Source: an uncultured Bacteroidales bacterium (lineage in GTDB: Bacteria > Bacteroidota > Bacteroidia > Bacteroidales > P3). Taken from it: a stretch of DNA of 64,000 nt. The notes beneath the pieces were generated by a model. That model was given only the letters and a program-made list of their open reading frames with translations, ran no database searches and was not told where the DNA came from. Below are positions 1-64,000 of this stretch, in pieces. The position numbers were made by a program, and so were the translations under genes. The stretch lies in the NCBI GenBank assembly GCA_900316235.1, contig ONCC01000010.1, forward strand, positions 1 through 64,000, in the 5' to 3' direction. Numbering within the stretch: position 1 is the stretch's first letter; the number at the start of each line of letters is the position of its first letter.

Positions 1-549
1 GGCAAGGGTGGCGAGGTCATCCAGAAGATTCAGGCCGAGACCAACACCATCATCAATATCGAAGAGGAAGGCGAGTTCGGCATCGTCGACGTCGCCTCGC
101 AGAACAAGGAGGATATCGCCGCCGCCCTCAAGTGGATCAAGGACATCTGCACCGTTCCCGAGGTTGGTGATATCTTCAATGCCAAGGTCGTCTCGATTGT
201 CGAGTTCGGCGCCTTTATGGAGTTCCTGCCCGGCAAGGAAGGCCTGATGCACATCAGCGAGTACGAGTGGGGTCACCCCGCCACCCTCGAAGGCCTCATC
301 AAGGAAGGCGACGAGTTCCAGGTGAAAGTCATCGCCTTCGATGAGAAGAACGGCAAGATCAAGCTCAGCCGCAAGGCCCTCCTGCCCAAGCCCGAAGGCT
401 ATGTGGAGGAGAAGCCCGCCCGTGGCCCGCGTCGCGAAGGTGGCGATGGTCCTCGCCGCGAAGGTGGCGACCATGGTCACGGCCGTCGTGATGGCGGCAA
501 CGGTGGCGAACGCCGCAGCTCCGGCAACGGGGGTGGCCGTCGCAGATAG
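1..549 (+). CDS. pnp: Polyribonucleotide nucleotidyltransferase, C-terminal part (partial at window start)
   Basis: This is the 3' end of pnp, which encodes the phosphorolytic 3'-5' exoribonuclease of RNA turnover; the catalytic RNase PH domains lie before the window. The frame is open from base 1. The visible part begins in the KH domain with the GKGGEVIQKIQ loop, followed by an S1 RNA-binding domain (about residues 55-125, including SIVEFGAFMEFLPGKEGLMH). The last 45 residues are a Gly/Arg-rich tail with RREGGDG-type repeats, as seen in other Bacteroidota PNPases. It ends at TAG 547-549, and a hairpin terminator follows. The identification is firm; only the 5' end is missing. Confidence 0.95.
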   Translation, partial: GKGGEVIQKIQAETNTIINIEEEGEFGIVDVASQNKEDIAAALKWIKDICTVPEVGDIFNAKVVSIVEFGAFMEFLPGKEGLMHISEYEWGHPATLEGLIKEGDEFQVKVIAFDEKNGKIKLSRKALLPKPEGYVEEKPARGPRREGGDGPRREGGDHGHGRRDGGNGGERRSSGNGGGRRR

Positions 550-575
550 TTAACAGATAAAAGTTAACAGATAAA
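549..575. repeat. Perfect 13-nt direct repeat after pnp
   Basis: GTTAACAGATAAA occurs at 549-561 and again at 563-575, starting within the pnp stop codon. It is one of several short-unit repeat stacks found between genes in this window. Confidence 0.8.
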
Positions 576-584
576 TAAGTAGAA

Positions 585-615
585 AAAGAGGGTGTCCCGT
601 CGGGCATCCTCTTTT
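585..615 (+). terminator. Intrinsic terminator after pnp
   Basis: AAGAGGGTGTCCCG pairs with CGGGCATCCTCTT with one G-T pair, and a short T run follows. It lies 36 bases after the pnp stop. Confidence 0.8.
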
Positions 616-710
616 CGTTATGGTGATTTTACAGGAGCAAAGATATAACCCATAGTTTGTCTTTGAGTGTTAAAAAATCATAAAATATACATTGGCGATA
701 GTGTTATTTC

Positions 711-738
711 ATTTTTCTGGGTTATTATATAGGTAGAG
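711..738 (+). promoter_or_regulatory. Candidate promoter/operator of sigma cassette 1
   Basis: The sequence before the sigma gene has a T run ending in TGG, then TTATATAGGTAGAG. A very similar arrangement (T run, TTGG, then AATATAGTGTAAAG) lies before the second sigma gene at 51129-51156. The usual TAnnTTTG box is not evident here. Recognition by the encoded sigma factor itself is an inference. Confidence 0.4.
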
Positions 739-748
739 ACGCACAATA

Positions 749-1252
749 ATGATGGCTCAGAAGGACAGGAACCGATACGACGACTTCGACGCGCTGGTGG
801 CACGCCACCGGAAGTTGATTCGTGGCCTCTGCTGGTGGAAGGCCGGCGGACAGGCGTGGCTCATGTCCGAACTGATGCAGGAGGTGACAACGCAGTTGTG
901 GCGCTACCGCCACAAGCTGCGCCCCGATGCCACCCCCGGCGAGGAACGTGAGTGGGTTCGGTTCCACTGCCGCAGTGTCTTTGCCCACAGCATACGCAAA
1001 GGGGAGCGTGAGGTGGAGGTGGTTCCGCTGGAGGAAGCCGCGCTGGTGGCCTCCGACGAAGGAAGTCATGCCGAGCATATCGACCGGCTGGCCTCCAATC
1101 TCACCCAGCAGGAGCACCGTGTGCTGGAACTCATTCTCGACGACTATACCGACGGTGAGATTGCACTCTTGCTGCACATTGGCGAGAATGAGACGGGGCG
1201 TCTCCATGCCCAAGTGATTGATAAGATGAAACGTAATGCCAATAGAATATGA
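749..1252 (+). CDS. Sigma-70 family (ECF-like) RNA polymerase sigma factor, cassette 1
   Basis: This 167-residue protein has the size and layout of an ECF-type sigma factor. An N-terminal region 2-like part (DALVARHRKLIRGLCWW, then LMQEVTTQLWRYRHKL) is followed by a C-terminal region 4 helix-turn-helix (LTQQEHRVLELILDDYTDGE, then a recognition helix ending in KMKRN). Two ATG codons (749 and 752) are possible starts. The stop overlaps the start of the next gene (ATGA), so the two are translationally coupled. It heads a cassette of sigma factor, small membrane protein and periplasmic protein followed by giant T9SS proteins, and that order recurs at 51172. The family is fairly clear; the target promoters are unknown. 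Confidence 0.82.
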   Translation: MMAQKDRNRYDDFDALVARHRKLIRGLCWWKAGGQAWLMSELMQEVTTQLWRYRHKLRPDATPGEEREWVRFHCRSVFAHSIRKGEREVEVVPLEEAALVASDEGSHAEHIDRLASNLTQQEHRVLELILDDYTDGEIALLLHIGENETGRLHAQVIDKMKRNANRI

Positions 1253-1578
1253 ACGAAAAAGATATAATAAGACTCCTTGAGGCAGAGCAAGCCCGCCGAC
1301 GCAGGGCCGACGCCGAGCATGTGCGGCAGCTGTCGCGTGGACTGGCAGGCGATGCGGAAGGCTTCTGCTCGCATCGCCGGCTGGTGCTGCGCACTGCCGC
1401 CATGGTATTGATTATCTTGCTGCCCGGAGTTTACGCCCTGCTGCTGCCCCAGCGGGTGGACGACCGTCATGTGCTCTGCAACCAGCAGGGCGGGGAAATG
1501 CTGGTGCTCAACCGCGCCTGCAGCGCCTTGGGCACATGCAACGACCCGAATGTGGTAAAATTTAAAATGGAAAGATAA
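1249..1578 (+). CDS. Small single-pass membrane protein, putative anti-sigma factor, cassette 1
   Basis: This 109-residue protein has an Arg/Glu-rich N-terminal part of about 45 residues (LLEAEQARRRRADAEHVRQL), one hydrophobic segment near residues 47-68 (VLRTAAMVLIILLPGVYALL) and a short outer tail with three cysteines. A basic cytoplasmic part, one helix and a short periplasmic part, encoded directly behind and overlapping a sigma factor, is the usual layout of membrane anti-sigma factors. No conserved anti-sigma domain is recognised, so the role comes from context. The matching protein of cassette 2 is 98 residues with the same topology but little sequence identity. Confidence 0.65.
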   Translation: MNEKDIIRLLEAEQARRRRADAEHVRQLSRGLAGDAEGFCSHRRLVLRTAAMVLIILLPGVYALLLPQRVDDRHVLCNQQGGEMLVLNRACSALGTCNDPNVVKFKMER

Positions 1579-1590
1579 CAAAAATAGACG

Positions 1591-2148
1591 ATGAAGCGCA
1601 ACGCGATCATATTTATGGGTATCTTGCTACTGCTGTTGGCGGCGGTGACAGCATGGAGAATGCGTCCCGAGCCGGTGGAAGGCAGTGAGCTGTACCAGCG
1701 GTGCAAGGACGTACCCGGTGTGCGCGTGGGCTTCATCAAGGACTTCCCGATTAACGACACAATCACCTGCGACGTCACTACCTTCGAGGCGTTGACCGAC
1801 GAAGGCTGGGAGTGGATGCTGGACAGCTTGGGAGTGAGGAGTACGGCTGAGATGGATGCCTTCTTCGACTCCATCTCTCTCGCATCGGGAATGTCTGAGG
1901 AGGATTGCGCCAATACAATTGACTTATGGCAGAGCAAGCGCTTCCACCCCGAGGTGCAGGGAGACTCGAATGTGTTGGGCAACAGTGTGGACTGCAACCT
2001 GGCCTCGCCCCACTACCGCTGGTTGGCGGTATACCATGCAACTTCAGACGAAGAATTGGATGCAATCATCAACTTCCATATAAAATATCAGATGGAGCAT
2101 TCGATGACCATGATGCCGACAAAGGACAAAACAATAAAACAACAATAA
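1591..2148 (+). CDS. Membrane-anchored periplasmic protein of the sigma cassette, copy 1
   Basis: The protein has 185 residues, an N-terminal signal or anchor helix (MKRNAIIFMGILLLLLAAV) and a soluble domain. The segment around residues 35-65 (LYQRCKDVPGVRVGFIKDFP, then NDT) clearly matches the third protein of cassette 2 at 51952 (LYLQYKDIPGIKATYLKDYP, then DDT). I do not recognise a named family. The conserved position third in both cassettes suggests a sensor or accessory part of the sigma/anti-sigma pair; this is an inference. It starts 12 bases after the previous gene and ends 34 bases before the first giant T9SS protein, so the locus is probably one operon. Confidence 0.7.
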   Translation: MKRNAIIFMGILLLLLAAVTAWRMRPEPVEGSELYQRCKDVPGVRVGFIKDFPINDTITCDVTTFEALTDEGWEWMLDSLGVRSTAEMDAFFDSISLASGMSEEDCANTIDLWQSKRFHPEVQGDSNVLGNSVDCNLASPHYRWLAVYHATSDEELDAIINFHIKYQMEHSMTMMPTKDKTIKQQ

Positions 2149-2182
2149 CTGCGTTATAAAATATAAAGTAAGTATAATTACA

Positions 2183-3412
2183 ATGAAAAAAGTATTATTT
2201 GCATTTGTAGCCCTGATGGGGTTGATGTATCATCAAGCGCAGGCACAATGCCTGGATACGGTGCCGTGGGGTACCTCGATAGCCTTCGATAACAGTTGCT
2301 GGACGGTGGCGCCGGGCAGCAACTGGGAGGGAGAGTACAGCCAGTACGTCAGCGACTTCGACACCACGGCCGACCACCGGCTGTTGTCGCCATGGATAGA
2401 GATACCGGCGACGGCGGCTATCGACTCGGTGGTGGTTCGCTATGGTACAACGGTAGTATGCAAAGCCGACCTCAGCGTGTGCGTCACCACCGACGGGGTG
2501 ACCTACGACACCCTGCGGCGCGAGCTGAGAGATGCAGCAGAGGCCTCCTACAAGGGCGACACCCTCTATCTGGGTGCCTATGCCGGGCAGATGATAAGGA
2601 TTGTGTTCTGCCGCCACGGGCTCAGCAGCGACTACAACTATTTTACCGACGGATGCCCGAACCCGGATGTGAGCTGGAACCTCATCGTGGGCGGCATCCG
2701 ATTACTATCGCTCAATCCGCCGCAGGCATGGGCCACCGTGACCGAGAGGTCGTTTGTAGGCGAGCCGACGGTGTGGCGGGCTGGCCTCAACATGGGTTCG
2801 CACACAGGGCTTACCTACACTTGGCACAGCACGCTGATGGGGCAGACCCTGACGGGCGACAGCGTGACGATGACCTACAGCGCAGCAGGCGTGGACACCG
2901 TGACCATGGTGGCCAGCAACGCCTATGGTAGCGACACAGTGGTGAACACCATCCAGGTGTACGACTGCCAGGGTGTCATCACCGCACACCCCTGGATAGT
3001 GAACTTCGAGACCGAATACGACTGCTGGCGCAGCATCGGCGCTGGCAGATGGAACAGGAGCGGGAACAGCATCACAGCCTATAATGACGGTGACAAGATC
3101 TTCACCTCGCCGGCCGTGGTGCTGCCTGCCGACAGTACCGGTTTGCGCCTCTATTGGAAAGCCAAGAACAATGCCTGGAGCGGCTCCGTCACCTACCAGG
3201 TGTTGGTTACCACCACCGACCGCTTCGACATCGGCAGCTACGACACCCTCTTCTCCGCGTCGCAGAACACTACGCAGGCGCAACGTAGCGTATCGCTGGC
3301 CGACTATGCAGGCGACACGGTCTATATCGCTTTCCGCCAGAAAGACCAGAGCTCTCGCAACATACAAATCAGCGATGTGAGGATGTACAACGCCCGCAGG
3401 GCGACAGCGTGA
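2183..3412 (+). CDS. Giant T9SS surface protein A, N-terminal part (frame broken near 3409)
   Basis: The 409-residue frame begins with a signal peptide (MKKVLFAFVALMGLMYHQAQA). It then has a jelly-roll unit of the 'choice-of-anchor J' kind (about 25-170), a PKD-like unit (about 175-258, TYTWHSTLMG to VASNAYGSDTVV) and a second anchor-J-like unit with YAGDTVYIAFRQ. It stops at TGA 3410-3412 with no sorting domain. The next frame (+2 shift) continues with the second half of a PKD-like unit, so the two frames were once one gene of about 2,555 residues. At the join, the roughly 35 residues that precede WHSSLMD in the other units are missing, so a small deletion as well as a shift is likely. The product as it stands would be secreted to the periplasm but not displayed. 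Confidence 0.8.
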   Translation: MKKVLFAFVALMGLMYHQAQAQCLDTVPWGTSIAFDNSCWTVAPGSNWEGEYSQYVSDFDTTADHRLLSPWIEIPATAAIDSVVVRYGTTVVCKADLSVCVTTDGVTYDTLRRELRDAAEASYKGDTLYLGAYAGQMIRIVFCRHGLSSDYNYFTDGCPNPDVSWNLIVGGIRLLSLNPPQAWATVTERSFVGEPTVWRAGLNMGSHTGLTYTWHSTLMGQTLTGDSVTMTYSAAGVDTVTMVASNAYGSDTVVNTIQVYDCQGVITAHPWIVNFETEYDCWRSIGAGRWNRSGNSITAYNDGDKIFTSPAVVLPADSTGLRLYWKAKNNAWSGSVTYQVLVTTTDRFDIGSYDTLFSASQNTTQAQRSVSLADYAGDTVYIAFRQKDQSSRNIQISDVRMYNARRATA

Positions 3413-6400
3413 GCTACAGCTGGTACAGTGCCCTCCTCGACACCTCTATCACTACTATCGATTCTATGGTTTCTATCGTCTATCCCTTCCCTGGCAGCGA
3501 GACACTGACGGCCACGGCCAGCAACGCCCATGGCACGCTCACGCTGGAGAAGAGCCTCGGAGTGTACGGATGCGACACTATCAGTGTTTTCCCTTGGAGC
3601 GAGGGTTTTGTGGAGACCGGCAGCGTCGCAAGCTACAACGCCTGCTGGGAGATTGTCGGCTACTACCGTTTGCCCGACAACTACGGTTATGGCTTCGACG
3701 AGGAGGACGGCAGCTCGTCTGGCAGCATCAACAGGCATGACTTCATGAGGTCCTCCACGCGGTGGGACTACATGCTCACGCCGCCCATCGCGGTGCCCGC
3801 TGTATTGGAGAAGAACCTCTCGCTGTGGGTGGAGCATTTCTACAGCCTGATGGCTATCGTGGAGACCGAAGAGGGTAATGCCGACACCGTCTATTCCCTC
3901 GACAGCAGGGAGATGACCATGCGCCGCCGTCCCATCTCGCTGCTGCCCTATGCCGGACAGACTATTCGCGTGCGGCTGCTGAACAACAGCAGCCACGCTT
4001 CCTACGCCGAGTCGCTGGTGGACCGCATACGCGTGGACTACGACACGGTGCCTGTGGTTGTCCTCTCGGCACAGGAGAAGACCACCACCGACAGCGCCAC
4101 CCTCTTTGTCGCCCAGCAGCTGCGTGGTTTCAACACCAGCCTCAGCTACAGCTGGCAGTCGCAGGTGGGTGGCACCTTCACCACCAACGCCGCCGGCGAC
4201 AGCGCCTGGGTGACCTACGGCGCCGGCATCACGGGACTGAACGACACCGTCAGCGTAACGGTCACCAACAGTTACTGCAGTTACACCACTCGCCGCGCCA
4301 TACGGATTATCGATTGTCTGCCCGCCGACACCCTGCCGTGGGTGGAGACCTTCACCGAAGGCATTGCCTGCTGGTACAAACCCGAGGGCAGCAACTGGGC
4401 AGCCTCTACATACTATGGCTACGACCCCAAGGCCATGGCCTCGGGTCGTATCACCGACTCGGTGCCGCAATGGATTATCTCCAAGGCCGTCGACCTGCCG
4501 GCCGACACCGCCCTCTGCGTGCGTCTCCTCTGGGACGTGAGCACCTCGGGCATCTACCCGGTGAACTACAGCGTCTGGGTGACCACCGCTGCCGACTATA
4601 CCGACACCTCCAACTATACTCTCCTCTACCTCGACACCGCCTACCACTCGCAATATCGCGCTTTCGACCGCCTCAGCACCTCGCTGGCGGCCTATGCCGG
4701 ACAGACCATCCATGTGGCCTTCCGCAACGCCAAATATCTCGGTAACTCGACCACGCTGTATATCGACAACGTCACTGTCCGCACCACGGCCCTGCCAGTG
4801 GTGAGCTTGGAGGCTTCGTCCATGGTGGACAGTCATGAGCCGGTGGCATATAGCGCCACCCTCACCGAAGGGTCGCCGAACGGCATGACGGTCACATGGC
4901 ACTCCTCGCTGATGGATACGACCTGGGTCGACTCAACTTTCAATTTTCAACTTTCAACTTTCAATTTGACCTATACCCTTGGTGGTAGAGATACCATTAC
5001 CGTCACCGCCTCGAATATCTATGGTTCCTCCTCCGCTACCGCAGTGGTCCTTGTCACCAACTGCAGCCCCATCGCCACCCTGCCTTACGAGGAGACCTTC
5101 AATGACGTGTACCCTCTACCCTACAACTACTCGTCGGGTGGATATGTTCCCAACTGCTGGCACCGCTACTGGGAGGGCAGCACCAGCTATGAACCGCATG
5201 TCATCAACAGCTATTATCAGAGCGCCACAAATATCAACACATACGTGCAGAGCAACAACGCGCTGGTGATGCTGGCGGGAACCGACAGCGGCTATGACAG
5301 TGTCGCCCTTGTCGAAACCCCGGTTTTCGATGTGCCGCTGGCGGGCAAGCAGCTCTCCTTCTACTATATGTTTGAAGCGGCGGTGCGTGGTGAGCTCACG
5401 GTGGGTTACATGCAGAATGGTGATTTCGTGGGCTTCGCCCAGGTGGAGCCGTCGACTACCGGCCGTACCAGATATGTGCGATTGGACAGCTTGCCCTCCG
5501 ATGTCAACCGGATAGCCTTCCGGTGGAAATGCAATGCCTATTGGTATGGTGCAATCCTCGACGACATCCGTGTCGGCGAGCCCGACAGTGTGCCCATGAT
5601 AGCTATTGTACCCAACTATTGGACGGGTTATCTGGGCGACACCACCACCATCACTGCCCAATTCCAGAACGGTCTCACCGATAGTCTCAGCTACCACTGG
5701 CACTCTTCGCTGATGGATACCATTATAGTCACCACAGCCCCTCTCCTCACTATAGTCTACGACATCGAGGGCTACGACACCCTCACCCTTGCCGCTATCA
5801 ATGCTTACGGCAGCGACACCGCTGTAGCCTATGTCAATGTGTTCAGTCACCCCCTGCCGCAGGTCACCCTCTCGGCTCCCGCCGAAATCCCCCTGGGCGA
5901 CAGTGTGACCCTCGCCGCTACTCTCAATAACTGCTCCCGCAACGCTCTCTCCCTCACTCTCCACTCCTCCCTCCTCGACAGTACTATAACTCTTAACTCT
6001 AATCTCTTAACTCTTAACTACTCCCATTCGGGAGTCGACACCCTCACCCTCATTGCCTCCAACGCCTATGGCGCCGACACCGTTCTCGCCATCGTGCGTG
6101 TCTACGACTGCGGCAATGTGGCTGTGCCTTACTTTATGGACTTCGAGGATGTGACCGCCACCAACTACAATGTCGCCGGCCAGTTGCCCCTCTGCTGGAA
6201 TCGCACCTGGAACGGCAGCAACACCGCTTTCGCTCCCCATGTAATCCCCGTCGGAGGCTATCCCTATTTGAGCAACTTGCCCAGCAAATCTCTTCTGATG
6301 TTGGCTGGCAACGCCTCCGGCTACAGCAACCAAGCCGAAGTCGTCCTGCCGCGCTTCGCCGACAGCCTCCAGCACCTCTCCTTCGCCTTCGACTACCGCT

Positions 6401-9400
6401 TTGAGGCCTCTTCGTGGGGCGTTCTTTCTGTGGGTTACTATGACACCACGGGCACATTCGTCACCGTCAGGAATCTCTCGCCCTACGCCGGCGCCTATCG
6501 TCGCGACACCGTCGTCTTCTCTTCCGTCCCCCTGCTCGATGCACAGATAGCGATGCGCTGGACCAACAGCAACTCATACTATGCTCTTGCTATCGACAAC
6601 ATCCATGTCTTTGTCGACAACAATATCCCAGCACCCGCTGGACTCACGGCTGACAACATCACAGCCTCCTGCGCCACCCTCCGTTGGAACGCGGTGACAG
6701 GCGCTACCGCTTACCACCTCATCCTCCCTGGCATCGTCGACACCCTCTTGGTCGACACCGTCCTCAGCGTCTGCGGATTGGACGAGGACAGCGACTACGG
6801 CTTCGGTGTCTACGCCCATGTGGGCGACGAGGTGGGCCACTTCTCCGGCCTCCACCCATTCCACACCCTCCTCTACTGCATGCCCCTCGCCTCCCTCAGT
6901 GCCAATGTGGACGGCATCGTCCGCTGGCAGTACGATACCACCGGTGAGGCCATGGGTACCGGAGTGGCACTCGAGATTGCCGACGTAACCAACGGCGCCA
7001 TGTGGGCCGACACCGTGCTGGGCGACAGCCTCGTCTATCCCTTCGCCATCGGCCACCGCTATAGCCTCACCGCCCGCACCCTCTGCGGCAACACCGAGGC
7101 CCATACTACCCTCACCATCCCCCTCCAGATACCCGCCAGCGTCTGCGCTGAATCCGCGGGTACCAGCACCACCACCGACGAGCGCTTCATGGATAACTTC
7201 TGGGAACATAACTACAGCCAAATCATCTACCCCGCCTCGTTTGCCGCGGGCATCGACACCCTCTTCGGCATAGCCCTGCGTGTGTCGCAGTTCAGCCAGC
7301 CCTTCGCCGATACGGCAAACTACAACTACGACATATTCATAGGACAGACCGACTCGGCCACCCTTTCGGCGCCGCTCACTTCCGACAGCCTCAGCCAGGT
7401 GGCCTTCAACAAGCGCTTCACCATCCGCTCGGCCGGCTGGATTGAAATTCCCTTCGACAGCGTCTACCCCTGCAACCCCACGGGCAACCTCATCGTTACC
7501 TTGGTGGAACGTACCAGTAACGCCTACAGTGGCCGCCACTATGGCGTCCATGCAGATGCGACGTGCACCCACTTCGTGCAGTCGACAGATAACCTTTACT
7601 ACACCAACCCCTCCACCCTCAACTTCGATTGGGAAGTCACCACCGATATTCCCGACATCCGTCTGCTGGGCGGCTGCAGCAGCAGTCTCTGCCTGGCACC
7701 GGTGGCAGCCATCTCCGCTGTCGACACCCACCATGTTGAGCTACAATGGGTGGCACGTGGCTCCGAAGGCCTCTGGCAGGTGGAATACCGCCCCGCTGGC
7801 CAAACGGCTTGGACGGTGGCTGACACCACCAGCGCCAACAGCTACACCGTCGGTGGTCTCCATGCAATGACCACCTACGAGTTCCGCGTGGCCTCCATCT
7901 GCGACGGCGGCCTGCAGTATGGCTCCACCCTCACAGCCACCACCCCCTGTGGCGAAATCTCGCTGCCCTATCACATCGACTTCCGTAACAACGAAATCCC
8001 CTGCTGGACCATCCATACCGGAGTTTCCCACAGTTCCTCCTACGGACTCAATATGTATTCTGGCGAATGGGCCATCTCTCCCTTGGTGGACGACAGCATC
8101 GCCCGTCTCTATGCCACCATCACCACCTATGGCGGCAGCTCCTCTTCCTACCCCGAGAGCTACGCCGTGGGTATCTGCAACGCCGACGGCAGCAACCCCG
8201 TGTGGGTCGACACCATTCTCCTCTCCACCCAGTACGGCAACCACCAGCACACCGTCTACTTCAACAACTATAGTGGCATGGGCGACCACATTATCGTCAA
8301 AATCGTATCGGGCCTCCTCGACCTGAGGGAGTTCGCTCTCGATTATGTCGACTTCTGCATCCCCGCGCAGAACGTGGAGGCCACCGCAATTACCGACTCG
8401 TCGGCGGTGCTGCAATGGACCGCCAACGCTAGCGGCCACACCTTCGCCGTCTACCTCGACAATGTGTTGCAAACTGTCACCTCTGCCACCACCTACACTT
8501 TCACGGGTCTCGCTCCCCGTACCCGCTATCTGGCCGCAGTGCGCGAGATCTGTGGCGCCGGCGACACCGCCGCTGCCGCTACCCGCTATTTCCGCACCCA
8601 GTGCACCCCCATCACCGACCTGCCCTATTTCGAGGAGTTCGACTACAGCAGCGACCTCTATGGTGACACCATTGGCCTGCCTCCTTGCTGGGATTCCATC
8701 GGCTATTCCCACATCTCCTTCAGCAGCTTCTCGGGCGGTGCCCTCACCGTGATGACTTTCTATAGTTTCGAGGACTACACGGGTCCCTACACCAGCTACC
8801 TCGCCACACCCTTACTCAACATCCCCTCGCAGGGTGCACGCATTCGCTTCAAAGGGCAGACCGGCCACGACGATGTCGTCACCGCCGGCATCATGACCGA
8901 TCCCACGGATGCCTCCACCTTCATCCCGATGGCCACCATCACCTACAACAACCGTGGACTCGCCTGGTATGAGTTCACCACCGAGGGGCTCGACAGCCTC
9001 AACTCGCAATTCGCCGTCGCCTTCCGCTGGGCCTCCGAGGGTTCGGGCTCGCTCGACTCGCTCTTTGTCACCGCCCTCCCTGAGGGTCACACCGTAACGG
9101 TGACGGCCAATGAGGAAGGGGTGTGTGAGACCTACGGCAGCGGCATCTATGCCGACGGCAGCAGCGTCGTGATTGGCTACCGCTTGCTCGACACCCTGCC
9201 TCAGGGTGGGCATTGGGAGTTCCTTGGCTGGAGCGATGGCGCAAGCGGCAACCCCCGCACCCTTGTCGTTACCTCCGATACCGCCGTGGTGGCCCTCTTC
9301 GAGTGGGTGACCGACCCGGTGACGGACACCATGTGGCGCACCGTTACCGTCCGCCTGGTCGACCTCGCCACCGGCAACACCATTGAGGAAAGCGATGTGG

Positions 9401-9849
9401 TGTATGTCGAAGGTGCCGGTCGATATATGGACAGCACCATGGTGACTCTCACGGCACACTACGCCGACAACCCCCTGTTCTACGGCTGGGTGACCACTGC
9501 CGACGACACCATCAGCAGCAACCCCTTCCGCTTCATTGTCACCTGTGACACCCTTATCACCGCTGTCTACGCACCGTTGCCCGTCGGCATCGACGAAGTG
9601 GAAAGTTCAAAGTGGAAAGTGGAAATCTTCCCGAATCCGGCCACCACCGAGGTTACCATCCTCACTCAAGCAATCAAGCAATCAGACAATCAAGCAATTA
9701 CCATCCTTGACCTCCACGGTCGCGTGGTCTACACTCAAGCAATCAGACACTCAAGCAATCAAGCAATCACCATCGACATCAGCTCCTTGCCGCGAGGCGT
9801 CTACTATGTGCGCATCGGCAGTGTGGTTAAGAAACTTGTTATCCAGTAG
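3409..9849 (+). CDS. Giant T9SS surface protein A, main part with C-terminal sorting domain
   Basis: The 2,146-residue frame continues protein A. Its nominal GTG at 3409 lies in the middle of a PKD-like unit and has no signal peptide, so it is not a natural start. Alternating anchor-J-like units (LPW.E.F, C.W, YAGQTI, DN..V) and PKD-like units (YHWHSSLMDT, ASNAYGSDT) fill residues 1-1070. FN3-like units follow near 1074, 1427 and 1654, and an InlB-repeat-like unit near 1895 (WEFLGWSDGASGNPRTLVV). The end is a T9SS type A sorting domain from about 2074 (IFPNPATTEVTI, LDLHGRVV, LPRGVYYVRI, KKLVIQ). The domain make-up suggests adhesion or glycan binding at the cell surface. Short nucleotide repeat stacks sit in frame at 4933, 5988, 9599, 9664 and 9732. 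Confidence 0.85.
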   Translation: MSYSWYSALLDTSITTIDSMVSIVYPFPGSETLTATASNAHGTLTLEKSLGVYGCDTISVFPWSEGFVETGSVASYNACWEIVGYYRLPDNYGYGFDEEDGSSSGSINRHDFMRSSTRWDYMLTPPIAVPAVLEKNLSLWVEHFYSLMAIVETEEGNADTVYSLDSREMTMRRRPISLLPYAGQTIRVRLLNNSSHASYAESLVDRIRVDYDTVPVVVLSAQEKTTTDSATLFVAQQLRGFNTSLSYSWQSQVGGTFTTNAAGDSAWVTYGAGITGLNDTVSVTVTNSYCSYTTRRAIRIIDCLPADTLPWVETFTEGIACWYKPEGSNWAASTYYGYDPKAMASGRITDSVPQWIISKAVDLPADTALCVRLLWDVSTSGIYPVNYSVWVTTAADYTDTSNYTLLYLDTAYHSQYRAFDRLSTSLAAYAGQTIHVAFRNAKYLGNSTTLYIDNVTVRTTALPVVSLEASSMVDSHEPVAYSATLTEGSPNGMTVTWHSSLMDTTWVDSTFNFQLSTFNLTYTLGGRDTITVTASNIYGSSSATAVVLVTNCSPIATLPYEETFNDVYPLPYNYSSGGYVPNCWHRYWEGSTSYEPHVINSYYQSATNINTYVQSNNALVMLAGTDSGYDSVALVETPVFDVPLAGKQLSFYYMFEAAVRGELTVGYMQNGDFVGFAQVEPSTTGRTRYVRLDSLPSDVNRIAFRWKCNAYWYGAILDDIRVGEPDSVPMIAIVPNYWTGYLGDTTTITAQFQNGLTDSLSYHWHSSLMDTIIVTTAPLLTIVYDIEGYDTLTLAAINAYGSDTAVAYVNVFSHPLPQVTLSAPAEIPLGDSVTLAATLNNCSRNALSLTLHSSLLDSTITLNSNLLTLNYSHSGVDTLTLIASNAYGADTVLAIVRVYDCGNVAVPYFMDFEDVTATNYNVAGQLPLCWNRTWNGSNTAFAPHVIPVGGYPYLSNLPSKSLLMLAGNASGYSNQAEVVLPRFADSLQHLSFAFDYRFEASSWGVLSVGYYDTTGTFVTVRNLSPYAGAYRRDTVVFSSVPLLDAQIAMRWTNSNSYYALAIDNIHVFVDNNIPAPAGLTADNITASCATLRWNAVTGATAYHLILPGIVDTLLVDTVLSVCGLDEDSDYGFGVYAHVGDEVGHFSGLHPFHTLLYCMPLASLSANVDGIVRWQYDTTGEAMGTGVALEIADVTNGAMWADTVLGDSLVYPFAIGHRYSLTARTLCGNTEAHTTLTIPLQIPASVCAESAGTSTTTDERFMDNFWEHNYSQIIYPASFAAGIDTLFGIALRVSQFSQPFADTANYNYDIFIGQTDSATLSAPLTSDSLSQVAFNKRFTIRSAGWIEIPFDSVYPCNPTGNLIVTLVERTSNAYSGRHYGVHADATCTHFVQSTDNLYYTNPSTLNFDWEVTTDIPDIRLLGGCSSSLCLAPVAAISAVDTHHVELQWVARGSEGLWQVEYRPAGQTAWTVADTTSANSYTVGGLHAMTTYEFRVASICDGGLQYGSTLTATTPCGEISLPYHIDFRNNEIPCWTIHTGVSHSSSYGLNMYSGEWAISPLVDDSIARLYATITTYGGSSSSYPESYAVGICNADGSNPVWVDTILLSTQYGNHQHTVYFNNYSGMGDHIIVKIVSGLLDLREFALDYVDFCIPAQNVEATAITDSSAVLQWTANASGHTFAVYLDNVLQTVTSATTYTFTGLAPRTRYLAAVREICGAGDTAAAATRYFRTQCTPITDLPYFEEFDYSSDLYGDTIGLPPCWDSIGYSHISFSSFSGGALTVMTFYSFEDYTGPYTSYLATPLLNIPSQGARIRFKGQTGHDDVVTAGIMTDPTDASTFIPMATITYNNRGLAWYEFTTEGLDSLNSQFAVAFRWASEGSGSLDSLFVTALPEGHTVTVTANEEGVCETYGSGIYADGSSVVIGYRLLDTLPQGGHWEFLGWSDGASGNPRTLVVTSDTAVVALFEWVTDPVTDTMWRTVTVRLVDLATGNTIEESDVVYVEGAGRYMDSTMVTLTAHYADNPLFYGWVTTADDTISSNPFRFIVTCDTLITAVYAPLPVGIDEVESSKWKVEIFPNPATTEVTILTQAIKQSDNQAITILDLHGRVVYTQAIRHSSNQAITIDISSLPRGVYYVRIGSVVKKLVIQ
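4933..4968. repeat. In-frame CAACTTT/CAATTTT repeat stack
   Basis: Five near-identical 7-nt units of the type TCAACTT/TCAATTT lie inside the protein A gene. They encode STFNFQLSTFN just before a beta strand, where sister PKD-like units have no such sequence. Confidence 0.75.
5988..6020. repeat. In-frame CTTAACT repeat stack
   Basis: Units of the type AACTCTT/AATCTCTT are repeated within the protein A gene and encode ITLNSNLLTLNY. The position is equivalent to that of the stack at 4933, in another PKD-like unit. Confidence 0.7.
9599..9771. repeat. Three in-frame repeat stacks in the sorting domain of protein A
   Basis: Three stacks are present. 9599-9625 has GGAAAGT/TCAAAGT units (SSKWKVE). 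9664-9701 and 9732-9771 have CAAGCAAT/CAGACAAT units (QAIKQSDNQAI and QAIRHSSNQAI). The last two sit in front of strands of the T9SS sorting domain, at the position also occupied in protein B. Confidence 0.75.
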
Positions 9850-9865
9850 AAATGAGAAAGGAATA

Positions 9866-12800
9866 ATGAGAAACATGAAAAAGATACTTTTCAGCCTTTT
9901 GTTGCTGGTGGCGATGGTACCCCTTCGTGCTAGCCAGCTCACCGTGGCCGACGGCACGCAGCAGAACATGTATGTCCCCATGCAGACGATGAATGCGCCG
10001 ATGCACACGCAGATGATCTATCCTTCGTCGATGCTGACGCCGCTCGTGGGGCAGTATATCACCGAGCTGCGCTTCTACAGCACCTCGTCGAACTTCCAGT
10101 GGCCGGTGAACTTCACCGTCCGTATGGGAACCTCCCCCTACAGTAGCTTCAGCGGCAACAGCCTGATTGCCACTCCCGAGCTGACGCAGGTGCTGGTGGG
10201 GCCTTTTCAATCTGTCGCTGGGGGCTATGTGCTGGTGCTCGACCAGCCCTACCTCTACAATGGTGGCGACCTGCTGTTGGACATCACGATGGGCGGTTTC
10301 AGCAGCTCGACCTATTTTTGGTACTACGGCATCACGCGGAGCAACGCTTCGTGCTATTTTGTAGACAGCTACACCCCCTACACGCAGCGGCAGAGTTTCC
10401 TGCCCAAGCTGACTTTCACCTACGGCAGCACCATTTGTGGCCGCCCGACGGCGTTGACCCTCGACAGCGTGGGTGGCAACATGGCGACTCTCCACTGGAA
10501 TGCGGCAACCAACACGACGGGTTATTTCGTGACCCTCGACGGGGAGGACTATCCCCTGCAGACAGACACGAGCATTAGCCTTAGCGGCCTTGTGTCGAAC
10601 CGGGTGTACACCGTGAGTGTGAGCTCCATCTGCACCTCGGGCGATACGCTGGTGTCGCAATCGTTAGACTTCCTCACCGTCGATACCTCCACGGCCTTGT
10701 GGCTACCTTACTTCTGTGACTTCGAGGCTCCCCAACCCAACGGGCTTCCCACCTGGTGGCAGCGCACCGACTCGTGCACTACCTATGCGGGGGTGCGCCC
10801 AGCGGTGATAGAGGCCTCGGACTCTTACGGCTACGAGGGGACACATGTGCTGCGGTTCGGCAACGGCTGCGGTCCCACGGGTTTGATGACGGCTCCGCTG
10901 CCAGCGGCCTCAAGGGAGCTGCACGTGAGTTTCTGGTACATGAGCACCTCCTTCGATGAGGAACCCATCAAAGTAGGCCTTGTGGACACCGCCGGAGTGT
11001 TCCATCTGGCCAGACAGTTTGCGGTGGGGGAGGACGACGACTACTACGAATGGCATTTGGCCGACTTCTATACCGACACGATGAACATCGCGGGACCTGT
11101 ACGGCTGGCCTTCCGGTATGAGGCGACGTATGTTTTCTCCATTGACAACCTAAGCATCGAGCGGGTGCCCTACTGCCCGCGGCCGCTGGCCGCCACGGTC
11201 GATAGCATCACCGCCACCACTGCAAGTGCGCACCTCACCCCCGCCGACAGTGGGGCTACCATGATCCTGAGCCTTAACGGTAGGCAAAGGATGACCACCA
11301 CCGACACCGTGGTCTCCCTCTTTGGCCTCGTGCCCTCGCAGCACTATACACTCTCGGTGCGCACCCTCTCTCCTTTGGGCGACACCTCGCAAGCCCTCAA
11401 TACCGAGTTCCGCACCCTCTGCGACAGCGTGATGCGCTTACCCTGGAGCGAGGGTTTCGACGACTTGGCCATCGGTGCCACACACCCCTGCCTGACGGTC
11501 ACCGAACAATCGCCGCGCAGCAGCTACGACCCGGAGTACCCGGTTGTGAGCGGACCTGGGGGCTATGGTACAGGAACCCACAGCGGCAGTGCTATGCTCA
11601 AGGTGGGTCAAGGCGACCAACAGGTGATTTATATAGCCACCCCCATCATCGCCACCCCCGCCAATACCCTGCACGTCGACTTCTGGTATATGCCCAAAGG
11701 CTATTTCACTGCCGGATACTTTCAGGCGGGCTTCCAGACGTCGCCTTCCGACACCGCCTCGTTCACGCCCTTCTACTCGTCGCCCAGGCTCAACAGCAGC
11801 GGAGAGTTTGTGTGGAAACATGTTGAGATATACACCGACACGCTCTCCACGACGTTGCCCGACACCGTGTGCTTTGTGTTTCGGGTGAAGACGGCTGGGT
11901 ACCTCTACATCGACGACATTGAGATTGGCTCTACCTTCAACTGTCCGCAACCGATAGATGTCCGCATGCGCAACGTTACGTCGGTTAGTGCCGAGTTGGC
12001 ATGGGATGCCAGCAGCGAGGGAGGACAATACCAGGTGCTGCTCGACGGAGCAGTGGTGGCCTCTTCGGTGTCGAATACACACTATTCGATTACCGGCCTC
12101 ACCCCGCAGCAGAACTACACTGCCGCCGTGCGCGCGGTGTGCAGCGACGGCTCATTGGGTGACTTGCATGAAGTGGACTTCACCACGCCTTGTGTGGCCA
12201 CAGGATTGCCCATCGAGGAGGACTTCGAGACCCTAGCCCTCGGCGAGACCCTTCCTGCCTGCTGGACGGCGGTGCTCAATAGCAGCAACTATCCCCGTGT
12301 GGCGCAGAGGGCCACTGATGCCCATAGCGGCACTGGGGTGCTCGATTTTTGGGGCTTCGACGGCGAACAGAGTTTGGCACAAACGCCGCGTTTCGCGTTC
12401 CCGGAGAGTGGTCTTCATATCCGCTTCTGGGAGAGCCATTATTACCGCGATTCGGCCATCGTCGTGGGACTGATGACCGACCTGTCGGACCTCTCGACAA
12501 TGGTGCCGTTGTGGGTCTTCAACGGGGCGGACCAGTGGAGCAGCTCCTCGTGGAGCGAACACGAGTTTTATATCGACAGCCTGCCGGGTGCTGACACCGT
12601 CTGTGTGGCATTCTTCAGCATCAACGGTGCTACGCTCGATGTCGACGACCTCCTTGTTGAAGCGATGCCCACGTGTCTCCGACCCTCGCAACCCACGGTG
12701 ACCGACTTGAGCTACGACAGTATCACCCTCGGTTGGAGCGGCATGGGCGACGCCTACCAGATATGCTACGGTACCGACAGCATCCCCTCAGCCACTCAAG

Positions 12801-14035
12801 CAATCATATACTCAAGCAATCAGACAATCACCCTCCACGCCCTCAGCGGCAACACCACCTATCACGCCTGGGTGCGTTCGCTCTGTGGCGCCACCGACAC
12901 CTCGGAATGGCTGTATATCGGCAGCTTCACCACCGACTGCACCCCTGCACCGTTGCCTTACTACGAGCCGTTCGAAGGCTATATGAACACCGCTGAAGCC
13001 TCGTGCTGGAGCCGCGCCGACGGGTGGGTGGACAGCCTCGCTTACCCTGGCTATGCACTCGACTATCGCTATGGCTCTATGTGGAACCTCTACAACGTCT
13101 TCGGAAGCCTCGCCGCGATGCGGGTGACGGTGGATTTCGACAATGAGCATGAGTGGCTCATCTCGCCGTTGATAGCAGTGAACGACTCAGCCAAACTCTC
13201 GTTCGACATCAGGATGACTCGCGGAATGGGCGAAAGTTCCCCCGACAGTCTCTCCGATGAAACCCGCTTCGGCGTAGCCTTTACGGCCGACGACGGCACC
13301 TCGTGGCAGGTGCTTGCCGACTGGGGCGGTGCTACCGGTGGCAACCTCATGCAGAGCATGGATTCGCTGAACTGGCACCCCACCATAACGCTGCCGACTG
13401 AAGCTATGGGCAATATACGCCTCGGATTCTTCGTGGAAACCGGACTAAATACGGATAACGTATACTTGCATCTCGACAATGTCAAGGTGGAGCTTGACAG
13501 CGCGCGTATTCCGCCGGTGCTCGACACGTTCACTGTCTACATCAACCGTGTCTGCCGCAGCTGCGGGGAGAATATCCCTGCCGACTATGTTGTCGGCGAA
13601 GGCCGCTATGAGGAAGGGGATACAGTGAGCCTCGAGGGACTTGTGCAGGGAGAAGGCGTCAGCTTCGACTTTTGGATTCTCGAAACAGGCGACACCATCT
13701 TTGACAATCCCTACAGCTTCGTTATCCATTCCGACCGTATCATCACCGCCTACTTTAGCCAGAATGTCGGCATCGACGATGTTGAAGGCAGTGACTTCCT
13801 TATTTATCCTAATCCTGCCACTACGACGGTGACGATTGTGCTTGATGAGTCAATGGATGCGAACACCTCGCTTCAGGTTCTCGACCAGCAGGGCCGCTGT
13901 GTCTTCACTCAAGCAATCAAACAATCAAGCAATCAGACAATCACCATCGACGTCAGCCGATGGGCCGCCGGCACCTACTTCGTCCGCATCGTTAACGACA
14001 GTGGCGCCATCGTCAAGAAACTTATACTGCGTTAA
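9866..14035 (+). CDS. Giant T9SS surface protein B
   Basis: This 1,389-residue protein starts at ATG 9866, 16 bases after protein A, with AGAAAGGA as ribosome-binding site; a second ATG lies at 9875. The signal peptide is about residues 1-24 (KKILFSLLLLVAMVPLRA). After an N-terminal jelly-roll part, FN3-like units (near 191, 437, 692, 936) alternate with anchor-J-like units (near 280, 525, 781, 1030; LPWSEGFDDL, LPYYEPFEG). An InlB-like unit near 1225 and a T9SS type A sorting domain from about 1312 (IYPNPATTTVTIV, WAAGTYFVRI, KKLILR) follow. It is probably exported through T9SS and attached to the surface together with protein A. Repeat stacks of the CAAGCAAT type sit in frame at 12794 and 13907. 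Confidence 0.88.
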   Translation: MRNMKKILFSLLLLVAMVPLRASQLTVADGTQQNMYVPMQTMNAPMHTQMIYPSSMLTPLVGQYITELRFYSTSSNFQWPVNFTVRMGTSPYSSFSGNSLIATPELTQVLVGPFQSVAGGYVLVLDQPYLYNGGDLLLDITMGGFSSSTYFWYYGITRSNASCYFVDSYTPYTQRQSFLPKLTFTYGSTICGRPTALTLDSVGGNMATLHWNAATNTTGYFVTLDGEDYPLQTDTSISLSGLVSNRVYTVSVSSICTSGDTLVSQSLDFLTVDTSTALWLPYFCDFEAPQPNGLPTWWQRTDSCTTYAGVRPAVIEASDSYGYEGTHVLRFGNGCGPTGLMTAPLPAASRELHVSFWYMSTSFDEEPIKVGLVDTAGVFHLARQFAVGEDDDYYEWHLADFYTDTMNIAGPVRLAFRYEATYVFSIDNLSIERVPYCPRPLAATVDSITATTASAHLTPADSGATMILSLNGRQRMTTTDTVVSLFGLVPSQHYTLSVRTLSPLGDTSQALNTEFRTLCDSVMRLPWSEGFDDLAIGATHPCLTVTEQSPRSSYDPEYPVVSGPGGYGTGTHSGSAMLKVGQGDQQVIYIATPIIATPANTLHVDFWYMPKGYFTAGYFQAGFQTSPSDTASFTPFYSSPRLNSSGEFVWKHVEIYTDTLSTTLPDTVCFVFRVKTAGYLYIDDIEIGSTFNCPQPIDVRMRNVTSVSAELAWDASSEGGQYQVLLDGAVVASSVSNTHYSITGLTPQQNYTAAVRAVCSDGSLGDLHEVDFTTPCVATGLPIEEDFETLALGETLPACWTAVLNSSNYPRVAQRATDAHSGTGVLDFWGFDGEQSLAQTPRFAFPESGLHIRFWESHYYRDSAIVVGLMTDLSDLSTMVPLWVFNGADQWSSSSWSEHEFYIDSLPGADTVCVAFFSINGATLDVDDLLVEAMPTCLRPSQPTVTDLSYDSITLGWSGMGDAYQICYGTDSIPSATQAIIYSSNQTITLHALSGNTTYHAWVRSLCGATDTSEWLYIGSFTTDCTPAPLPYYEPFEGYMNTAEASCWSRADGWVDSLAYPGYALDYRYGSMWNLYNVFGSLAAMRVTVDFDNEHEWLISPLIAVNDSAKLSFDIRMTRGMGESSPDSLSDETRFGVAFTADDGTSWQVLADWGGATGGNLMQSMDSLNWHPTITLPTEAMGNIRLGFFVETGLNTDNVYLHLDNVKVELDSARIPPVLDTFTVYINRVCRSCGENIPADYVVGEGRYEEGDTVSLEGLVQGEGVSFDFWILETGDTIFDNPYSFVIHSDRIITAYFSQNVGIDDVEGSDFLIYPNPATTTVTIVLDESMDANTSLQVLDQQGRCVFTQAIKQSSNQTITIDVSRWAAGTYFVRIVNDSGAIVKKLILR
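12794..12830. repeat. In-frame CAAGCAAT repeat stack in protein B
   Basis: The stack encodes TQAIIYSSNQTIT, using the same nucleotide unit as at 9664 and 9732 but in an FN3-like unit rather than the sorting domain. Confidence 0.7.
13907..13944. repeat. In-frame CAAGCAAT repeat stack in the sorting domain of protein B
   Basis: The stack encodes TQAIKQSSNQTIT directly before the IDVSRWAAGTYFVRI strand, the same structural position as the 9732 stack of protein A. Confidence 0.75.
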
Positions 14036-14128
14036 AACTGAGAAAATCCGCACCGCTGCTGCGTAGATTGGCACCGTCGTTCACGACAGAGGGTGTCAAC
14101 CTGCTCCTTTGTCCCTTACTTATACCCT

Positions 14129-14201
14129 ATTTGTCCAGTATTTGTCCAGTCAATCACTGGACAAGTACTGGACAAATACTGGACAAGTACTGAACAAATG
14201 G
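14129..14201. repeat. Palindrome of TGTCCAGTA-type units between protein B and purM
   Basis: 14131-14150 (two TTGTCCAGTA-like units) is complementary to 14156-14175 at 19 of 20 positions, with a 5-nt loop. Further ACTGGACAAAT units follow to 14201. It could end transcription of the surface-protein operon, but no T run follows. Otherwise I see nothing but the purM promoter between 14036 and 14314. Confidence 0.75.
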
Positions 14202-14230
14202 TTAATTCAGATGGCGTTAGATAACTTTAT

Positions 14231-14261
14231 TTTGCTAGTTCGGAAAAAGTTCGTACTTTTG
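14231..14261 (+). promoter_or_regulatory. Promoter of purM
   Basis: TTTG at 14231-14234 and TACTTTTG at 14254-14261, with 19 bases between, match the Bacteroidota -33/-7 consensus. Confidence 0.85.
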
Positions 14262-14269
14262 CATTTCAT

Positions 14270-14309
14270 GTAACGGTTAACGGTTAATGGTTAACGGTTA
14301 AAGATTAAG
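14270..14309. repeat. GGTTAAC-type repeats forming the purM leader
   Basis: Units of the type TAACGGT/TAATGGT are stacked about six times directly after the promoter, so most of the purM 5' untranslated region is made of them. The final unit degenerates to GATTAAGGA, which may serve as the ribosome-binding site. Confidence 0.75.
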
Positions 14310-14314
14310 GATTT

Positions 14315-15487
14315 ATGGATAAATATAATCAGCGCGGTGTTTCCGCATCGAAGGAGGACGTTCACAACGCCATCAAGAATATCGACAAGGGACTTTATCC
14401 CAATGCTTTCTGCAAGATTATTCCCGACCTGCTGGGCGGCGATCCCGCCTACTGCAATATCATGCACGCCGACGGTGCTGGCACCAAGAGCTCGCTGGCC
14501 TATATGTACTGGAAGGAAACGGGCGACCTCGGCGTATGGAAAGGCATCTCCATCGATGCTATCGTGATGAACACCGACGACCTGCTGTGTGTCGGCGCCC
14601 TCGACCATATCCTGCTGAGTTCCACCATCGGCCGCAACAAGCAGCTGGTGCCTGGCGAGGTTATCTCAGCCGTCATCAATGGCACCGAGGAATTCTGCCA
14701 GACCATGCGCGACATGGGTATCGATATCGTCCTCACCGGTGGCGAGACGGCCGACGTGGGCGACCTGGTGCGCACCATCATCGTGGACAGCACGGTGACG
14801 GCCCGCATGCGCCGCGCCGACGTCATCGACAATGCTAATATCAAGGCCGGCAACGTGATAGTGGCCCTCGCCAGTTATGGCCAGGCTACCTATGAGACGG
14901 CCTACAACGGCGGCATGGGCAGCAATGGCCTCACCTCGGCTCGCCACGACGTTTTCTCGCATGTATACGCTGAGAAATACCCCATGTGCTACGACAGGAA
15001 TCTGCCCGACAGTGTGGTCTTCTGCGGAAGCAAGTTATTGACTGACCCCACGGAAGTGCCGGGCGTCGATGCCGGCCACATGGTGCTCTCGCCCACAAGG
15101 ACTTACGCCCCCATTATCCGCAAGGTGCTGGATGAATACCGCTCCAAGATTGATGGCATGATACACTGCTCGGGTGGCGCACAAACCAAGGTGCTCCACT
15201 TCATCGGCGGGCGTCCGCTGCACGTGGTGAAGGACAACCTCTTCCCCGTGCCGCCGCTCTTCAAGATGATCCATGAGGAGAGCCACACCGACTGGCAGGA
15301 GATGTACAAGGTATTCAATATGGGGCACCGCATGGAGCTCTACACCGACGAACAGACCGCCCGCGGCATCATCGACATTGCCAGGAGCTTCAATGTTGAC
15401 GCCCAGATTATTGGCCGTGTCGAGGAGGCCCCCAAGGCACAGGTGACAGTCAAGAGTGAGAACGGCACGTTCGAATATTTTAACTAA
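14315..15487 (+). CDS. purM: Phosphoribosylformylglycinamidine cyclo-ligase
   Basis: PurM (AIR synthase) closes the imidazole ring of FGAM with ATP in purine synthesis, in the cytoplasm. The 390-residue protein has the family features: an N-terminal YNQRGVSASKEDVHNAI, the ATP/substrate segments HADGAGTKS and IDAIVMNTDDLLCVGA, and the LTGGETADVGDLVRT motif, followed by the AIRS C-terminal domain (VALASYGQATYE to NVDAQIIGRVEEA). The length fits the longer Bacteroidota form. It has its own promoter at 14231 and a repeat-built leader, and a tRNA-Gly gene lies 57 bases downstream. The call is firm. Confidence 0.93.
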   Translation: MDKYNQRGVSASKEDVHNAIKNIDKGLYPNAFCKIIPDLLGGDPAYCNIMHADGAGTKSSLAYMYWKETGDLGVWKGISIDAIVMNTDDLLCVGALDHILLSSTIGRNKQLVPGEVISAVINGTEEFCQTMRDMGIDIVLTGGETADVGDLVRTIIVDSTVTARMRRADVIDNANIKAGNVIVALASYGQATYETAYNGGMGSNGLTSARHDVFSHVYAEKYPMCYDRNLPDSVVFCGSKLLTDPTEVPGVDAGHMVLSPTRTYAPIIRKVLDEYRSKIDGMIHCSGGAQTKVLHFIGGRPLHVVKDNLFPVPPLFKMIHEESHTDWQEMYKVFNMGHRMELYTDEQTARGIIDIARSFNVDAQIIGRVEEAPKAQVTVKSENGTFEYFN

Positions 15488-15544
15488 AAAAAATCGAACA
15501 AGGTACAATAAAAAACAAACCATCTCGTTTTTGGTGTAGTTTTT

Positions 15545-15617
15545 GCGACAATAGCTCAGTTGGTAGAGCGGCGGCTTCCCAAGCCGCAGGTCGCGGGTTC
15601 GAGCCCCGTTTGTCGCT
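15545..15617 (+). tRNA. tRNA-Gly (anticodon CCC)
   Basis: A 73-nt cloverleaf with acceptor stem GCGACAA/TTGTCGC, D-loop TAGCTCAGTTGGTAGAGC, anticodon arm GCGGC-TTCCCAA-GCCGC and T arm GCGGGTTCGAGCCCCGT. The discriminator is T, and CCA is not encoded. Confidence 0.95.
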
Positions 15618-15624
15618 CATAATC

Positions 15625-15657
15625 AAGGGAGAGCAACGATTGTTGCACTCCCTTTTT
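15625..15657 (+). terminator. Terminator after tRNA-Gly
   Basis: AAGGGAGAGCAAC pairs with GTTGCACTCCCTT (one A-A mismatch) around a GATT loop, followed by TTTCTC. From here to 15787 I see only a purine-rich stretch. Confidence 0.8.
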
Positions 15658-15787
15658 CTCTTTTCTGGGTAAGAGAAGGGTAGGAGTGGTGGGTGGAAAG
15701 GATGGGGACCAGGGGACATCGGGGAGTGCCAATTGTTAAAATTTTGACCATTTTGGGGTTTTCATTTCTCGATTTTAAATTATTTTG

Positions 15788-15795
15788 TATCTTTG
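15788..15795 (+). promoter_or_regulatory. -7 box upstream of the YitT-type gene
   Basis: TATCTTTG lies 53 bases before the start codon; the -33 element is weak. Confidence 0.65.
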
Positions 15796-15848
15796 CATAT
15801 TCACCTAAGTGTGTCTTTTTTGTAGTGAATATTAATAATAAAGCATTT

Positions 15849-16805
15849 ATGACAAATATTGACAAAAAGAACAAGTTGAAACAGGAGATTCTCTCCTATT
15901 CGCTTTTGATTTTGGGTAGTGCGTTGTTCGCAGTGGGCGACGTGATGTTCGTTAACCCCTATCACCTGGCTCCCGGCGGCGTCTATGGTCTCGCTAACGT
16001 GTTCAATGCCCTGTTTGGGTGGAAGATATCCCTTGCCGGTATCTGCATGGATATTCCCCTGCTGATTATCGGTACCCTCATCCTTGGCCCCAAATTCGGC
16101 CTGAAGACCATTATTTCGGTTGTTCTGATTCCGGTGTTCACCTATATTATGGAGACCACTTGGGGCTACAAACCCCTCATCCATGACGGTCTCTTCGAAA
16201 GCAGCGAGGGGCTGACCAGCTATCTGAGCTACATGGACGGCGACGTCGAGCGCTTCTTCCAGCCCGACATGTTCCTCAATACCGTGGTTGCGGGTCTCAT
16301 CTATGGTGTGGCCATTGGCGTTATCTTCCGTGCTGGCGCCACCAGTGGCGGTTCCGACATCATCTCCATGATTATTCACAAATATACCAAGATTTCTCTT
16401 GGTACACTGGTGCTTATTGTCGACAGCCTCATTTCCCTCACCACCCTCATCATTGGTGACATCCGTCTGCCAATCTATTCCATCATCCTCATCTTCATCG
16501 AGAGCAAGATTATCGACCTGGTGGTCGACGGCATGAAGAGCTACAAAACCATGTTCATCGTCACAGACGAACTGGAGGCTGTGCGCGACTATATCCTCAA
16601 CGACCTGCAGCGCGGCGGCACCCTCCTTGTGGGTACCGGACTCTATCAGGGCAATGAGCGCAAGATGATTTATGTCACCCTCGACCGTGCCGACATGGTG
16701 AAGCTCAAGACCAACCTGCACCGTCTCGATCCCAAGGCTTTTGTCAACATCATGGAAAGCAGCGAGATTCTCGGCACTGGCTTCAAAGCTCTTCCGAAGG
16801 AGTAA
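15849..16805 (+). CDS. YitT family membrane protein (DUF161/DUF2179)
   Basis: The 318-residue protein has five or six hydrophobic segments in its first 220 residues (SYSLLILGSALFAVGDVMF, ISLAGICMDIPLLIIGTLIL, TVVAGLIYGVAIGVIF with RAGATSGGSDI, LGTLVLIVDSLISLTTLII). A C-terminal cytosolic DUF2179 domain follows (TMFIVTDELEAVRDYILNDL, RGGTLLVGTGLYQG, LHRLDPKAFVNIMES). This is the layout of the YitT family, whose transport role is not well defined. The start at 15849 is chosen because it follows the promoter and avoids a long unconserved extension. Genes for cell-envelope functions follow on the same strand. Confidence 0.88.
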   Translation: MTNIDKKNKLKQEILSYSLLILGSALFAVGDVMFVNPYHLAPGGVYGLANVFNALFGWKISLAGICMDIPLLIIGTLILGPKFGLKTIISVVLIPVFTYIMETTWGYKPLIHDGLFESSEGLTSYLSYMDGDVERFFQPDMFLNTVVAGLIYGVAIGVIFRAGATSGGSDIISMIIHKYTKISLGTLVLIVDSLISLTTLIIGDIRLPIYSIILIFIESKIIDLVVDGMKSYKTMFIVTDELEAVRDYILNDLQRGGTLLVGTGLYQGNERKMIYVTLDRADMVKLKTNLHRLDPKAFVNIMESSEILGTGFKALPKE

Positions 16806-16823
16806 ATTATAACGTCTGATGAC

Positions 16824-18020
16824 ATGAAGGTCCTCCAGCTTTGCAACAAGCCCCCTTATCCGCCGGTCGACGGCGGCTCGATGGGCATCAACTTTGTCAC
16901 GCAGGGATTGCTTGGCAAGGGTTGCAAAGTGAAGGTGCTGACGGTGGAGAGCGACAAGCACCCCGCCAAGGTGGACGCCTCGATGGAGGAGTACCGCTCC
17001 CGCACGGCCTTCGAGTCGGTGTATGTCGACCTTGGGGTGAAGTTCCTCCCGGCCATGACGGCCATGTTGTGCGGGCAATCGTATCATGTACAACGCTACA
17101 TCAGCCAGGAGTTTGCTGCCAAACTGCGCGAGGTTCTCGAGGCTGAGGAGTTTGATATTGTGCATGTGGAGAGCATCTTCATGACTCCCTATGTGCCGCT
17201 GATTCGGAAGTATTCCAACGCCAAGGTGGTGATGAGAGCCCACAATGTGGAGCACCTCATCTGGAAGCGTTTGTCCCAGAGTTGCAGCAATCCCCTGAAG
17301 AAATGGTACTTCAAACACCTCTCGCTAACGCTCCGTGCCTACGAACTGGAGCATGTCAACGACTACGATGGTGTGGTGTGTGTGTCTGGCGATGATGCCG
17401 AGTATTTCAGAAACAACGGTTGCCGTAAGCCGTTGGCAGTTATTCCGTTTGGCATCAAGATGGTGGCACCTCCGCATGTGGAGGAGGAACCCGATTCGCT
17501 TTTTCATCTCGGCGCCATGGACTGGCTCCCCAACCAGGAGGGAGTCGACTGGATGCTGGAGGAGGTGTGGCCCGTGGTTCATGCCGAGGTTCCCCGTGCA
17601 AAGCTCTACCTGGCGGGCCGTAAGATGCCCGAGCGGCTTATGGGGACGCAGATGGAGGGAGTCTCGGTCGTGGGTGAAGTCCCCGATGCCGTGGAATTTA
17701 TCGGCAGCAAGAAAATCAATGTGGTGCCTCTCCTTAGCGGCAGTGGCATCCGTGTTAAGATTATCGAGGCCATGTCGGTTGGCAAGACGGTCGTTACCAC
17801 CACCGTGGGTGCCGAGGGCATCGACTATACTGATGGCGAGAACATCCTGATAGCGAATACGCCGAAGGAGTTTGCAATGCAGATCAAGCGCTGCCTGGAC
17901 GACGACGATTTCTGCCGTCGTGTGGGTGAAGCGGCCAAGAGGCTGGTTGCCGACCACTATGAAGAAGGCAAGCTGGCTGAAAAACTACTGGATTTTTACA
18001 ACGAAAGAATCAAGCTATGA
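16824..18020 (+). CDS. Glycosyltransferase of the GT4 type
   Basis: The 398-residue protein has the two-Rossmann-fold layout of GT-B enzymes. The N-terminal half begins MKVLQLCNKPPYPPVDGGSM, with the glycine-rich loop of the family, and holds VMRAHNVEHLIWKR. The C-terminal half has FLGAMDW-like FHLGAMDWLPNQEG, LYLAGRKMP and the nucleotide-sugar part VPLLSGSGIRVKIIEAMSVG, then TTTVGAEGI. It probably adds a sugar to an envelope polysaccharide; donor and acceptor cannot be read. Its stop overlaps the start of the next gene by four bases (ATGA). Confidence 0.88.
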   Translation: MKVLQLCNKPPYPPVDGGSMGINFVTQGLLGKGCKVKVLTVESDKHPAKVDASMEEYRSRTAFESVYVDLGVKFLPAMTAMLCGQSYHVQRYISQEFAAKLREVLEAEEFDIVHVESIFMTPYVPLIRKYSNAKVVMRAHNVEHLIWKRLSQSCSNPLKKWYFKHLSLTLRAYELEHVNDYDGVVCVSGDDAEYFRNNGCRKPLAVIPFGIKMVAPPHVEEEPDSLFHLGAMDWLPNQEGVDWMLEEVWPVVHAEVPRAKLYLAGRKMPERLMGTQMEGVSVVGEVPDAVEFIGSKKINVVPLLSGSGIRVKIIEAMSVGKTVVTTTVGAEGIDYTDGENILIANTPKEFAMQIKRCLDDDDFCRRVGEAAKRLVADHYEEGKLAEKLLDFYNERIKL

Positions 18021-18547
18021 AAAGGATGAAAATAAAGAAAATTGTCATGGCAGTGGCTCTGTTGCTACTGTCGGCAACGGCGTCGGCCCAGCTGACCATC
18101 CCCGGAACCAATGTCACCTATCGCCTCAACAACGAGGACTGGCGCTACCTGCGCACCTTTGAGTTGCCCGAGGGTGGCGACATTTACCTCTATTGCTACA
18201 CCGGCCATGTGCTGAGAGACCAGGAGGGTGACACGGTGTTGCCTTTCCTGCGCATTTATGTCAACAAGCATTATCGCGGAGATCTTTATGAGCTGGTCTA
18301 TGACCGCTATGAGAAACAACCCTATCAGGCTCTCAAGGAATTCTCCTCAGGCGATGGCTTGCCCGCCAAGGGAGGTATTGGTTACATTGGGGCCTACACC
18401 AATCCTGCTGACAAGAAGGACTACCAGTTCTACATGACCTATTTTGTGGACAAGGGCACCACCGTTGAGTTTCGCCTCGAGACCACCAGGGACACTTTTG
18501 AAGAAATGGATTTTGAATTTAAAGATATTTTGAGTTCGATAAGGTAG
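18017..18547 (+). CDS. Secreted protein of unknown function
   Basis: The 176-residue protein has a signal peptide (KKIVMAVALLLLSATASA) and a periplasmic domain of about 150 residues. I do not recognise the family. The ending, where a strand (TTVEFRLETTRDTFEE) leads into a final helix (FEFKDILSSI), resembles PsbP/DUF1795-like folds, but that is only a resemblance. It overlaps the glycosyltransferase gene upstream and is 7 bases from the OmpA-like gene downstream, so all three are probably expressed together. Confidence 0.75.
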   Translation: MKRMKIKKIVMAVALLLLSATASAQLTIPGTNVTYRLNNEDWRYLRTFELPEGGDIYLYCYTGHVLRDQEGDTVLPFLRIYVNKHYRGDLYELVYDRYEKQPYQALKEFSSGDGLPAKGGIGYIGAYTNPADKKDYQFYMTYFVDKGTTVEFRLETTRDTFEEMDFEFKDILSSIR

Positions 18548-18554
18548 CTTGACT

Positions 18555-21314
18555 GTGAGAAAACTGTTGTTGATATTGTCTTGTTGCTTGATGGCCTCGG
18601 TAGCGACGGCCCAGCCCCCTTTGGCGGATTCGCTAATCGACTACCAGACACGGTTCACCACGTTCAACAAAGCCTACGCCAAGTCGCCCAATGATGTGGC
18701 GGCACTCTATAACTTGGCGCAGTTCTATTTCGACAACTCCCACCCGATGCGCAACCTGCCGAAGGCCATGAAATTCATCCAGCGGGCAGAGACTTGTCAT
18801 ATCAAACTTATCGAGGATAACCAGACCGGTGAATTGGGCCGTCTGGTGCGCCTTGGAATTACAATTGCTACTATTCGTCAGACCAAGCAGGCCATCTTCG
18901 ACGCCGCCTACAACACTGTTGTGTTGCGCAACGACATGACGGGCGAGGAGATTGATTCCTACCTCGATGCCTTCGGCTTCAATATGGAGATGGTGCGCCT
19001 TCTCCACCAACGCCGCATCAACCAAGTCTATGAAGACTGCCTGAAGCAGGGCACTGCTGAGTCATATTACTATTTTATGGAGGCCTATCCTGGCACCACT
19101 GAGTCGGAGCAGATGGAGGAACGCCTGTCCCGTCTGGCTCCCGGGCTTTTTGAGGGCGTGACCACAGAGGAACAGGTCGATGCCATTGCTTCGCGTTTTC
19201 CCCAGAGCCCCTCGGTGCAGCGTGTTGCCGAGAAGCAGAAAAGCCGAATGGCTTATGCCACGGCCAGTAAGTGCAACACCATGGAGTCCTTCATGAATTT
19301 CCTGAAACGTTATCCCACCAGCGACGAGAGCCAGCAGGCCCGTGACCGCCTTGATAATCTCCTCGAGATGGCTTATGCCAAGTGCAAGACCGCTATGGAC
19401 TATGCCGTTTTTGCCCATACCTATCCTGATGTCTCGTTGTCCGACAAGGCTCTGGAGGAGATGCACAAGCTTCTTGTCCAGAAACAGGATGTGGCTACTG
19501 CCAGCTATTATCTGGAACATTTCAAACTTGATGACGCCTATAACGACATCTTCAACCTCTACTACTCCTGGCATGCTGCCGAGGGTAATGGAGATCCCAT
19601 CAAGCGCTTCAACAAGGAGTATCCCGACTATCCCTTCCGCCGTACCGTGGAGAATGACCTTGACTTGGCGAGAATCATCGACCGTATCAACCTCATGGGA
19701 GACTACCTTGAGGTGGAATTCGACCGCTATGCCGATTATGTGCGTCAACTGATGGGTAAGCGGATTGCTTTTGTCCCCCTGCAGCGTATGCTCCAGGGAA
19801 TGATAACTTCTCGTAACTATCAGGCTGCCATCGAGCGTGTGAAGAAATTTGACCTCTGCTTCGAGACCGTCTCCAGCAAAGAGTATAAAGAACTACTGCA
19901 GGTGTTGTCGGCTCCCGTAACGGGACGTTGGCTCACCAAAGAATTTTCCGCTAACTATCATGTATTGAACCCTTGCGTCAATGAGTCCGATGGACGACTC
20001 TATTTCACCCGTGCCGGTGTCAGCCGTCGCATCTGCTATGCCGTCAAGGAGGGTGGCCAGTGGCATCTTGCCGGTGAGGTCTCCTTTGCTTCTCTTGCCA
20101 ATGCCGAGGGACTTACTCTCTTTGGCTTCTATGCCGGTGGTACTCGTATGCTCCTTGGCTCGGATGGCAATATCATGATGGCAGAGAAGGACGGCGACAG
20201 TTGGCGTATCACCGACATTCCGCCCTATCCAGTCAATACCGACTATATAGAGACCGACGCTTACATGCTGCCTGACGGCAGTGGTCTCCTGCTGGCTTCC
20301 GACCGTCCCAACGGCTACAACCTGCAGCAGTCGGGTGCTTACTTCCATGGCGATACTGCTTTGGCTACTGACATTTACTTTATTCCTTATATCAATGACG
20401 GCTGGGGAACCCCCATCAATCTGGGCATTACCATCAATACCCCCTATTGCGAGCGCAGCCCCATCTTGAGTCGTAACCTGAAGACTCTCTATTTCGTCAG
20501 CGACGGTCGTGGTGGCTTGGGCTACACTGATGTCTATGTGGCTACCCGTACCGATGTCCATGATTGGACTTCGTGGTCGAAGCCTCAGAATATAGGTAAA
20601 GAAATCAACTCCGGGTATACCGAGACGGGCCTCAGTTTTAGCCCTGACGAAAGACGTATCTTCCTCTCTGCCAATACTAATCTCGGAACCTTCGCTTGCT
20701 ATAGTTTTCCCACTTCTCACGAAGTATCCAACTCCTATGAACCGTATACTCTCGACATACTTGGCATGGAATCGGCTCTGTTGCGTGTGCGTGTGGCCGA
20801 TTTCGCGTCGCAGTCGGTCGTTCAAGTGGTTGACTGCTCCGGAGTGAGCAATACTCTCACTATCAATGTCCATAAAGACAAGACCTACGCTGTTTTGGGT
20901 GATGCTGGTCTTTACTTTGTGCCAGCTATTGTTATCGCTCCCCAGTCCCAGTCCAAGCAGCGTCTCATAGGCTATACATTTCCCGTATTGGTATCAATGG
21001 ATAAGCCTGTGCCGTTGCCTTCTGTGGACTTCAATCAGGCAGGTAACGAGATATTGCCCGTGTCGGAGATGCAACTTGAACAACTGGCCCAATTCCTCAG
21101 ACACAATCCGCAGGGCGTTGCGGAGTTCTGCATTGATGTGGCCGGCAGCGATGACAGGTTGTGCTACAAGCTCTCCCTTGAGCGTGGCAGGCTGATTCGA
21201 GACTTTATGAATGAACATGGCATCGACAACTCTCGCATAATAATCTCTGCCTATGGCAATGTCAACGTGAAACGTCAGGGCAAATCCGGAGTGTCGGTAC
21301 GCTTTAGAGAATAG
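18555..21314 (+). CDS. PD40/OmpA-domain periplasmic protein, PorE-like
   Basis: This protein of about 919 residues starts with a signal peptide (RKLLLILSCCLMASVATAQ). The start may be GTG 18555, which has AAGG ten bases upstream, or TTG 18549. Residues 45-90 look TPR-like (NDVAALYNLAQFYFDNS) and long helices follow to about 420. A beta-propeller-like part with PD40 repeats (RSPILSRNLKTLYFVSDGRG, LSFSPDERRIFLSAN) and an OmpA-type peptidoglycan-binding domain come last (residues about 830-919; SLERGRLIRDFMNEHGIDNS). PorE of the T9SS has the same order of TPR, WD40-like, small linker and OmpA domains, but is a lipoprotein; no lipobox is seen here. It may anchor an envelope complex to peptidoglycan. 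Confidence 0.8.
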   Translation: MRKLLLILSCCLMASVATAQPPLADSLIDYQTRFTTFNKAYAKSPNDVAALYNLAQFYFDNSHPMRNLPKAMKFIQRAETCHIKLIEDNQTGELGRLVRLGITIATIRQTKQAIFDAAYNTVVLRNDMTGEEIDSYLDAFGFNMEMVRLLHQRRINQVYEDCLKQGTAESYYYFMEAYPGTTESEQMEERLSRLAPGLFEGVTTEEQVDAIASRFPQSPSVQRVAEKQKSRMAYATASKCNTMESFMNFLKRYPTSDESQQARDRLDNLLEMAYAKCKTAMDYAVFAHTYPDVSLSDKALEEMHKLLVQKQDVATASYYLEHFKLDDAYNDIFNLYYSWHAAEGNGDPIKRFNKEYPDYPFRRTVENDLDLARIIDRINLMGDYLEVEFDRYADYVRQLMGKRIAFVPLQRMLQGMITSRNYQAAIERVKKFDLCFETVSSKEYKELLQVLSAPVTGRWLTKEFSANYHVLNPCVNESDGRLYFTRAGVSRRICYAVKEGGQWHLAGEVSFASLANAEGLTLFGFYAGGTRMLLGSDGNIMMAEKDGDSWRITDIPPYPVNTDYIETDAYMLPDGSGLLLASDRPNGYNLQQSGAYFHGDTALATDIYFIPYINDGWGTPINLGITINTPYCERSPILSRNLKTLYFVSDGRGGLGYTDVYVATRTDVHDWTSWSKPQNIGKEINSGYTETGLSFSPDERRIFLSANTNLGTFACYSFPTSHEVSNSYEPYTLDILGMESALLRVRVADFASQSVVQVVDCSGVSNTLTINVHKDKTYAVLGDAGLYFVPAIVIAPQSQSKQRLIGYTFPVLVSMDKPVPLPSVDFNQAGNEILPVSEMQLEQLAQFLRHNPQGVAEFCIDVAGSDDRLCYKLSLERGRLIRDFMNEHGIDNSRIIISAYGNVNVKRQGKSGVSVRFRE

Positions 21315-21338
21315 TAATAGCAATAAAACCTCAGCATT

Positions 21339-22148
21339 ATGGAACAACACCGTATTCTTATGGTCGACGGCCACGCGGTCCACTACCGCGACGAGGGTCG
21401 TAACAATGGTAAAGTATTGGTACTGCTTCATGGCTTTTTGCAAAACATTGATGTCTGGAGCTCCTATGTGCTTAGTTATATGCACGAACTACGTGTGATC
21501 ACCATTGACCTCCCCGGTCATGGTCATACTGAGCCTTTCTGCGAGGTCCATTCGATGGACTTCATGGCGCGGATAGTCAAGCAGGTCCTGGAGGAGTCGG
21601 GTGTCGACCAATGTGTTATGGTGGGCCACTCCATGGGTGGCTATGTTGCTCTGGCTTTTGCCGAGAAATACCCCTATACCCTTCGTGGTCTTGGACTCAT
21701 CAACTCACATGCTCTTGCCGACAGCGAGCAGCATCACGCCAACCGTCAGGCGGTATGTGAGCAGGTGAAAGAAAACAGAGCCTCTTATATCGTTAACTTC
21801 GTTCCCACGCTTTTCGACGAAAGCAACCGAGCCGCCCTTTCGCAGGATATCAAGGATCTCAAGGAACAGTGTCTCGAGACCCGCGGTGAGTCCATTATTG
21901 CTGCCCAAAAGGGTATGATGGCACGCCCCTCCCGCATCGCTGTCCTTCAGCAGCTCGAGGTTCCGGTGCTCTTCATCTACGGCAAGAACGATAGCCGCAT
22001 CCCGCTCGAGATTGCCATCTCGCAGGCCATGCTTCCCCACCACTCCGAGATTCTTCTGCTCGACCACGTGGGCCACATGGCATTCATGGAAGAGCGCGAA
22101 TATGTGAAACCTCGCATCAAAAACTTTGTTGATACTTGCTATTACTAG
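21339..22148 (+). CDS. Alpha/beta hydrolase
   Basis: The 269-residue cytosolic protein has the classical features of the fold: the oxyanion segment LLHGFLQNIDVW, the nucleophile elbow GHSMGGYVA (Ser near residue 99), an acidic residue in FIYGKNDSRIP and a late His in LDHVGHMAFMEE. It is close to the MhpC/BioH-type esterase group, but the substrate cannot be told. It begins 24 bases after the OmpA-like gene and may be its last operon partner. Confidence 0.88.
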   Translation: MEQHRILMVDGHAVHYRDEGRNNGKVLVLLHGFLQNIDVWSSYVLSYMHELRVITIDLPGHGHTEPFCEVHSMDFMARIVKQVLEESGVDQCVMVGHSMGGYVALAFAEKYPYTLRGLGLINSHALADSEQHHANRQAVCEQVKENRASYIVNFVPTLFDESNRAALSQDIKDLKEQCLETRGESIIAAQKGMMARPSRIAVLQQLEVPVLFIYGKNDSRIPLEIAISQAMLPHHSEILLLDHVGHMAFMEEREYVKPRIKNFVDTCYY

Positions 22149-22243
22149 GATATCCCAACGTTCCCTTTGGAAATGGATAGGGATGTAGGGAAAAATATTT
22201 TGTTAAATTGTTAAATTTATTTTTCCAATTAAAAAAATAAGTG

Positions 22244-22251
22244 TACATTTG
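22244..22251 (+). promoter_or_regulatory. -7 box of glutamate dehydrogenase
   Basis: TACATTTG lies 45 bases before the start codon, in an AT-rich region from 22185 to 22290. Confidence 0.7.
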
Positions 22252-22296
22252 CTGAACTGAAAAACAATTAAAGTTTAACCTAATTTATTAAATATC

Positions 22297-23556
22297 ATGA
22301 AAGTAAACGAAATTATGGCCAACTTGGAGGCCAAACATCCCGGTGAAAACGAGTACTTGCAGGCTGTCCGCGAGGTTCTTGAAACCATTGAGGAAGAATA
22401 CAACAAACACCCCGAGTTCGAGAAGAACAAAATCGTCGAGCGTATTGTTGAGCCCGACCGTATCTTCACCTTCCGCGTGACCTGGGTCAACGATAAGGGC
22501 GAGGTTTGCACCAACCTCGGCTATCGCGTGCAGTTCAATGCTGCCCTTGGCGCCTACAAGGGTGGTCTCCGTTTCCACAAGGCTGTGAACGTCTCCATGC
22601 TGAAATTCCTCGGCTTCGAGCAGATCTTCAAGAACAGCCTCACCATGCTGCCCCTCGGCGGTGGTAAGGGTGGTTCCGACTTCGACCCCGTTGGAAAGAG
22701 CGACGCTGAAATCATGCGTTTCTGCCAGGCCTTCATGTATGAGCTGTGGCGCAACATCGGTCCCGATCAGGATAGCCCTGCCGGAGACGTGGGTGTCGGC
22801 GGCCGCGAAATTGGCTACATGTACGGCATGTACAAGAAACTCGCTCGCGAGCACAGCACTGGTGCTCTGACCGGTAAGAGCTACGGCTGGGGTGGTTCCC
22901 TCATCCGTCCCGAGGCCACCGGCTTCGGCGCCATCTACTATGTGGAGCGCATGGTCAAGCAGCAGAAGGACACCATGAAGGGCAAGAAGATTGCTCTCTC
23001 CGGCTTCGGTAACGTTGCTTGGGGTGCCGCCACCAAGGCTGTTGAGCTGGGTGCCAAGGTTGTCGCCATCAGCGGTCCCGACGGTGTCTGCGAGATTCCC
23101 GACGGTATCAACAAGAAGATGATTGACTATATGCTCGACATGCGCGCCAGCAACCGCAACAAAGTTGAGGATATGGCCAAGAAGTTCCCGAAACTCTGCA
23201 AATTCACCGCTGGTAAGAAGAGCTGGAGCGTGAAGTGCGACATCGCTATGCCCTGCGCCTTCCAGAACGAGCTCGACGAGAAGGATGCCAAGATGCTTCT
23301 CAAGAACGGCGTGAAGTATGTTGCCGAGGTTTCCAACATGGGTTGCCAGCCCGCCGCTATCGCCGCCATCCAGAAGGCCAAAGTGCCCTTCGGCCCTGGT
23401 AAGGCTGTCAACGCCGGTGGTGTTGCCACCTCTGGCCTCGAAATCTGCCAGAACGCTGAGCACCGCAACTGGACTGCCGAAGAGGTCGACAAGAACCTCC
23501 ACACCATCATGAACAACATCTATGACATGTGCGTTGGGTATCGTCTAAATCTTTAG
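22297..23556 (+). CDS. gdhA: NAD(P)-specific glutamate dehydrogenase, C-terminus shortened
   Basis: This hexameric-type enzyme interconverts 2-oxoglutarate plus ammonia and glutamate in the cytoplasm. Family motifs are clear: YKGGLRFHKAVNVSMLKFLG with its substrate Lys, PLGGGKGGSDFDP, PAGDVGVGGREIGYMYG, the Rossmann segment LSGFGNVAWGAATKA, and NAGGVATSGLE. The protein has 419 residues, whereas close family members have about 445. It ends MNNIYDMCVGYRLNL, where relatives continue after the CV.YG segment with about 26 more residues containing a conserved NYV.GANIAGF.KVADAM helix. The missing end was not found in another frame, and a terminator follows at once. Activity of this form is uncertain. 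Confidence 0.93.
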   Translation: MKVNEIMANLEAKHPGENEYLQAVREVLETIEEEYNKHPEFEKNKIVERIVEPDRIFTFRVTWVNDKGEVCTNLGYRVQFNAALGAYKGGLRFHKAVNVSMLKFLGFEQIFKNSLTMLPLGGGKGGSDFDPVGKSDAEIMRFCQAFMYELWRNIGPDQDSPAGDVGVGGREIGYMYGMYKKLAREHSTGALTGKSYGWGGSLIRPEATGFGAIYYVERMVKQQKDTMKGKKIALSGFGNVAWGAATKAVELGAKVVAISGPDGVCEIPDGINKKMIDYMLDMRASNRNKVEDMAKKFPKLCKFTAGKKSWSVKCDIAMPCAFQNELDEKDAKMLLKNGVKYVAEVSNMGCQPAAIAAIQKAKVPFGPGKAVNAGGVATSGLEICQNAEHRNWTAEEVDKNLHTIMNNIYDMCVGYRLNL

Positions 23557-23571
23557 AGATATCTGCATAAA

Positions 23572-23608
23572 AAGAGGGCTGTCCCAACGGACGGCCTTCT
23601 TTTTTTGT
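23572..23608 (+). terminator. Terminator after gdhA
   Basis: AAGAGGGCTGTCC pairs with GGACGGCCTTCTT around a short loop (some G-T pairs), followed by a run of T. Confidence 0.8.
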
Positions 23609-23673
23609 ACAATAAAAACCCTGTTGGCACGTTATTTGATATAATAAATAATGAATAATATATAATAAAGTAT

Positions 23674-24399
23674 ATGCTGAATACAATCCTTTTGCAAGCG
23701 ACCACTACCCCCCAGTCGGGTTCGACGCTTATGTGGGTGCTTTTCATCGCGCTGACTGTCATCTCCATGATTGTGAGCAAGAATGTGGAGCGCAAGTTTA
23801 AGAAATATGCCACTATCCGCACCGAAGGTGGCCTGACGGGCCGCGAGGTGGCGGAGATGATGCTGCGCGACCATGACATCACCAATGTGCAGGTGCAGAT
23901 GGTCAAGGGTACGTTGACAGACCATTATAACCCCACCAACCGCACGCTCAATCTTAGCCCGGACGTCTATAATGGCACCTCCGTCGCTGCCGCCGCTGTG
24001 GCTGCCCATGAGTGTGGCCATGCCGTCCAGCATGCCGTAAGTTATGGCCCCCTGAGTCTCCGCTCCGCATTGGTGCCCGTCGTCAACTTCACCGGTCGCT
24101 GGGTCTCGTGGGTGATTCTCGCCGGCCTGTTGCTCGTCAGGACCGCCCCCGCGCTCCTCCTGGTGGGTATCGCCCTGTTCGCCATGAGCACCCTCTTCTC
24201 GTTGGTCACGCTGCCCGTCGAGATCAATGCATCGGCCCGCGCCCTCAAGTGGATACAGCACCGTGATATTACCTCCTCCGATACCCATCAGTATGCCGAG
24301 AGTGCCCTCCGCTCGGCAGCCTACACATACGTAATGGCTGCCATCACCTCGCTGGCCACGCTGGCCTATTACCTGATGATTTACCTCGACCGCAAGTGA
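23674..24399 (+). CDS. YugP-type zinc metallopeptidase, membrane bound
   Basis: The 241-residue protein has an N-terminal helix (LMWVLFIALTVISMIV), a zinc-binding HECGH motif near residue 113 (VAAHECGHAVQHA), two central hydrophobic segments (WVSWVILAGLLLV, LLVGIALFAMSTLF) and a final helix. The segment LPVEINASARAL and the length are those of the YugP/PF04298 family of membrane metallopeptidases. The substrate is unknown. Its stop overlaps the GTG start of the next gene by four bases. Confidence 0.9.
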   Translation: MLNTILLQATTTPQSGSTLMWVLFIALTVISMIVSKNVERKFKKYATIRTEGGLTGREVAEMMLRDHDITNVQVQMVKGTLTDHYNPTNRTLNLSPDVYNGTSVAAAAVAAHECGHAVQHAVSYGPLSLRSALVPVVNFTGRWVSWVILAGLLLVRTAPALLLVGIALFAMSTLFSLVTLPVEINASARALKWIQHRDITSSDTHQYAESALRSAAYTYVMAAITSLATLAYYLMIYLDRK

Positions 24400-25778
24400 A
24401 ACCTCTGAGAACGGTTGCGCCCACCCTGATGGTGGCTGCTGCGGCAGTGCTGTTTGCATTGGCCGTGATGGGATGCCACCGTCTGTTGCAGGACAATCGT
24501 GTCTACTGGCGTTTCAGCGGCTTCATCAAGACCTACGAGCATGTCGACAATGCCGACGGCTCTTGGGGTGTGCGCTGTGTGGCCGAGCCTTTCACCAGCC
24601 CCGAAAAGGGCAACCTACTCTCATGGGATGCAGCTCATTACGACGAAATCCGCCAGCATCTCTACGCCCCCGAGCGGTCATGGCAAGGCAACTTCGCCTT
24701 CTATCCGCTCTTCCCCTTGTTGTGGCGCCTGCTCTGTCTTTCTCCCTTGGGGATTTCCATCTTTAACTGGATGCTCTACGCCATTGGCCTCGCCCTGATG
24801 GCCCTTGTCTTCGGCAACAGTCTGCCACGTTGGTCATGGATGCTCTTGTTCTGTGCACCCTTAGTGGTGATATGCATGATTCCCTACAGCGAGGCACTCT
24901 TCTTCCTCGGCATCGCTTTGGGCATGGTGGGCATTGTGCGCGAGCGCTATTGGCTCTATTTCGTCGGATTCCTGATAGCCGCCACCACAAGGGCTGCCGG
25001 AAACATCATGTTGGTGGCATGGATTATCGTAGATATTTTGACTGCTGTTAACGCCAAATCTTCGTTCAAGGACTTCTGCATTAACGTGCTGCGGCATCTG
25101 GCACCCATTGTTATCGGTGTGTTTTTGGTGATGCTCTTCCAGCATCTTTGCGGTGCCGAGTATTGGTTTGAATATGTGCTGGCACAGAAGGAGTGGGGCA
25201 AGGAACTTTCGTGGCCTACATGGCCGTTTACCGACTGGAGCGAGGAGAGCGAGAGCGTCACCAAACCACTCATCTTTACGCTCTTTATACCCTCGCTGGT
25301 ATGGTTGGCACTGCGTCTGTGGAATAGTCTCAAGGCGCCCAAGCCCATGGATAGCCGTGAGCGTCTGCGTCTGCTTTCGGTGCTTTTTTTCGTCGGCAAT
25401 GTAATTTTGGCGCTCTTCACGCAGCACGGTTGCCTCTTCTCGCAGGCGCGCTTGCTCACCTGCACCCCGTTTTTCGCTTTCCTGCTGCTCGACTTCTCCT
25501 CCGCTGTCAAGCCCCGTCTCTGGCGTTGGGGAATGGTGGCAGCCCTGGCGGTGGCGCTGTACCTTTACATCACCACGCTCTTCGAAATCTCCATGCTTTT
25601 CAAATTCTCCATGCTCGGCAGTTGGCTGGTATTCCTTCTGGCGGTGCTGGTGTTCTTTGGCGACGGTATGCGCCTATGGCTTCGCAATACATTGATTGTC
25701 ATTGCTGTCGTTCTCAATATCTACTGGACAGCCTATCTCTTCAACTGTTTTCTCAACGACGGCTGGATATTCACCTGA
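24396..25778 (+). CDS. Polytopic membrane glycosyltransferase, PIG-V-like
   Basis: The 460-residue protein has about ten hydrophobic segments. The first outer loop holds LLSWDAAHYDEIR, FAFYPLFPLLWRLL follows, and a later segment reads CMIPYSEALFFLG. These match the pattern of PIG-V-like lipid-linked mannosyltransferases (GT76 type), in which the W-D-x-x-x-Y loop is near the active site. The sugar acceptor cannot be told. It starts at GTG 24396, overlapping the metallopeptidase gene, and aroQ starts 13 bases after its end. Confidence 0.75.
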   Translation: MKPLRTVAPTLMVAAAAVLFALAVMGCHRLLQDNRVYWRFSGFIKTYEHVDNADGSWGVRCVAEPFTSPEKGNLLSWDAAHYDEIRQHLYAPERSWQGNFAFYPLFPLLWRLLCLSPLGISIFNWMLYAIGLALMALVFGNSLPRWSWMLLFCAPLVVICMIPYSEALFFLGIALGMVGIVRERYWLYFVGFLIAATTRAAGNIMLVAWIIVDILTAVNAKSSFKDFCINVLRHLAPIVIGVFLVMLFQHLCGAEYWFEYVLAQKEWGKELSWPTWPFTDWSEESESVTKPLIFTLFIPSLVWLALRLWNSLKAPKPMDSRERLRLLSVLFFVGNVILALFTQHGCLFSQARLLTCTPFFAFLLLDFSSAVKPRLWRWGMVAALAVALYLYITTLFEISMLFKFSMLGSWLVFLLAVLVFFGDGMRLWLRNTLIVIAVVLNIYWTAYLFNCFLNDGWIFT

Positions 25779-25791
25779 AAACATTATTGAC

Positions 25792-26211
25792 ATGAAAAAA
25801 ATAGCTATCATTAATGGTCCAAACCTTAACCTTACCGGCCGTCGCGAGCCCGAGGTTTATGGCACCACCACCATGGAAGAGGTTATTGACGGTCTCCGCC
25901 AGATGTTCCCGGATGTGGAAATTGGTTATTACCAGAGTAATGTAGAAGGTGAGCTTATCGACCGCATCCATCAGGTGGGTTTCACTTCCGATGGTCTCAT
26001 CGTCAACCTTGGTGGTTACAGCCATACCTCCGTGGCCCTTCGCGATGCTCTCCTCGCTGTCCCGGCGCCTAAGGTCGAGGTCCACATCTCCAATATCTTC
26101 GCTCGCGAGGATTATCGTCACAAATCGCTCATTACCAGTGCTTGCCGTGGTATGGTCTGCGGTCTAGGCCTCCAGGGTTACGAGTTGGCGATAAGGGCAC
26201 TCCTTGCATAA
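25792..26211 (+). CDS. aroQ: 3-dehydroquinate dehydratase, type II
   Basis: AroQ converts 3-dehydroquinate to 3-dehydroshikimate in the shikimate pathway. The 139-residue protein has the small flavodoxin-like fold and its active-site pieces: INGPNLNLTGRREPEVYG with the catalytic Tyr, the Asn/His pair in NLGGYSHTSVALRDAL, and EVHISNIFAREDYRHKS with the Arg. The loop RREPEVYG is slightly longer than the usual GxREPxxYG form. The ATG at 25792 lies 13 bases after the preceding gene. Confidence 0.95.
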   Translation: MKKIAIINGPNLNLTGRREPEVYGTTTMEEVIDGLRQMFPDVEIGYYQSNVEGELIDRIHQVGFTSDGLIVNLGGYSHTSVALRDALLAVPAPKVEVHISNIFAREDYRHKSLITSACRGMVCGLGLQGYELAIRALLA

Positions 26212-26230
26212 AAAAAACCGACTTGTTAAT

Positions 26231-26265
26231 AATGTGCCGCCTTTTAGGGACTCGGCACATTGTAA
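26231..26265 (+). terminator. Probable terminator after aroQ
   Basis: AATGTGCCG pairs perfectly with CGGCACATT around a 13-nt loop. The T run begins about eight bases later, so termination efficiency is uncertain. Confidence 0.55.
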
Positions 26266-26291
26266 CTCTTTTAATAATAAAGATGCATTTT

Positions 26292-26323
26292 TTTGCATTT
26301 TATTTATAGTTTTTTTATCTTTG
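26292..26323 (+). promoter_or_regulatory. Promoter of the EF-hand protein operon
   Basis: TTTG at 26292-26295 and TATCTTTG at 26316-26323 are 20 bases apart. About 98 bases of leader follow before the start codon. Confidence 0.75.
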
Positions 26324-26421
26324 CAAATGTACTATTTCAATTGGAATGGTAAGGAAGTTGTTGTGAGAGTGTTTGTTGTAGAGGTTAAATGGTCTGAAAC
26401 GAATCAAAAAACAAGATAGTT

Positions 26422-28512
26422 ATGGCAAAGATTGAAAAACTTATTCCCAGAGGGAACGGCTACAACTGGAAGTTCAGCACCGTCGGAGGCGTGACACGCG
26501 TCAACATCGAGTCGGGCGAGGATATTGCTCACCTCAACGAGTTGGACCAGAAACTCTGGACTGTGCTGAGTTGCCCCGTGAAGGGTTTGGAGTTCGACGA
26601 AAAGACGCTGGCGCTGATGGATGCCGACAAGGACGGCCGCATCCGCGTCAACGAAGTGGTGGCCGCCTCGCAGTGGCTCACCAAAGTGCTGAAAGACATG
26701 AACTACCTGCTGGAGGGTAAGGATACAATCGATTTCTCTCAGGTGCAGGACAATACCGACGAGGGCAAGGAAGTCCTCGAGTCGGCACGTCTCATCCTTA
26801 AGCAATTGGGCGTGGAGAAGGAAAGTATCTCCATGGCCGATGTGGCCGAATACATGGCAGGCTATGAGGAGAAGTGCAAGGCCGACTATACCGCCGCAAA
26901 CCCCGACCCCCACGAGCCCCCTTATGGCGATAAGAGCGACGATGCCGAGGCTGCTGTCAACGCCCTCCGCGCTAAAGTGGCCGACTTCTTTATGCGCTGC
27001 AAGCTGGTGCAGTTCGACGAGGAGGCCAGCGCCGCCCTCGATGTGCAGGTGGAGAAGATAGCCGCCATCAGCGGCAGCAACCTCGCCGACAACGCTGCCG
27101 AGATTTCCAGCTATCCCTTGGCACGTCCCGTCAAGGATGCCAAATTGCCGCTGAAAGGTGGTATCAACCCCGCCTGGCAGGGTGCTTTTGCGACGCTGAA
27201 GAGCCTGGTGCTTGATGTTGAATTTGTTGGCAAGGAATCGATTACTGAGGAGGAATGGAATACTGTCCTGGCCAAGGTCGACGCCTACACCGAATGGAAG
27301 GCTGCCGGCGAGACCGCCATGAACGAGGCTGTGGCTGAGATGCTGAAGACCCATGGCGCCGCCATCGAGCCTGTGGAGAAGTTGTTGCGTCTCTGCCGTG
27401 ATTTCTTCCGGCTGCTCCACAACTTTGTGGTATTTAAAGATTTCTATCGTCGTGACGACAATCTTCAGGCTGTGTTCCAGGCTGGCAAGCTTTATGTCGA
27501 CCAGCGTTGCTGTGAGCTCTGTGTCAAGGTTAGCGATATGCCCAAGCACATGGCTTCCGCTGGCAAGAGCGGCCTGTTCTTGCTTTACTGCCACTGCGTG
27601 AGTAAGGTGCAAGGTAAGGAAATGGACATTGTGGCCGCCCTCACCGATGGAGACATCAAGGACCTCCATGAGGGCAAGAACGCCATTTTCTACGACCGCA
27701 CGGGTCAGGACTGGGACGCCACCATCACCAAGATTGTCGACAATCCCATCTCCATCCGTCAGGCCTTCTGGAGCCCCTATCGCAAGTTCGGCAAGTGGGT
27801 GACTGACAAAATCACCAAGAACGCCGAAGAAAAGGAAAGCAAGCAGTTTGACGAGATGACCGCCAAGGCTGATACCGCCACCACCAACCTTACCAAAAAG
27901 GAAGAAGCTGCTGCCGACGCTACCGCCAAGGCAGAGGAGAAGAAGGCCCAGATGTTTGATATTGCCAAGTTCGCTGGTATCTTCGCTGCCATCGGCTTGG
28001 CCATTGGTGCCATCGGTGGCGCACTGGCCGCCTTGGGTGGCTTTGTTACTGCCAAGTGGTACAACATCATCCTCCTAGTCGCTGCTGTCGTTATCTTCAT
28101 CTCCGGTCCCTCGATGCTCCTGGCCTGGCTCAAGCTGCGCAAGCGCAACCTCGGACCCCTGCTGAACGCCAACGGTTGGGCCATCAACTCGGTGGTGAAA
28201 ATCAATACTACCTTCGGCCAGACGCTGACCTCGGTGGCCAAGTATCCCAAGATTGTGGGCAAGGATCCCTTCGCCGACAAGAAGATGGCTTGGTGGAAGA
28301 AATGCCTCATCTGGCTCGTCATCCTCGCCGCTATGTTCGTCGTCGGCTTCAAGCTGACGCAGCACCACTGGCCGTGGGAATGCAAACCCGTCGAGGAACC
28401 CGCCGCCACAGAGGTTGTCGACAGTATCGCCGTTGAGGCCGAGGCTCCCGCTGAGGCTTCTGCAGAAGCCCCTGCTGAAGAGCCTGTCGCTGAAGAAACG
28501 CCCGCCGAGTGA
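26422..28512 (+). CDS. Large EF-hand-containing membrane protein of unknown function
   Basis: The 696-residue protein lacks a signal peptide. Near residues 66-80 it has a single EF-hand-like loop (LMDADKDGRIRVNEV), then a mostly helical soluble part to about 460 and a charged coiled-coil-like stretch (KAEEKKAQ region, about 470-515). Three hydrophobic segments lie near 520-545, 552-575 and 630-650 (WLVILAAMFVVGF). The tail is Ala/Glu/Pro-rich (APAEASAEAPAEEPVAEE). Similar EF-hand proteins occur in other Bacteroidales, but I know of no assigned role. The stop overlaps the GTG start of the next gene. Confidence 0.75.
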   Translation: MAKIEKLIPRGNGYNWKFSTVGGVTRVNIESGEDIAHLNELDQKLWTVLSCPVKGLEFDEKTLALMDADKDGRIRVNEVVAASQWLTKVLKDMNYLLEGKDTIDFSQVQDNTDEGKEVLESARLILKQLGVEKESISMADVAEYMAGYEEKCKADYTAANPDPHEPPYGDKSDDAEAAVNALRAKVADFFMRCKLVQFDEEASAALDVQVEKIAAISGSNLADNAAEISSYPLARPVKDAKLPLKGGINPAWQGAFATLKSLVLDVEFVGKESITEEEWNTVLAKVDAYTEWKAAGETAMNEAVAEMLKTHGAAIEPVEKLLRLCRDFFRLLHNFVVFKDFYRRDDNLQAVFQAGKLYVDQRCCELCVKVSDMPKHMASAGKSGLFLLYCHCVSKVQGKEMDIVAALTDGDIKDLHEGKNAIFYDRTGQDWDATITKIVDNPISIRQAFWSPYRKFGKWVTDKITKNAEEKESKQFDEMTAKADTATTNLTKKEEAAADATAKAEEKKAQMFDIAKFAGIFAAIGLAIGAIGGALAALGGFVTAKWYNIILLVAAVVIFISGPSMLLAWLKLRKRNLGPLLNANGWAINSVVKINTTFGQTLTSVAKYPKIVGKDPFADKKMAWWKKCLIWLVILAAMFVVGFKLTQHHWPWECKPVEEPAATEVVDSIAVEAEAPAEASAEAPAEEPVAEETPAE

Positions 28513-29537
28513 AACGGCTGTTGACAATACTGTTGCTGATGACACCATTGGCATCGCAATCGCAAGAGACAATCTCCACGTTGCCTCCACAAGGTCGGCC
28601 GCCGCAAGGGGTTACCGCCGCCTGGTGGAACGTGGAGAACCTCTTTGACACCCGCGACGACCCCAAGACCAACGACGACGAATTTACGCCGCAGGGAGAT
28701 AGGCACTGGACACGTCACCGTCTTGCCAACAAGATTAACGGCATCTACAAGACCCTCGTGATGATGGACCTGCCCGACGTGGTGGGTCTCGGCGAGGTGG
28801 AGAACGCCCATGTCCTCCGCGAGCTCTGCCAAGGGACGCCGCTGGCGCAGGTGCCTTACCGCTATGTGCATTACGACTCTCCCGATCGTCGCGGCATCGA
28901 CGTGGCCCTCATCTACCGCACCGACCGCTTCACCGTCACGAATAGCCGCAAGGTGAGTGTCAGCGACAGCGCCGCAGGTTTCTTCACGCGTGACATCCTT
29001 GTCGTCGAGGGTGTCCGGGTGCCCCCGGAGGGCGAAAAATCCGAGGGCGATAGCGTCTGCATCCTCGTCAACCACTGGCCCTCTAAGAGGGGAGGGGAGG
29101 AGGCCGACGCCCAACGCCTGCGCATCGCCGACACGCTGCGCCGCCAGATGGTGGAGCTGCACGCCAAGCACCCCACGGCCGCCATCATCGCCATGGGTGA
29201 CATGAACAGCACCGCCGAAGAGGAGGCCATCGCCAAGGGTATGGGCTTCGCTGGCGACAGCATCAGCCCCGACGGCATCCGTCTGCTCACGCTGCGCCTG
29301 CCGCGCGACATCGGTACCCATAAGTATCAGGGGCAATGGCGCTACATCGACCAGATGTTCCTCCTCGCCGACGAGCCGTGGCAGGTGAAGAAGCTGAAAC
29401 TGCTGCGCTTCGACCATCTCCTCACCGACGACGGAAACCGCCCCGGCCAGCGCCCTAAGCGCACCTACCAAGGACCGCGTTACGAGGGTGGCCTCTCCGA
29501 CCACCTGCCGATGCTGCTCCGACTGCAGAAAAAATGA
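28509..29537 (+). CDS. Secreted endonuclease/exonuclease/phosphatase family protein
   Basis: The 342-residue protein starts at GTG 28509, overlapping the previous stop, with a signal peptide (KRLLTILLLMTPLASQSQ). Catalytic elements of the DNase I-like fold are present: AAWWNVENLFD, VVGLGEVENAHVL with the metal-binding Glu, GIDVALIYRTDRF, LVNHWPSKRGGE, IIAMGDMNSTAEEE and a final GGLSDHLPMLLRL. It probably hydrolyses phosphodiesters or phosphomonoesters in the periplasm; the substrate is unknown. Confidence 0.9.
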   Translation: MKRLLTILLLMTPLASQSQETISTLPPQGRPPQGVTAAWWNVENLFDTRDDPKTNDDEFTPQGDRHWTRHRLANKINGIYKTLVMMDLPDVVGLGEVENAHVLRELCQGTPLAQVPYRYVHYDSPDRRGIDVALIYRTDRFTVTNSRKVSVSDSAAGFFTRDILVVEGVRVPPEGEKSEGDSVCILVNHWPSKRGGEEADAQRLRIADTLRRQMVELHAKHPTAAIIAMGDMNSTAEEEAIAKGMGFAGDSISPDGIRLLTLRLPRDIGTHKYQGQWRYIDQMFLLADEPWQVKKLKLLRFDHLLTDDGNRPGQRPKRTYQGPRYEGGLSDHLPMLLRLQKK

Positions 29538-29539
29538 GC

Positions 29540-29640
29540 CCAAAACAAAAGCCTCGCTTTTATATGCAACGAAAGCGAGGCTTTTGTCGGCTATAAAAGC
29601 GAGGCTTTTGTATGCACCCAAAACGAGGCATGGGTTTGGG
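29540..29640. repeat. AAAGCGAGGCTTTT inverted and direct repeats
   Basis: AAAGCCTCGCTTTT (29548-29561), GAAAGCGAGGCTTTT (29571-29585) and AAAAGCGAGGCTTTT (29595-29609) form alternative hairpins, and a decayed AAACGAGGCATG follows. Hairpin plus T run could terminate the preceding operon. CCAAAACAAAAGCGAGGCT returns at 30246. Confidence 0.75.
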
Positions 29641-29654
29641 TCGCGGAAAATAAT

Positions 29655-29686
29655 TTTGGCCACATGGGAAAAAGTTCGTATTTTTG
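29655..29686 (+). promoter_or_regulatory. Promoter of the toxin-antitoxin-like pair
   Basis: TTTG 29655-29658 and TATTTTTG 29679-29686 are 20 bases apart. The first ATG follows after only four bases (CACC), so the transcript may be leaderless. Confidence 0.75.
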
Positions 29687-29690
29687 CACC

Positions 29691-29900
29691 ATGAAAAGCG
29701 ATATGATTATGGCAAGCGATTATTCAACAGAAGAGTCCCAAACGCCTATGGCCAGCGAGCCTGCCGCCGAATACGGGACGGTGGCGAAAAGGCATTTGCG
29801 GGTGGTTTCCGACGAGGAATTGGCGAGTTACATGCCTCTTGAGGAATCGAGACGCCTGATTACAGAAAAGATATATCGATTCTATCATCCTGAGGCATGA
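29691..29900 (+). CDS. Small antitoxin-like protein
   Basis: The 69-residue acidic protein (AEYGTVAKRHLRVVSDEELA, then MPLEESRRLITEKIYRFYH) has no recognised domain. The ATG at 29691 lies four bases after the -7 box; in-frame ATGs at 29703 and 29709 are possible later starts. Its last codons overlap the next gene (ATGA), the usual arrangement of antitoxin followed by toxin. The antitoxin role rests on that context. Confidence 0.55.
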   Translation: MKSDMIMASDYSTEESQTPMASEPAAEYGTVAKRHLRVVSDEELASYMPLEESRRLITEKIYRFYHPEA

Positions 29901-30211
29901 GATTGGTGGTTTCTCACAAAGTTCACCAGGCCATCGACAGTTTCTATGATGCGGCCATTCTCCGTCATTGGCACACTTTAAGTTATGAAACTGTCGAACA
30001 AAAGAAGAATCGGTTGTACGATGGCTTGGAGTCTTTGGAAGACTATGCTTTCATCTTCCCCAAGGCAAGGCTGAAAAAAGAATGGATGGATGCCGGATGG
30101 CAGGAGTTCATTTGTGAGGATTTCCATTTTGCCTATGAGTGTACCCAGGACTGTCACGGGGAGGATTTGGTCATTATCCATGATGCCGTCCATAGCTTGT
30201 TGTATCATTAA
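29897..30211 (+). CDS. RelE/ParE-like toxin candidate
   Basis: The 104-residue protein has the size of RelE/ParE-type toxins. It starts with a strand and helix (MRLVVSHKVHQAIDSFYDAA), has a second long helix (YETVEQKKNRLYDGLESLED) and ends in strands (DFHFAYECT, EDLVIIHDAVHSLLYH). This matches the helix-helix-sheet order of the superfamily, but catalytic residues cannot be named with confidence. It is coupled to the small gene upstream. A non-toxic protein of similar fold is possible. Confidence 0.5.
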   Translation: MRLVVSHKVHQAIDSFYDAAILRHWHTLSYETVEQKKNRLYDGLESLEDYAFIFPKARLKKEWMDAGWQEFICEDFHFAYECTQDCHGEDLVIIHDAVHSLLYH

Positions 30212-30278
30212 ACTGAACCTTTAAGCTGGGGGGGGGATTAAGACCCCAAAACAAAAGCGAGGCTGAGAGGTGAAAGAT

Positions 30279-30308
30279 GAAGCCCGTCGATTTTCGGCGG
30301 GCTTTTTT
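30279..30308 (+). terminator. Terminator after the toxin-antitoxin-like pair
   Basis: AAGCCCGTCGA pairs with TCGGCGGGCTT around a TTT loop (one G-T pair), followed by TTTT. A run of nine G lies upstream at 30228-30236. Confidence 0.85.
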
Positions 30309-30351
30309 GCTGTCTGGAACAGGCTATTTCCCAGGGCATTGTAGTAACCAT

Positions 30352-30402
30352 GTCTTACTCAACTCTTACTATACTCTTAGTCTTCTCTTTGTTAAAAATT
30401 AC
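30352..30402 (+). promoter_or_regulatory. Two-part conserved element upstream of DUF6266 gene 1
   Basis: GTCTTACTCAACTCTTACT (30352-30370), then 16 pyrimidine-rich bases, then CTTTGTTAAAAATTAC (30387-30402). The same two parts with the same 16-base spacing lie upstream of the second DUF6266 gene (44288-44238, minus strand). This is direct evidence for a shared control region; its function is not known. Confidence 0.6.
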
Positions 30403-30470
30403 TTGAGTAGGCAATAATAAGGAGAATATAACGTTATGATAGGTGGAAAAGTAATTAAAATTGGTACGTT

Positions 30471-31247
30471 ATGGCAAAGCAAATGTCTGGTATTCTGGGA
30501 GGTTACAGCGGGAAGGTCGGTCCCGTGGTGGGGTATATGTGGAACGGGAAATACTGCGTGAGGGCGTACCCGCGGGGTGTGAAGAACCCGCAGACGCAAC
30601 CGCAGATGGAGCACCGCAAAATGTTCAAGCAGGAGGTGCAGCTGGCGGCGAAGATGAGCTGGGCCGTGGGCACCACGCTGCGCGACGAGGCACGCGCCAT
30701 CGGCATGACGGCGTACAACCTCTTCGTGAAGCTGAACCAGCACGCCTTCGGCATGGAGGAGGAGCGGCTCACAGTGGACTATAGCTCGCTGATTCTCAGT
30801 GTGGGAAACGTGGCGACGGTGAGCCTGAAGTCGATGGAATGGAGCTCGCGCAATGTGCTCGACGTGCGCTACGAGCGTGGCACGGGCAGCAGCTTCGACC
30901 ACGTCTACCTCTACGCCTATATCCCTGATTTGGAGACGGGTTTCCTGACGGCTCCCGCCTACCGCCGCGACAAGCGCGTGGCGCTGGCGCTGCCCGACCG
31001 TTTCGCCGGCCACACGGCGCATATCTACCTCATGGTGCAGTCGGCCGACGGCCGATGGAGCAATTCGGTATACGCTGGTGAAATTACTCTGGATGAGAGT
31101 GTTGAGGTGCCGCAGGAGGACTTCACGGAAGGGACGCTGTCACCCTCGAACGAAACAGAGCTTATCCCGCAGGGGCGTACGAAGTCGGGCACAAGCAAAG
31201 CTCCCGAGAAGGAGGGGCCGCCGCCCAAACGGTCCGCAGGAAAATAA
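30471..31247 (+). CDS. DUF6266 family protein, copy 1
   Basis: The 258-residue protein begins MAKQMSGILGGYSGKVGPVV, the hallmark of DUF6266, a Bacteroidota family of unknown function. PRGVKNPQTQPQMEHRKMF follows, then a helical part and a beta-rich half (SSFDHVYLYAYIPDLETG, YRRDKRVALALP, IYLMVQSADGRWSNS). The last 45 residues are a charged, Pro-rich tail. There is no signal peptide. A paralog with about 50% identity in the first 85 residues lies at 43327-44112. The family can look like phage structural protein, but no phage genes are nearby. Confidence 0.75.
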   Translation: MAKQMSGILGGYSGKVGPVVGYMWNGKYCVRAYPRGVKNPQTQPQMEHRKMFKQEVQLAAKMSWAVGTTLRDEARAIGMTAYNLFVKLNQHAFGMEEERLTVDYSSLILSVGNVATVSLKSMEWSSRNVLDVRYERGTGSSFDHVYLYAYIPDLETGFLTAPAYRRDKRVALALPDRFAGHTAHIYLMVQSADGRWSNSVYAGEITLDESVEVPQEDFTEGTLSPSNETELIPQGRTKSGTSKAPEKEGPPPKRSAGK

Positions 31248-31262
31248 AGATACAACAATTTT

Positions 31263-31293
31263 TTTGTCATGTCCCGAATTCTTCGTATTTTTG
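31263..31293 (+). promoter_or_regulatory. Promoter of aspS
   Basis: TTTG at 31263-31266 and TATTTTTG at 31286-31293 are 19 bases apart, and 35 bases of leader follow. Confidence 0.8.
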
Positions 31294-31328
31294 CACCTTG
31301 GTTTTTTTGAGAAAAAAATAACGAAACA

Positions 31329-33083
31329 ATGTATAGGACTAATACTTGCGGCGAGCTCCGCCTCGCCAATGTGGGACAGACAGTGACCCTCGCCGGATGG
31401 GTGCAGCGCTCGCGCGACCTTGGCGGCATGACCTTTATCGACCTGCGCGACCGCTACGGCATCACGCAGCTGGCGTTCAACATGGAGACCAACGCTCCTT
31501 TGTGTGAGCAGGCTCGCCGTCTCGGACGCGAATACGTCATCCAGGTGACCGGCAAGGTCATCGAGCGCAGCTCGAAGAACACGAAAATTCCTACCGGTGA
31601 AATCGAGATTGAGGTGGCCGAGCTGACCATCCTCAACGAGGCCAAGGTGCCGCCCTTCACCATCGAAGACCAGAGCGACGGCGGCGACGATATCCGCATG
31701 AAATACCGCTACCTCGACATCCGTCGCAACCCTGTGAAGAACAACCTCATCATGCGCCACCGCATGGCTATGCTGGTACGCAACTACCTCTCCGACCGCG
31801 ATTTCTTGGAGATTGAGACCCCCATGCTCATCAAGAGTACCCCTGAAGGTGCCCGCGACTTCGTCGTCCCCAGCCGCATGAACCCCGGCGAGTTCTACGC
31901 CCTGCCGCAGAGCCCGCAGCAGTACAAGCAGCTGCTGATGGTGGCCGGCATGGACCGCTACTTCCAGATCGTGCGCTGCTTCCGCGACGAGGACCTCCGC
32001 GCCGACCGTCAGCCCGAGTTCACGCAGATCGACTGCGAGATGAGTTTCGTGCATCAGGAGGATGTGCTCAATATGTTCGAGGGCCTCGCCAAGCACCTCT
32101 TCAAGGAGATGAAGGGCATAGAGTTCGATAAGTTCCCCCGCATGACCTGGCACGACGCCATGTGCCTCTACGGCTCCGACAAGCCCGATATCCGCTTCGG
32201 CATGGAATTCCAGGAGGTCACCGACGTGGTCAAGGGCCACGGCTTCGGCCTCTTCGACGGCAGCGAGCTGGTGGTGGGCATCGTGGCCCCCGGCTGCGCC
32301 GAATACACTCGCAAGCAGCTCGATGCGCTGACCGACTTCGTGAAGCGTCCGCAGGTGGGTGCTGGCGGCATGGTGTACATCAAATACAACGCCGACGGCA
32401 GCTTTAAGAGCAGCGTGGACAAGTTCTATGATGCCGAGGCTCTCAAGGCCATCGCTGACAAGATGGAAGCCAAGCCCGGTGACCTGATGCTGTTGCTCTG
32501 CGGCCCCGCCATGAAGACGCGCACGCAACTTTGCGCCCTACGCCTCGAGATGGGCAGCCAGCTCGGCCTGCGCGACCCGCAGAAGTTCGCACCCCTCTGG
32601 GTCATCGACTTCCCCCTGCTGGAATGGGACGACGAGACTCAGCGCTACTATGCTATGCACCACCCCTTCACGGCTCCCAAGCCCGAGGATGAGGCTCTGC
32701 TCGACGACCCCAGTCGCTGGGGCGACATCCGCGCCAACGCCTACGATATCGTGATGAACGGCACCGAGGTGGGTGGCGGCAGCATCCGTATCCACGACCG
32801 CGTGCTGCAGAACAAGATGTTCCATACCCTCGGCTTCACCGACGAGAGCGCCGCCGCGCAGTTCGGATTCCTGATGGATGCCTTCACCTACGGCGCCCCG
32901 CCACACGCCGGTCTCGCCTTCGGCTTCGACCGCCTCTGCTCCATCTTCGCCGGTGCCGACAGCATCCGCGACTTCATCGCCTTCCCCAAGAACAACGCCG
33001 GCCGCGACGTCATGAGCCAGTCGCCAGCGCCCATCAGCCAGGAACAGCTCGACGAGCTGCAGATAGCAATAAAGAAAAACTAG
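31329..33083 (+). CDS. aspS: Aspartyl-tRNA synthetase
   Basis: AspS charges tRNA-Asp in the cytoplasm. The 584-residue class II enzyme begins with an OB-fold anticodon-binding domain ([20 protein letters not shown]). The bacterial AspRS core follows: motif 1/2 segments [40 protein letters not shown] and [18 protein letters not shown], the bacterial GAD insertion (about 290-410) and motif 3 ([18 protein letters not shown]). The length is normal for bacteria. The TAG stop is part of the first unit of an ACTAG repeat stack. Confidence 0.97.
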
Positions 33084-33131
33084 AGAAACTAGTTATTCTA
33101 GTTAAACTAGTTATACTAGAAAAACTAGAAA
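33079..33131. repeat. ACTAGTTA-type repeat stack before the four-helix gene
   Basis: Six units of the type (A)ACTAG plus 3-4 bases run from the aspS stop codon nearly to the next start codon (AACTAG, AACTAGTTATTCTAG, TTAAACTAGTTATACTAG). The same stack follows the next gene at 33772. Confidence 0.85.
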
Positions 33132-33139
33132 AAAAAGCT

Positions 33140-33775
33140 ATGCAAGGGCCGCGTTCCATCTTCAAGCCGACTGCCAACTGGCACAACCTTCATCTCTATA
33201 AAAAGAGCGATGTGCTGTACCAGTTGACAGTTGTCTTCTGTCGGAGGTTTCTGCCATCATTTGGCGACCGCACCGTCGATCAGATGGTGCAGGCCGCCCG
33301 CAGCGGCAAGCAGAACATCGTGGAGGGCAGCGAGGATGGCAAGACCAGCACGGAGATGGAGCTCAAGTTGCTCAATGTGGCGCGAGCCAGCATAGGCGAA
33401 CTGCGTGAAGACTACGAGGACTACCTGAAAGGCCACCATCTCGAACTGTGGAGCAATCATCATCCCCGTTTCGACGCTATGCTGGCCTTCTGTAGGGAGA
33501 ACAATGATTTCGGGGCTTTTGCTAGTATGGCTGAAAAGCTCTCGGACGAAGAGTTCTGCAATATGGCCATCACCGTTTGCCGTATGACGGACAAGATGAT
33601 AGTCTCGTACCTTGACTATTTGGAGAAGCGTTTTGTGACAGAGGGAGGCATCAAAGAACGTATGCATGCTGCCCGCACAGGTTACCGCCAGGAGCAAGAT
33701 GCCAGGCTTCAATACCTTGAGGAGGAAAACAAGCGGCTGAAAGCAATACTTAATGACCATGGGATTAAATTCTAG
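33140..33775 (+). CDS. Four helix bundle protein with suffix domain (S23-like)
   Basis: The 211-residue protein matches the four-helix-bundle family related to proteins encoded in 23S rRNA intervening sequences. The core holds LYKKSDVLYQLTVVFCRRFL, VDQMVQAARSGKQNIVEG, LKLLNVARASIGELREDYED and MIVSYLDYLEKRF. The C-terminal part with TGYRQEQDARLQYLEEENKR is the 'suffix' coiled coil of the Bacteroidota type. The function is unknown. Both flanks are made of the same ACTAG repeats, and the gene's TAG stop lies in the second stack, which suggests that gene and repeats arrived or moved together. Confidence 0.8.
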   Translation: MQGPRSIFKPTANWHNLHLYKKSDVLYQLTVVFCRRFLPSFGDRTVDQMVQAARSGKQNIVEGSEDGKTSTEMELKLLNVARASIGELREDYEDYLKGHHLELWSNHHPRFDAMLAFCRENNDFGAFASMAEKLSDEEFCNMAITVCRMTDKMIVSYLDYLEKRFVTEGGIKERMHAARTGYRQEQDARLQYLEEENKRLKAILNDHGIKF

Positions 33776-33804
33776 TTGAACTAGTTAAACTAGTAAAACT
33801 AGAA
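33772..33804. repeat. ACTAGTTA-type repeat stack after the four-helix gene
   Basis: TCTAGTTGAACTAG, TTAAACTAG and TAAAACTAG units start in the stop codon of the four-helix gene and end 24 bases before menA. Confidence 0.85.
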
Positions 33805-33827
33805 ATAAAAAAACAATACAGTCAACG

Positions 33828-34685
33828 ATGAACCCTTTGATAAAATCTATGCGCCTCCGCACATTGCCTCTGTCGTTGGCAGGCGTGGTGTGCGGAGGTC
33901 TGCTTGCTATGGGTGGACTTGGGAACGATGGCAGCTGGTGGACCTTCGCGCTGGTGCTGTTGACGGCCTGCCTGCTGCAGATTCTTTCCAACCTCAGCAA
34001 CGAGATGGGCGACCACCTCAGCGGCGTGGATGGCGAGGGTAGGGAAGGTCCCAACTACAGCATGACCGACGGTGGCCTTACCGTGAAGCAGATGTGGAAA
34101 GCCATCAACGCGATGGTGGTGGTATGCTGCGTGAGTGGTCTGTTGATGGTGTGGATGAGCGGTAGTCCGTGGTGGTTGCTGTTGTTAGGTGCCGCCGCCA
34201 TCTGGGCCGCCACCCACTATACCCTCGGCAAGAACCCCTACGGTTACCGTGGCCTCGGTGACCTCTTCGTATTCATCTTTTTTGGCCTGGTGAGTGTGCT
34301 GGGCAGCTACTATGTGGTGGCCCACAGCATGGACTGGCAGATGCTCTATCCCGCCGTCGGCATCGGCCTGCTCAGCGTGGGCGTCCTCAACGTCAACAAC
34401 GTGCGCGACATGGCCTCCGACGAGGGTATCCGCCGCACGGTGCCGTTACGGATAGGGGAGCGGTGGGGCAAAATCTACCAGGCGGCGCTGGTAATCATCG
34501 GCTTGGCGATGATGGTCATCGGCAGCGGCACCCCCTGGATGGTGCTCTTGGGCGCGCCCCTCGGCTGGCACCTCTACATGGTGCGCACACGCTCCGGCCG
34601 CGACCTCGACCCCGCGCTGCCCCTGCTGGTCCTCTCCACGGCCGCCGCCGCCGTCATCTACATCATCGCCCGCTATGGCCTATGA
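33828..34685 (+). CDS. menA: 1,4-dihydroxy-2-naphthoate polyprenyltransferase
   Basis: MenA attaches the polyprenyl chain to DHNA in menaquinone synthesis, in the inner membrane. The 285-residue protein has eight or nine hydrophobic segments. It has the Asp-rich prenyl-diphosphate loop of UbiA enzymes in the MenA form (LSNLSNEMGDHLSGVDGEGR), then YTLGKNPYGYRGLGDLFVFI and the second loop NVNNVRDMASDEGIRRTVPL. The next gene, menG, overlaps it by 11 bases and encodes the following step. Confidence 0.93.
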   Translation: MNPLIKSMRLRTLPLSLAGVVCGGLLAMGGLGNDGSWWTFALVLLTACLLQILSNLSNEMGDHLSGVDGEGREGPNYSMTDGGLTVKQMWKAINAMVVVCCVSGLLMVWMSGSPWWLLLLGAAAIWAATHYTLGKNPYGYRGLGDLFVFIFFGLVSVLGSYYVVAHSMDWQMLYPAVGIGLLSVGVLNVNNVRDMASDEGIRRTVPLRIGERWGKIYQAALVIIGLAMMVIGSGTPWMVLLGAPLGWHLYMVRTRSGRDLDPALPLLVLSTAAAAVIYIIARYGL

Positions 34686-35325
34686 TTTCGACGAGATAGC
34701 GCGCGACTATGACCGCATGAACCACCTTATGACGGCCGGCCTCGATCGCTGTTGGCGGAAGCGCGCTGTACAAGGCTTGCATGGCAAGGTGCTGGATGTG
34801 GCCTGCGGCACGGGCGATATGGTGGTGGAACTGCTGCGGACGCGGCACGCCGCGTCCCTACAGGTGACGGGCGTAGACCTCAGCGAGGAGATGTTGGCCA
34901 TCGCCAAGCGGAAAGCTCCTCAGGCAGAATATAGGCTGGCTGACGCTGAGCACCTGCCGTTCGGGGATGCGAGTTTCGATGCCGTCACCTGCGCCTTCGG
35001 GGTCCGCAATTTCGTGCATCTGGAGCAAGGTCTCAGTGAGATGCTGCGTGTCCTCAAGCCCGGCGGCCGCATGGTGATACTCGAATTGGCCACCCCCGAC
35101 AGCCCACTCCTCCGCCCCTTCTATAACCTCTACACAAAGCATATCATCCCTTGGCTGGGCAGCCGCATCGCCGGCAACCGCGAGGCTTATACCTATTTGC
35201 CAGAGAGTGTCGAACGATTCCCCAAGGGCGATGCATTTTTGAGATTGTTTTCCAACTCTTGTGAGCATAAGCTCACCTTTGGTGTTTGTCGCCTTTACAT
35301 AATAAACAAAGAGGTCGCTGGCTAA
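34675..35325 (+). CDS. menG: Demethylmenaquinone methyltransferase
   Basis: MenG (UbiE family) methylates demethylmenaquinone with S-adenosylmethionine, the step after MenA. The 216-residue protein is a class I methyltransferase: motif I VLDVACGTGDMVVELL, VTGVDLSEEMLAIAKRK, DAVTCAFGVRNFVHLEQGL, then VLKPGGRMVILELATP, and the UbiE ending EAYTYLPESVERFPKGDAFL. It is slightly shorter than E. coli UbiE. The start overlaps menA by 11 bases. A hairpin (AGAGGTCGC/GCGACCTCT) spans its stop codon but lacks a T run. Confidence 0.93.
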   Translation: MAYDFDEIARDYDRMNHLMTAGLDRCWRKRAVQGLHGKVLDVACGTGDMVVELLRTRHAASLQVTGVDLSEEMLAIAKRKAPQAEYRLADAEHLPFGDASFDAVTCAFGVRNFVHLEQGLSEMLRVLKPGGRMVILELATPDSPLLRPFYNLYTKHIIPWLGSRIAGNREAYTYLPESVERFPKGDAFLRLFSNSCEHKLTFGVCRLYIINKEVAG

Positions 35326-35503
35326 TGCGACCTCTATGCTATTAATCCTAAAACACAAAATGGATTTGATATACTGTAACTCTTCAGTTTTCCATTTCGG
35401 ATGCAAAAATACGACGATTTCACAAAATGGATACTAACCATAAATGGTGATATTTGTAAACAACTGATAGTTAGATTGGTGTAAAAGGTGTCTTGTTGTT
35501 ACT

Positions 35504-35542
35504 ATAAAAAAATAGGGAGATTCCATTTGGAATCTCCCTATT
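35504..35542 (-). terminator. Terminator of rpmF
   Basis: AATAGGGAGATTCCA and its exact complement (35511-35542) form a perfect 15-bp stem. Read on the minus strand it is followed by TTTTTTTATAG. It lies 20 bases past the rpmF stop. No gene is seen in 35336-35503. Confidence 0.9.
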
Positions 35543-35561
35543 GTGTTTCATGTACTCTTGG

Positions 35562-35747
35562 TTATTCCTCGGCGTTCTTTTCGATGGCGAGTTTACCTCT
35601 GTAGTATCCGCATTCGGGACATACGTGGTGGTACATTACTTGTGCGCCGCAATTGCTGCAAGTAGTCAGCTGAGCGCTCTCCAACGCATCATGCGTTCTT
35701 CTCTTGGCCGTTCTGGTCTGCGAGAATCTGTGTTTTGGATGTGGCAT
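35562..35747 (-). CDS. rpmF: 50S ribosomal protein L32
   Basis: The 61-residue protein begins MPHPKHRFSQTRTAKRRTHD and has the zinc-binding pattern CSNCG and CPECG of the four-cysteine form of L32. It follows the DUF177 gene at 22 bases, the usual yceD-rpmF pair, and ends before a perfect hairpin terminator. Confidence 0.96.
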   Translation of the reverse strand: MPHPKHRFSQTRTAKRRTHDALESAQLTTCSNCGAQVMYHHVCPECGYYRGKLAIEKNAEE

Positions 35748-35769
35748 ATTATTACTTTTTTTTATTTAT

Positions 35770-36282
35770 TTATTTCAGCTTCTTTAGTGCTTCCCAGCGA
35801 GGGTCTATCTCATCACTTTCCTCGTGACTCTCGTCGTTCTCTTCTTTGATAAACTTGGTAACCTCGGGGTCGCATTCTCCGTCGGGGTGGATGTGCTGCA
35901 TGGGGATACGCACGGCGGCGTATTCGTACAGCCATTGGCTGAGGTCGAGTTCGAAAGCGCTTTCCGGTAGCACCACGACATCTTCATCGTCGGTGGTCTC
36001 GGTGTCGCTGAAGCGCACGCAGAGGTGTTCTTCTCCTTCTACGGGCACCGTCAGGTCGCCAAGGCATCGGTCGCACATGGTGGTTAACTCGCCCGAAAGG
36101 GTGAATTTGAACATCAGCATGTGCTCAAAACGCTCCATTTCGACGTCAATTTTTACCTCTCCTCCACGGATTTCGTCATTTTTCCATTCCTCAAAGAACT
36201 CGTCGGATAGGGTATAACTATAGGCGTATTTGCCTGGTTTTAAACCACTAAACCGTATTGTCGTATCTTCTTTCCAGCTCAT
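35770..36282 (-). CDS. DUF177 (YceD) family protein
   Basis: The 170-residue protein starts at ATG 36280-36282 (MSWKEDTTIRFSGLKPGKYA), 21 bases after a TATTTTTG box; longer upstream starts would precede the promoter. The family signature is present: MCDRCLGDLTVPVEGEEHL with the paired cysteines, then an acidic part and the final PRWEALKKL. YceD proteins are linked to 23S rRNA accumulation and nearly always precede rpmF, as here. Confidence 0.9.
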   Translation of the reverse strand: MSWKEDTTIRFSGLKPGKYAYSYTLSDEFFEEWKNDEIRGGEVKIDVEMERFEHMLMFKFTLSGELTTMCDRCLGDLTVPVEGEEHLCVRFSDTETTDDEDVVVLPESAFELDLSQWLYEYAAVRIPMQHIHPDGECDPEVTKFIKEENDESHEESDEIDPRWEALKKLK

Positions 36283-36303
36283 TTTCACACTCCTATTGAG
36301 TTT

Positions 36304-36335
36304 GCAAAAATACGAACTTTTTTGAAACTGACAAA
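36304..36335 (-). promoter_or_regulatory. Promoter of the DUF177-rpmF operon
   Basis: On the minus strand, TTTG (36335-36332) and TATTTTTG (36311-36304) are 20 bases apart. Confidence 0.8.
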
Positions 36336-36343
36336 AAAAAGTT

Positions 36344-36661
36344 TTATTTTGCCTTCTTTTTTTGCTTTTCTTCTTTGGGATGGTCGGAGACAATCTTGGT
36401 GTCGTATCCTATTTTCTTCATGGCCGCCTGAATGTTTTCGACATTGGTTTTTGCGGGATTGTAGGTGACGGTGACCGTCTGAGCCTCGACGCTTGTCTCG
36501 ATTTTTACCACCCCTTTCTCGAAGCGGAGGTTTTTCTTGATTTTGTTCTCGCAGCTCTCGCAATGCATCTTGGGTGTGGGAGTCATCACTAGCACGCGGA
36601 GGTCTTGGCTACCAGCCATCAGTAACAGGCTGGCAATCATCATTAAAAAAGTCTTTTTCAT
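36344..36661 (-). CDS. Secreted heavy-metal-associated (HMA) domain protein
   Basis: The 105-residue protein has a signal peptide (KKTFLMMIASLLLMAGSQ) and one HMA domain with metal-binding MHCESCENKIKKNL, then KGVVKIETSVEAQTVTVTYN and the final helix. The tail is Lys-rich. It probably carries a soft metal such as copper in the periplasm. It is encoded 12 bases after the TonB-dependent receptor and is the last gene of that trio. Confidence 0.88.
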   Translation of the reverse strand: MKKTFLMMIASLLLMAGSQDLRVLVMTPTPKMHCESCENKIKKNLRFEKGVVKIETSVEAQTVTVTYNPAKTNVENIQAAMKKIGYDTKIVSDHPKEEKQKKKAK

Positions 36662-36673
36662 TCTATATATGTT

Positions 36674-38647
36674 TTATAGGTTCATACGTATGCCGGCGTA
36701 GGCCATGATGCCGTGGACGGGTCCCCAGACGAGGGTGGGGTCGAAGGTCGGCGACCAGGGATTCCCGGCGTTGATAACTGGATTCTCTTGTCGATAGTTG
36801 GTGAGGTTCTCGCCACCGACGTATAATGAAAAGTGACGGAACTCGCGCATCACCTGCAGGTTGAGCTGCGGATAGGCGGGGAATTCTTTGCCGGAAACCA
36901 GCATGTTGTTTTCATCGATGTAGTCGGGGATGCGACCGCCTCCGTTGATTTGCAGGGTGAGGTCCACCTGCCACAATGCCAGCATGGGCTTCCAACTCAG
37001 TGTGAGCAAGCCTTTGTATCGGCTCTGTAAAGGCTTTTCCATCATTTTGCCGCCATAGGTGCACATTACCTGATTATAACGGAATGCTGCCAGCAGGTTG
37101 AGGTCCTCGGTGATGTCGTAGTTGGCGTCCACCTGCACAGTGTGTGAATAGGAGCTGCCGTTGAGGTTGCCGATGTTGATTTTGGTGGGATCGCTATCGT
37201 AGTCTATTACAGCTTGGTTGATGAAATCGGTGTAGTAGTATTCGGCGTTGACAGTCAAGGTGCGCTCCATCAGCGGGATGTAGAATACCATGCTGAGGCC
37301 GCTGTTCCAGGCTTCCTCCTGTTTGAGGTCGGCTATCGCGAGGGTGCGTCCCGAGGTGAGCAGGTAGTGGTTCTCGGCGAGGGCGTGGGGAGTGCGGTAG
37401 CCCTTACCCGTCGAGGCGCGGAGGGTCACCCAGTCGGCAGCGACCCATTTCACATGCAGGCGCGGTGTGAGGTAGGTACGGTTGTAGAGCGTGCTGCGGT
37501 CGGCCCTCAGACCCGCCATGGCGGTGAATTTGTAGGAAGGTTTGTAGGTGTATTGGGCAAAGACTCCCGGTGTGTATTCTGTTGTCAGTTTTGGGGCAAC
37601 GGAGGTAAGGGTCTCGTCCAATTGGTCGGCATTGAAACTGAACCCCGTGGAGAGATTGTGCTCATCGTTGAAATCGTGCTCCAGCACCAGTTGGCTATTC
37701 AGACTGCTCTGGCGGTCGCCATATTCCTTCATCCCAAAGGTGCCGTCAAGATTATAGAGGCTTCCGTTGGCTAGGAAGGCTAGATTGGTGTTGTGTTCGC
37801 GATTAAGCAAGAAGGCATGCTTCATGTATCCGTCTAAGCGGTTAGCCTTGATGAGTACGGGATAGGGATTTGTCGAAGCTTCCTCCATCTGTCCACCCTC
37901 GCGCTTTTCGGTCAGATAGCCTATACCGGCATGCATGATGTAACGGCCTTTCTGGTATTTCCAGCGGTTCTGCAGGTGTAGCTGTTCCACTGCTGGTGCA
38001 TCCTGCCAGCCGTCTTTGTCCTCGTCCATGTGCATGAAGTCTTTCTCATAGTGGGCAAGTACCTCGGTGCTGAGGTGATGGTTGAGGTGTACGTTGCCCA
38101 TCACATTGGCCTCACCCTTGAGTCGGCTGTCACCGTAGATATTCACCTGAAGGCCGGGGTCGTCTTCGGGCTTGAGGTATTCCACGTTAATCTGTCCGGT
38201 GATGCTTTGGGAACCATTTTTGACGCTCGAGGCGCCCTTGCTCACCGAGATACTCTTCATCCATGCCCCTGGTACATATCCCAATTGATAAGGCATGGCG
38301 GCGCCGAGTGTGACGGGAAGATTCTCAAGGAGCATCTGCACGTATTGGCCGCTGAGGCCGAGCAGTTTGATTTGTCGGGCACCGACGGCAGCATCGTTGT
38401 AGTTGACGTCGACTGAGGGGTTTGTGACAAAACTTTCGCCGAGGTTGCAGCAGGCGGCACGGAAGAGCTCTTCCTGCCCCATCTCTGTGCCGTTGACGGC
38501 GCCTCCCATGCGCGATACGCCTTCGGCCTTGCGTTGCTGGATGGAGACTTCTTCCAACGTGCGGCTACGAGTGGTGGTGTCGATTTGCGCTCCGACATTT
38601 GTGGCTGCCAGCATCAATAGGCTGGCAGCGATAACTCTTTTTATCAT
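36674..38647 (-). CDS. TonB-dependent receptor, probably for a metal
   Basis: The 657-residue outer-membrane receptor has a signal peptide (IKRVIAASLLMLAATNVGA). The plug domain (about 30-150) includes a TonB-box-like start (TLEEVSIQQRK), VTLGAAMPYQLGYVPGAWMK, ISVSKGASSVKNGSQSITGQ and INVEYLKPE. A 22-strand barrel ends GPVHGIMAYAGIRMNL. The start ATG at 38647 precedes the signal peptide. There is no SusD partner or carboxypeptidase-like N-terminal domain. Its neighbours (Cys-rich protein before, HMA protein after) point to metal uptake, most likely copper; this comes from context. Confidence 0.9.
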   Translation of the reverse strand: MIKRVIAASLLMLAATNVGAQIDTTTRSRTLEEVSIQQRKAEGVSRMGGAVNGTEMGQEELFRAACCNLGESFVTNPSVDVNYNDAAVGARQIKLLGLSGQYVQMLLENLPVTLGAAMPYQLGYVPGAWMKSISVSKGASSVKNGSQSITGQINVEYLKPEDDPGLQVNIYGDSRLKGEANVMGNVHLNHHLSTEVLAHYEKDFMHMDEDKDGWQDAPAVEQLHLQNRWKYQKGRYIMHAGIGYLTEKREGGQMEEASTNPYPVLIKANRLDGYMKHAFLLNREHNTNLAFLANGSLYNLDGTFGMKEYGDRQSSLNSQLVLEHDFNDEHNLSTGFSFNADQLDETLTSVAPKLTTEYTPGVFAQYTYKPSYKFTAMAGLRADRSTLYNRTYLTPRLHVKWVAADWVTLRASTGKGYRTPHALAENHYLLTSGRTLAIADLKQEEAWNSGLSMVFYIPLMERTLTVNAEYYYTDFINQAVIDYDSDPTKINIGNLNGSSYSHTVQVDANYDITEDLNLLAAFRYNQVMCTYGGKMMEKPLQSRYKGLLTLSWKPMLALWQVDLTLQINGGGRIPDYIDENNMLVSGKEFPAYPQLNLQVMREFRHFSLYVGGENLTNYRQENPVINAGNPWSPTFDPTLVWGPVHGIMAYAGIRMNL

Positions 38648-38741
38648 TTGTTTTGGATTTGAAAGTTTGTTAAGATGAAAAATCCATGGGTTACCCAATT
38701 AAACCCATTAGCCCCCAAGGGGACTCAAATCTTTTATCTAA

Positions 38742-39101
38742 TCAAACTCTCAAAACAGAGACCGTGTGCGCCAGTTCTCCCGGAGGGGCTTGGGCGCAGT
38801 GTGACTCCAATTGCCACCCTGTGGCGGCCTCGGAGGTTGGAATGATGGGAGGGATTACTGGAAACAGTACGGGTTGTTCCGGCATGTCGAGACTTGCCGT
38901 TATCGTCGGCACATAGTCTGACAGCTGCATGGATTTTAACGTCATGCAGTCACCTTCTTCGGGACAGCAGTTGTTTTCCGTGGGGAGCGCCAGCGATATT
39001 TTCCCCGTGCACGAACACTTCTCGACAGATACTCCGGCTGTTCCCAAGAGTATCATCGTCAGCATGATAGCTGATAAGAATATGTTCGCTGCATGTTTCA
39101 T
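38742..39101 (-). CDS. Small Cys-rich secreted protein (HYC_CC_PP-like)
   Basis: The 119-residue protein has a signal peptide (KHAANIFLSAIMLTMILLG) and a cysteine pattern (VEKCSCTGK, then NNCCPEEGDC), with a Pro-rich middle (VLFPVIPPIIP). This resembles the Bacteroidota HYC_CC_PP proteins found with TonB receptors and HMA proteins, although here the motif begins KCSC rather than HYC. A metal-sensing or metal-carrying role is inferred. Its start is nine bases from the -7 box. Confidence 0.65.
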   Translation of the reverse strand: MKHAANIFLSAIMLTMILLGTAGVSVEKCSCTGKISLALPTENNCCPEEGDCMTLKSMQLSDYVPTITASLDMPEQPVLFPVIPPIIPTSEAATGWQLESHCAQAPPGELAHTVSVLRV

Positions 39102-39110
39102 TTCAAACTG

Positions 39111-39118
39111 CAAAAGTA
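39111..39118 (-). promoter_or_regulatory. -7 box of the metal-uptake-like operon
   Basis: TACTTTTG on the minus strand, nine bases before the start codon of the Cys-rich protein. Confidence 0.7.
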
Positions 39119-39193
39119 CGAAAAATAATTCACTGCGCAAAATCCCGAAGGATAGAAAATGTTATTTTTTTTCTCCATGTTGCAAAAAAGTTG

Positions 39194-39201
39194 TACTTTT
39201 G
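39194..39201 (+). promoter_or_regulatory. -7 box of the LysE-type gene
   Basis: TACTTTTG on the plus strand, 19 bases before the ATG at 39221. It is divergent from the promoter at 39111. Confidence 0.7.
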
Positions 39202-39220
39202 CAAATTATTACTGAACAGA

Positions 39221-40045
39221 ATGGAGTTTCTAGTTGGCATCATCTGTGGCGTTCTGCTGTCGCTGTTCTTCAGCCTCGGCCCTGCATTCTTCTCACTGAT
39301 TCAGAATAGTATACATCATGGTTTCCGTAAGGCGGTATCTTTTGCTGCCGGTGTCAGTCTGAGCGATATTGTTATTGTTCTGCTGATGCTTACGGTGCTC
39401 TCAAACCTCGATCTGAATGCTCTTTTACATAATGTATATGTCTCCATCATCGGAGGTGCCGCCACAGCTATCTTTGGTATACTGACCTATCGCAGCAAGG
39501 TGAAGTCCGCCGCCAGTGGCGAGGGCCGGCTCAAGTTCAGTTCTATCGAAGTGACCCATCGTTGGCAACTCATGCTCAAGGGATTCCTTCTTAATATCCT
39601 AAATCCTCTCATCTGGCTCTATTGGGTGTCTATCATCACCTTTCTCTCGGCCGAGATGAACTTGGGGGTGCGCGAGCGCTACTTCTTCTTCATCGGCATG
39701 CTGTTGGCAGTTTTCGGTACCGACGTCCTCAAATGTCGTCTTGCTGCCATGCTGCAGCATTGGTTCACTGCCCGCATCATGAACATCTTCAACAAGATTA
39801 CCGGCATCATCCTTATCGCCTTCTCATTCTATTTGGTAATATCGATGGTTCGCTACCAGACGGGCCACGGGAAGGAGCCTTCCAATCTGAAGAAGACTGG
39901 TTTGGTGCAAAAAGTACACAATTTTGTGAAGCACGACACCGTCGGGAAGATGGCCGACAGCGTCGTCGACAGTATGGATGTCATCCCCGTCGATTCAACG
40001 GGTGAGATGCTTTCTGATACAGTTTCTTTAGGTGACGTTCAGTAA
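39221..40045 (+). CDS. LysE family exporter
   Basis: The 274-residue protein has six hydrophobic segments and the LysE/RhtB start (FLVGIICGVLLSLFFSLGPA, then FFSLIQNSIHHGFRKA), plus GFLLNILNPLIWLYW, the usual N-P-x-x-x-x-W segment. The last 60 residues are a soluble tail rich in Asp and Val (DSVVDSMDVIPVDSTGEM) that ordinary LysE proteins lack. It probably exports amino acids or related small compounds. Its 3' end overlaps the converging LRR gene by seven bases. Confidence 0.87.
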   Translation: MEFLVGIICGVLLSLFFSLGPAFFSLIQNSIHHGFRKAVSFAAGVSLSDIVIVLLMLTVLSNLDLNALLHNVYVSIIGGAATAIFGILTYRSKVKSAASGEGRLKFSSIEVTHRWQLMLKGFLLNILNPLIWLYWVSIITFLSAEMNLGVRERYFFFIGMLLAVFGTDVLKCRLAAMLQHWFTARIMNIFNKITGIILIAFSFYLVISMVRYQTGHGKEPSNLKKTGLVQKVHNFVKHDTVGKMADSVVDSMDVIPVDSTGEMLSDTVSLGDVQ

Positions 40046-41028
40046 ACCACCTTGTGGGTTCTCATGCCCATGGTGCTGACGAAGTAGATGCCGTGTGCCG
40101 GCAGGGCTACAAATCCGCCGTTGCTTTCCGTCACGCGGTGCCCAATGATGTCGCTGACGAAGAAGTGCTGCCCTTCACCTCCCGAAATGAGTATGCCGCC
40201 TCCAGTTGTGGACACTGTCACCATGGCCGCTGCGGTTGCCGCTATGCCAGCGGGGCAGTGTTCCTCAATGGTAAGGGCGCTCCAGCTTTCGGCCGCAAGG
40301 TAGCTCCCGGCGCTTTGGCAGGGCACGAGGACGGTGAGGCTCTGCACGTTGGAGAAGGCGTTGCTCGCGAGGGTTGGCGGCGTGGTACCGAGCATCTCCA
40401 CGGTGTCGAGTGCCAGGCAGTCCTGAAAGACGTTTTGTCCAATGAAGCGCAGCCCCTCGGGAAGGGTGATGCGCTCCAGATTGTCGCAGCTGTAGAATGC
40501 CATGTCGCCAAGGCCTTGCACCTCCTCGGGCACGGTCAGGCTGCCTGTAATGCTTCTCCGTGCGCCGATGATGTAGCCTCCAGCAATGAGCAGTCCTTCG
40601 GCGTTGATATGGCTGTCGCTGGAGAAGAAGGCCGTGCCGGTGAAGGCCATGGAACCGATGGCGGTGAGTGTCGACGGCAGCGAGAGGCTGTCGAGGGTTG
40701 TGCAGGCGGCAAAAGCCATTCGTCCGATGGTGGCTACACCCTCGGGGATGACAACAGCTGTCAGGGCGTCGCAGCCACTAAAGGCATTGTTGTCAATGGC
40801 CGTGACGTTGTAATTGCTGCCCTCGTTGGCAACAGCGGAGGGAATCTCCAACAGCCCCGCAGGCGCTGTGTGGCTGTCCCAGTTTGGATTGACAATCTTA
40901 ACGCTTTGGTTGTCGGTAATGGTGTAATAGAGCCATTGGCCCGTCGGAGCCTGAGTCGTAAAATCAAATGCCCTCGCCGCTGTAGTAGCGGCGAGGAGCA
41001 TTATTGTGAGAAAAAAAATCTTCATCAA
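40039..41028 (-). CDS. Secreted BspA-like leucine-rich repeat protein
   Basis: The 329-residue protein has a signal peptide (KIFFLTIMLLAATTAARA). LRR_5/BspA-type repeats fill about 65-225 (AIDNNAFSGCDALTAVVIPE, IGRMAFAACTTLDSLSLPST, LGDMAFYSCDNLERITLPEG). A C-terminal part ends GIYFVSTMGMRTHKVVY, which looks like the last strands of a T9SS sorting domain without its first strands. It may be exposed at the surface. It lies six bases after mutB on the same strand, an unusual neighbour for a metabolic gene. Confidence 0.85.
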   Translation of the reverse strand: MMKIFFLTIMLLAATTAARAFDFTTQAPTGQWLYYTITDNQSVKIVNPNWDSHTAPAGLLEIPSAVANEGSNYNVTAIDNNAFSGCDALTAVVIPEGVATIGRMAFAACTTLDSLSLPSTLTAIGSMAFTGTAFFSSDSHINAEGLLIAGGYIIGARRSITGSLTVPEEVQGLGDMAFYSCDNLERITLPEGLRFIGQNVFQDCLALDTVEMLGTTPPTLASNAFSNVQSLTVLVPCQSAGSYLAAESWSALTIEEHCPAGIAATAAAMVTVSTTGGGILISGGEGQHFFVSDIIGHRVTESNGGFVALPAHGIYFVSTMGMRTHKVVY

Positions 41029-41034
41029 AAGTGA

Positions 41035-43206
<2,172 letters not shown>

Positions 43207-43326
43207 TATCAACTATTTATTGTTTAATCAATCATTAACTTTAGATTGCAAATATAATAAATATTTTCAATATAGGAAAATCTTTTTTCAAAAGCCGACG
43301 AACCCGCCTTCGGGGCCACCTCCCTG

Positions 43327-44112
43327 TCAGGTCGCCGGCCGGCCGCCGGAACCCTGCTCCTCCGGGGCCGGAAGTCCCCTGGGGTCACAGTCCAATCCAC
43401 CCCATCTGCCTACCATCGAATCGTTTTGCAAGTCATAGATGTTCAGCTTGTTGGCGGTGTCCCACTCGCTTGTGTCCAGGCCGCTGTCCGCATCGCCGTA
43501 GGCGGTGTTCGAGCAGTCGCCCTGCTCGTTCTGCGCGAAGGCGTAGACGTGCAGCTCCGTCCCCTCCAGATAGTCGGGGAGCACCGTGCTCATCCGTTTC
43601 ATGCGACGGTAGACGGGGTTGGCCAGGTAGCCTGCACCCGCCTCCGGGCTCCACACCCAGACATAGACGTTGTCGTGATTGTCGGCCGGCAGGTGCAAGG
43701 GGTTCTTCTCGAACTTGACGGTCAGCACGTTGCGCTCGTCGTGCACCACCTCGGTGACGGCCACCGGCGCCACCGGCCCGGCGCTGACCTGCAGGTGGCG
43801 GTAGTCCACCGCAAAGTGGCCGTTCAGGGTCTTGAACGCCTGCTGGTTAGCCTTGACGAAGAGGTTCTGCGCCGTCATGTCCATCGCGTTGCTCAGCGTC
43901 TTGAAGCCGATGTTCACGGCCCACCGCATCTTGCCCGCCAGACGCACCTCCTCGCGGAACATTGCACGGTGCTCCTGCTGTGCCTCGGTGCGCGGGTTGT
44001 GTACCTTTCGCGGCTGCGACCGCACACACCACACCCCTTTCCATTGATAGCCCACCACGGGACCGACCTTCCCGATGTAGCCGCCCAAGAGTCCATTCGT
44101 TTGTTTTGCCAT
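43327..44112 (-). CDS. DUF6266 family protein, copy 2
   Basis: The 261-residue protein begins MAKQTNGLLGGYIGKVGPVV and continues NPRTEAQQEHRAMFREEV, like copy 1 at 30471. The helical part (MDMTAQNLFVKANQQAF) and the second half (NVYVWVWSPEAGAGYLANPV, YRRMKRMSTVLPDYLEG) follow the same plan. The tail is different (LPAPEEQGSGGRPAT). There is no signal peptide and the function is unknown. The GC-rich tail-coding region is followed by a short AT-rich gap to mutB. Confidence 0.75.
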   Translation of the reverse strand: MAKQTNGLLGGYIGKVGPVVGYQWKGVWCVRSQPRKVHNPRTEAQQEHRAMFREEVRLAGKMRWAVNIGFKTLSNAMDMTAQNLFVKANQQAFKTLNGHFAVDYRHLQVSAGPVAPVAVTEVVHDERNVLTVKFEKNPLHLPADNHDNVYVWVWSPEAGAGYLANPVYRRMKRMSTVLPDYLEGTELHVYAFAQNEQGDCSNTAYGDADSGLDTSEWDTANKLNIYDLQNDSMVGRWGGLDCDPRGLPAPEEQGSGGRPAT

Positions 44113-44237
44113 AATTGTTTGGTTTTTAATTGTTAATTCGTATTTTTGCGGTCCGGCCCTTCCCGAACCGGTCTATATAATATAAGGCCCCTACACCCTG
44201 TTTTGTAGGACACCTGTCTTTTTTAACACTTATTTTT

Positions 44238-44288
44238 GTAATTTTTAACAAAGGGAGGGGTAGGAACGGAGTAAGAGCAGAGTAAGAC
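44238..44288 (-). promoter_or_regulatory. Two-part conserved element upstream of DUF6266 gene 2
   Basis: On the minus strand, GTCTTACTCTGCTCTTACT (44288-44270), 16 bases, then CTTTGTTAAAAATTAC (44253-44238). Both parts and the spacing match 30352-30402. The start codon is 125 bases away, against 68 for copy 1. The gap 44113-44440 also holds TATTTTTG boxes on the plus strand at 44141 and 44232 whose targets are unclear. Confidence 0.6.
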
Positions 44289-44366
44289 CAGGTGGTTCTC
44301 GGGTTCTGATTTATAGGGTTTTCTGTCATCGCTTAGAATGGATGGGCTCTCCGGCACAAGAAATTA

Positions 44367-44398
44367 TTTGTCTATGTTGTGAAAAAGTTGTATCTTTG
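44367..44398 (+). promoter_or_regulatory. Promoter of the surface lipoprotein gene
   Basis: TTTG 44367-44370 and TATCTTTG 44391-44398 are 20 bases apart, with a 42-base leader. Confidence 0.8.
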
Positions 44399-44440
44399 CA
44401 CCTTGAAACCAAGGTGAAAAACCATTAAATTTTTGATACC

Positions 44441-45844
44441 ATGAAAAAGATTCTTTCTCTCCTGATGGTTGCCTTTATGGCAACGATGGCTGTCTCCTGC
44501 AATAAGGACGACGACAAGAATAACGATAATAACCCACCTCAGGGCCTCTCCGACAACACCCTCGTCTATGATGGCACGGTATACAACGGCGAGAGCGGTG
44601 TCCAGTTCTTGAACGGTAGCTTGCAGTATGCGCTGTTCAACCATTCCGAGAACGGTTTCGAGCTCTCCGGCAACATCGAGAGCAGTGCCTACAACCGCAC
44701 TTTTGACCTGACGCAGCACCACGCCGACTTCATGTTCACCGTGCATATCAATGTGGGCGAGATTCTCGACCTGAAGTTCCAAAACTATCCGCAGAACTTC
44801 TGGTGCTTCCTCAATGGAGAGAGCCTCGAGAATACCTCGTGCTTCCGTAGTGGTACCGCCACGGTGACCATGAACAACGGCCAGTTGACAGTAGTAGTGG
44901 AAGGTGTCCTTATCAATGGTAAAGAATTGAAGTATAAGGTCGTCGCTTCACAGTCGGCACCGGGACCCTCGTCTGAAGTAACCCCCAACGGCCTCGTTAT
45001 CGGTGACCAGCAGTATCAGTTGCACCCCACCCTCAGCATTACCAATGAGGGCTACTACCTCTTCGACGCCCGCGATCCCAACGGTGCCTATGACATCATC
45101 GCCGATATCCCCGCGACGCTGATGAACCAGACTGTCAACCTTGCACAACTCTCTGGCGTCGACCGTTTCTACATCAACTTTCAGTCGACCAATCTCTCCT
45201 TTGCTCTCCAGACCGGCAGCCAACCCATCAGCGCCATTAACGACGAGCCTGTCAGCGCTGTGTTTTCCGAGGGAACCATGGAGTTTACCAAGGAAAATGG
45301 AGTGGTCGTCTGCAAGGTTAGTGGAACCCTCTCCAATGGTGTCTTCGTGGGATTCATGATGAATGTCTCGGAGGAGGATATCGATGCCATGGATTATCAG
45401 GTGATTCTCGACGGACAAGCATTTGAGGCCGAGGCTATTGCCTGGTACCGCAGCGATGCTGGCTTGCCCTATGAGATTAGGCTTGTGGGCCAAGGTGATG
45501 GCGCCATCAGCCTGAAAGTGGAGTTTGAGCCCGCCGCCTTCAACCACGACATCGGCCTCACCACTACCACCACTGCATATAAATACAGAGTCTCTGTCAA
45601 TTTTCCGGACACCACGGCTACGCAGGATGCCTTCGACGGCACGGTGCAGAGCTCCTATTGGGTTATCTCGTCACAGACTGAGGTCCCAGTGACGGGCTGT
45701 CTCTTTACCCGTGGCACCCTCCATATTGATGAGGATGAGTACAATATCGGCTTCAGCCTCAGCGGCACCCTCACCAACGGACACTCGGTGAGTGGTCAGG
45801 TACGCCTCAGCAAGTCTGAATTCCAAGATCCAAACATCAGATAA
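44441..45844 (+). CDS. Probable surface lipoprotein with three similar units
   Basis: The 467-residue protein has a lipoprotein signal (KKILSLLMVAFMATMAVSC, Cys 20). The mature start CNKDDDKN carries a Lys-Asp-Asp stretch like the lipoprotein export signal for surface display in this phylum. Three units of about 140 residues seem to repeat, each opening with a 'G..Y......' strand (LVYDGTVYNGESG, LVIGDQQYQLHPTL, VILDGQAFEAEAI) and closing with a 'G.L.NG....' strand (VEGVLINGKELKY, VSGTLSNGVFVGF, LSGTLTNGHSVSG). I do not recognise a named family or function. It has its own promoter and terminator. Confidence 0.75.
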   Translation: MKKILSLLMVAFMATMAVSCNKDDDKNNDNNPPQGLSDNTLVYDGTVYNGESGVQFLNGSLQYALFNHSENGFELSGNIESSAYNRTFDLTQHHADFMFTVHINVGEILDLKFQNYPQNFWCFLNGESLENTSCFRSGTATVTMNNGQLTVVVEGVLINGKELKYKVVASQSAPGPSSEVTPNGLVIGDQQYQLHPTLSITNEGYYLFDARDPNGAYDIIADIPATLMNQTVNLAQLSGVDRFYINFQSTNLSFALQTGSQPISAINDEPVSAVFSEGTMEFTKENGVVVCKVSGTLSNGVFVGFMMNVSEEDIDAMDYQVILDGQAFEAEAIAWYRSDAGLPYEIRLVGQGDGAISLKVEFEPAAFNHDIGLTTTTTAYKYRVSVNFPDTTATQDAFDGTVQSSYWVISSQTEVPVTGCLFTRGTLHIDEDEYNIGFSLSGTLTNGHSVSGQVRLSKSEFQDPNIR

Positions 45845-45870
45845 TAATCGATTTGAAAAAAGAGGATTAG

Positions 45871-45911
45871 ACGGCAGGGAGGCGTCATCGCCCTCCCTAC
45901 CGTTTTTTTTT
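45871..45911 (+). terminator. Terminator after the lipoprotein gene
   Basis: ACGGCAGGGAGGCG pairs with CGCCCTCCCTACCGT with small bulges, followed by nine T. Confidence 0.85.
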
Positions 45912-45944
45912 GTATTTATATTTTCTCATTTTATAAAAAAGTTG

Positions 45945-45952
45945 TATCTTTG
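45945..45952 (+). promoter_or_regulatory. -7 box of thrS
   Basis: TATCTTTG lies 40 bases before the start codon. Confidence 0.75.
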
Positions 45953-45992
45953 CAGATTCGAAAGATAGAGAAAAAAATAAAAAACTGAATAT

Positions 45993-47936
45993 ATGAACGT
46001 GAACATTAAGCAATTAGGCAATGTTCAGGCGGCGGCTCCCTGCTCGATAATCGACCTGATTCTGCAGGTGAAGCCCGAAGAACTGAACAACTTCTGCGCC
46101 GCGAAAATCGACGGCAAGGTTGTGGATTTGAGAGATGTCGTGGAGAACGACTGTGAGATTGAGCTTCTCGACAGGACCGCTCCCGAATCCCTGGCCATCC
46201 TCCGTCACACCACCGCCCATATCATGGCCGAGGCCGTCAAGCACCTCTATCCCGAGGCCAAGCTCACCATCGGTCCCTCCACCGACAAAGGCTTCTTCTA
46301 TGACTTCGATTTCCGTCCTTTCAACCGTGAGGACCTCGATGCCATCGAGAAGGAGATGAAGTCCATCATCAAGAAAGCCACCCGCCTGGAGCGCAAGATT
46401 GTCTCCCGCGACGAAGCCCGTGCCATCTTCGCCGAGAAGAACGAGCCCTACAAACTCGAGCTGCTCGATGCCATCGCCCCCGATGCCCGCATCACCATCT
46501 ACAGCCAGGACGACTTCGTCGACCTCTGCTCCGGTCCGCATCTGCTCAACACCCGTCTTATCAAGGGCTTCAAGCTCATCGCCAACTCGAACACCTACTG
46601 GCGTGGCGACCGCAACGGCAAGTCGCTGACGCGCATCTTCGGTGTGGCATTCTTCAGCAAGGAAGACCTCGAGGCCCACATGGAATACCTCGAGAACATC
46701 AAGAACCGCGACCATAATAAGCTGGGCCGCGAGTTGGAGCTCTTCACCGTGGTCGACGTCATCGGCCAGGGCCTGCCTCTGCTGCTCCCCAAGGGCGCCA
46801 AGATTGTGCAGACGCTGCAGCGCTGGATTGAAGACCTCGAGGACAATGAGTGGGGCTACATCCGCACCAAGACGCCGTTCATGGCCAAGAAGGACCTCTA
46901 CGAGATTTCCGGCCACTGGCAGCACTACCGCGACGGCATGTTCGTCATCGGCGACCCCGAAGACCCCGAGGTGCTGGCGTTGCGCCCCATGACCTGCCCG
47001 TTCCAGTATTTCGTCTACAAGGCCAGCCCCAAGTCGTACCGCGACCTGCCTAAGCGTTACAGCGAGACTTCTGTGCTCTTCCGCAACGAAGACTCCGGCG
47101 AGATGCACGGCCTGACGCGCGTGCGCCAGTTCACCATCTCGGAGGGCCACCTCATCGTGCGTCCCGACCAGATGGTCGAGGAGTTCAAGAAGTGCCTGGC
47201 ACTGGCCAAATACTGCCTGACGACTCTCGGCCTGCAGGACGACGTCACCTACCACCTCTCCAAGTGGGATCCCAACAACACCAAGAAATACATCGGCACC
47301 GCCGCAGAGTGGGAAGAGAGCCAGCAGCATATCCGCGACATCCTCAACGAGCTTGAGATACCTTTCGTGGAGGACGACGACGAGGCTGCCTTCTACGGTC
47401 CCAAGGTCGACATCAATGCCAAGAATGTCTATGGCAAGGAAGATACGATGATCACCGTGCAGTGGGATGCCCTGCTGGCACCGCGCTACGATATGTTCTA
47501 CATCGACCAGAACGGCAACAAAGTGCGCCCCAATGTCATCCACCGCACCAGCCTCGGCTGCTACGAGCGCACGCTGGCCTGGATGATTGAGAAATACGAG
47601 GGTGCCTTCCCCACCTGGCTCTGCCCTGAGCAGGTGCGCGTGCTCCCCATCTCGGAGAAGTTCATGGACTATGCCAACGCCGTCAACAAAGAGCTGATCA
47701 AGGCCGGCATCCGTTCCTCTGTCGACGAGCGTGCCGAGAAGATAGGCTACAAGCTGCGCGACCTGCGCCTCCAGCGCATCCCCTATGCCCTCATCGTGGG
47801 CCAGAAGGAGACAGACGAAGGCCTCGTCTCCGTCTGGAACCGCAAGGCTGGCGACAAAGGCGCCGCCAAGCTTGCCGACTTCATCACCGAGATTCGCGAG
47901 GACATCGACACCAAAGCCCTCTCGCCAAGGGAGTAA
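45993..47936 (+). CDS. thrS: Threonyl-tRNA synthetase
   Basis: ThrS charges tRNA-Thr. The 647-residue class II enzyme has a TGS domain (1-60), an editing domain with HTTAHIMAEAVKHLYPEAK and the HxxxH/DLCSGPHLLNT zinc-like site, the catalytic core (ITVQWDALLAPRYDMFYIDQ, HRTSLGCYERTLAWMIEKYE) and a C-terminal anticodon domain (VLPISEKFMDYANAVNKELI). The length is normal. A separate -7 box precedes infC, so thrS and infC need not form one transcript although they are adjacent. Confidence 0.97.
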   Translation: MNVNIKQLGNVQAAAPCSIIDLILQVKPEELNNFCAAKIDGKVVDLRDVVENDCEIELLDRTAPESLAILRHTTAHIMAEAVKHLYPEAKLTIGPSTDKGFFYDFDFRPFNREDLDAIEKEMKSIIKKATRLERKIVSRDEARAIFAEKNEPYKLELLDAIAPDARITIYSQDDFVDLCSGPHLLNTRLIKGFKLIANSNTYWRGDRNGKSLTRIFGVAFFSKEDLEAHMEYLENIKNRDHNKLGRELELFTVVDVIGQGLPLLLPKGAKIVQTLQRWIEDLEDNEWGYIRTKTPFMAKKDLYEISGHWQHYRDGMFVIGDPEDPEVLALRPMTCPFQYFVYKASPKSYRDLPKRYSETSVLFRNEDSGEMHGLTRVRQFTISEGHLIVRPDQMVEEFKKCLALAKYCLTTLGLQDDVTYHLSKWDPNNTKKYIGTAAEWEESQQHIRDILNELEIPFVEDDDEAAFYGPKVDINAKNVYGKEDTMITVQWDALLAPRYDMFYIDQNGNKVRPNVIHRTSLGCYERTLAWMIEKYEGAFPTWLCPEQVRVLPISEKFMDYANAVNKELIKAGIRSSVDERAEKIGYKLRDLRLQRIPYALIVGQKETDEGLVSVWNRKAGDKGAAKLADFITEIREDIDTKALSPRE

Positions 47937-47968
47937 AAAATATTTTCGTCCATATATAAAAAAAGTTG

Positions 47969-47976
47969 TATTTTTG
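47969..47976 (+). promoter_or_regulatory. -7 box of the infC-rpmI-rplT operon
   Basis: TATTTTTG lies 80 bases before the proposed infC start. The leader is AT-rich; no clear L20-binding structure was found by eye. Confidence 0.75.
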
Positions 47977-48056
47977 CAGTTCGATTGTATAGACGAGAAA
48001 TAGTATAAAAGCAAGAAAATTAATTAGTTGCTAATTTAAAATAGGAGAACAAAGTT

Positions 48057-48623
48057 ATAGCAGCGCCATTCAAACCCATCCCTGTTGGGAACAACAGAAA
48101 CCGCGGACCGGTCCGCAAAGAGCCTGAACACATCATCAACGAGCGCATCGACGTGCCGATGGTGCGTGTGGTTGGTGAAGGCATGGAACCCGCCATCATG
48201 AACACCAAGGAGGCTTTACGTAAAGCCTATGATCAGGGCCTCGACCTGGTGATGATTTCACCCAGCGCCAACCCGCCAGTGTGCAAAATCATCGAGTACC
48301 AGAAGTTCCTCTACGAGCAGAAGAAACGCGAGAAGGAACGCAAGGCCAACTCGACCAAGATTGTCATCAAGGAAATCCGCCTCAGCCCGCAGACCGACGA
48401 CCATGACTTCGAGTTTAAGCTCAACCACGCCATCCGTTTCCTCAAGGAGGGCAACAAGGTGAAGGTCGACGTCTTCTTCCGTGGCCGCTCCATTGTCTAC
48501 AAAGAGCAGGGAGAGCAGCAACTGCTAAAGTTTGCCGAGGCCTTGCTGGAATACGGCAAGCCCGAGCAGATGCCCCGCCTCGAGGGTAAGAGGATGCTGA
48601 TGATTATCGCTCCCAAGAAGTAA
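48057..48623 (+). CDS. infC: Translation initiation factor IF-3 (start codon ATA)
   Basis: IF-3 checks start-codon pairing on the 30S subunit. The conserved reading frame extends well upstream of the first ATG (48153), through EPEHIINERIDVP, the normal IF-3 N-terminal segment. It reaches ATA at 48057, nine bases after AGGAG (48043-48047). No ATG, GTG or TTG is available in that stretch in a sensible place. The protein then has 188 residues, with VVGEGMEPAIMNTKEALRKA, MISPSANPPVCKIIEYQKFL and KLNHAIRFLKEGNKVKVDVF. IF-3 genes often use rare starts (ATT in E. coli) for self-control, so a rare start here fits the family. rpmI and rplT follow. Confidence 0.93.
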   Translation: MAAPFKPIPVGNNRNRGPVRKEPEHIINERIDVPMVRVVGEGMEPAIMNTKEALRKAYDQGLDLVMISPSANPPVCKIIEYQKFLYEQKKREKERKANSTKIVIKEIRLSPQTDDHDFEFKLNHAIRFLKEGNKVKVDVFFRGRSIVYKEQGEQQLLKFAEALLEYGKPEQMPRLEGKRMLMIIAPKK

Positions 48624-48670
48624 ACCAAGTATATCAAAATATAGTCTAACTTAAAAAAAACAGTAAAGTA

Positions 48671-48865
48671 ATGCCTACAATGAAGACCAAGGCCGCTGCC
48701 AAGAAGCGTTTCACCTTCACCGGCACCGGCAAAATCAAACGCAAGCATGCTTACCACAGTCACATCCTCACCAAGAAGGAGACGACCCAGAAGCGTAACC
48801 TCGACCATACGGCCCTCGTGAGCCGCGACGACGAGAAGCGCGTAAAACGCATGTTGCTTGCTTAA
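48671..48865 (+). CDS. rpmI: 50S ribosomal protein L35
   Basis: The 64-residue basic protein ([40 protein letters not shown]) is L35. It lies 47 bases after infC and 101 bases before rplT, the standard order. Confidence 0.96.
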
Positions 48866-48966
48866 TTATCAGGAGTTATTAACCATTATTTAGAGCTGAC
48901 AAGCGCAGAGGCCTAAAAAGCAAACGCTGCCTCCTGCCGCCTAAATGAAAAAAAATTAAAGAATCT

Positions 48967-49311
48967 ATGCCAAGATCAGTAAATGCCGTTGCTTCGAGAG
49001 CACGCAGAAAAAAAATCCTCAACCGCACCAAGGGTTATTGGGGCAGAGGTAAAAACGTATGGACCGTCGCCAAGAACAAGTGGGAGAAAGGTCAGACCTA
49101 CGCCTACCGCGACAGAAAGAACAAGAAGCGCGAATTCCGTTCGCTGTGGATCAACCGTATCAATGCCGGTTGCCGCATCAACGGTATCTCGTACTCCGTC
49201 TTTATGGGCAATCTTCACAAGAACAACATCGAGCTTAACCGCAAAGTGCTGGCCGACCTCGCCATGAACAATCCCGAGGCTTTCGCCGCCGTTGTGAAGA
49301 TGGTAAAATAA
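48967..49311 (+). CDS. rplT: 50S ribosomal protein L20
   Basis: The 114-residue protein ([59 protein letters not shown]) is L20, an early assembly protein and in many bacteria the repressor of this operon. Confidence 0.97.
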
Positions 49312-49341
49312 GTGTATTAACCTGTAAAAATTCTATTTGTC

Positions 49342-49707
49342 ATGGGAAAAACTGAATTAATGCAATTTGTAGAGAACCTGGTGGAGCGCAAGGAGTTCCC
49401 CGAGTTCAAGGCTGGCGATACCATCACTGTCCATTACAAGATTAAAGAAGGAAACAAAGAGAGAATCCAGAACTTCCAGGGCGTTGTTTTGCAGCGCAGC
49501 GGAAGTGGAGCCACTGAAACCTTTACTGTCCGTAAGGTCACCAACGGCGTCGGAGTGGAGCGCATCTTCCCCTTCGCAAGTCCGTTCATCGAGCAGATTG
49601 ACGTCAACAAGCACGGTGCCGTGCGCCGCGCCCGCATCTTCTATCTGCGCGACCTCACCGGTAAGAAGGCCCGTATCAAGGAGAAGAAAATCCGCGTCAA
49701 AGAATAA
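49342..49707 (+). CDS. rplS: 50S ribosomal protein L19
   Basis: The 121-residue protein ([55 protein letters not shown]) is L19. It follows rplT at 30 bases, so it is probably in the same operon; a strong terminator comes next. Confidence 0.96.
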
Positions 49708-49741
49708 CTGCCGGACGACTTCCCCCTGCGATATACTTGGA

Positions 49742-49776
49742 AAAAGAGACATCTACTCAGGTGTCTCTTTTTTTTA
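49742..49776 (+). terminator. Terminator after rplS
   Basis: AAAAGAGACA pairs with TGTCTCTTTT around a ten-base loop, followed by a T run. Confidence 0.9.
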
Positions 49777-49808
49777 TTTGTGTATGTCAAAAAAAGTTTG
49801 TATCTTTG
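49777..49808 (+). promoter_or_regulatory. Promoter of the phosphatase gene, leaderless type
   Basis: TTTG 49777-49780 and TATCTTTG 49801-49808 are 20 bases apart. The ATG at 49813 follows after only CATT, leaving no room for a ribosome-binding site. Confidence 0.8.
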
Positions 49809-49812
49809 CATT

Positions 49813-50286
49813 ATGAAACGTATACTTTTTGTCTGTCACGGAAATATCTGCCGCAGCCCGATGGCTGAGTTCATTATGAAGAAGATGGCCCGTACTGCAG
49901 GTCTCGAAGATTACTTCGAGATTGCCTCGGCGGCTACGAGCACGGAGGAAATTGGCAATCCCGTCTACCCCATGGCTCGTCAAGAATTGGCGAAACACGG
50001 CATCGGCTGTCCAGGGAAGACGGCCCGCCAGATTGTTCCCGAGGACTATGCCCGTTTCGACTTTATCGTTGGCATGGATGCCGCTAATCTGCGCAGCATG
50101 CAGGAGGTCTTCGGCGGTGATCCGCAAGGGAAGCTCTCGCTGCTACTCGACCATACGCCCGAGAGCGATACCAAGCACCACGGACGCGATGTGTCAGATC
50201 CCTGGTACACACGGAAGTTCAATATCGCCTGGGACGATATCTATACGGGTTGCACGGCCCTCTTTGAGAAGCTGAAGGATGAGTGA
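49813..50286 (+). CDS. Low-molecular-weight protein-tyrosine phosphatase
   Basis: The 157-residue cytosolic protein has the catalytic P-loop CHGNICRSP (C-x5-R-S) near residue 8 and the acid loop VSDPWYTRKF near residue 125, both diagnostic for LMW-PTPs. The length is typical. The start at 49813 is fixed by the promoter immediately upstream and by the P-loop position. The stop overlaps the next gene by eight bases. Such enzymes often act on envelope polysaccharide kinases, but none is encoded nearby. Confidence 0.93.
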   Translation: MKRILFVCHGNICRSPMAEFIMKKMARTAGLEDYFEIASAATSTEEIGNPVYPMARQELAKHGIGCPGKTARQIVPEDYARFDFIVGMDAANLRSMQEVFGGDPQGKLSLLLDHTPESDTKHHGRDVSDPWYTRKFNIAWDDIYTGCTALFEKLKDE

Positions 50287-51127
50287 GCAGACCATTGATT
50301 TCGAGCAGGTGGAGGCTATGGGCATCTCGCGTCAGGCCTACGAAGAGGTGCTCGACATCATCGGGCGTCAGCCTACTATCGACGAGTTGTCGACACTTCT
50401 GGCCATGTGGGAAAGCAATGGCAGGCAGCAGAGCCTCTATGGCTGGCTACGCGGTCAGCACCATGTGGTGGAGCGCAACGACTACCTTTACTCCGGCGAC
50501 GCTGGCCACCGCGCCATTCGCGAGCCGAAGGTAAAGGAATGCCTGCAAATCGCCAAGGAAATTTGTCGAAGTATTCCGAGAAATCAGGGTAGTCAGAATA
50601 ATCTGAGTGGTCAGACGGGACTTTTACTCTATATGGTGGGTAATGTGAGCAGCGAGTTTGCTGACTCGGAGTATGCGCGGCGCTGCCTGCATCTGGTCAG
50701 TGAACCGATGGCAGTCGGTGGCCACGACGAAGACTGCCAATACATAGAGATGATTCTCTCGGCCTTGAAGGATGGCGCCTTGATAGAGGCGCATGCTGCG
50801 GTGGGGCAGGGTGGACTCTTCTGCTCGCTGCTGCATTTCACCAGCCCTATGGGATATGATATATTGGCTCCGCGCGAGGTGCGGCTAGATGCTTTCCTTT
50901 TTGGCGAAGAGTTGGGTCGCTATCTGGTGGCGCTGTCCGAGGCAAAGGACGATGAGTTTCTCCTCAAGATGGATGATGCACGCCTCAACTGCTGCTTCCT
51001 GGGACGTACTACGAAGAACCGCGTGGTAGTCGACGGCTTCGACTTCGGCCCCGTCAGCCGATACGTGCAGCCCCCAATTAAAAAAAAGCAATTTTCTTTT
51101 ACCCCCCCCTCCCCCGTAATATTTTGA
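50279..51127 (+). CDS. Short PurL-like protein (N-terminal linker plus AIRS C-terminal-like domain)
   Basis: The 282-residue protein resembles parts of FGAM synthase (PurL). Residues 12-60 (MGISRQAYEEVLDIIGRQPT, ELSTLLAMWESN) look like the PurL linker that normally runs into W.EHCSYKSS. Residues 155-260 resemble the AIRS C-terminal domain (ALIEAHAAVGQGGLFCSLLH, LDAFLFGEELGRYLVALSEA, CCFLGRTTKNRVVVDG). The middle of PurL, including the ATP-binding part and glutaminase, is absent, so FGAM synthase activity is not expected. After residue 263 the homologous end (…SRYV) runs into 19 low-complexity residues (QPPIKKKQFSFTPPSPVIF), encoded through A8 and C8 runs. A second copy of the last 72 conserved codons lies at 55641-55862. 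Confidence 0.7.
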   Translation: MSEQTIDFEQVEAMGISRQAYEEVLDIIGRQPTIDELSTLLAMWESNGRQQSLYGWLRGQHHVVERNDYLYSGDAGHRAIREPKVKECLQIAKEICRSIPRNQGSQNNLSGQTGLLLYMVGNVSSEFADSEYARRCLHLVSEPMAVGGHDEDCQYIEMILSALKDGALIEAHAAVGQGGLFCSLLHFTSPMGYDILAPREVRLDAFLFGEELGRYLVALSEAKDDEFLLKMDDARLNCCFLGRTTKNRVVVDGFDFGPVSRYVQPPIKKKQFSFTPPSPVIF

Positions 51128-51128
51128 C

Positions 51129-51156
51129 CTTTTTTTGGCTCTAATATAGTGTAAAG
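51129..51156 (+). promoter_or_regulatory. Candidate promoter/operator of sigma cassette 2
   Basis: CTTTTTTTGG followed by CTCTAATATAGTGTAAAG resembles the 711-738 sequence in front of cassette 1 (T run, GG, then TATAG, GTA, AG). No TAnnTTTG box is present. Confidence 0.4.
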
Positions 51157-51171
51157 GGAAAAAGCGTCGGA

Positions 51172-51675
51172 ATGTCCGAGGCCGAGAACAAGAAAATGAT
51201 TCGCTATTTGGCGATATTGCGAGTGTTCGACAAGCACATTGCCAACTTCTGCTATGCCCATAGCAATAGCTCTGCCGACGCCCAGGACCTCTCGCAGGAA
51301 ATCCTAGCGCTTGTCTGGGAGAATCTGGATGGGCTGAAAGCCGACACCGACGCGCCCGCCAGGGTCAACAGATGGCTCAACAAGGTGATGTTCACCGCCT
51401 TTGTGCGCCATCTGCGCCAGCGGCCCCGAATCACGACCGTCCCCCTCAGCGATGCTGTCGACGTGGCCGACAGCCCCGAGGTGGACCCTGAAGAAGTGGA
51501 AGACCACCTGTCCAGACTCGGCGACAATGACCGCCACCTGCTGAAGATGCGCATAGAAGGCTACACCAATGCCGAAATAGCCCGACTCTCGCGACGGACC
51601 GAAAACAGCGTGGCACAACAATTTTACCGGATATTCATCAAACTGAGAAAGAAAAGAAATGGAACAAACGATTGA
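51172..51675 (+). CDS. Sigma-70 family (ECF-like) RNA polymerase sigma factor, cassette 2
   Basis: The 167-residue protein is a clear ECF-type sigma factor. Region 2 covers LRVFDKHIANFCYAHSNSSA, DAQDLSQEILALVWENLDGL and VNRWLNKVMFTAFVRHLRQR; region 4 covers LGDNDRHLLKMRIEGYTNAE and IARLSRRTENSVAQQFYRIF. It has the same length as the cassette 1 factor but is only distantly similar. The start has no strong ribosome-binding site. Its 3' end overlaps the next gene by 17 bases. Confidence 0.87.
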   Translation: MSEAENKKMIRYLAILRVFDKHIANFCYAHSNSSADAQDLSQEILALVWENLDGLKADTDAPARVNRWLNKVMFTAFVRHLRQRPRITTVPLSDAVDVADSPEVDPEEVEDHLSRLGDNDRHLLKMRIEGYTNAEIARLSRRTENSVAQQFYRIFIKLRKKRNGTND

Positions 51676-51955
51676 TAAATCCCCCCTGAGCCCGCAGCAG
51701 GAAAGCCTCCTGCTGAGAAAGGCCTGTCACGACGCAGGCGAGGCTCTCTGCCGCGACATCGCCCGCGGCTACCGCCGTGGCAGTCGCCGTGTCGACCTCC
51801 GTCATTATGCCGTCACCCTCCTTGTAGGCCTCTGCCTTGTGGTGCTGACGGCCAGGATTACGGCGTGGTCCTTCCCCTACACCATGAGCGGCGGCGACCG
51901 CCAGGAACGCCTCGCAGCCTTCACTCTTACCCAGAAAATACTCATGCAGTCATGA
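51659..51955 (+). CDS. Small single-pass membrane protein, putative anti-sigma factor, cassette 2
   Basis: The 98-residue protein has a basic N-terminal part of about 50 residues (QQESLLLRKACHDAGEALCR, IARGYRRGSRRVDLRHY), one hydrophobic segment near residues 49-68 (AVTLLVGLCLVVLTARITAW) and a short outer tail. Position and topology match the 1249-1578 gene of cassette 1. It overlaps the sigma gene upstream and, by four bases (ATGA), the periplasmic protein downstream. The anti-sigma role is inferred from this arrangement. Confidence 0.65.
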   Translation: MEQTIDKSPLSPQQESLLLRKACHDAGEALCRDIARGYRRGSRRVDLRHYAVTLLVGLCLVVLTARITAWSFPYTMSGGDRQERLAAFTLTQKILMQS

Positions 51956-52410
51956 AACGCCGTTGGACCATCACCTTGCTGCTCCTGCCTGTCGCCGCAC
52001 TGACCGCGGCGTTTGTGACGTACTGCTCCCATACCGTTCCCCCGAGCCAGTGCGATGCCCTCTATCTGCAGTACAAGGATATCCCTGGCATCAAGGCCAC
52101 CTACCTCAAGGACTATCCCCTCGACGACACCACCACCATCGCCGTCACCCTCCTCCAGGCACAGGACAGCAATGTTTGGAAAGAGTTGTATTTTCAAATA
52201 CTCAGTCTAGATAACCCCGACGAACGCAATCCCACTAATATTGCATTTAAGCTTTTCCCCTCAAAAAATCAAACCCAATCAATTGGCAACGAACTATCAG
52301 GCAAGGACCTTGCCGTCTTCAGTAAAGATAATCTTACAATTTCCTTCTTCCATTTAGAAACCATGCAGCAATACCTTAAAATATTCGACTTTTATTTCAC
52401 TTTGTTATAG
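51952..52410 (+). CDS. Membrane-anchored periplasmic protein of the sigma cassette, copy 2
   Basis: The 152-residue protein has an N-terminal anchor (KRRWTITLLLLPVAALTAAF) and a soluble part whose segment LYLQYKDIPGIKATYLKDYP matches copy 1 at 1591. The second half is more AT-rich in codon choice than its neighbours and diverges strongly from copy 1, though both end in a similar aromatic helix. The ATGA start couples it to the membrane protein gene. A longer start in the same frame at 51865 would run through that gene and is not preferred. Confidence 0.7.
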   Translation: MKRRWTITLLLLPVAALTAAFVTYCSHTVPPSQCDALYLQYKDIPGIKATYLKDYPLDDTTTIAVTLLQAQDSNVWKELYFQILSLDNPDERNPTNIAFKLFPSKNQTQSIGNELSGKDLAVFSKDNLTISFFHLETMQQYLKIFDFYFTLL

Positions 52411-52462
52411 ATTACTTATTGTTGAAAATTATATTATTAAAAGAAAAATCAGAACTTGCGCC

Positions 52463-52834
52463 ATGATGGCAATCCTTTCACTGTCCATGGCTGGCTGCCA
52501 AAAGGACAACCTGATGTTTGACAAAACCGATGTCAATTCAAACATTCCTATGCGTTACTCTGTATCAGGAACCGTTTACACTACTTTCCTTTCTGATGAA
52601 AGCGAGTTGGATTCGTTCATTGACCGTGTCTTTGCCATAGTCAATGATGGCTATACTGTTACCATTATAGGAAATGGACAGAGGGGCATTAAAGAAAAAA
52701 AAGAAATCACGTTCACCACCACAATCGAATCCGAAGCAAAAGCGTGGGCCGCATCTATGACGTTGTTGGGATATAGTGTACAGGTTAACTATAACAAATC
52801 CACAGGCGTTTACACATGCATTGCAACACTATAA
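52463..52834 (+). CDS. Small lipoprotein of unknown function
   Basis: From ATG 52463 the protein has 123 residues and a short lipoprotein signal (MMAILSLSMAGC). The frame is open further upstream and reads KRKIRTCA just before the ATG, which would complete a normal basic n-region, but no usual start codon is present there. Either a rare start (ATT near 52433) is used or the true 5' end was lost. The mature part (SVSGTVYTTFLSDESELDSF, VNDGYTVTIIGN, VQVNYNKSTGVYTCIATL) has no recognised family. It lies 52 bases after cassette 2. Confidence 0.6.
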   Translation: MMAILSLSMAGCQKDNLMFDKTDVNSNIPMRYSVSGTVYTTFLSDESELDSFIDRVFAIVNDGYTVTIIGNGQRGIKEKKEITFTTTIESEAKAWAASMTLLGYSVQVNYNKSTGVYTCIATL

Positions 52835-53112
52835 CAAACTTCTGGCATCTTAACCCGATGCCTCCTAACACCTTTAAGCCTATGAAATTCATATAAGTCA
52901 GCCCTGACGATAAGAAGATGGTGCGCTGGGTCGAATGGGGACGACTCTCCTGCCTATAAGGGGGGGCGACTGCCCAGAACAGTCATTCTATGCTTTATGT
53001 TTGGGATAACTATTGTATGCACCATGAAGTTTTAAAATATATGTTTATAAAAGATTCCGCTTTAATGCCAAACAATTTAAAATTAAACATTAAGAAAATG
53101 GAAAATAATCCG
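52835..53112. other. Gene-free gap with a possible decayed coding remnant
   Basis: This 278-base gap has no convincing gene. Around 52900-52956 one frame reads SPDDKKMVRWVEWGRLSCL between stops, which looks like real protein sequence and may be a remnant. A run of seven G lies at 52960-52966. The rest is AT-rich. Confidence 0.35.
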
Positions 53113-53120
53113 TATCTTTG
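53113..53120 (+). promoter_or_regulatory. -7 box of the secreted protein pseudogene, leaderless type
   Basis: TATCTTTG is followed by CCCC and then ATG 53125, the same four-base spacing as at 29686 and 49808. Confidence 0.65.
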
Positions 53121-53124
53121 CCCC

Positions 53125-54468
53125 ATGAAAACCATGGGTAAATATACTCGGATTCTCAGGAGACTGCTAGTCGTCGTAGTGGTTATATCCGTGGGAGTGG
53201 TATCGCATGGGCAGGAGTTGATCAGGGAGACTGTAGACATCCTCAATTGTGATTCTTCAATAGTCAGGCAGTATTCCGAAGATGTTGCTTATGTCTACAA
53301 CCGGACAAAGAGGACTTCTTCCTTTATGAAAGTGACCGAAGGTGTTACGATTTGCCCTTCAGTATACATAGAACCATTGTATATGAACGACTTTGAGTTC
53401 AAAGACAGCATGGTCTATTTTTGTGGCTATTTGAATGAGGATGGGCAGAAAAGAGGGGTCCTTGGGTAATTCCCATTGTCGTCATTTCCGAATGTTAATG
53501 TTTCCTATTTTGTTGTGGATGAATGCACTGGACTGGTGAAATTAGACTTGTACGAAGTTTACGATGGGTATTCCCCTGTTGGAGAGGTTCATCTTGTGTC
53601 AACTGGTACCACAACAGGAGACCGGACAGATGCATTGATTGACATGACGCTATTTTCCAACCCGATGTTCAACTGTTTAATCCATTTTGCCAGCGCCCCG
53701 GATGAGTATTACGACGATGTGGCCACAACGGTGAATAATGTGGTTGTCTCCACCCGCAATGTAGAACCTGATGGAACGCCGGTCGTCAACCTGTGGGAGT
53801 ATGTCAGACCGACCGCGCCAGGGACTACAATTTTCCAAACCAGCGTCAGCAGGAAGCGTATAACCAGTCCCATAGCGGATTCTCCGGTGTTGCTTGAACA
53901 TATAGCGAATTCTGAATACTCGGCTGTATATAAAAACAGTGGCTACTCCCGAATCAGTGTGCTGAAAACGAATGTCGGAGCATCGGCCTCGATTAATGCG
54001 GTTGATATATTATGGTTGGAGGGTATGGTGGTTCCCAAGGATATCAAATGGGAATGTCGGTATAGGAACTTTGATGTGCTGACGTTCGGGCATCCGGCGG
54101 AAGAGTTCCGGACACAAATCTATCATTTGCCGCCATCGGTTTTCGATGGTACGGCCCCGAATGGAACCGGTACAAGATATAGTTACTCATTGTTGTGGTC
54201 TATCGACCCTTGTCGTTATCCCTATTGTGATTTCGTGGTATCAGGGTCGTGGGGACAGCAGCCAAGGCTGTGTAGGTATTACTACAACCACACTGGCGAT
54301 TGCCCGGATGAATTCGAATATTATTATGCATTAGGGAAAATTGGTTTCAATTTTTTTAATTCCCTATTGCCATTTGTCCGAGGGAGAAATATATCTATCA
54401 GTAGATTGGAACCCAGGCAGGTGGATATACCTTTTCCTCTGGTATGTGGTAAAATGGAAATGAAATAA
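53125..54468 (+). pseudogene. Secreted protein interrupted by an in-frame stop
   Basis: The frame starts at ATG 53125 with a signal peptide (RRLLVVVVVISVGVVSHGQ) and stops at TAA 53467-53469 after 114 codons. The same frame then continues without interruption to TGA/TAA near 54468 (SSFPNVNVSYFVVDECTGLV onward). No base has been lost, so a single nonsense change, for instance TAT to TAA, explains the break. The full protein would have about 447 residues. It has no recognised domain and no sorting domain. Restarting at TTG 53476 would lack a signal peptide. Codon use is more AT-rich than in the housekeeping genes. Confidence 0.75.
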
Positions 54469-54489
54469 TGACTTAAATCAGTTAGAATT

Positions 54490-55545
54490 ATGAAAAAGAC
54501 GATGTTTCTCGTTGCCCTCGCCGTCATGTTCGGAGGGCAGGTCAAGGCTCAGGACACATTGTATCGCGACACGCCGCTGAGCAACTATTATTGGACTTAT
54601 TGGCCCGATACGACAAATATGGGGTTCGCTAGGTATCTCTACGAATGCAGCTTGATTACGGCTAAACGGTATATTACCGAAGATACACTGACGGTGTATG
54701 GCATTGCCGCATCAATGGTTACCTTTCGCTATAATGAGTTCCCTGGTTATCCTACACCGGACTGGATGAAAGACACTGCAGAGTACCTATTGCAACACTA
54801 CAAGGATACATCCACAAAACATACCGAGGAATCGCTGTTGCTGTATCAATATAGCGGCAATGCTTCGTCGAGAATGCAGTTAATAGGTGACTCGTTGCCT
54901 GTCCATGCCATCGACACTCCGGTGAGCTACTATCTACAAACAGACATCTTTGAAGGCATCTATCGTGGTGATTCATGTTTTAGGGGCGCTTTACCCGTAT
55001 ACGAACGATATTTCACTGTTCCGCAAGTCGTGCATGACACTTTCTACACAGGATTTACTCATAATTGTTATGGTTTTGGTAGCGATTCCATACAGTGGGT
55101 GCCTAAACATCCGGAAGTGAATATGATCGCATTCGGTGAACCTGAAGTGTATACTCCAGCAGAAAGTCAAGTGGCCACCTATCGGCTGTATCACCCTTCC
55201 GGCACACCTTTGTGGGAGTACCACAACAACTCGGATGCGGTGTATTTCATTTTTCCCATCCTGACGCCTAAGCCGGTGGAGGAACCTGTGGGGGTGTTTA
55301 GAATGCCGGAGTGGGAACGCTACGTGAGCCTCAGCCCCAACCCCGCCCAGGAACGGGTGGAGGTAATTTCCAGCTTCGGGATGTCGTCCATCGAGGTGTA
55401 CGATGGCGGCGGGCGCAAGGTACACGAACAGCAGGCCTCCGGCTACAAGGCCATCCTGGACGTCCACGGCTGGGCCGCAGGCACTTACTTGCTTCGCATC
55501 GCCACTCCCATGGGCACCACCACCAAGAAACTGCTGGTGCGCTGA
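54490..55545 (+). CDS. T9SS-exported surface protein
   Basis: The 351-residue protein has a signal peptide (KKTMFLVALAVMFGGQVKA), a middle part of about 250 residues with no recognised domain (rich in Tyr and Trp), and a T9SS type A sorting domain from about 278: LSPNPAQERVEVISSFG, IEVYDGGGRKVHEQ, GWAAGTYLLRI, TKKLLVR. It follows the interrupted gene by 21 bases. It is the cassette 2 counterpart of the giant proteins behind cassette 1, although much smaller and unrelated in its middle part. Confidence 0.85.
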   Translation: MKKTMFLVALAVMFGGQVKAQDTLYRDTPLSNYYWTYWPDTTNMGFARYLYECSLITAKRYITEDTLTVYGIAASMVTFRYNEFPGYPTPDWMKDTAEYLLQHYKDTSTKHTEESLLLYQYSGNASSRMQLIGDSLPVHAIDTPVSYYLQTDIFEGIYRGDSCFRGALPVYERYFTVPQVVHDTFYTGFTHNCYGFGSDSIQWVPKHPEVNMIAFGEPEVYTPAESQVATYRLYHPSGTPLWEYHNNSDAVYFIFPILTPKPVEEPVGVFRMPEWERYVSLSPNPAQERVEVISSFGMSSIEVYDGGGRKVHEQQASGYKAILDVHGWAAGTYLLRIATPMGTTTKKLLVR

Positions 55546-55640
55546 GGTGAATCATATTAAAGTTGCAACTCTAACCTAAGTCTAACTATTCCCTGACCTG
55601 ACGAGTGCACTTTGACACGAATTAACTCCTACCATGGAGG

Positions 55641-55862
55641 GGTTATGATATTCTTGTGCCCCGCGAGGTGCGCCTCGACGCTTTTCTCTTCGGTGAGGAG
55701 AAAGGCCGTTACCTTGTCGCCCTGCCCGAAAGCCAGGACGATGCTTTCCTGCTCAAGATGGACGAGGCACGGCTGAACTGCTGCTTTCTCGGCCGCACCA
55801 CCAAGAATAGCATCGTGGTCGATGGCTTCGACTTCGGCTCCGTCAGCCAATATATTGGCTAA
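55641..55862 (+). pseudogene. 3' fragment of a PurL-like gene (copy of the end of 50279-51127)
   Basis: Seventy-three codons (GYDILVPREVRLDAFLFGEE to SVSQYIG, then TAA) match codons 192-263 of the PurL-like gene: about 60 of 72 residues are identical. The fragment has no start of its own; upstream the frame meets a stop at 55623. It keeps the natural stop codon that the long copy lacks. Third-position choices differ at many sites, so this is not a recent exact duplication. It marks the right edge of the sigma cassette 2 segment. Confidence 0.8.
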
Positions 55863-57037
55863 GGCTCCACCGTGGTGCGGATGGTCTTCAGAATAATATA
55901 ATTGTAGATGACGATGAGCGCTGCCGTAAGCACGGCGGCGGCGATGACGCTGGGCCACACAGAGCCCTCAATGGAGAACACCGCCGACAATTTTCCTACA
56001 TACAGCCCCCTTAAAACCAGCGCCACCGCGGTGGCCAATACCATGTCGGCGACGGTGATGATGCCTACGGTATGTCGGTAGTAGCGGGCAATCTGCTGCG
56101 GCGAGTAGCCGATGTCGTGGAGGTTGCGGAAAAGGTCATGGTTTTTCTGCACTATCACGTTGAGACTCATAATGATGAAGGCTACCGAGAGGGCGATGAT
56201 GATGAGCGCTACCGCCAGCAGGAAGGCCATTGCCGCGCGGAAGAAGAAGACCATCTTGCTGCTCTCCAGCTCGTCTTGTTTAATGTTGTAGTTGTGTTCC
56301 TCCATGAAGCGCGGGATGCGCTCGTCGGAGGCATCGGCAAGTTCTACCAGCAGACGCGAGGGGGGATTGGCCTCGGCAGAGCCAAAGGTACGGTTGGCCC
56401 ATTCGAGGAACTCCTCAGGGGCGAGGATGGTGTTGATTTTGCCCGAGAAGCCCACGATGCGGCTGCGGAAGGAACGGCTACGACCGTGACCTGCAAGGTC
56501 GACGGTAAATGAAACTTGCTCGATGGTTCCCTTGGAGAGTACGGGTAGTGCCTGGCTCTCGGCAAAACCGAAGTTGTAGAGGCTCAGGTAGTCCTCAGGA
56601 ATGATGACGGGCAGGAAGTTGGAGGTGGAGTCCCAGCGCCAGTCCTCGCTGCGCACGTCGATGTAGCGGTCGGGCACCCCCTCGAAGAAGAGGTCGGTGT
56701 AGAGCCCCTGGCCTGCGAAGTTGACGGAAGCTTTGCAACGGAAAGCCGAGGAAGTGAAACGCGCCACCTGCGCCACGAAAGGCTGCGCCTCGAGTTCTGC
56801 AATCTCCTTATCGGTGAAATAGATTCCGCGCTTGTTGAGCGACTGCAGGGCGCTGACGTTCTTCGACAAGGTGACGGCGTGGCCGCGGAAGACATCGGTT
56901 TGTTTCGTGAGCAGCGGCCGCAGGTCGGCATAGAGTTGACAGGCCAGCATGACGATGGCGGCGCCGACGAGCAGTGTGGCGGCATAGCCGGCAATTTGGG
57001 CGGGAATGAGGGTTTTGCGTTGCAGTCGTTTCAGCAT
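55859..57037 (-). CDS. FtsX/MacB-like ABC transporter permease
   Basis: The 392-residue membrane protein has one N-terminal helix (AGYAATLLVGAAIVMLACQL), a large periplasmic domain (about 40-265) and three C-terminal helices (FFFRAAMAFLLAVALIIIAL, VGIITVADMVLATAVALVL, SVIAAAVLTAALIVIYNYII), the topology of FtsX/MacB-type permeases. It lies three bases after the ATPase gene. Such pairs usually work in lipoprotein transport or as envelope signal transducers rather than as ordinary exporters. Its 3' end overlaps the PurL-like fragment by four bases. Confidence 0.85.
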   Translation of the reverse strand: MLKRLQRKTLIPAQIAGYAATLLVGAAIVMLACQLYADLRPLLTKQTDVFRGHAVTLSKNVSALQSLNKRGIYFTDKEIAELEAQPFVAQVARFTSSAFRCKASVNFAGQGLYTDLFFEGVPDRYIDVRSEDWRWDSTSNFLPVIIPEDYLSLYNFGFAESQALPVLSKGTIEQVSFTVDLAGHGRSRSFRSRIVGFSGKINTILAPEEFLEWANRTFGSAEANPPSRLLVELADASDERIPRFMEEHNYNIKQDELESSKMVFFFRAAMAFLLAVALIIIALSVAFIIMSLNVIVQKNHDLFRNLHDIGYSPQQIARYYRHTVGIITVADMVLATAVALVLRGLYVGKLSAVFSIEGSVWPSVIAAAVLTAALIVIYNYIILKTIRTTVEP

Positions 57038-57040
57038 GGC

Positions 57041-57664
57041 TTAAAGGTTGAGGGTGACATCGAAGGGGAAGAGGTCGGTGGGATCGAGGGCGGTGACAAT
57101 GAGGCCGGCTTTCTGGGCCTCCACCTCGCCGAGTACCATCGCTGAGACGGTCTCAGCGCTCTCACGGTCGATGTGGCTGAAAGGCTCGTCCATCAGCAGG
57201 AACTCGAAGGGCTGGCAAAGTGCCCTCACTACTGCCACCCTTTGCCGTTGTCCCAGCGAGAGGGTGGCCACCGGCTGGTGTTTCTTCTCGGGTGCCAGCA
57301 CTTTGTCGAGCATGGCCTCTATTTCTGCCATGCTTTTAAATCCCGTTAGAGAGTTTTTAATCTGCACGTTCTCCAGCGCCGTGAGCTCGGGGAAGAGTCT
57401 TAAATCCTGGAAGAGGTAGCTTAATTTGCGACGGCGGCGCTCCAAAGGGGTGCTGTCGTCGTGGAGGCAGAGGGTGCCGTCGTAGGCGCTGCTGCTGCCG
57501 TAGATGAAGTTGAGCAACGAGGTCTTCCCATGACCCGAGCGGGCGCAGACCATGTATTTGTGGCCGCGCTTGAAACAGACGGAGGATTGTAGATAGATGT
57601 CGGAGCCGGCTACTTCCGACTCCGACATGTATTTCGGTTTCAGATTGTTGAGTTCTATCAGCAC
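57041..57664 (-). CDS. ABC transporter ATP-binding protein
   Basis: The 207-residue ATPase has a Walker A loop ARSGHGKTSLLN, Q-loop LFQDLRLFPELTALENVQ, signature LSLGQRQRVAVVRAL and Walker B with FLLMDEPFSHID. It is one of the short FtsE/LolD-like ATPases that partner MacB/FtsX-type permeases. The start is GTG 57664, six bases after the DUF4836 stop. Confidence 0.92.
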   Translation of the reverse strand: MLIELNNLKPKYMSESEVAGSDIYLQSSVCFKRGHKYMVCARSGHGKTSLLNFIYGSSSAYDGTLCLHDDSTPLERRRRKLSYLFQDLRLFPELTALENVQIKNSLTGFKSMAEIEAMLDKVLAPEKKHQPVATLSLGQRQRVAVVRALCQPFEFLLMDEPFSHIDRESAETVSAMVLGEVEAQKAGLIVTALDPTDLFPFDVTLNL

Positions 57665-57670
57665 AGAGCG

Positions 57671-59239
57671 TTAAATCATTTTGTCGACCTCCTGGAGGAT
57701 GTAGGCCAGGCTGTTGATTTTGTCGTTGGAGAGGTAGATGTTGCAGATGCCGTCCTGTCCGTCGATGGTCTCGCACTCGATGCGGTCGAACATGGCGAAG
57801 ATGCTGGAGACAATGCCACTGATGGCGTTATTGTTGAGACCGATGAGGGCGAGCAACTCCTCGGGCCAGTCCTCGAGGTTGAGGTCCATATAGAAGTAGT
57901 TGCCTTTCTTGGCTTTGTCGGCGACGGTCATCAGACCGTTGCTCTTGCCTCCAGCCTGGGCGTTGGCAATGACGGCGGGGTCGGTGGAGAGGACTGCCAC
58001 TTTGTCGTTGAGAACCAGCTGCATGGCGGGGAAGAATTCGAAGGTGTAGACATTGCCGTTGTTGACGGCCACCTCGTTGAGGATGTCGCGGACTACCTTG
58101 TTGTCTTTCACGTCGATGGCGGCGGCAAAATAGGGTGTGCCCTCCTGCATGCCGTAGAAGGTGGCGGCCAGGCAGCCGCCGAGGGTGTTCACAAGGTCGC
58201 GGATGGTATAGTCTTTGATGCCGAGGGGTTCGTCGAGGTCCAGATCCTCATCCTCCATGTTATCAAAGAATTCGATAGTGGCCTTTATGTCGATGCCGAG
58301 GGTGAAGGCGGCGAGGGTCTGGGCAGGCAAATAGGCGAGGAGCTCCTCGTTAAACTTCTGGATGCATATCTTCTTCAGATTCTCGGGGAGACCGTAGGAT
58401 TTGGAGACGACCTCGATGCGTCCGTTTTCGAAAGAGCCGTAGATGCCCATAGCGGCCTGCTCAAATTGCTTGATATAGTTCTCGCTGTAAAATTTGTTCA
58501 GGAGGGAAATGGATGGGTTGACGCTTACTTTCAGCATGTTGCCGTAAACCAGGAAATAGCTGATGTCCTTGCGGTCGGCCAGGTATTGGGCGAAGTTCTT
58601 GTCGCTGGCCATGCTCTCGTCCTTCTTGAGGCTGAGGAGTTTGGCAAGGTATTGGGTCGAGGAGAGCACTTTGTCGTTGGGTTCATCCAATATCTGGTTG
58701 ACCGCAAAGGGAGTGTTCTCGATGAAGAAAAGACGTTTGCTGTCGTAGGCAAGCAGCTCGCTTTCACCGAGTTCAAGGGCGGTCATGCCGAGGGTGTCGC
58801 AGTGTTTGAATTTCTCGCCCAAGACCTCTTCCAGGTCGGCAATGAATTTGTCGAAATCTTTGATGCTCTGCATCTTGGCGCTGACTACGCTGTATTCGGT
58901 ATTGTAGTCTTCCTCGGCGAGTTCGCTGAAGGCGCACACAGGCTGTCTGAAGTCGATGCCGCACGAGGCGGGGTCTTTCATGAAAGCCTCAACCATCTTG
59001 TCGCCCTGGGGGCTGAGGGTTTGGAGCGACTCGTGCAACGTCTTCATCATCTGAAGGTTGTCGGCATTGGCGAGGTCGGCCTTCTGGCACAGCGAGGCTA
59101 CGTTGAAGTGCATCACGCCAGTGACGTTTTTGGGAATGAAGGCCCCCTCGTCACTACCCGACGAGCAGGAGACCATGAACAGCGCGGCCGCCATCATGAG
59201 GGGCAGCACACGGAAAAGGTAACGTTTCGTTGTTTTCAT
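57671..59239 (-). CDS. DUF4836 family lipoprotein
   Basis: The 522-residue lipoprotein (signal ending AAALFMVSC, Cys 25) matches the Bacteroidota DUF4836 family: IPKNVTGVMHFNVASLCQKA, DPASCGIDFRQPVCAFSEL and a C-terminal half with NGLMTVADKAKKGNYFYMDL. The function is unknown. It is the first gene of a tight operon with an ABC ATPase (6 bases) and a permease (3 bases), so it may be the periplasmic partner or client of that transporter. Confidence 0.85.
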   Translation of the reverse strand: MKTTKRYLFRVLPLMMAAALFMVSCSSGSDEGAFIPKNVTGVMHFNVASLCQKADLANADNLQMMKTLHESLQTLSPQGDKMVEAFMKDPASCGIDFRQPVCAFSELAEEDYNTEYSVVSAKMQSIKDFDKFIADLEEVLGEKFKHCDTLGMTALELGESELLAYDSKRLFFIENTPFAVNQILDEPNDKVLSSTQYLAKLLSLKKDESMASDKNFAQYLADRKDISYFLVYGNMLKVSVNPSISLLNKFYSENYIKQFEQAAMGIYGSFENGRIEVVSKSYGLPENLKKICIQKFNEELLAYLPAQTLAAFTLGIDIKATIEFFDNMEDEDLDLDEPLGIKDYTIRDLVNTLGGCLAATFYGMQEGTPYFAAAIDVKDNKVVRDILNEVAVNNGNVYTFEFFPAMQLVLNDKVAVLSTDPAVIANAQAGGKSNGLMTVADKAKKGNYFYMDLNLEDWPEELLALIGLNNNAISGIVSSIFAMFDRIECETIDGQDGICNIYLSNDKINSLAYILQEVDKMI

Positions 59240-59255
59240 TTGGATATTTTTTTAA

Positions 59256-59263
59256 CAAAGGTA
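59256..59263 (-). promoter_or_regulatory. -7 box of the DUF4836-ABC operon
   Basis: TACCTTTG on the minus strand, 16 bases before the start codon. Confidence 0.65.
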
Positions 59264-59368
59264 TAACGTAAAAAGACGTAAAATATTATTTTTTGGAGGT
59301 TGTTTTTTAACATTTCGGCATGAAATGTTAAAAAAGAGCCTAACTTATTGTACCTGACAGCTATTAAC

Positions 59369-59413
59369 TACCTACCATCTCCTTACCAACTCCTAACCAA
59401 CTCCTACCACGGT
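59369..59413. repeat. ACTCCTAACC-type repeat stack
   Basis: CTACC/CTCCTTACCAA/CTCCTAACCAA/CTCCTACC units are stacked between the divergent DUF4836 operon and mutS, followed by the complement GGTAGG. The remainder of this 296-base gap holds the two promoters and a hairpin of AACATTTCG/CGAAATGTT type near 59310-59332. Confidence 0.6.
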
Positions 59414-59504
59414 AGGTGTTGATAGGGTGAAAAAAGGGGTCTGATTTTAACATTTTGTTTATAAAAACTTGCTGCGGTCCGGTCGGCATTTGAGAAAAAA
59501 AGTG

Positions 59505-59512
59505 TACTTTTG
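59505..59512 (+). promoter_or_regulatory. -7 box of mutS
   Basis: TACTTTTG lies 23 bases before the ATG. Confidence 0.75.
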
Positions 59513-59535
59513 CAATTCAAAATTCCCGACGACAG

Positions 59536-62169
59536 ATGGCCAAGAAATCTGATGCAGAATCGCCGCTGATGAAGCAGCATGCCGAGTTGAAGAAGCGGTT
59601 TCCCGACGCGATGCTCCTGTTCCGCGTGGGTGACTTCTACGAGACTTTCGGCGAAGACGCCCGCAAGGCGTCGCAGGTGCTGGGCATCACGCTGACGCGC
59701 AAGATGGCTGGCGGCGGCGAGTATACTGATTTGGCCGGTATTCCCTACCATGCTGTGGAACAGTATCTTCCGCGACTAGTGAGGGCCGGCATGAGGGTGG
59801 CTATCTGCGAGCAATTGGAGGACCCGAAGACCGCCAAGGGACTCGTCAAGCGCGGCATCACCGAGTTGGTGACCCCCGGCGTGGCCTACAACGACATGGT
59901 GCTTGAGGTGAAGGAGAATAACTTCCTCTGTGGTCTGCATCTGACAGATAAGGTTCATGGTATCAGCTTCTTGGATGTTTCTACGGGAGAGTTTTATGTG
60001 GCGCAGGGCGACCTGGGCTACATTGACAAGCTCCTGTCCAGCTTCAAGCCCTCGGAGGTGGTGGTGCAGCGGAAGAAACTGCGCTGGTTCCAGGAGCAAT
60101 TCGCCGAGAAATATTACACTAATACCTTCGACGACTGGGTCTTTGCACCCGATTTCGCCCACGAGTTGCTGCTGAAGCAGTTTGGCACTTCGTCTCTCAA
60201 GGGTTTCGGTGTGGAGGACCTCGACATGGGTATCATCGCTGCCGGTGCAGTACTCTATTATCTGCAAGATACTCAGCATGATAGGACGCAGAATATCACG
60301 CGTCTGAGCCGGTTGGAACAGGACCGCTATGTGTGGCTCGACAAGTTTACGGTGCGTAACCTGGAGCTTGTTTCGTCGCCTAACGACAACGCCCGTACGT
60401 TGTTCGATGTTGTCGACCAGACACTTACTCCCATGGGAAGCCGATTGCTGAAGCGCTGGGTGCTGATGCCGCTGAAGGAGATTCCCGCCATCGAGGAGCG
60501 TCTCGGGGTGGTCGACGAGCTGTTGCGTGATGGTGAGTTGCGCCAACAACTGCAGTCTTGCGTAAAGGAGATTGGTGATCTTGAACGTCTGATTACCAAG
60601 GCTGCCGTGGGTCGCATCAACCCCCGCGAGATGCTACAGCTCAAGCGCGCCTTGGACGCTGTGGCACAGGTAAAAACGCTCTGTGCCGGTGCCAAAGGGT
60701 CCATCGCCGTCCTCGGCGAGCAGCTCAATCCATGCACCTCGCTGGCCGAACGTATCGGTCGTGAAATCAAGGAGGAACCTCCCGCCAAGGTGGAGAAAGG
60801 CGGCGTTATCGCCAATGGTGTCAGTGCGGAACTCGATGAATTGCGATCCATGGCCGGGTCGGGCAAGGAATACCTCACGGGCCTCCAGCAACGCGAGAGT
60901 GAGGCTACGGGCATCCCGTCGCTCAAGGTTGGCTTCAATAATATCTTCGGTTATTATTTCGAAGTCTATAACACCCACAGAGACAAGGTTCCCGAGGGAT
61001 GGGTGCGTCGCCAGACACTGACCAATGCCGAACGCTACATCACACCCGAGTTGAAGGAATACGAGGATAAAATCCTCGGTGCCGAAGAACGGATGCTGGC
61101 TCTCGAGATGCAACTTTTCTCCCAGTTGATGGCCACGGTGACCGAATATGTGCAGCCCATACAGTATGATGCTCAGATAATTGCACGTCTCGACTGCCTG
61201 CAGAGCTTCGCCGAAGTGGCTTTGGTGGGAGGCTACTGCCGTCCCGAACTCACGGAGGAGAATAAACTGCAGATTCTTGAAGGACGCCATCCTGTCATTG
61301 AGACGCAAATGCCTCCGGGAGAGCAATATGTAAGCAACGACGTGATGCTCGACAATGAGCACGACCAGATTATGATTATCACTGGCCCCAACATGAGCGG
61401 TAAGTCGGCACTGCTACGCCAGACGGCGCTTATTGTCCTCATGGCGCAGATGGGCTGCTACTGCCCGGCCAAGCGCGCTACGGTGGGTATAGTTGATAAA
61501 GTATTCACGCGCGTGGGCGCGAGCGATAATATTAGTAGCGGAGAATCGACCTTCATGGTGGAGATGAATGAGACTGCCAGTATTCTTAACAACGTGAGCA
61601 ACAGGAGCTTGGTGTTGCTGGACGAGATTGGACGCGGTACGTCGACCTATGACGGCATCTCCATCGCCTGGGCTATCACCGAGTATCTCCACGAGAACAA
61701 GAAAGCTCGTCCAAAGGTGATGTTTGCCACTCATTACCATGAGCTTATCGAGATGGAGCAGCAATTCGAGCGCATCCACAACTATCATGTCAGTGTGAAG
61801 GAAATTGATGGTCGCGTCATCTTCCTGCGCAAGTTGGTACCTGGCGGCAGTGAGCACAGCTTTGGTATTCATGTGGCCCGACTGGCCGGTATGCCACCGC
61901 AGGTACTCAACCGTGCCAGCGCCATGTTGGAGATGCTCGAGGAGAAAAATGCCCACGCGACAGCGAGTGATGGCAAGAAGGCAAAAAATGAAAAATCGGC
62001 ACCGAAAAATGACAATTTGGCAGGATGCCAGCTCAGTTTTATCCAACTCGACGACCCAACATTGTATGAAATTAAGGATAAGATACAGAATATTGATATA
62101 GATACACTTACACCGATTGAGGCGCTACTGAAACTTAATGAGATTAAAAAAATTGTGACAAAAAAATAA
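59536..62169 (+). CDS. mutS: DNA mismatch repair protein MutS
   Basis: MutS recognises mismatches and recruits MutL. The 877-residue protein has the mismatch-binding FYETF motif (LLFRVGDFYETFGEDARKAS), the connector and lever domains, and the ATPase: GPNMSGKSALLRQTALIVLM, VFTRVGASDNISSGESTFMV, LVLLDEIGRGTSTYDGISIA and FATHYHELIEM. The end with PIEALLKLNEIKKI is the dimer/MutL segment. The length is normal. Nothing suggests inactivation. Confidence 0.97.
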   Translation: MAKKSDAESPLMKQHAELKKRFPDAMLLFRVGDFYETFGEDARKASQVLGITLTRKMAGGGEYTDLAGIPYHAVEQYLPRLVRAGMRVAICEQLEDPKTAKGLVKRGITELVTPGVAYNDMVLEVKENNFLCGLHLTDKVHGISFLDVSTGEFYVAQGDLGYIDKLLSSFKPSEVVVQRKKLRWFQEQFAEKYYTNTFDDWVFAPDFAHELLLKQFGTSSLKGFGVEDLDMGIIAAGAVLYYLQDTQHDRTQNITRLSRLEQDRYVWLDKFTVRNLELVSSPNDNARTLFDVVDQTLTPMGSRLLKRWVLMPLKEIPAIEERLGVVDELLRDGELRQQLQSCVKEIGDLERLITKAAVGRINPREMLQLKRALDAVAQVKTLCAGAKGSIAVLGEQLNPCTSLAERIGREIKEEPPAKVEKGGVIANGVSAELDELRSMAGSGKEYLTGLQQRESEATGIPSLKVGFNNIFGYYFEVYNTHRDKVPEGWVRRQTLTNAERYITPELKEYEDKILGAEERMLALEMQLFSQLMATVTEYVQPIQYDAQIIARLDCLQSFAEVALVGGYCRPELTEENKLQILEGRHPVIETQMPPGEQYVSNDVMLDNEHDQIMIITGPNMSGKSALLRQTALIVLMAQMGCYCPAKRATVGIVDKVFTRVGASDNISSGESTFMVEMNETASILNNVSNRSLVLLDEIGRGTSTYDGISIAWAITEYLHENKKARPKVMFATHYHELIEMEQQFERIHNYHVSVKEIDGRVIFLRKLVPGGSEHSFGIHVARLAGMPPQVLNRASAMLEMLEEKNAHATASDGKKAKNEKSAPKNDNLAGCQLSFIQLDDPTLYEIKDKIQNIDIDTLTPIEALLKLNEIKKIVTKK

Positions 62170-62176
62170 AAAATAT

Positions 62177-62207
62177 TTTGTCAGTTTCAAAAATGTTCGT
62201 ACTTTTG
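62177..62207 (+). promoter_or_regulatory. Promoter of the tRNA operon
   Basis: TTTG 62177-62180 and TACTTTTG 62200-62207 are 19 bases apart; the first tRNA begins 60 bases later. Confidence 0.85.
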
Positions 62208-62267
62208 CACCCGCTTTGGAGAAAAAAAACCAGGGCAAAAGTGGATTGAAATGGTGAAAAAAGCGAT

Positions 62268-62340
<73 letters not shown>

Positions 62341-62365
62341 CAGGTCTCCTAAATCAGAGAGAAAG

Positions 62366-62451
62366 GCTCTGGTGGTGGAATGGTAGACACGAGGGACTTA
62401 AAATCCCTTGCCCGCAAGGGCGTGTGGGTTCAAGTCCCACCCGGAGTACCA
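62366..62451 (+). tRNA. tRNA-Leu (anticodon TAA)
   Basis: An 86-nt class II tRNA with a long variable arm (CTTGCCCGCAAGGGCG region), anticodon loop CTTAAAA, T arm GTGGGTTCAAGTCCCAC and encoded CCA. Confidence 0.94.
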
Positions 62452-62471
62452 CAAACGCGAGAAACCGCAAT

Positions 62472-62544
<73 letters not shown>

Positions 62545-62657
62545 CCAGAAACAAAAGAGAGTAATTTGAAATGCTGCAGCAGCGGCAAAGCCCATGTCCA
62601 AAAAGATGCCTCCGAGAGAGGCCGATGCACGTTGCTGGAACACAAGCGAAAGAAAAT

Positions 62658-62730
62658 GTCTTGGTAGCTCAGCTGGTAGAGCAATTGACTCTTAATCAAT
62701 GGGTCCAGGGTTCGAATCCCTGCCAGGACA
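62658..62730 (+). tRNA. tRNA-Lys (anticodon CTT)
   Basis: Acceptor GTCTTGG/CCAGGAC, anticodon arm ATTGA-CTCTTAA-TCAAT, T arm CAGGGTTCGAATCCCTG. Confidence 0.94.
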
Positions 62731-62736
62731 CTATCG

Positions 62737-62810
62737 CGGGGTGTAGCGCAGTTGGCTAGCGCGCCACGTTCGGGACGTGGAGGCCGGAAGTTCGAGTCTT
62801 CTCACCCCGA
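62737..62810 (+). tRNA. tRNA-Pro (anticodon CGG)
   Basis: Acceptor CGGGGTG/CACCCCG, D-loop TAGCGCAGTTGGCTAGCGC, anticodon arm CCACG-TTCGGGA-CGTGG. Confidence 0.95.
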
Positions 62811-62843
62811 CAAAATGCCTCGCAATTGTGCGACCCGCCGAAG

Positions 62844-62916
<73 letters not shown>

Positions 62917-62923
62917 CAAAAAG

Positions 62924-62953
62924 AAAGACAGGACATGTGCCTGTCTTTTTTTG
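62924..62953 (+). terminator. Terminator of the tRNA operon
   Basis: AAAGACAGG pairs with CCTGTCTTT around a seven-base loop, followed by T's. Confidence 0.88.
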
Positions 62954-62993
62954 TTTAAAACAATTAATTAACAAACAAAAAACAAACAAAGTA

Positions 62994-63344
62994 ATGGTAA
63001 AACAGTACGAAACCGTTTTCATTGCAACTCCCGTTTTGTCTGAAGAACAGATGAAGGAAACGGTAAAGAAGTACATCGACCTGCTCACCTCCAAGGGTGC
63101 CGAGATCGTGTACGAGAACAACTGGGGCATGCGTAAGCTCGCCTATCCTATCCGTAAGAAGACCACCGGCTTCTACTATCTTATTGAGTTTAAGGCCGAG
63201 GGTAGCGTCATCAACGACCTCGAGGTCGCCTACAAACGCGACGAGCGTCTGCTTCGCTTCCTCACCGTCAGCCTCGACAAGCACGCCGTGGCCTACAACG
63301 AGAAGAAACGCGCCAAAAAGGCCGAGGCTCCTGCCGAAGCATAA
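62994..63344 (+). CDS. rpsF: 30S ribosomal protein S6
   Basis: The 116-residue protein starts at ATG 62994 ([20 protein letters not shown]), after an A-rich leader. [20 protein letters not shown] and the Ala/Lys/Glu-rich tail ([12 protein letters not shown]) are typical of S6. An upstream ATG at 62937 would lie in the terminator. It is the first gene of the rpsF-rpsR-rplI operon. Confidence 0.96.
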
Positions 63345-63373
63345 ATGTCTAACCAGTAAAGAAAAGAAGTATT

Positions 63374-63640
63374 ATGGCTAACGAGACCGAAATCAAATAC
63401 CTGACCCCTATCGCTGTGGAGACCCAGCGTAAGAAATATTGCCGTTTCAAAAAGCTCGGTATTAAGTATATCGACTATAAGGATGCCGACTTCCTGCTGA
63501 AGTTCGTCAACGAGCAGGGTAAGATTCTGCCCCGCCGCATCACCGGCACCTCGAACAAGTACCAGAAAAAAGTGTCGCAGGCTATCAAGCGCGCCCGTCA
63601 TATCGCCCTGATGCCCTACGTCGCCGATTGTCTCAAATAA
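63374..63640 (+). CDS. rpsR: 30S ribosomal protein S18
   Basis: The 88-residue protein ([55 protein letters not shown]) is S18, 29 bases after rpsF. Confidence 0.97.
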
Positions 63641-63658
63641 TTATAGGAGGAAGAATAG

Positions 63659-64000
63659 ATGGAAATTATACTTAAGCAAGATGTGGCCAACCTGGGCTAC
63701 AAGGACGAAATCGTCAACGTCAAGAACGGCTATGCCAACAACTATCTTCTTCCCATGGGTATGGCTATCATCGCCACTCCCGTCAACAAGAAGATACATG
63801 CCGAGAACCTGCGCCAGCGCGCCCACAAGGAGGAAGCCCTCCGCAAGAATGCTGAGACCCAGCAGGCTGCCCTCAACGGCAAGACCGTGAAGATTATCGC
63901 CAAAGTCGGCGAGAACGGTCAGCTCTTCGGCGGTGTCAACAACATCATGATTGCCGAAGCTCTCAAGGAGCAGCACAACTACGACATCGACCGCAAGCAG
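63659..64000 (+). CDS. rplI: 50S ribosomal protein L9 (partial, runs off the window)
   Basis: The frame starts at ATG 63659, 13 bases after an AGGAGG site at 63645-63650. The first 114 residues show the L9 N-terminal domain (MEIILKQDVANLGYKDEIVN, VKNGYANNYLLPMGMAIIAT), the long connecting helix and the start of the C-terminal domain (KIIAKVGENGQLFGGVN). It is cut by the window end. Confidence 0.96.
   Translation, partial: MEIILKQDVANLGYKDEIVNVKNGYANNYLLPMGMAIIATPVNKKIHAENLRQRAHKEEALRKNAETQQAALNGKTVKIIAKVGENGQLFGGVNNIMIAEALKEQHNYDIDRKQ

Follow-up and report, generated by a model that had tools for sequence, protein, structure and literature searches.

A multiplied sigma factor, membrane protein and anchored periplasmic protein trio with T9SS and lipoprotein genes downstream in an uncultured Bacteroidales lineage

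Two trios and the genes behind them

The window analyzed here is a 64,000-nucleotide stretch of contig C26 from the 2.43-Mb draft genome of an uncultured gut Bacteroidales bacterium. It features two copies of a three-gene cassette on the forward strand, at the positions given by a first-pass annotation (749-2148 and 51172-52410) and with a sigma factor of 167 aa in each. Copy 1 comprises a divergent ECF-type sigma factor (749..1252), a 109-aa middle protein predicted to be an antisigma factor (1249..1578), and an N-terminally anchored, predicted periplasmic third protein of 185 aa (1591..2148). Copy 2 is built likewise, with an ECF sigma factor (51172..51675), a 98-aa middle protein with the same predicted role (51659..51955), and a 152-aa third protein, again N-terminally anchored and predicted periplasmic (51952..52410). 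The overlaps of ATGA or longer that had been described throughout are found in copy 2, where the sigma and middle genes share 17 bp and the middle and third genes are joined by ATGA; in copy 1, however, the third gene begins 12 bp after the middle gene, with no overlap.

The sigma factors of the two copies are 24% identical (E 2e-11 in pairwise comparison), and the third proteins are 35% identical over 79 aa (E 3e-12), in the N-terminal half only. The two middle proteins have no detectable pairwise similarity (E 0.5) and are linked by position, architecture and profiles only. Assignment to the ECF class was based on Sigma-70 regions 2 and 4, a length of about 160-190 aa, and the TIGR02937 cut-off. 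The copy-2 sigma factor scores 49.3 bits against a TIGR02937 cut-off of 42.9, and most other trio sigma copies also lie above it. The copy-1 sigma factor falls below this cut-off and below the curated cut-off for Sigma70_r2 (E 0.0026); it is assigned because it is homologous to other trio sigma factors, including copy 2 (E 2e-11), with which it also clusters in the tree. As the first-pass annotation had supposed, no FecR domain or TonB receptor was matched among the window trio proteins and the adjacent proteins scanned.

Both copies are followed by T9SS cargo, as had been noted, directly after copy 1 (35 bp) and past two other genes after copy 2. The first gene behind copy 1 is a giant T9SS cargo gene (2183..9849) with PKD, choice-of-anchor J, fn3 and Por_Secre_tail domains, and the second is another large T9SS cargo gene (9866..14035; start codon picked by eye) with fn3 repeats and a Por_Secre_tail. 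Behind copy 2 lie an F4-family small lipoprotein gene (52439..52834; the ORF list has its ATG at 52463), whose model has a pLDDT of 81, and a gene for a 351-aa T9SS cargo protein (54490..55545; Por_Secre_tail, PF18962 E 4.9e-9). The products ending at 9849, 14035 and 55545 carry the sorting domain PF18962/TIGR04183 above cut-off. A flanking duplication of a neighboring gene's 3' end was recognized at copy 2 only.

The giant cargo gene of copy 1 is read as two ORFs (2183-3412 and 3409-9849) in the window and as a single unbroken frame in relatives L122 and L128. The frameshift is of the deletion type, with about 79 bp lost relative to two relatives, and no repeat switch was seen at this gene. 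We therefore reject phase variation of the copy-1 cargo, and the earlier idea of on/off expression finds no switch element here to support it.

A conserved and much amplified module

The cassette had been reported as present twice, which is an undercount: the 2.43-Mb genome contains 14 third-protein genes and thus at least 14 trio copies. A middle-protein gene precedes all 14 and an intact sigma gene precedes 13, the exception being the C35 copy, which retains only the last ~40 sigma residues. We gathered 91 third-protein loci from this genome and 73 named contigs, the relatives being uncultured Bacteroidales MAGs derived for the most part from rumen and gut samples. A sigma gene lies upstream at 83 of the 85 loci having enough sequence, and the three families are not, as had been raised against the cassette, mostly found apart. 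Sigma factor, membrane protein and anchored periplasmic protein form one conserved, much amplified module.

The third-protein family occurs in 35 of 37 genomes in the window's genus set (own genome counted), with 1-14 copies in each. It is absent from 24 other Bacteroidales families, sampled at one genome per family. When the screen was widened to 295 genomes from the order, the family was found outside the genus in a single genus of another family, where a sigma factor, a short membrane protein and the third protein again occur together and a T9SS gene lies nearby in two of three genomes. Cassette mobility as a general trait was rejected following a direct-repeat scan of 71 loci, in which several hits were, judged by their position, paralogous sigma or T9SS genes or short repeats.

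The genes further downstream are enriched for two kinds of product. Counting same-strand starts within 3 kb, a T9SS gene begins downstream of 18 of 39 trio loci in relatives versus 3 of 101 control genes from the same loci (Fisher P 2e-9, indicative only because the loci are related by descent). Within the window's own genome, 5 of 14 trios have a downstream T9SS gene by a strict count and 7 of 14 by a lenient count that admits weak or degraded sorting domains, compared with 0.4 expected from its 47 T9SS genes. The anticipated enrichment for sorting domains is thus present, and the suggestion that the module drives large T9SS proteins stands as far as this enrichment goes, but such cargo accompanies only about half of the copies. 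The remaining trios are followed by a gene for a small lipoprotein or for other lipoproteins, or by nothing that could be recognized. The F4 lipoprotein family is as common as T9SS cargo (within 1.5 kb downstream at 39 of 79 loci), and the window's own genome has F4 genes (six of full length, plus one remnant) directly after trios and nowhere else. A fold search with the F4 model gave no clear match, and scans for known families gave none for the third, middle or F4 proteins.

The middle protein is short and divergent. In copy 1, it is predicted to have a cytoplasmic part of ~48 aa, one TM helix, and a periplasmic tail of 42 aa; in copy 2, the prediction is 50 aa, one TM helix, and 29 aa. Two builds were recognized among 77 loci by a simple hydropathy count, one with a single TM helix (38) and one with two or three (36). 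In both, the tail beyond the last TM helix is usually 26-30 aa with a hydrophobic pattern at its end; longer tails, up to 42 aa, belong to copy 1 and its orthologues. Conservation of the tail is clearest in the C24 orthogroup (29 sequences), in which the last 25 residues are 73% identical (consensus ...PVVACNTQCSADSVINDIWKFLSA), the N-terminal 45 residues are 48% identical, and the long variable linker in the middle region is 18% identical. A tail of similar CNxxC type is also present in the trios of the other family. Given a tail that is 73% identical beside a linker at 18%, we infer that it serves as a docking peptide, the main alternative being that the conservation reflects recognition by a protease. 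Redox pairing between tail cysteines and third-protein cysteines was considered and rejected, as no consistent correspondence was seen over 19 clusters.

By its position and topology, the middle protein is probably a membrane antisigma factor that holds the sigma factor inactive. The copy-1 and copy-2 proteins have no Pfam or NCBIfam match and no known antisigma domain, which would suit a different reading, in which the middle protein has no antisigma role, the sigma factor is constitutively active or under some other control, and the middle and third proteins are envelope parts of its regulon. We consider this improbable in view of the gene's place beside the sigma gene, the basic cytoplasmic N-terminus and TM helix of its product, a profile link to the antisigma candidate of DUF4252 operons (see below), and a natural fusion of sigma factor and TM segment within the trio sigma clade.

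The third protein is usually N-terminally anchored, although some copies feature a lipobox or a cleavable signal. A model based on 73 homologues is a confident alpha/beta structure (pLDDT 88.6, pTM 0.76) with, after the anchor, the order helix-strand-strand-helix-(helix)-strand-strand-strand-helix. It has no clear PDB match (best Foldseek E 0.14), its best VIA Z score of 4.8 (DcrB) is level with unrelated rows, and neither search gave a fold match that would lend it a known sensor function. The protein, predicted to sit on the periplasmic side of the inner membrane, probably reads a signal. Alternatively, it may be an effector or structural envelope protein, with the middle protein alone sensing the signal, directly or through regulated proteolysis. 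Clade sigma factors with a multi-TM partner and no third gene do exist in the same genome (C29 and C53), meaning that some systems of this clade can do without the third protein; the tail might be recognized by a protease rather than by the third protein, and third-like genes are tandemly duplicated in L061. This alternative appears unlikely, however, since the third gene is kept whereas everything further downstream varies, and since its translation is coupled to that of the middle gene by an ATGA overlap at 54 of 77 loci.

A candidate promoter and a proposed circuit

Each window trio is preceded by a candidate autoregulatory promoter. That of copy 1 (703..730, forward strand) consists of a conserved GTTATTTCA ... 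GGGTTATTATAT footprint that is kept in 8 species although the flanking DNA is unalignable there, and the 12-base core GGGTTATTATAT occurs only once in the 2.4-Mb genome (719-730). That of copy 2 (51114..51144, forward strand) reads CCGTAATA-N13-TTGGCTCTAA and is common to relative L095. A more general motif, TGT(T/A/C)A(C/G) - N12-14 - TTGCGTCTAA, lies upstream of most trio sigma genes. It emerged from an unsupervised two-block search of the regions upstream of 60 non-redundant sigma genes, with a log-likelihood of 275 versus 111-116 for dinucleotide shuffles. Both window promoters fit this motif weakly; copy 1 is a divergent variant that fits less well than other copies.

The strict motif pattern occurs three times in 2.43 Mb, compared with none for a reversed control, and all three occurrences sit just upstream of trio-clade sigma genes: C39 carries two, both of them trio promoters, and the third precedes the C29 sigma gene, which was outside the training set. 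The confinement of the pattern to these positions indicates autoregulation, and it supports regulation of the trios at the level of the operon. It also suggests paralogue-specific promoters, where the restriction of the motif refers to gene position and not to sigma specificity. The trio promoter resembles ECF promoters with a CGT box, such as the one reported to drive T9SS-related genes in Flavobacterium psychrophilum (PMC9723704).

We propose, with a fair degree of confidence, that the trios act in parallel as autoregulated sigma/antisigma circuits, with a third component akin to CnrX or RseB. The proposal is built on gene order, tight spacing, topology, tail conservation, the promoter and its restriction, and downstream enrichment, all as read from the sequence. 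Each trio would be a self-contained cell-surface signaling circuit. The short cytoplasmic N-terminal part of the middle protein would bind the ECF sigma factor encoded by the first gene, and its short C-terminal tail would extend into the periplasm, where it may be bound by the membrane-anchored (sometimes lipid-anchored or secreted) third protein. In its putative sensing role, the third protein would translate a signal from the envelope or the surface into liberation of the sigma factor. The freed sigma factor would then transcribe its own operon from the dedicated ECF promoter, thereby amplifying itself as well as the downstream genes reached by read-through, which would yield a T9SS surface protein, a small lipoprotein, or both. 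Many such circuits would run in parallel, apparently separated by promoter variants that may insulate one copy from another. More tentatively, and with some doubt on our part, the lineage may operate more than 12 parallel autoregulated ECF circuits, each with its own anchored tail-reader, promoter variant and surface cargo, as a means of surface choice that is independent of FecR and TonB.

Relation to DUF4252 operons and other sigma/antisigma systems

The third protein had been regarded as without precedent in sigma/antisigma modules of Bacteroidota. This is incorrect, as sigma/antisigma/DUF4252 operons of other Bacteroidales have the same order: DUF4252 follows an ECF sigma gene and a membrane protein gene in 26 of 29 DUF4252 loci, and P. 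gingivalis has two such sets, PG0214-PG0216 and PG0985-PG0987, with genes that vary jointly in expression (PMC10101095, PMC10434189). The trio may therefore be a divergent branch of this common Bacteroidota operon, with the same function and merely amplified in one lineage. We judge the arguments for and against this explanation to be evenly balanced; it is compatible with the autoregulated circuits proposed above and challenges only their novelty.

Trios and DUF4252 operons share gene order, an ECF sigma factor and a middle protein with one TM helix, and their exported third proteins have a similar N-terminal motif and an order of strands and helices that is compatible by eye. When DUF4252 and the third protein were aligned with hhalign after removal of signal peptides, the probability was only 5-13%, yet this exceeded all decoys, and the alignment falls in the matching N-terminal register. 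PF14060 itself, which marks the DUF4252 operons, matched nothing in the window's own genome at E 10 and none of the 73 third-protein homologues. The trio third protein thus does not belong to DUF4252 by sequence.

The sigma and middle proteins are likewise divided. All 26 of 26 DUF4252 sigma factors fall in one bipartition (support 0.91) without any trio sigma factor, and most trio sigma factors belong to another clade; the tree places the C24 sigma factor on the side of the DUF4252 sigma factors. The C24 middle protein bridges the two systems as well, having a LLEKYREGTLNDEER-type antisigma N-terminus. Through its orthogroup, the N-terminal part of the middle protein resembles the protein at the antisigma position of DUF4252 operons (hhalign 95% and 96%), and the LL.KY..G.TS..EE module of this region is clear in the C24 orthogroup, the window copies being tied to it via intermediate profiles only. 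Most trio middle proteins differ from the DUF4252-operon counterpart, however, in having a periplasmic tail of usually ~28 aa or three TM helices instead of a ~100-aa periplasmic domain. Trios also reach 14 copies rather than 1-4 and, unlike DUF4252 operons, have T9SS and F4 genes downstream. Upstream of several DUF4252 sigma genes, elements similar to the trio promoter (TTGTAAC...TCGTC, or GTAAC and CGTC) can be seen by eye; a scan of these regions with the trio motif scored near the shuffled background.

Taken together, a common origin is plausible though unproven, and we place descent from a shared ancestor, followed by divergence and amplification, at about an even chance. The trio appears to be a greatly amplified version of a three-gene set that is found, unstudied, in related bacteria; what is new here is the trio promoter, the docking-like conserved tail, and the confident alpha/beta model of the third protein. 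Sigma/antisigma/DUF4252-type trios are widespread in Bacteroidales, and our literature search found no paper that assigns them a function. This lineage is a natural experiment: its genomes have up to 14 paralogues each, the conserved tail is short, the promoter is defined, and the output can be recognized. It allows concrete tests of the role of the third protein and of how gut Bacteroidales might select T9SS surface proteins.

Two other systems offer functional parallels. CnrX is a membrane-anchored, helical metal sensor, and RseB is soluble and larger than the trio third protein. Both act as third components of sigma/antisigma systems, and CnrYXH, which confers cobalt and nickel resistance on Cupriavidus metallidurans, likewise combines a sigma factor, a small membrane antisigma factor with a short cytoplasmic part similar to that of the trio middle protein, and the periplasmic sensor CnrX (PMC4598750). 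It differs in gene order and in that the trio third protein is modeled as alpha/beta. The rpoE-rseA-rseB operon has the same gene order as the trio and encodes a sigma factor, a membrane antisigma factor and a periplasmic antisigma-binding protein, as proposed for the trio, but the trio third protein is usually anchored, unlike RseB. Neither CnrX nor RseB is among the PDB matches listed for the third-protein model, an absence that excludes neither. By analogy, the trio would work like CnrYXH or rpoE-rseA-rseB while, on present evidence, being a member of neither.

Finally, other sigma systems share single aspects of the trio. FecI-FecR-TonB also represents Bacteroidota-style sigma/antisigma control of surface functions, but the window trios lack its FecR domain and TonB receptor. 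In sigma-I systems, the antisigma factor RsgI itself carries the sensing module, and there is no separate third protein. These clostridial sigma factors are similarly multiplied, with many paralogues per genome, promoter-based specificity and control of surface enzyme systems (cellulosome genes), although their sigma class is unrelated (PMC6056542). Should the trio circuits be insulated, they would parallel the set of sigma-I circuits that cellulosome bacteria possess, though arrived at by a different path. In P. gingivalis, PorXY-SigP and PorA belong to a signaling path that includes both an ECF sigma factor and a CTD protein of the T9SS (PMC4800418, PMC7712824); it controls the secretion machinery via a two-component system, whereas the trios are linked to local cargo operons.

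Flanks of the second cassette

The copy-2 cassette (51172-52410) is flanked by a direct repeat of approximately 213 bp with 75.6% identity, located at 50851-51063 on one side and 55640-55852 on the other. The repeated segment corresponds to the 3' end of the AIRS_C-domain gene that lies upstream of the cassette (50279-51127), and this flanking duplication suggests that copy 2 arrived at the AIRS_C site by insertion or recombination. Within the same region, an in-frame stop codon near position 53467 interrupts the gene between the small accessory lipoprotein (F4) and T9SS cargo genes of copy 2 (53128-54468).

Disrupted genes in copy 1 and its paralogue

In copy 1, a frameshift at 3395-3409 divides the giant T9SS gene (2183-9849); in two relatives (loci L122 and L128), this gene occupies a single frame and is approximately 79 bp longer at this point. 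The split may represent either real gene decay or an assembly error. A paralogue of copy 1 on contig C35 (L023/L009) features the middle, third, and giant T9SS genes. Its sigma gene has lost the N-terminal two thirds or more, and the paralogue may depend on the copy-1 sigma factor.

Sigma factors with altered partners

Two trio-clade sigma factors, L220 (C34:79004) and L224 (C20:12926), carry C-terminal extensions. That of L220 continues into a transmembrane helix and periplasmic-type region, which makes L220 a natural sigma-membrane fusion. At a third locus (L194; C29:34500-43500), a trio-clade sigma factor shares the predicted trio promoter and is paired with a multi-transmembrane partner; the third gene is absent, and a T9SS-tagged M1 peptidase is encoded approximately 2 kb downstream. 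Finally, L061 (1926-3295) harbors one sigma gene followed by two third-like lipoproteins in tandem, an arrangement that resembles tandem DUF4252 operons.
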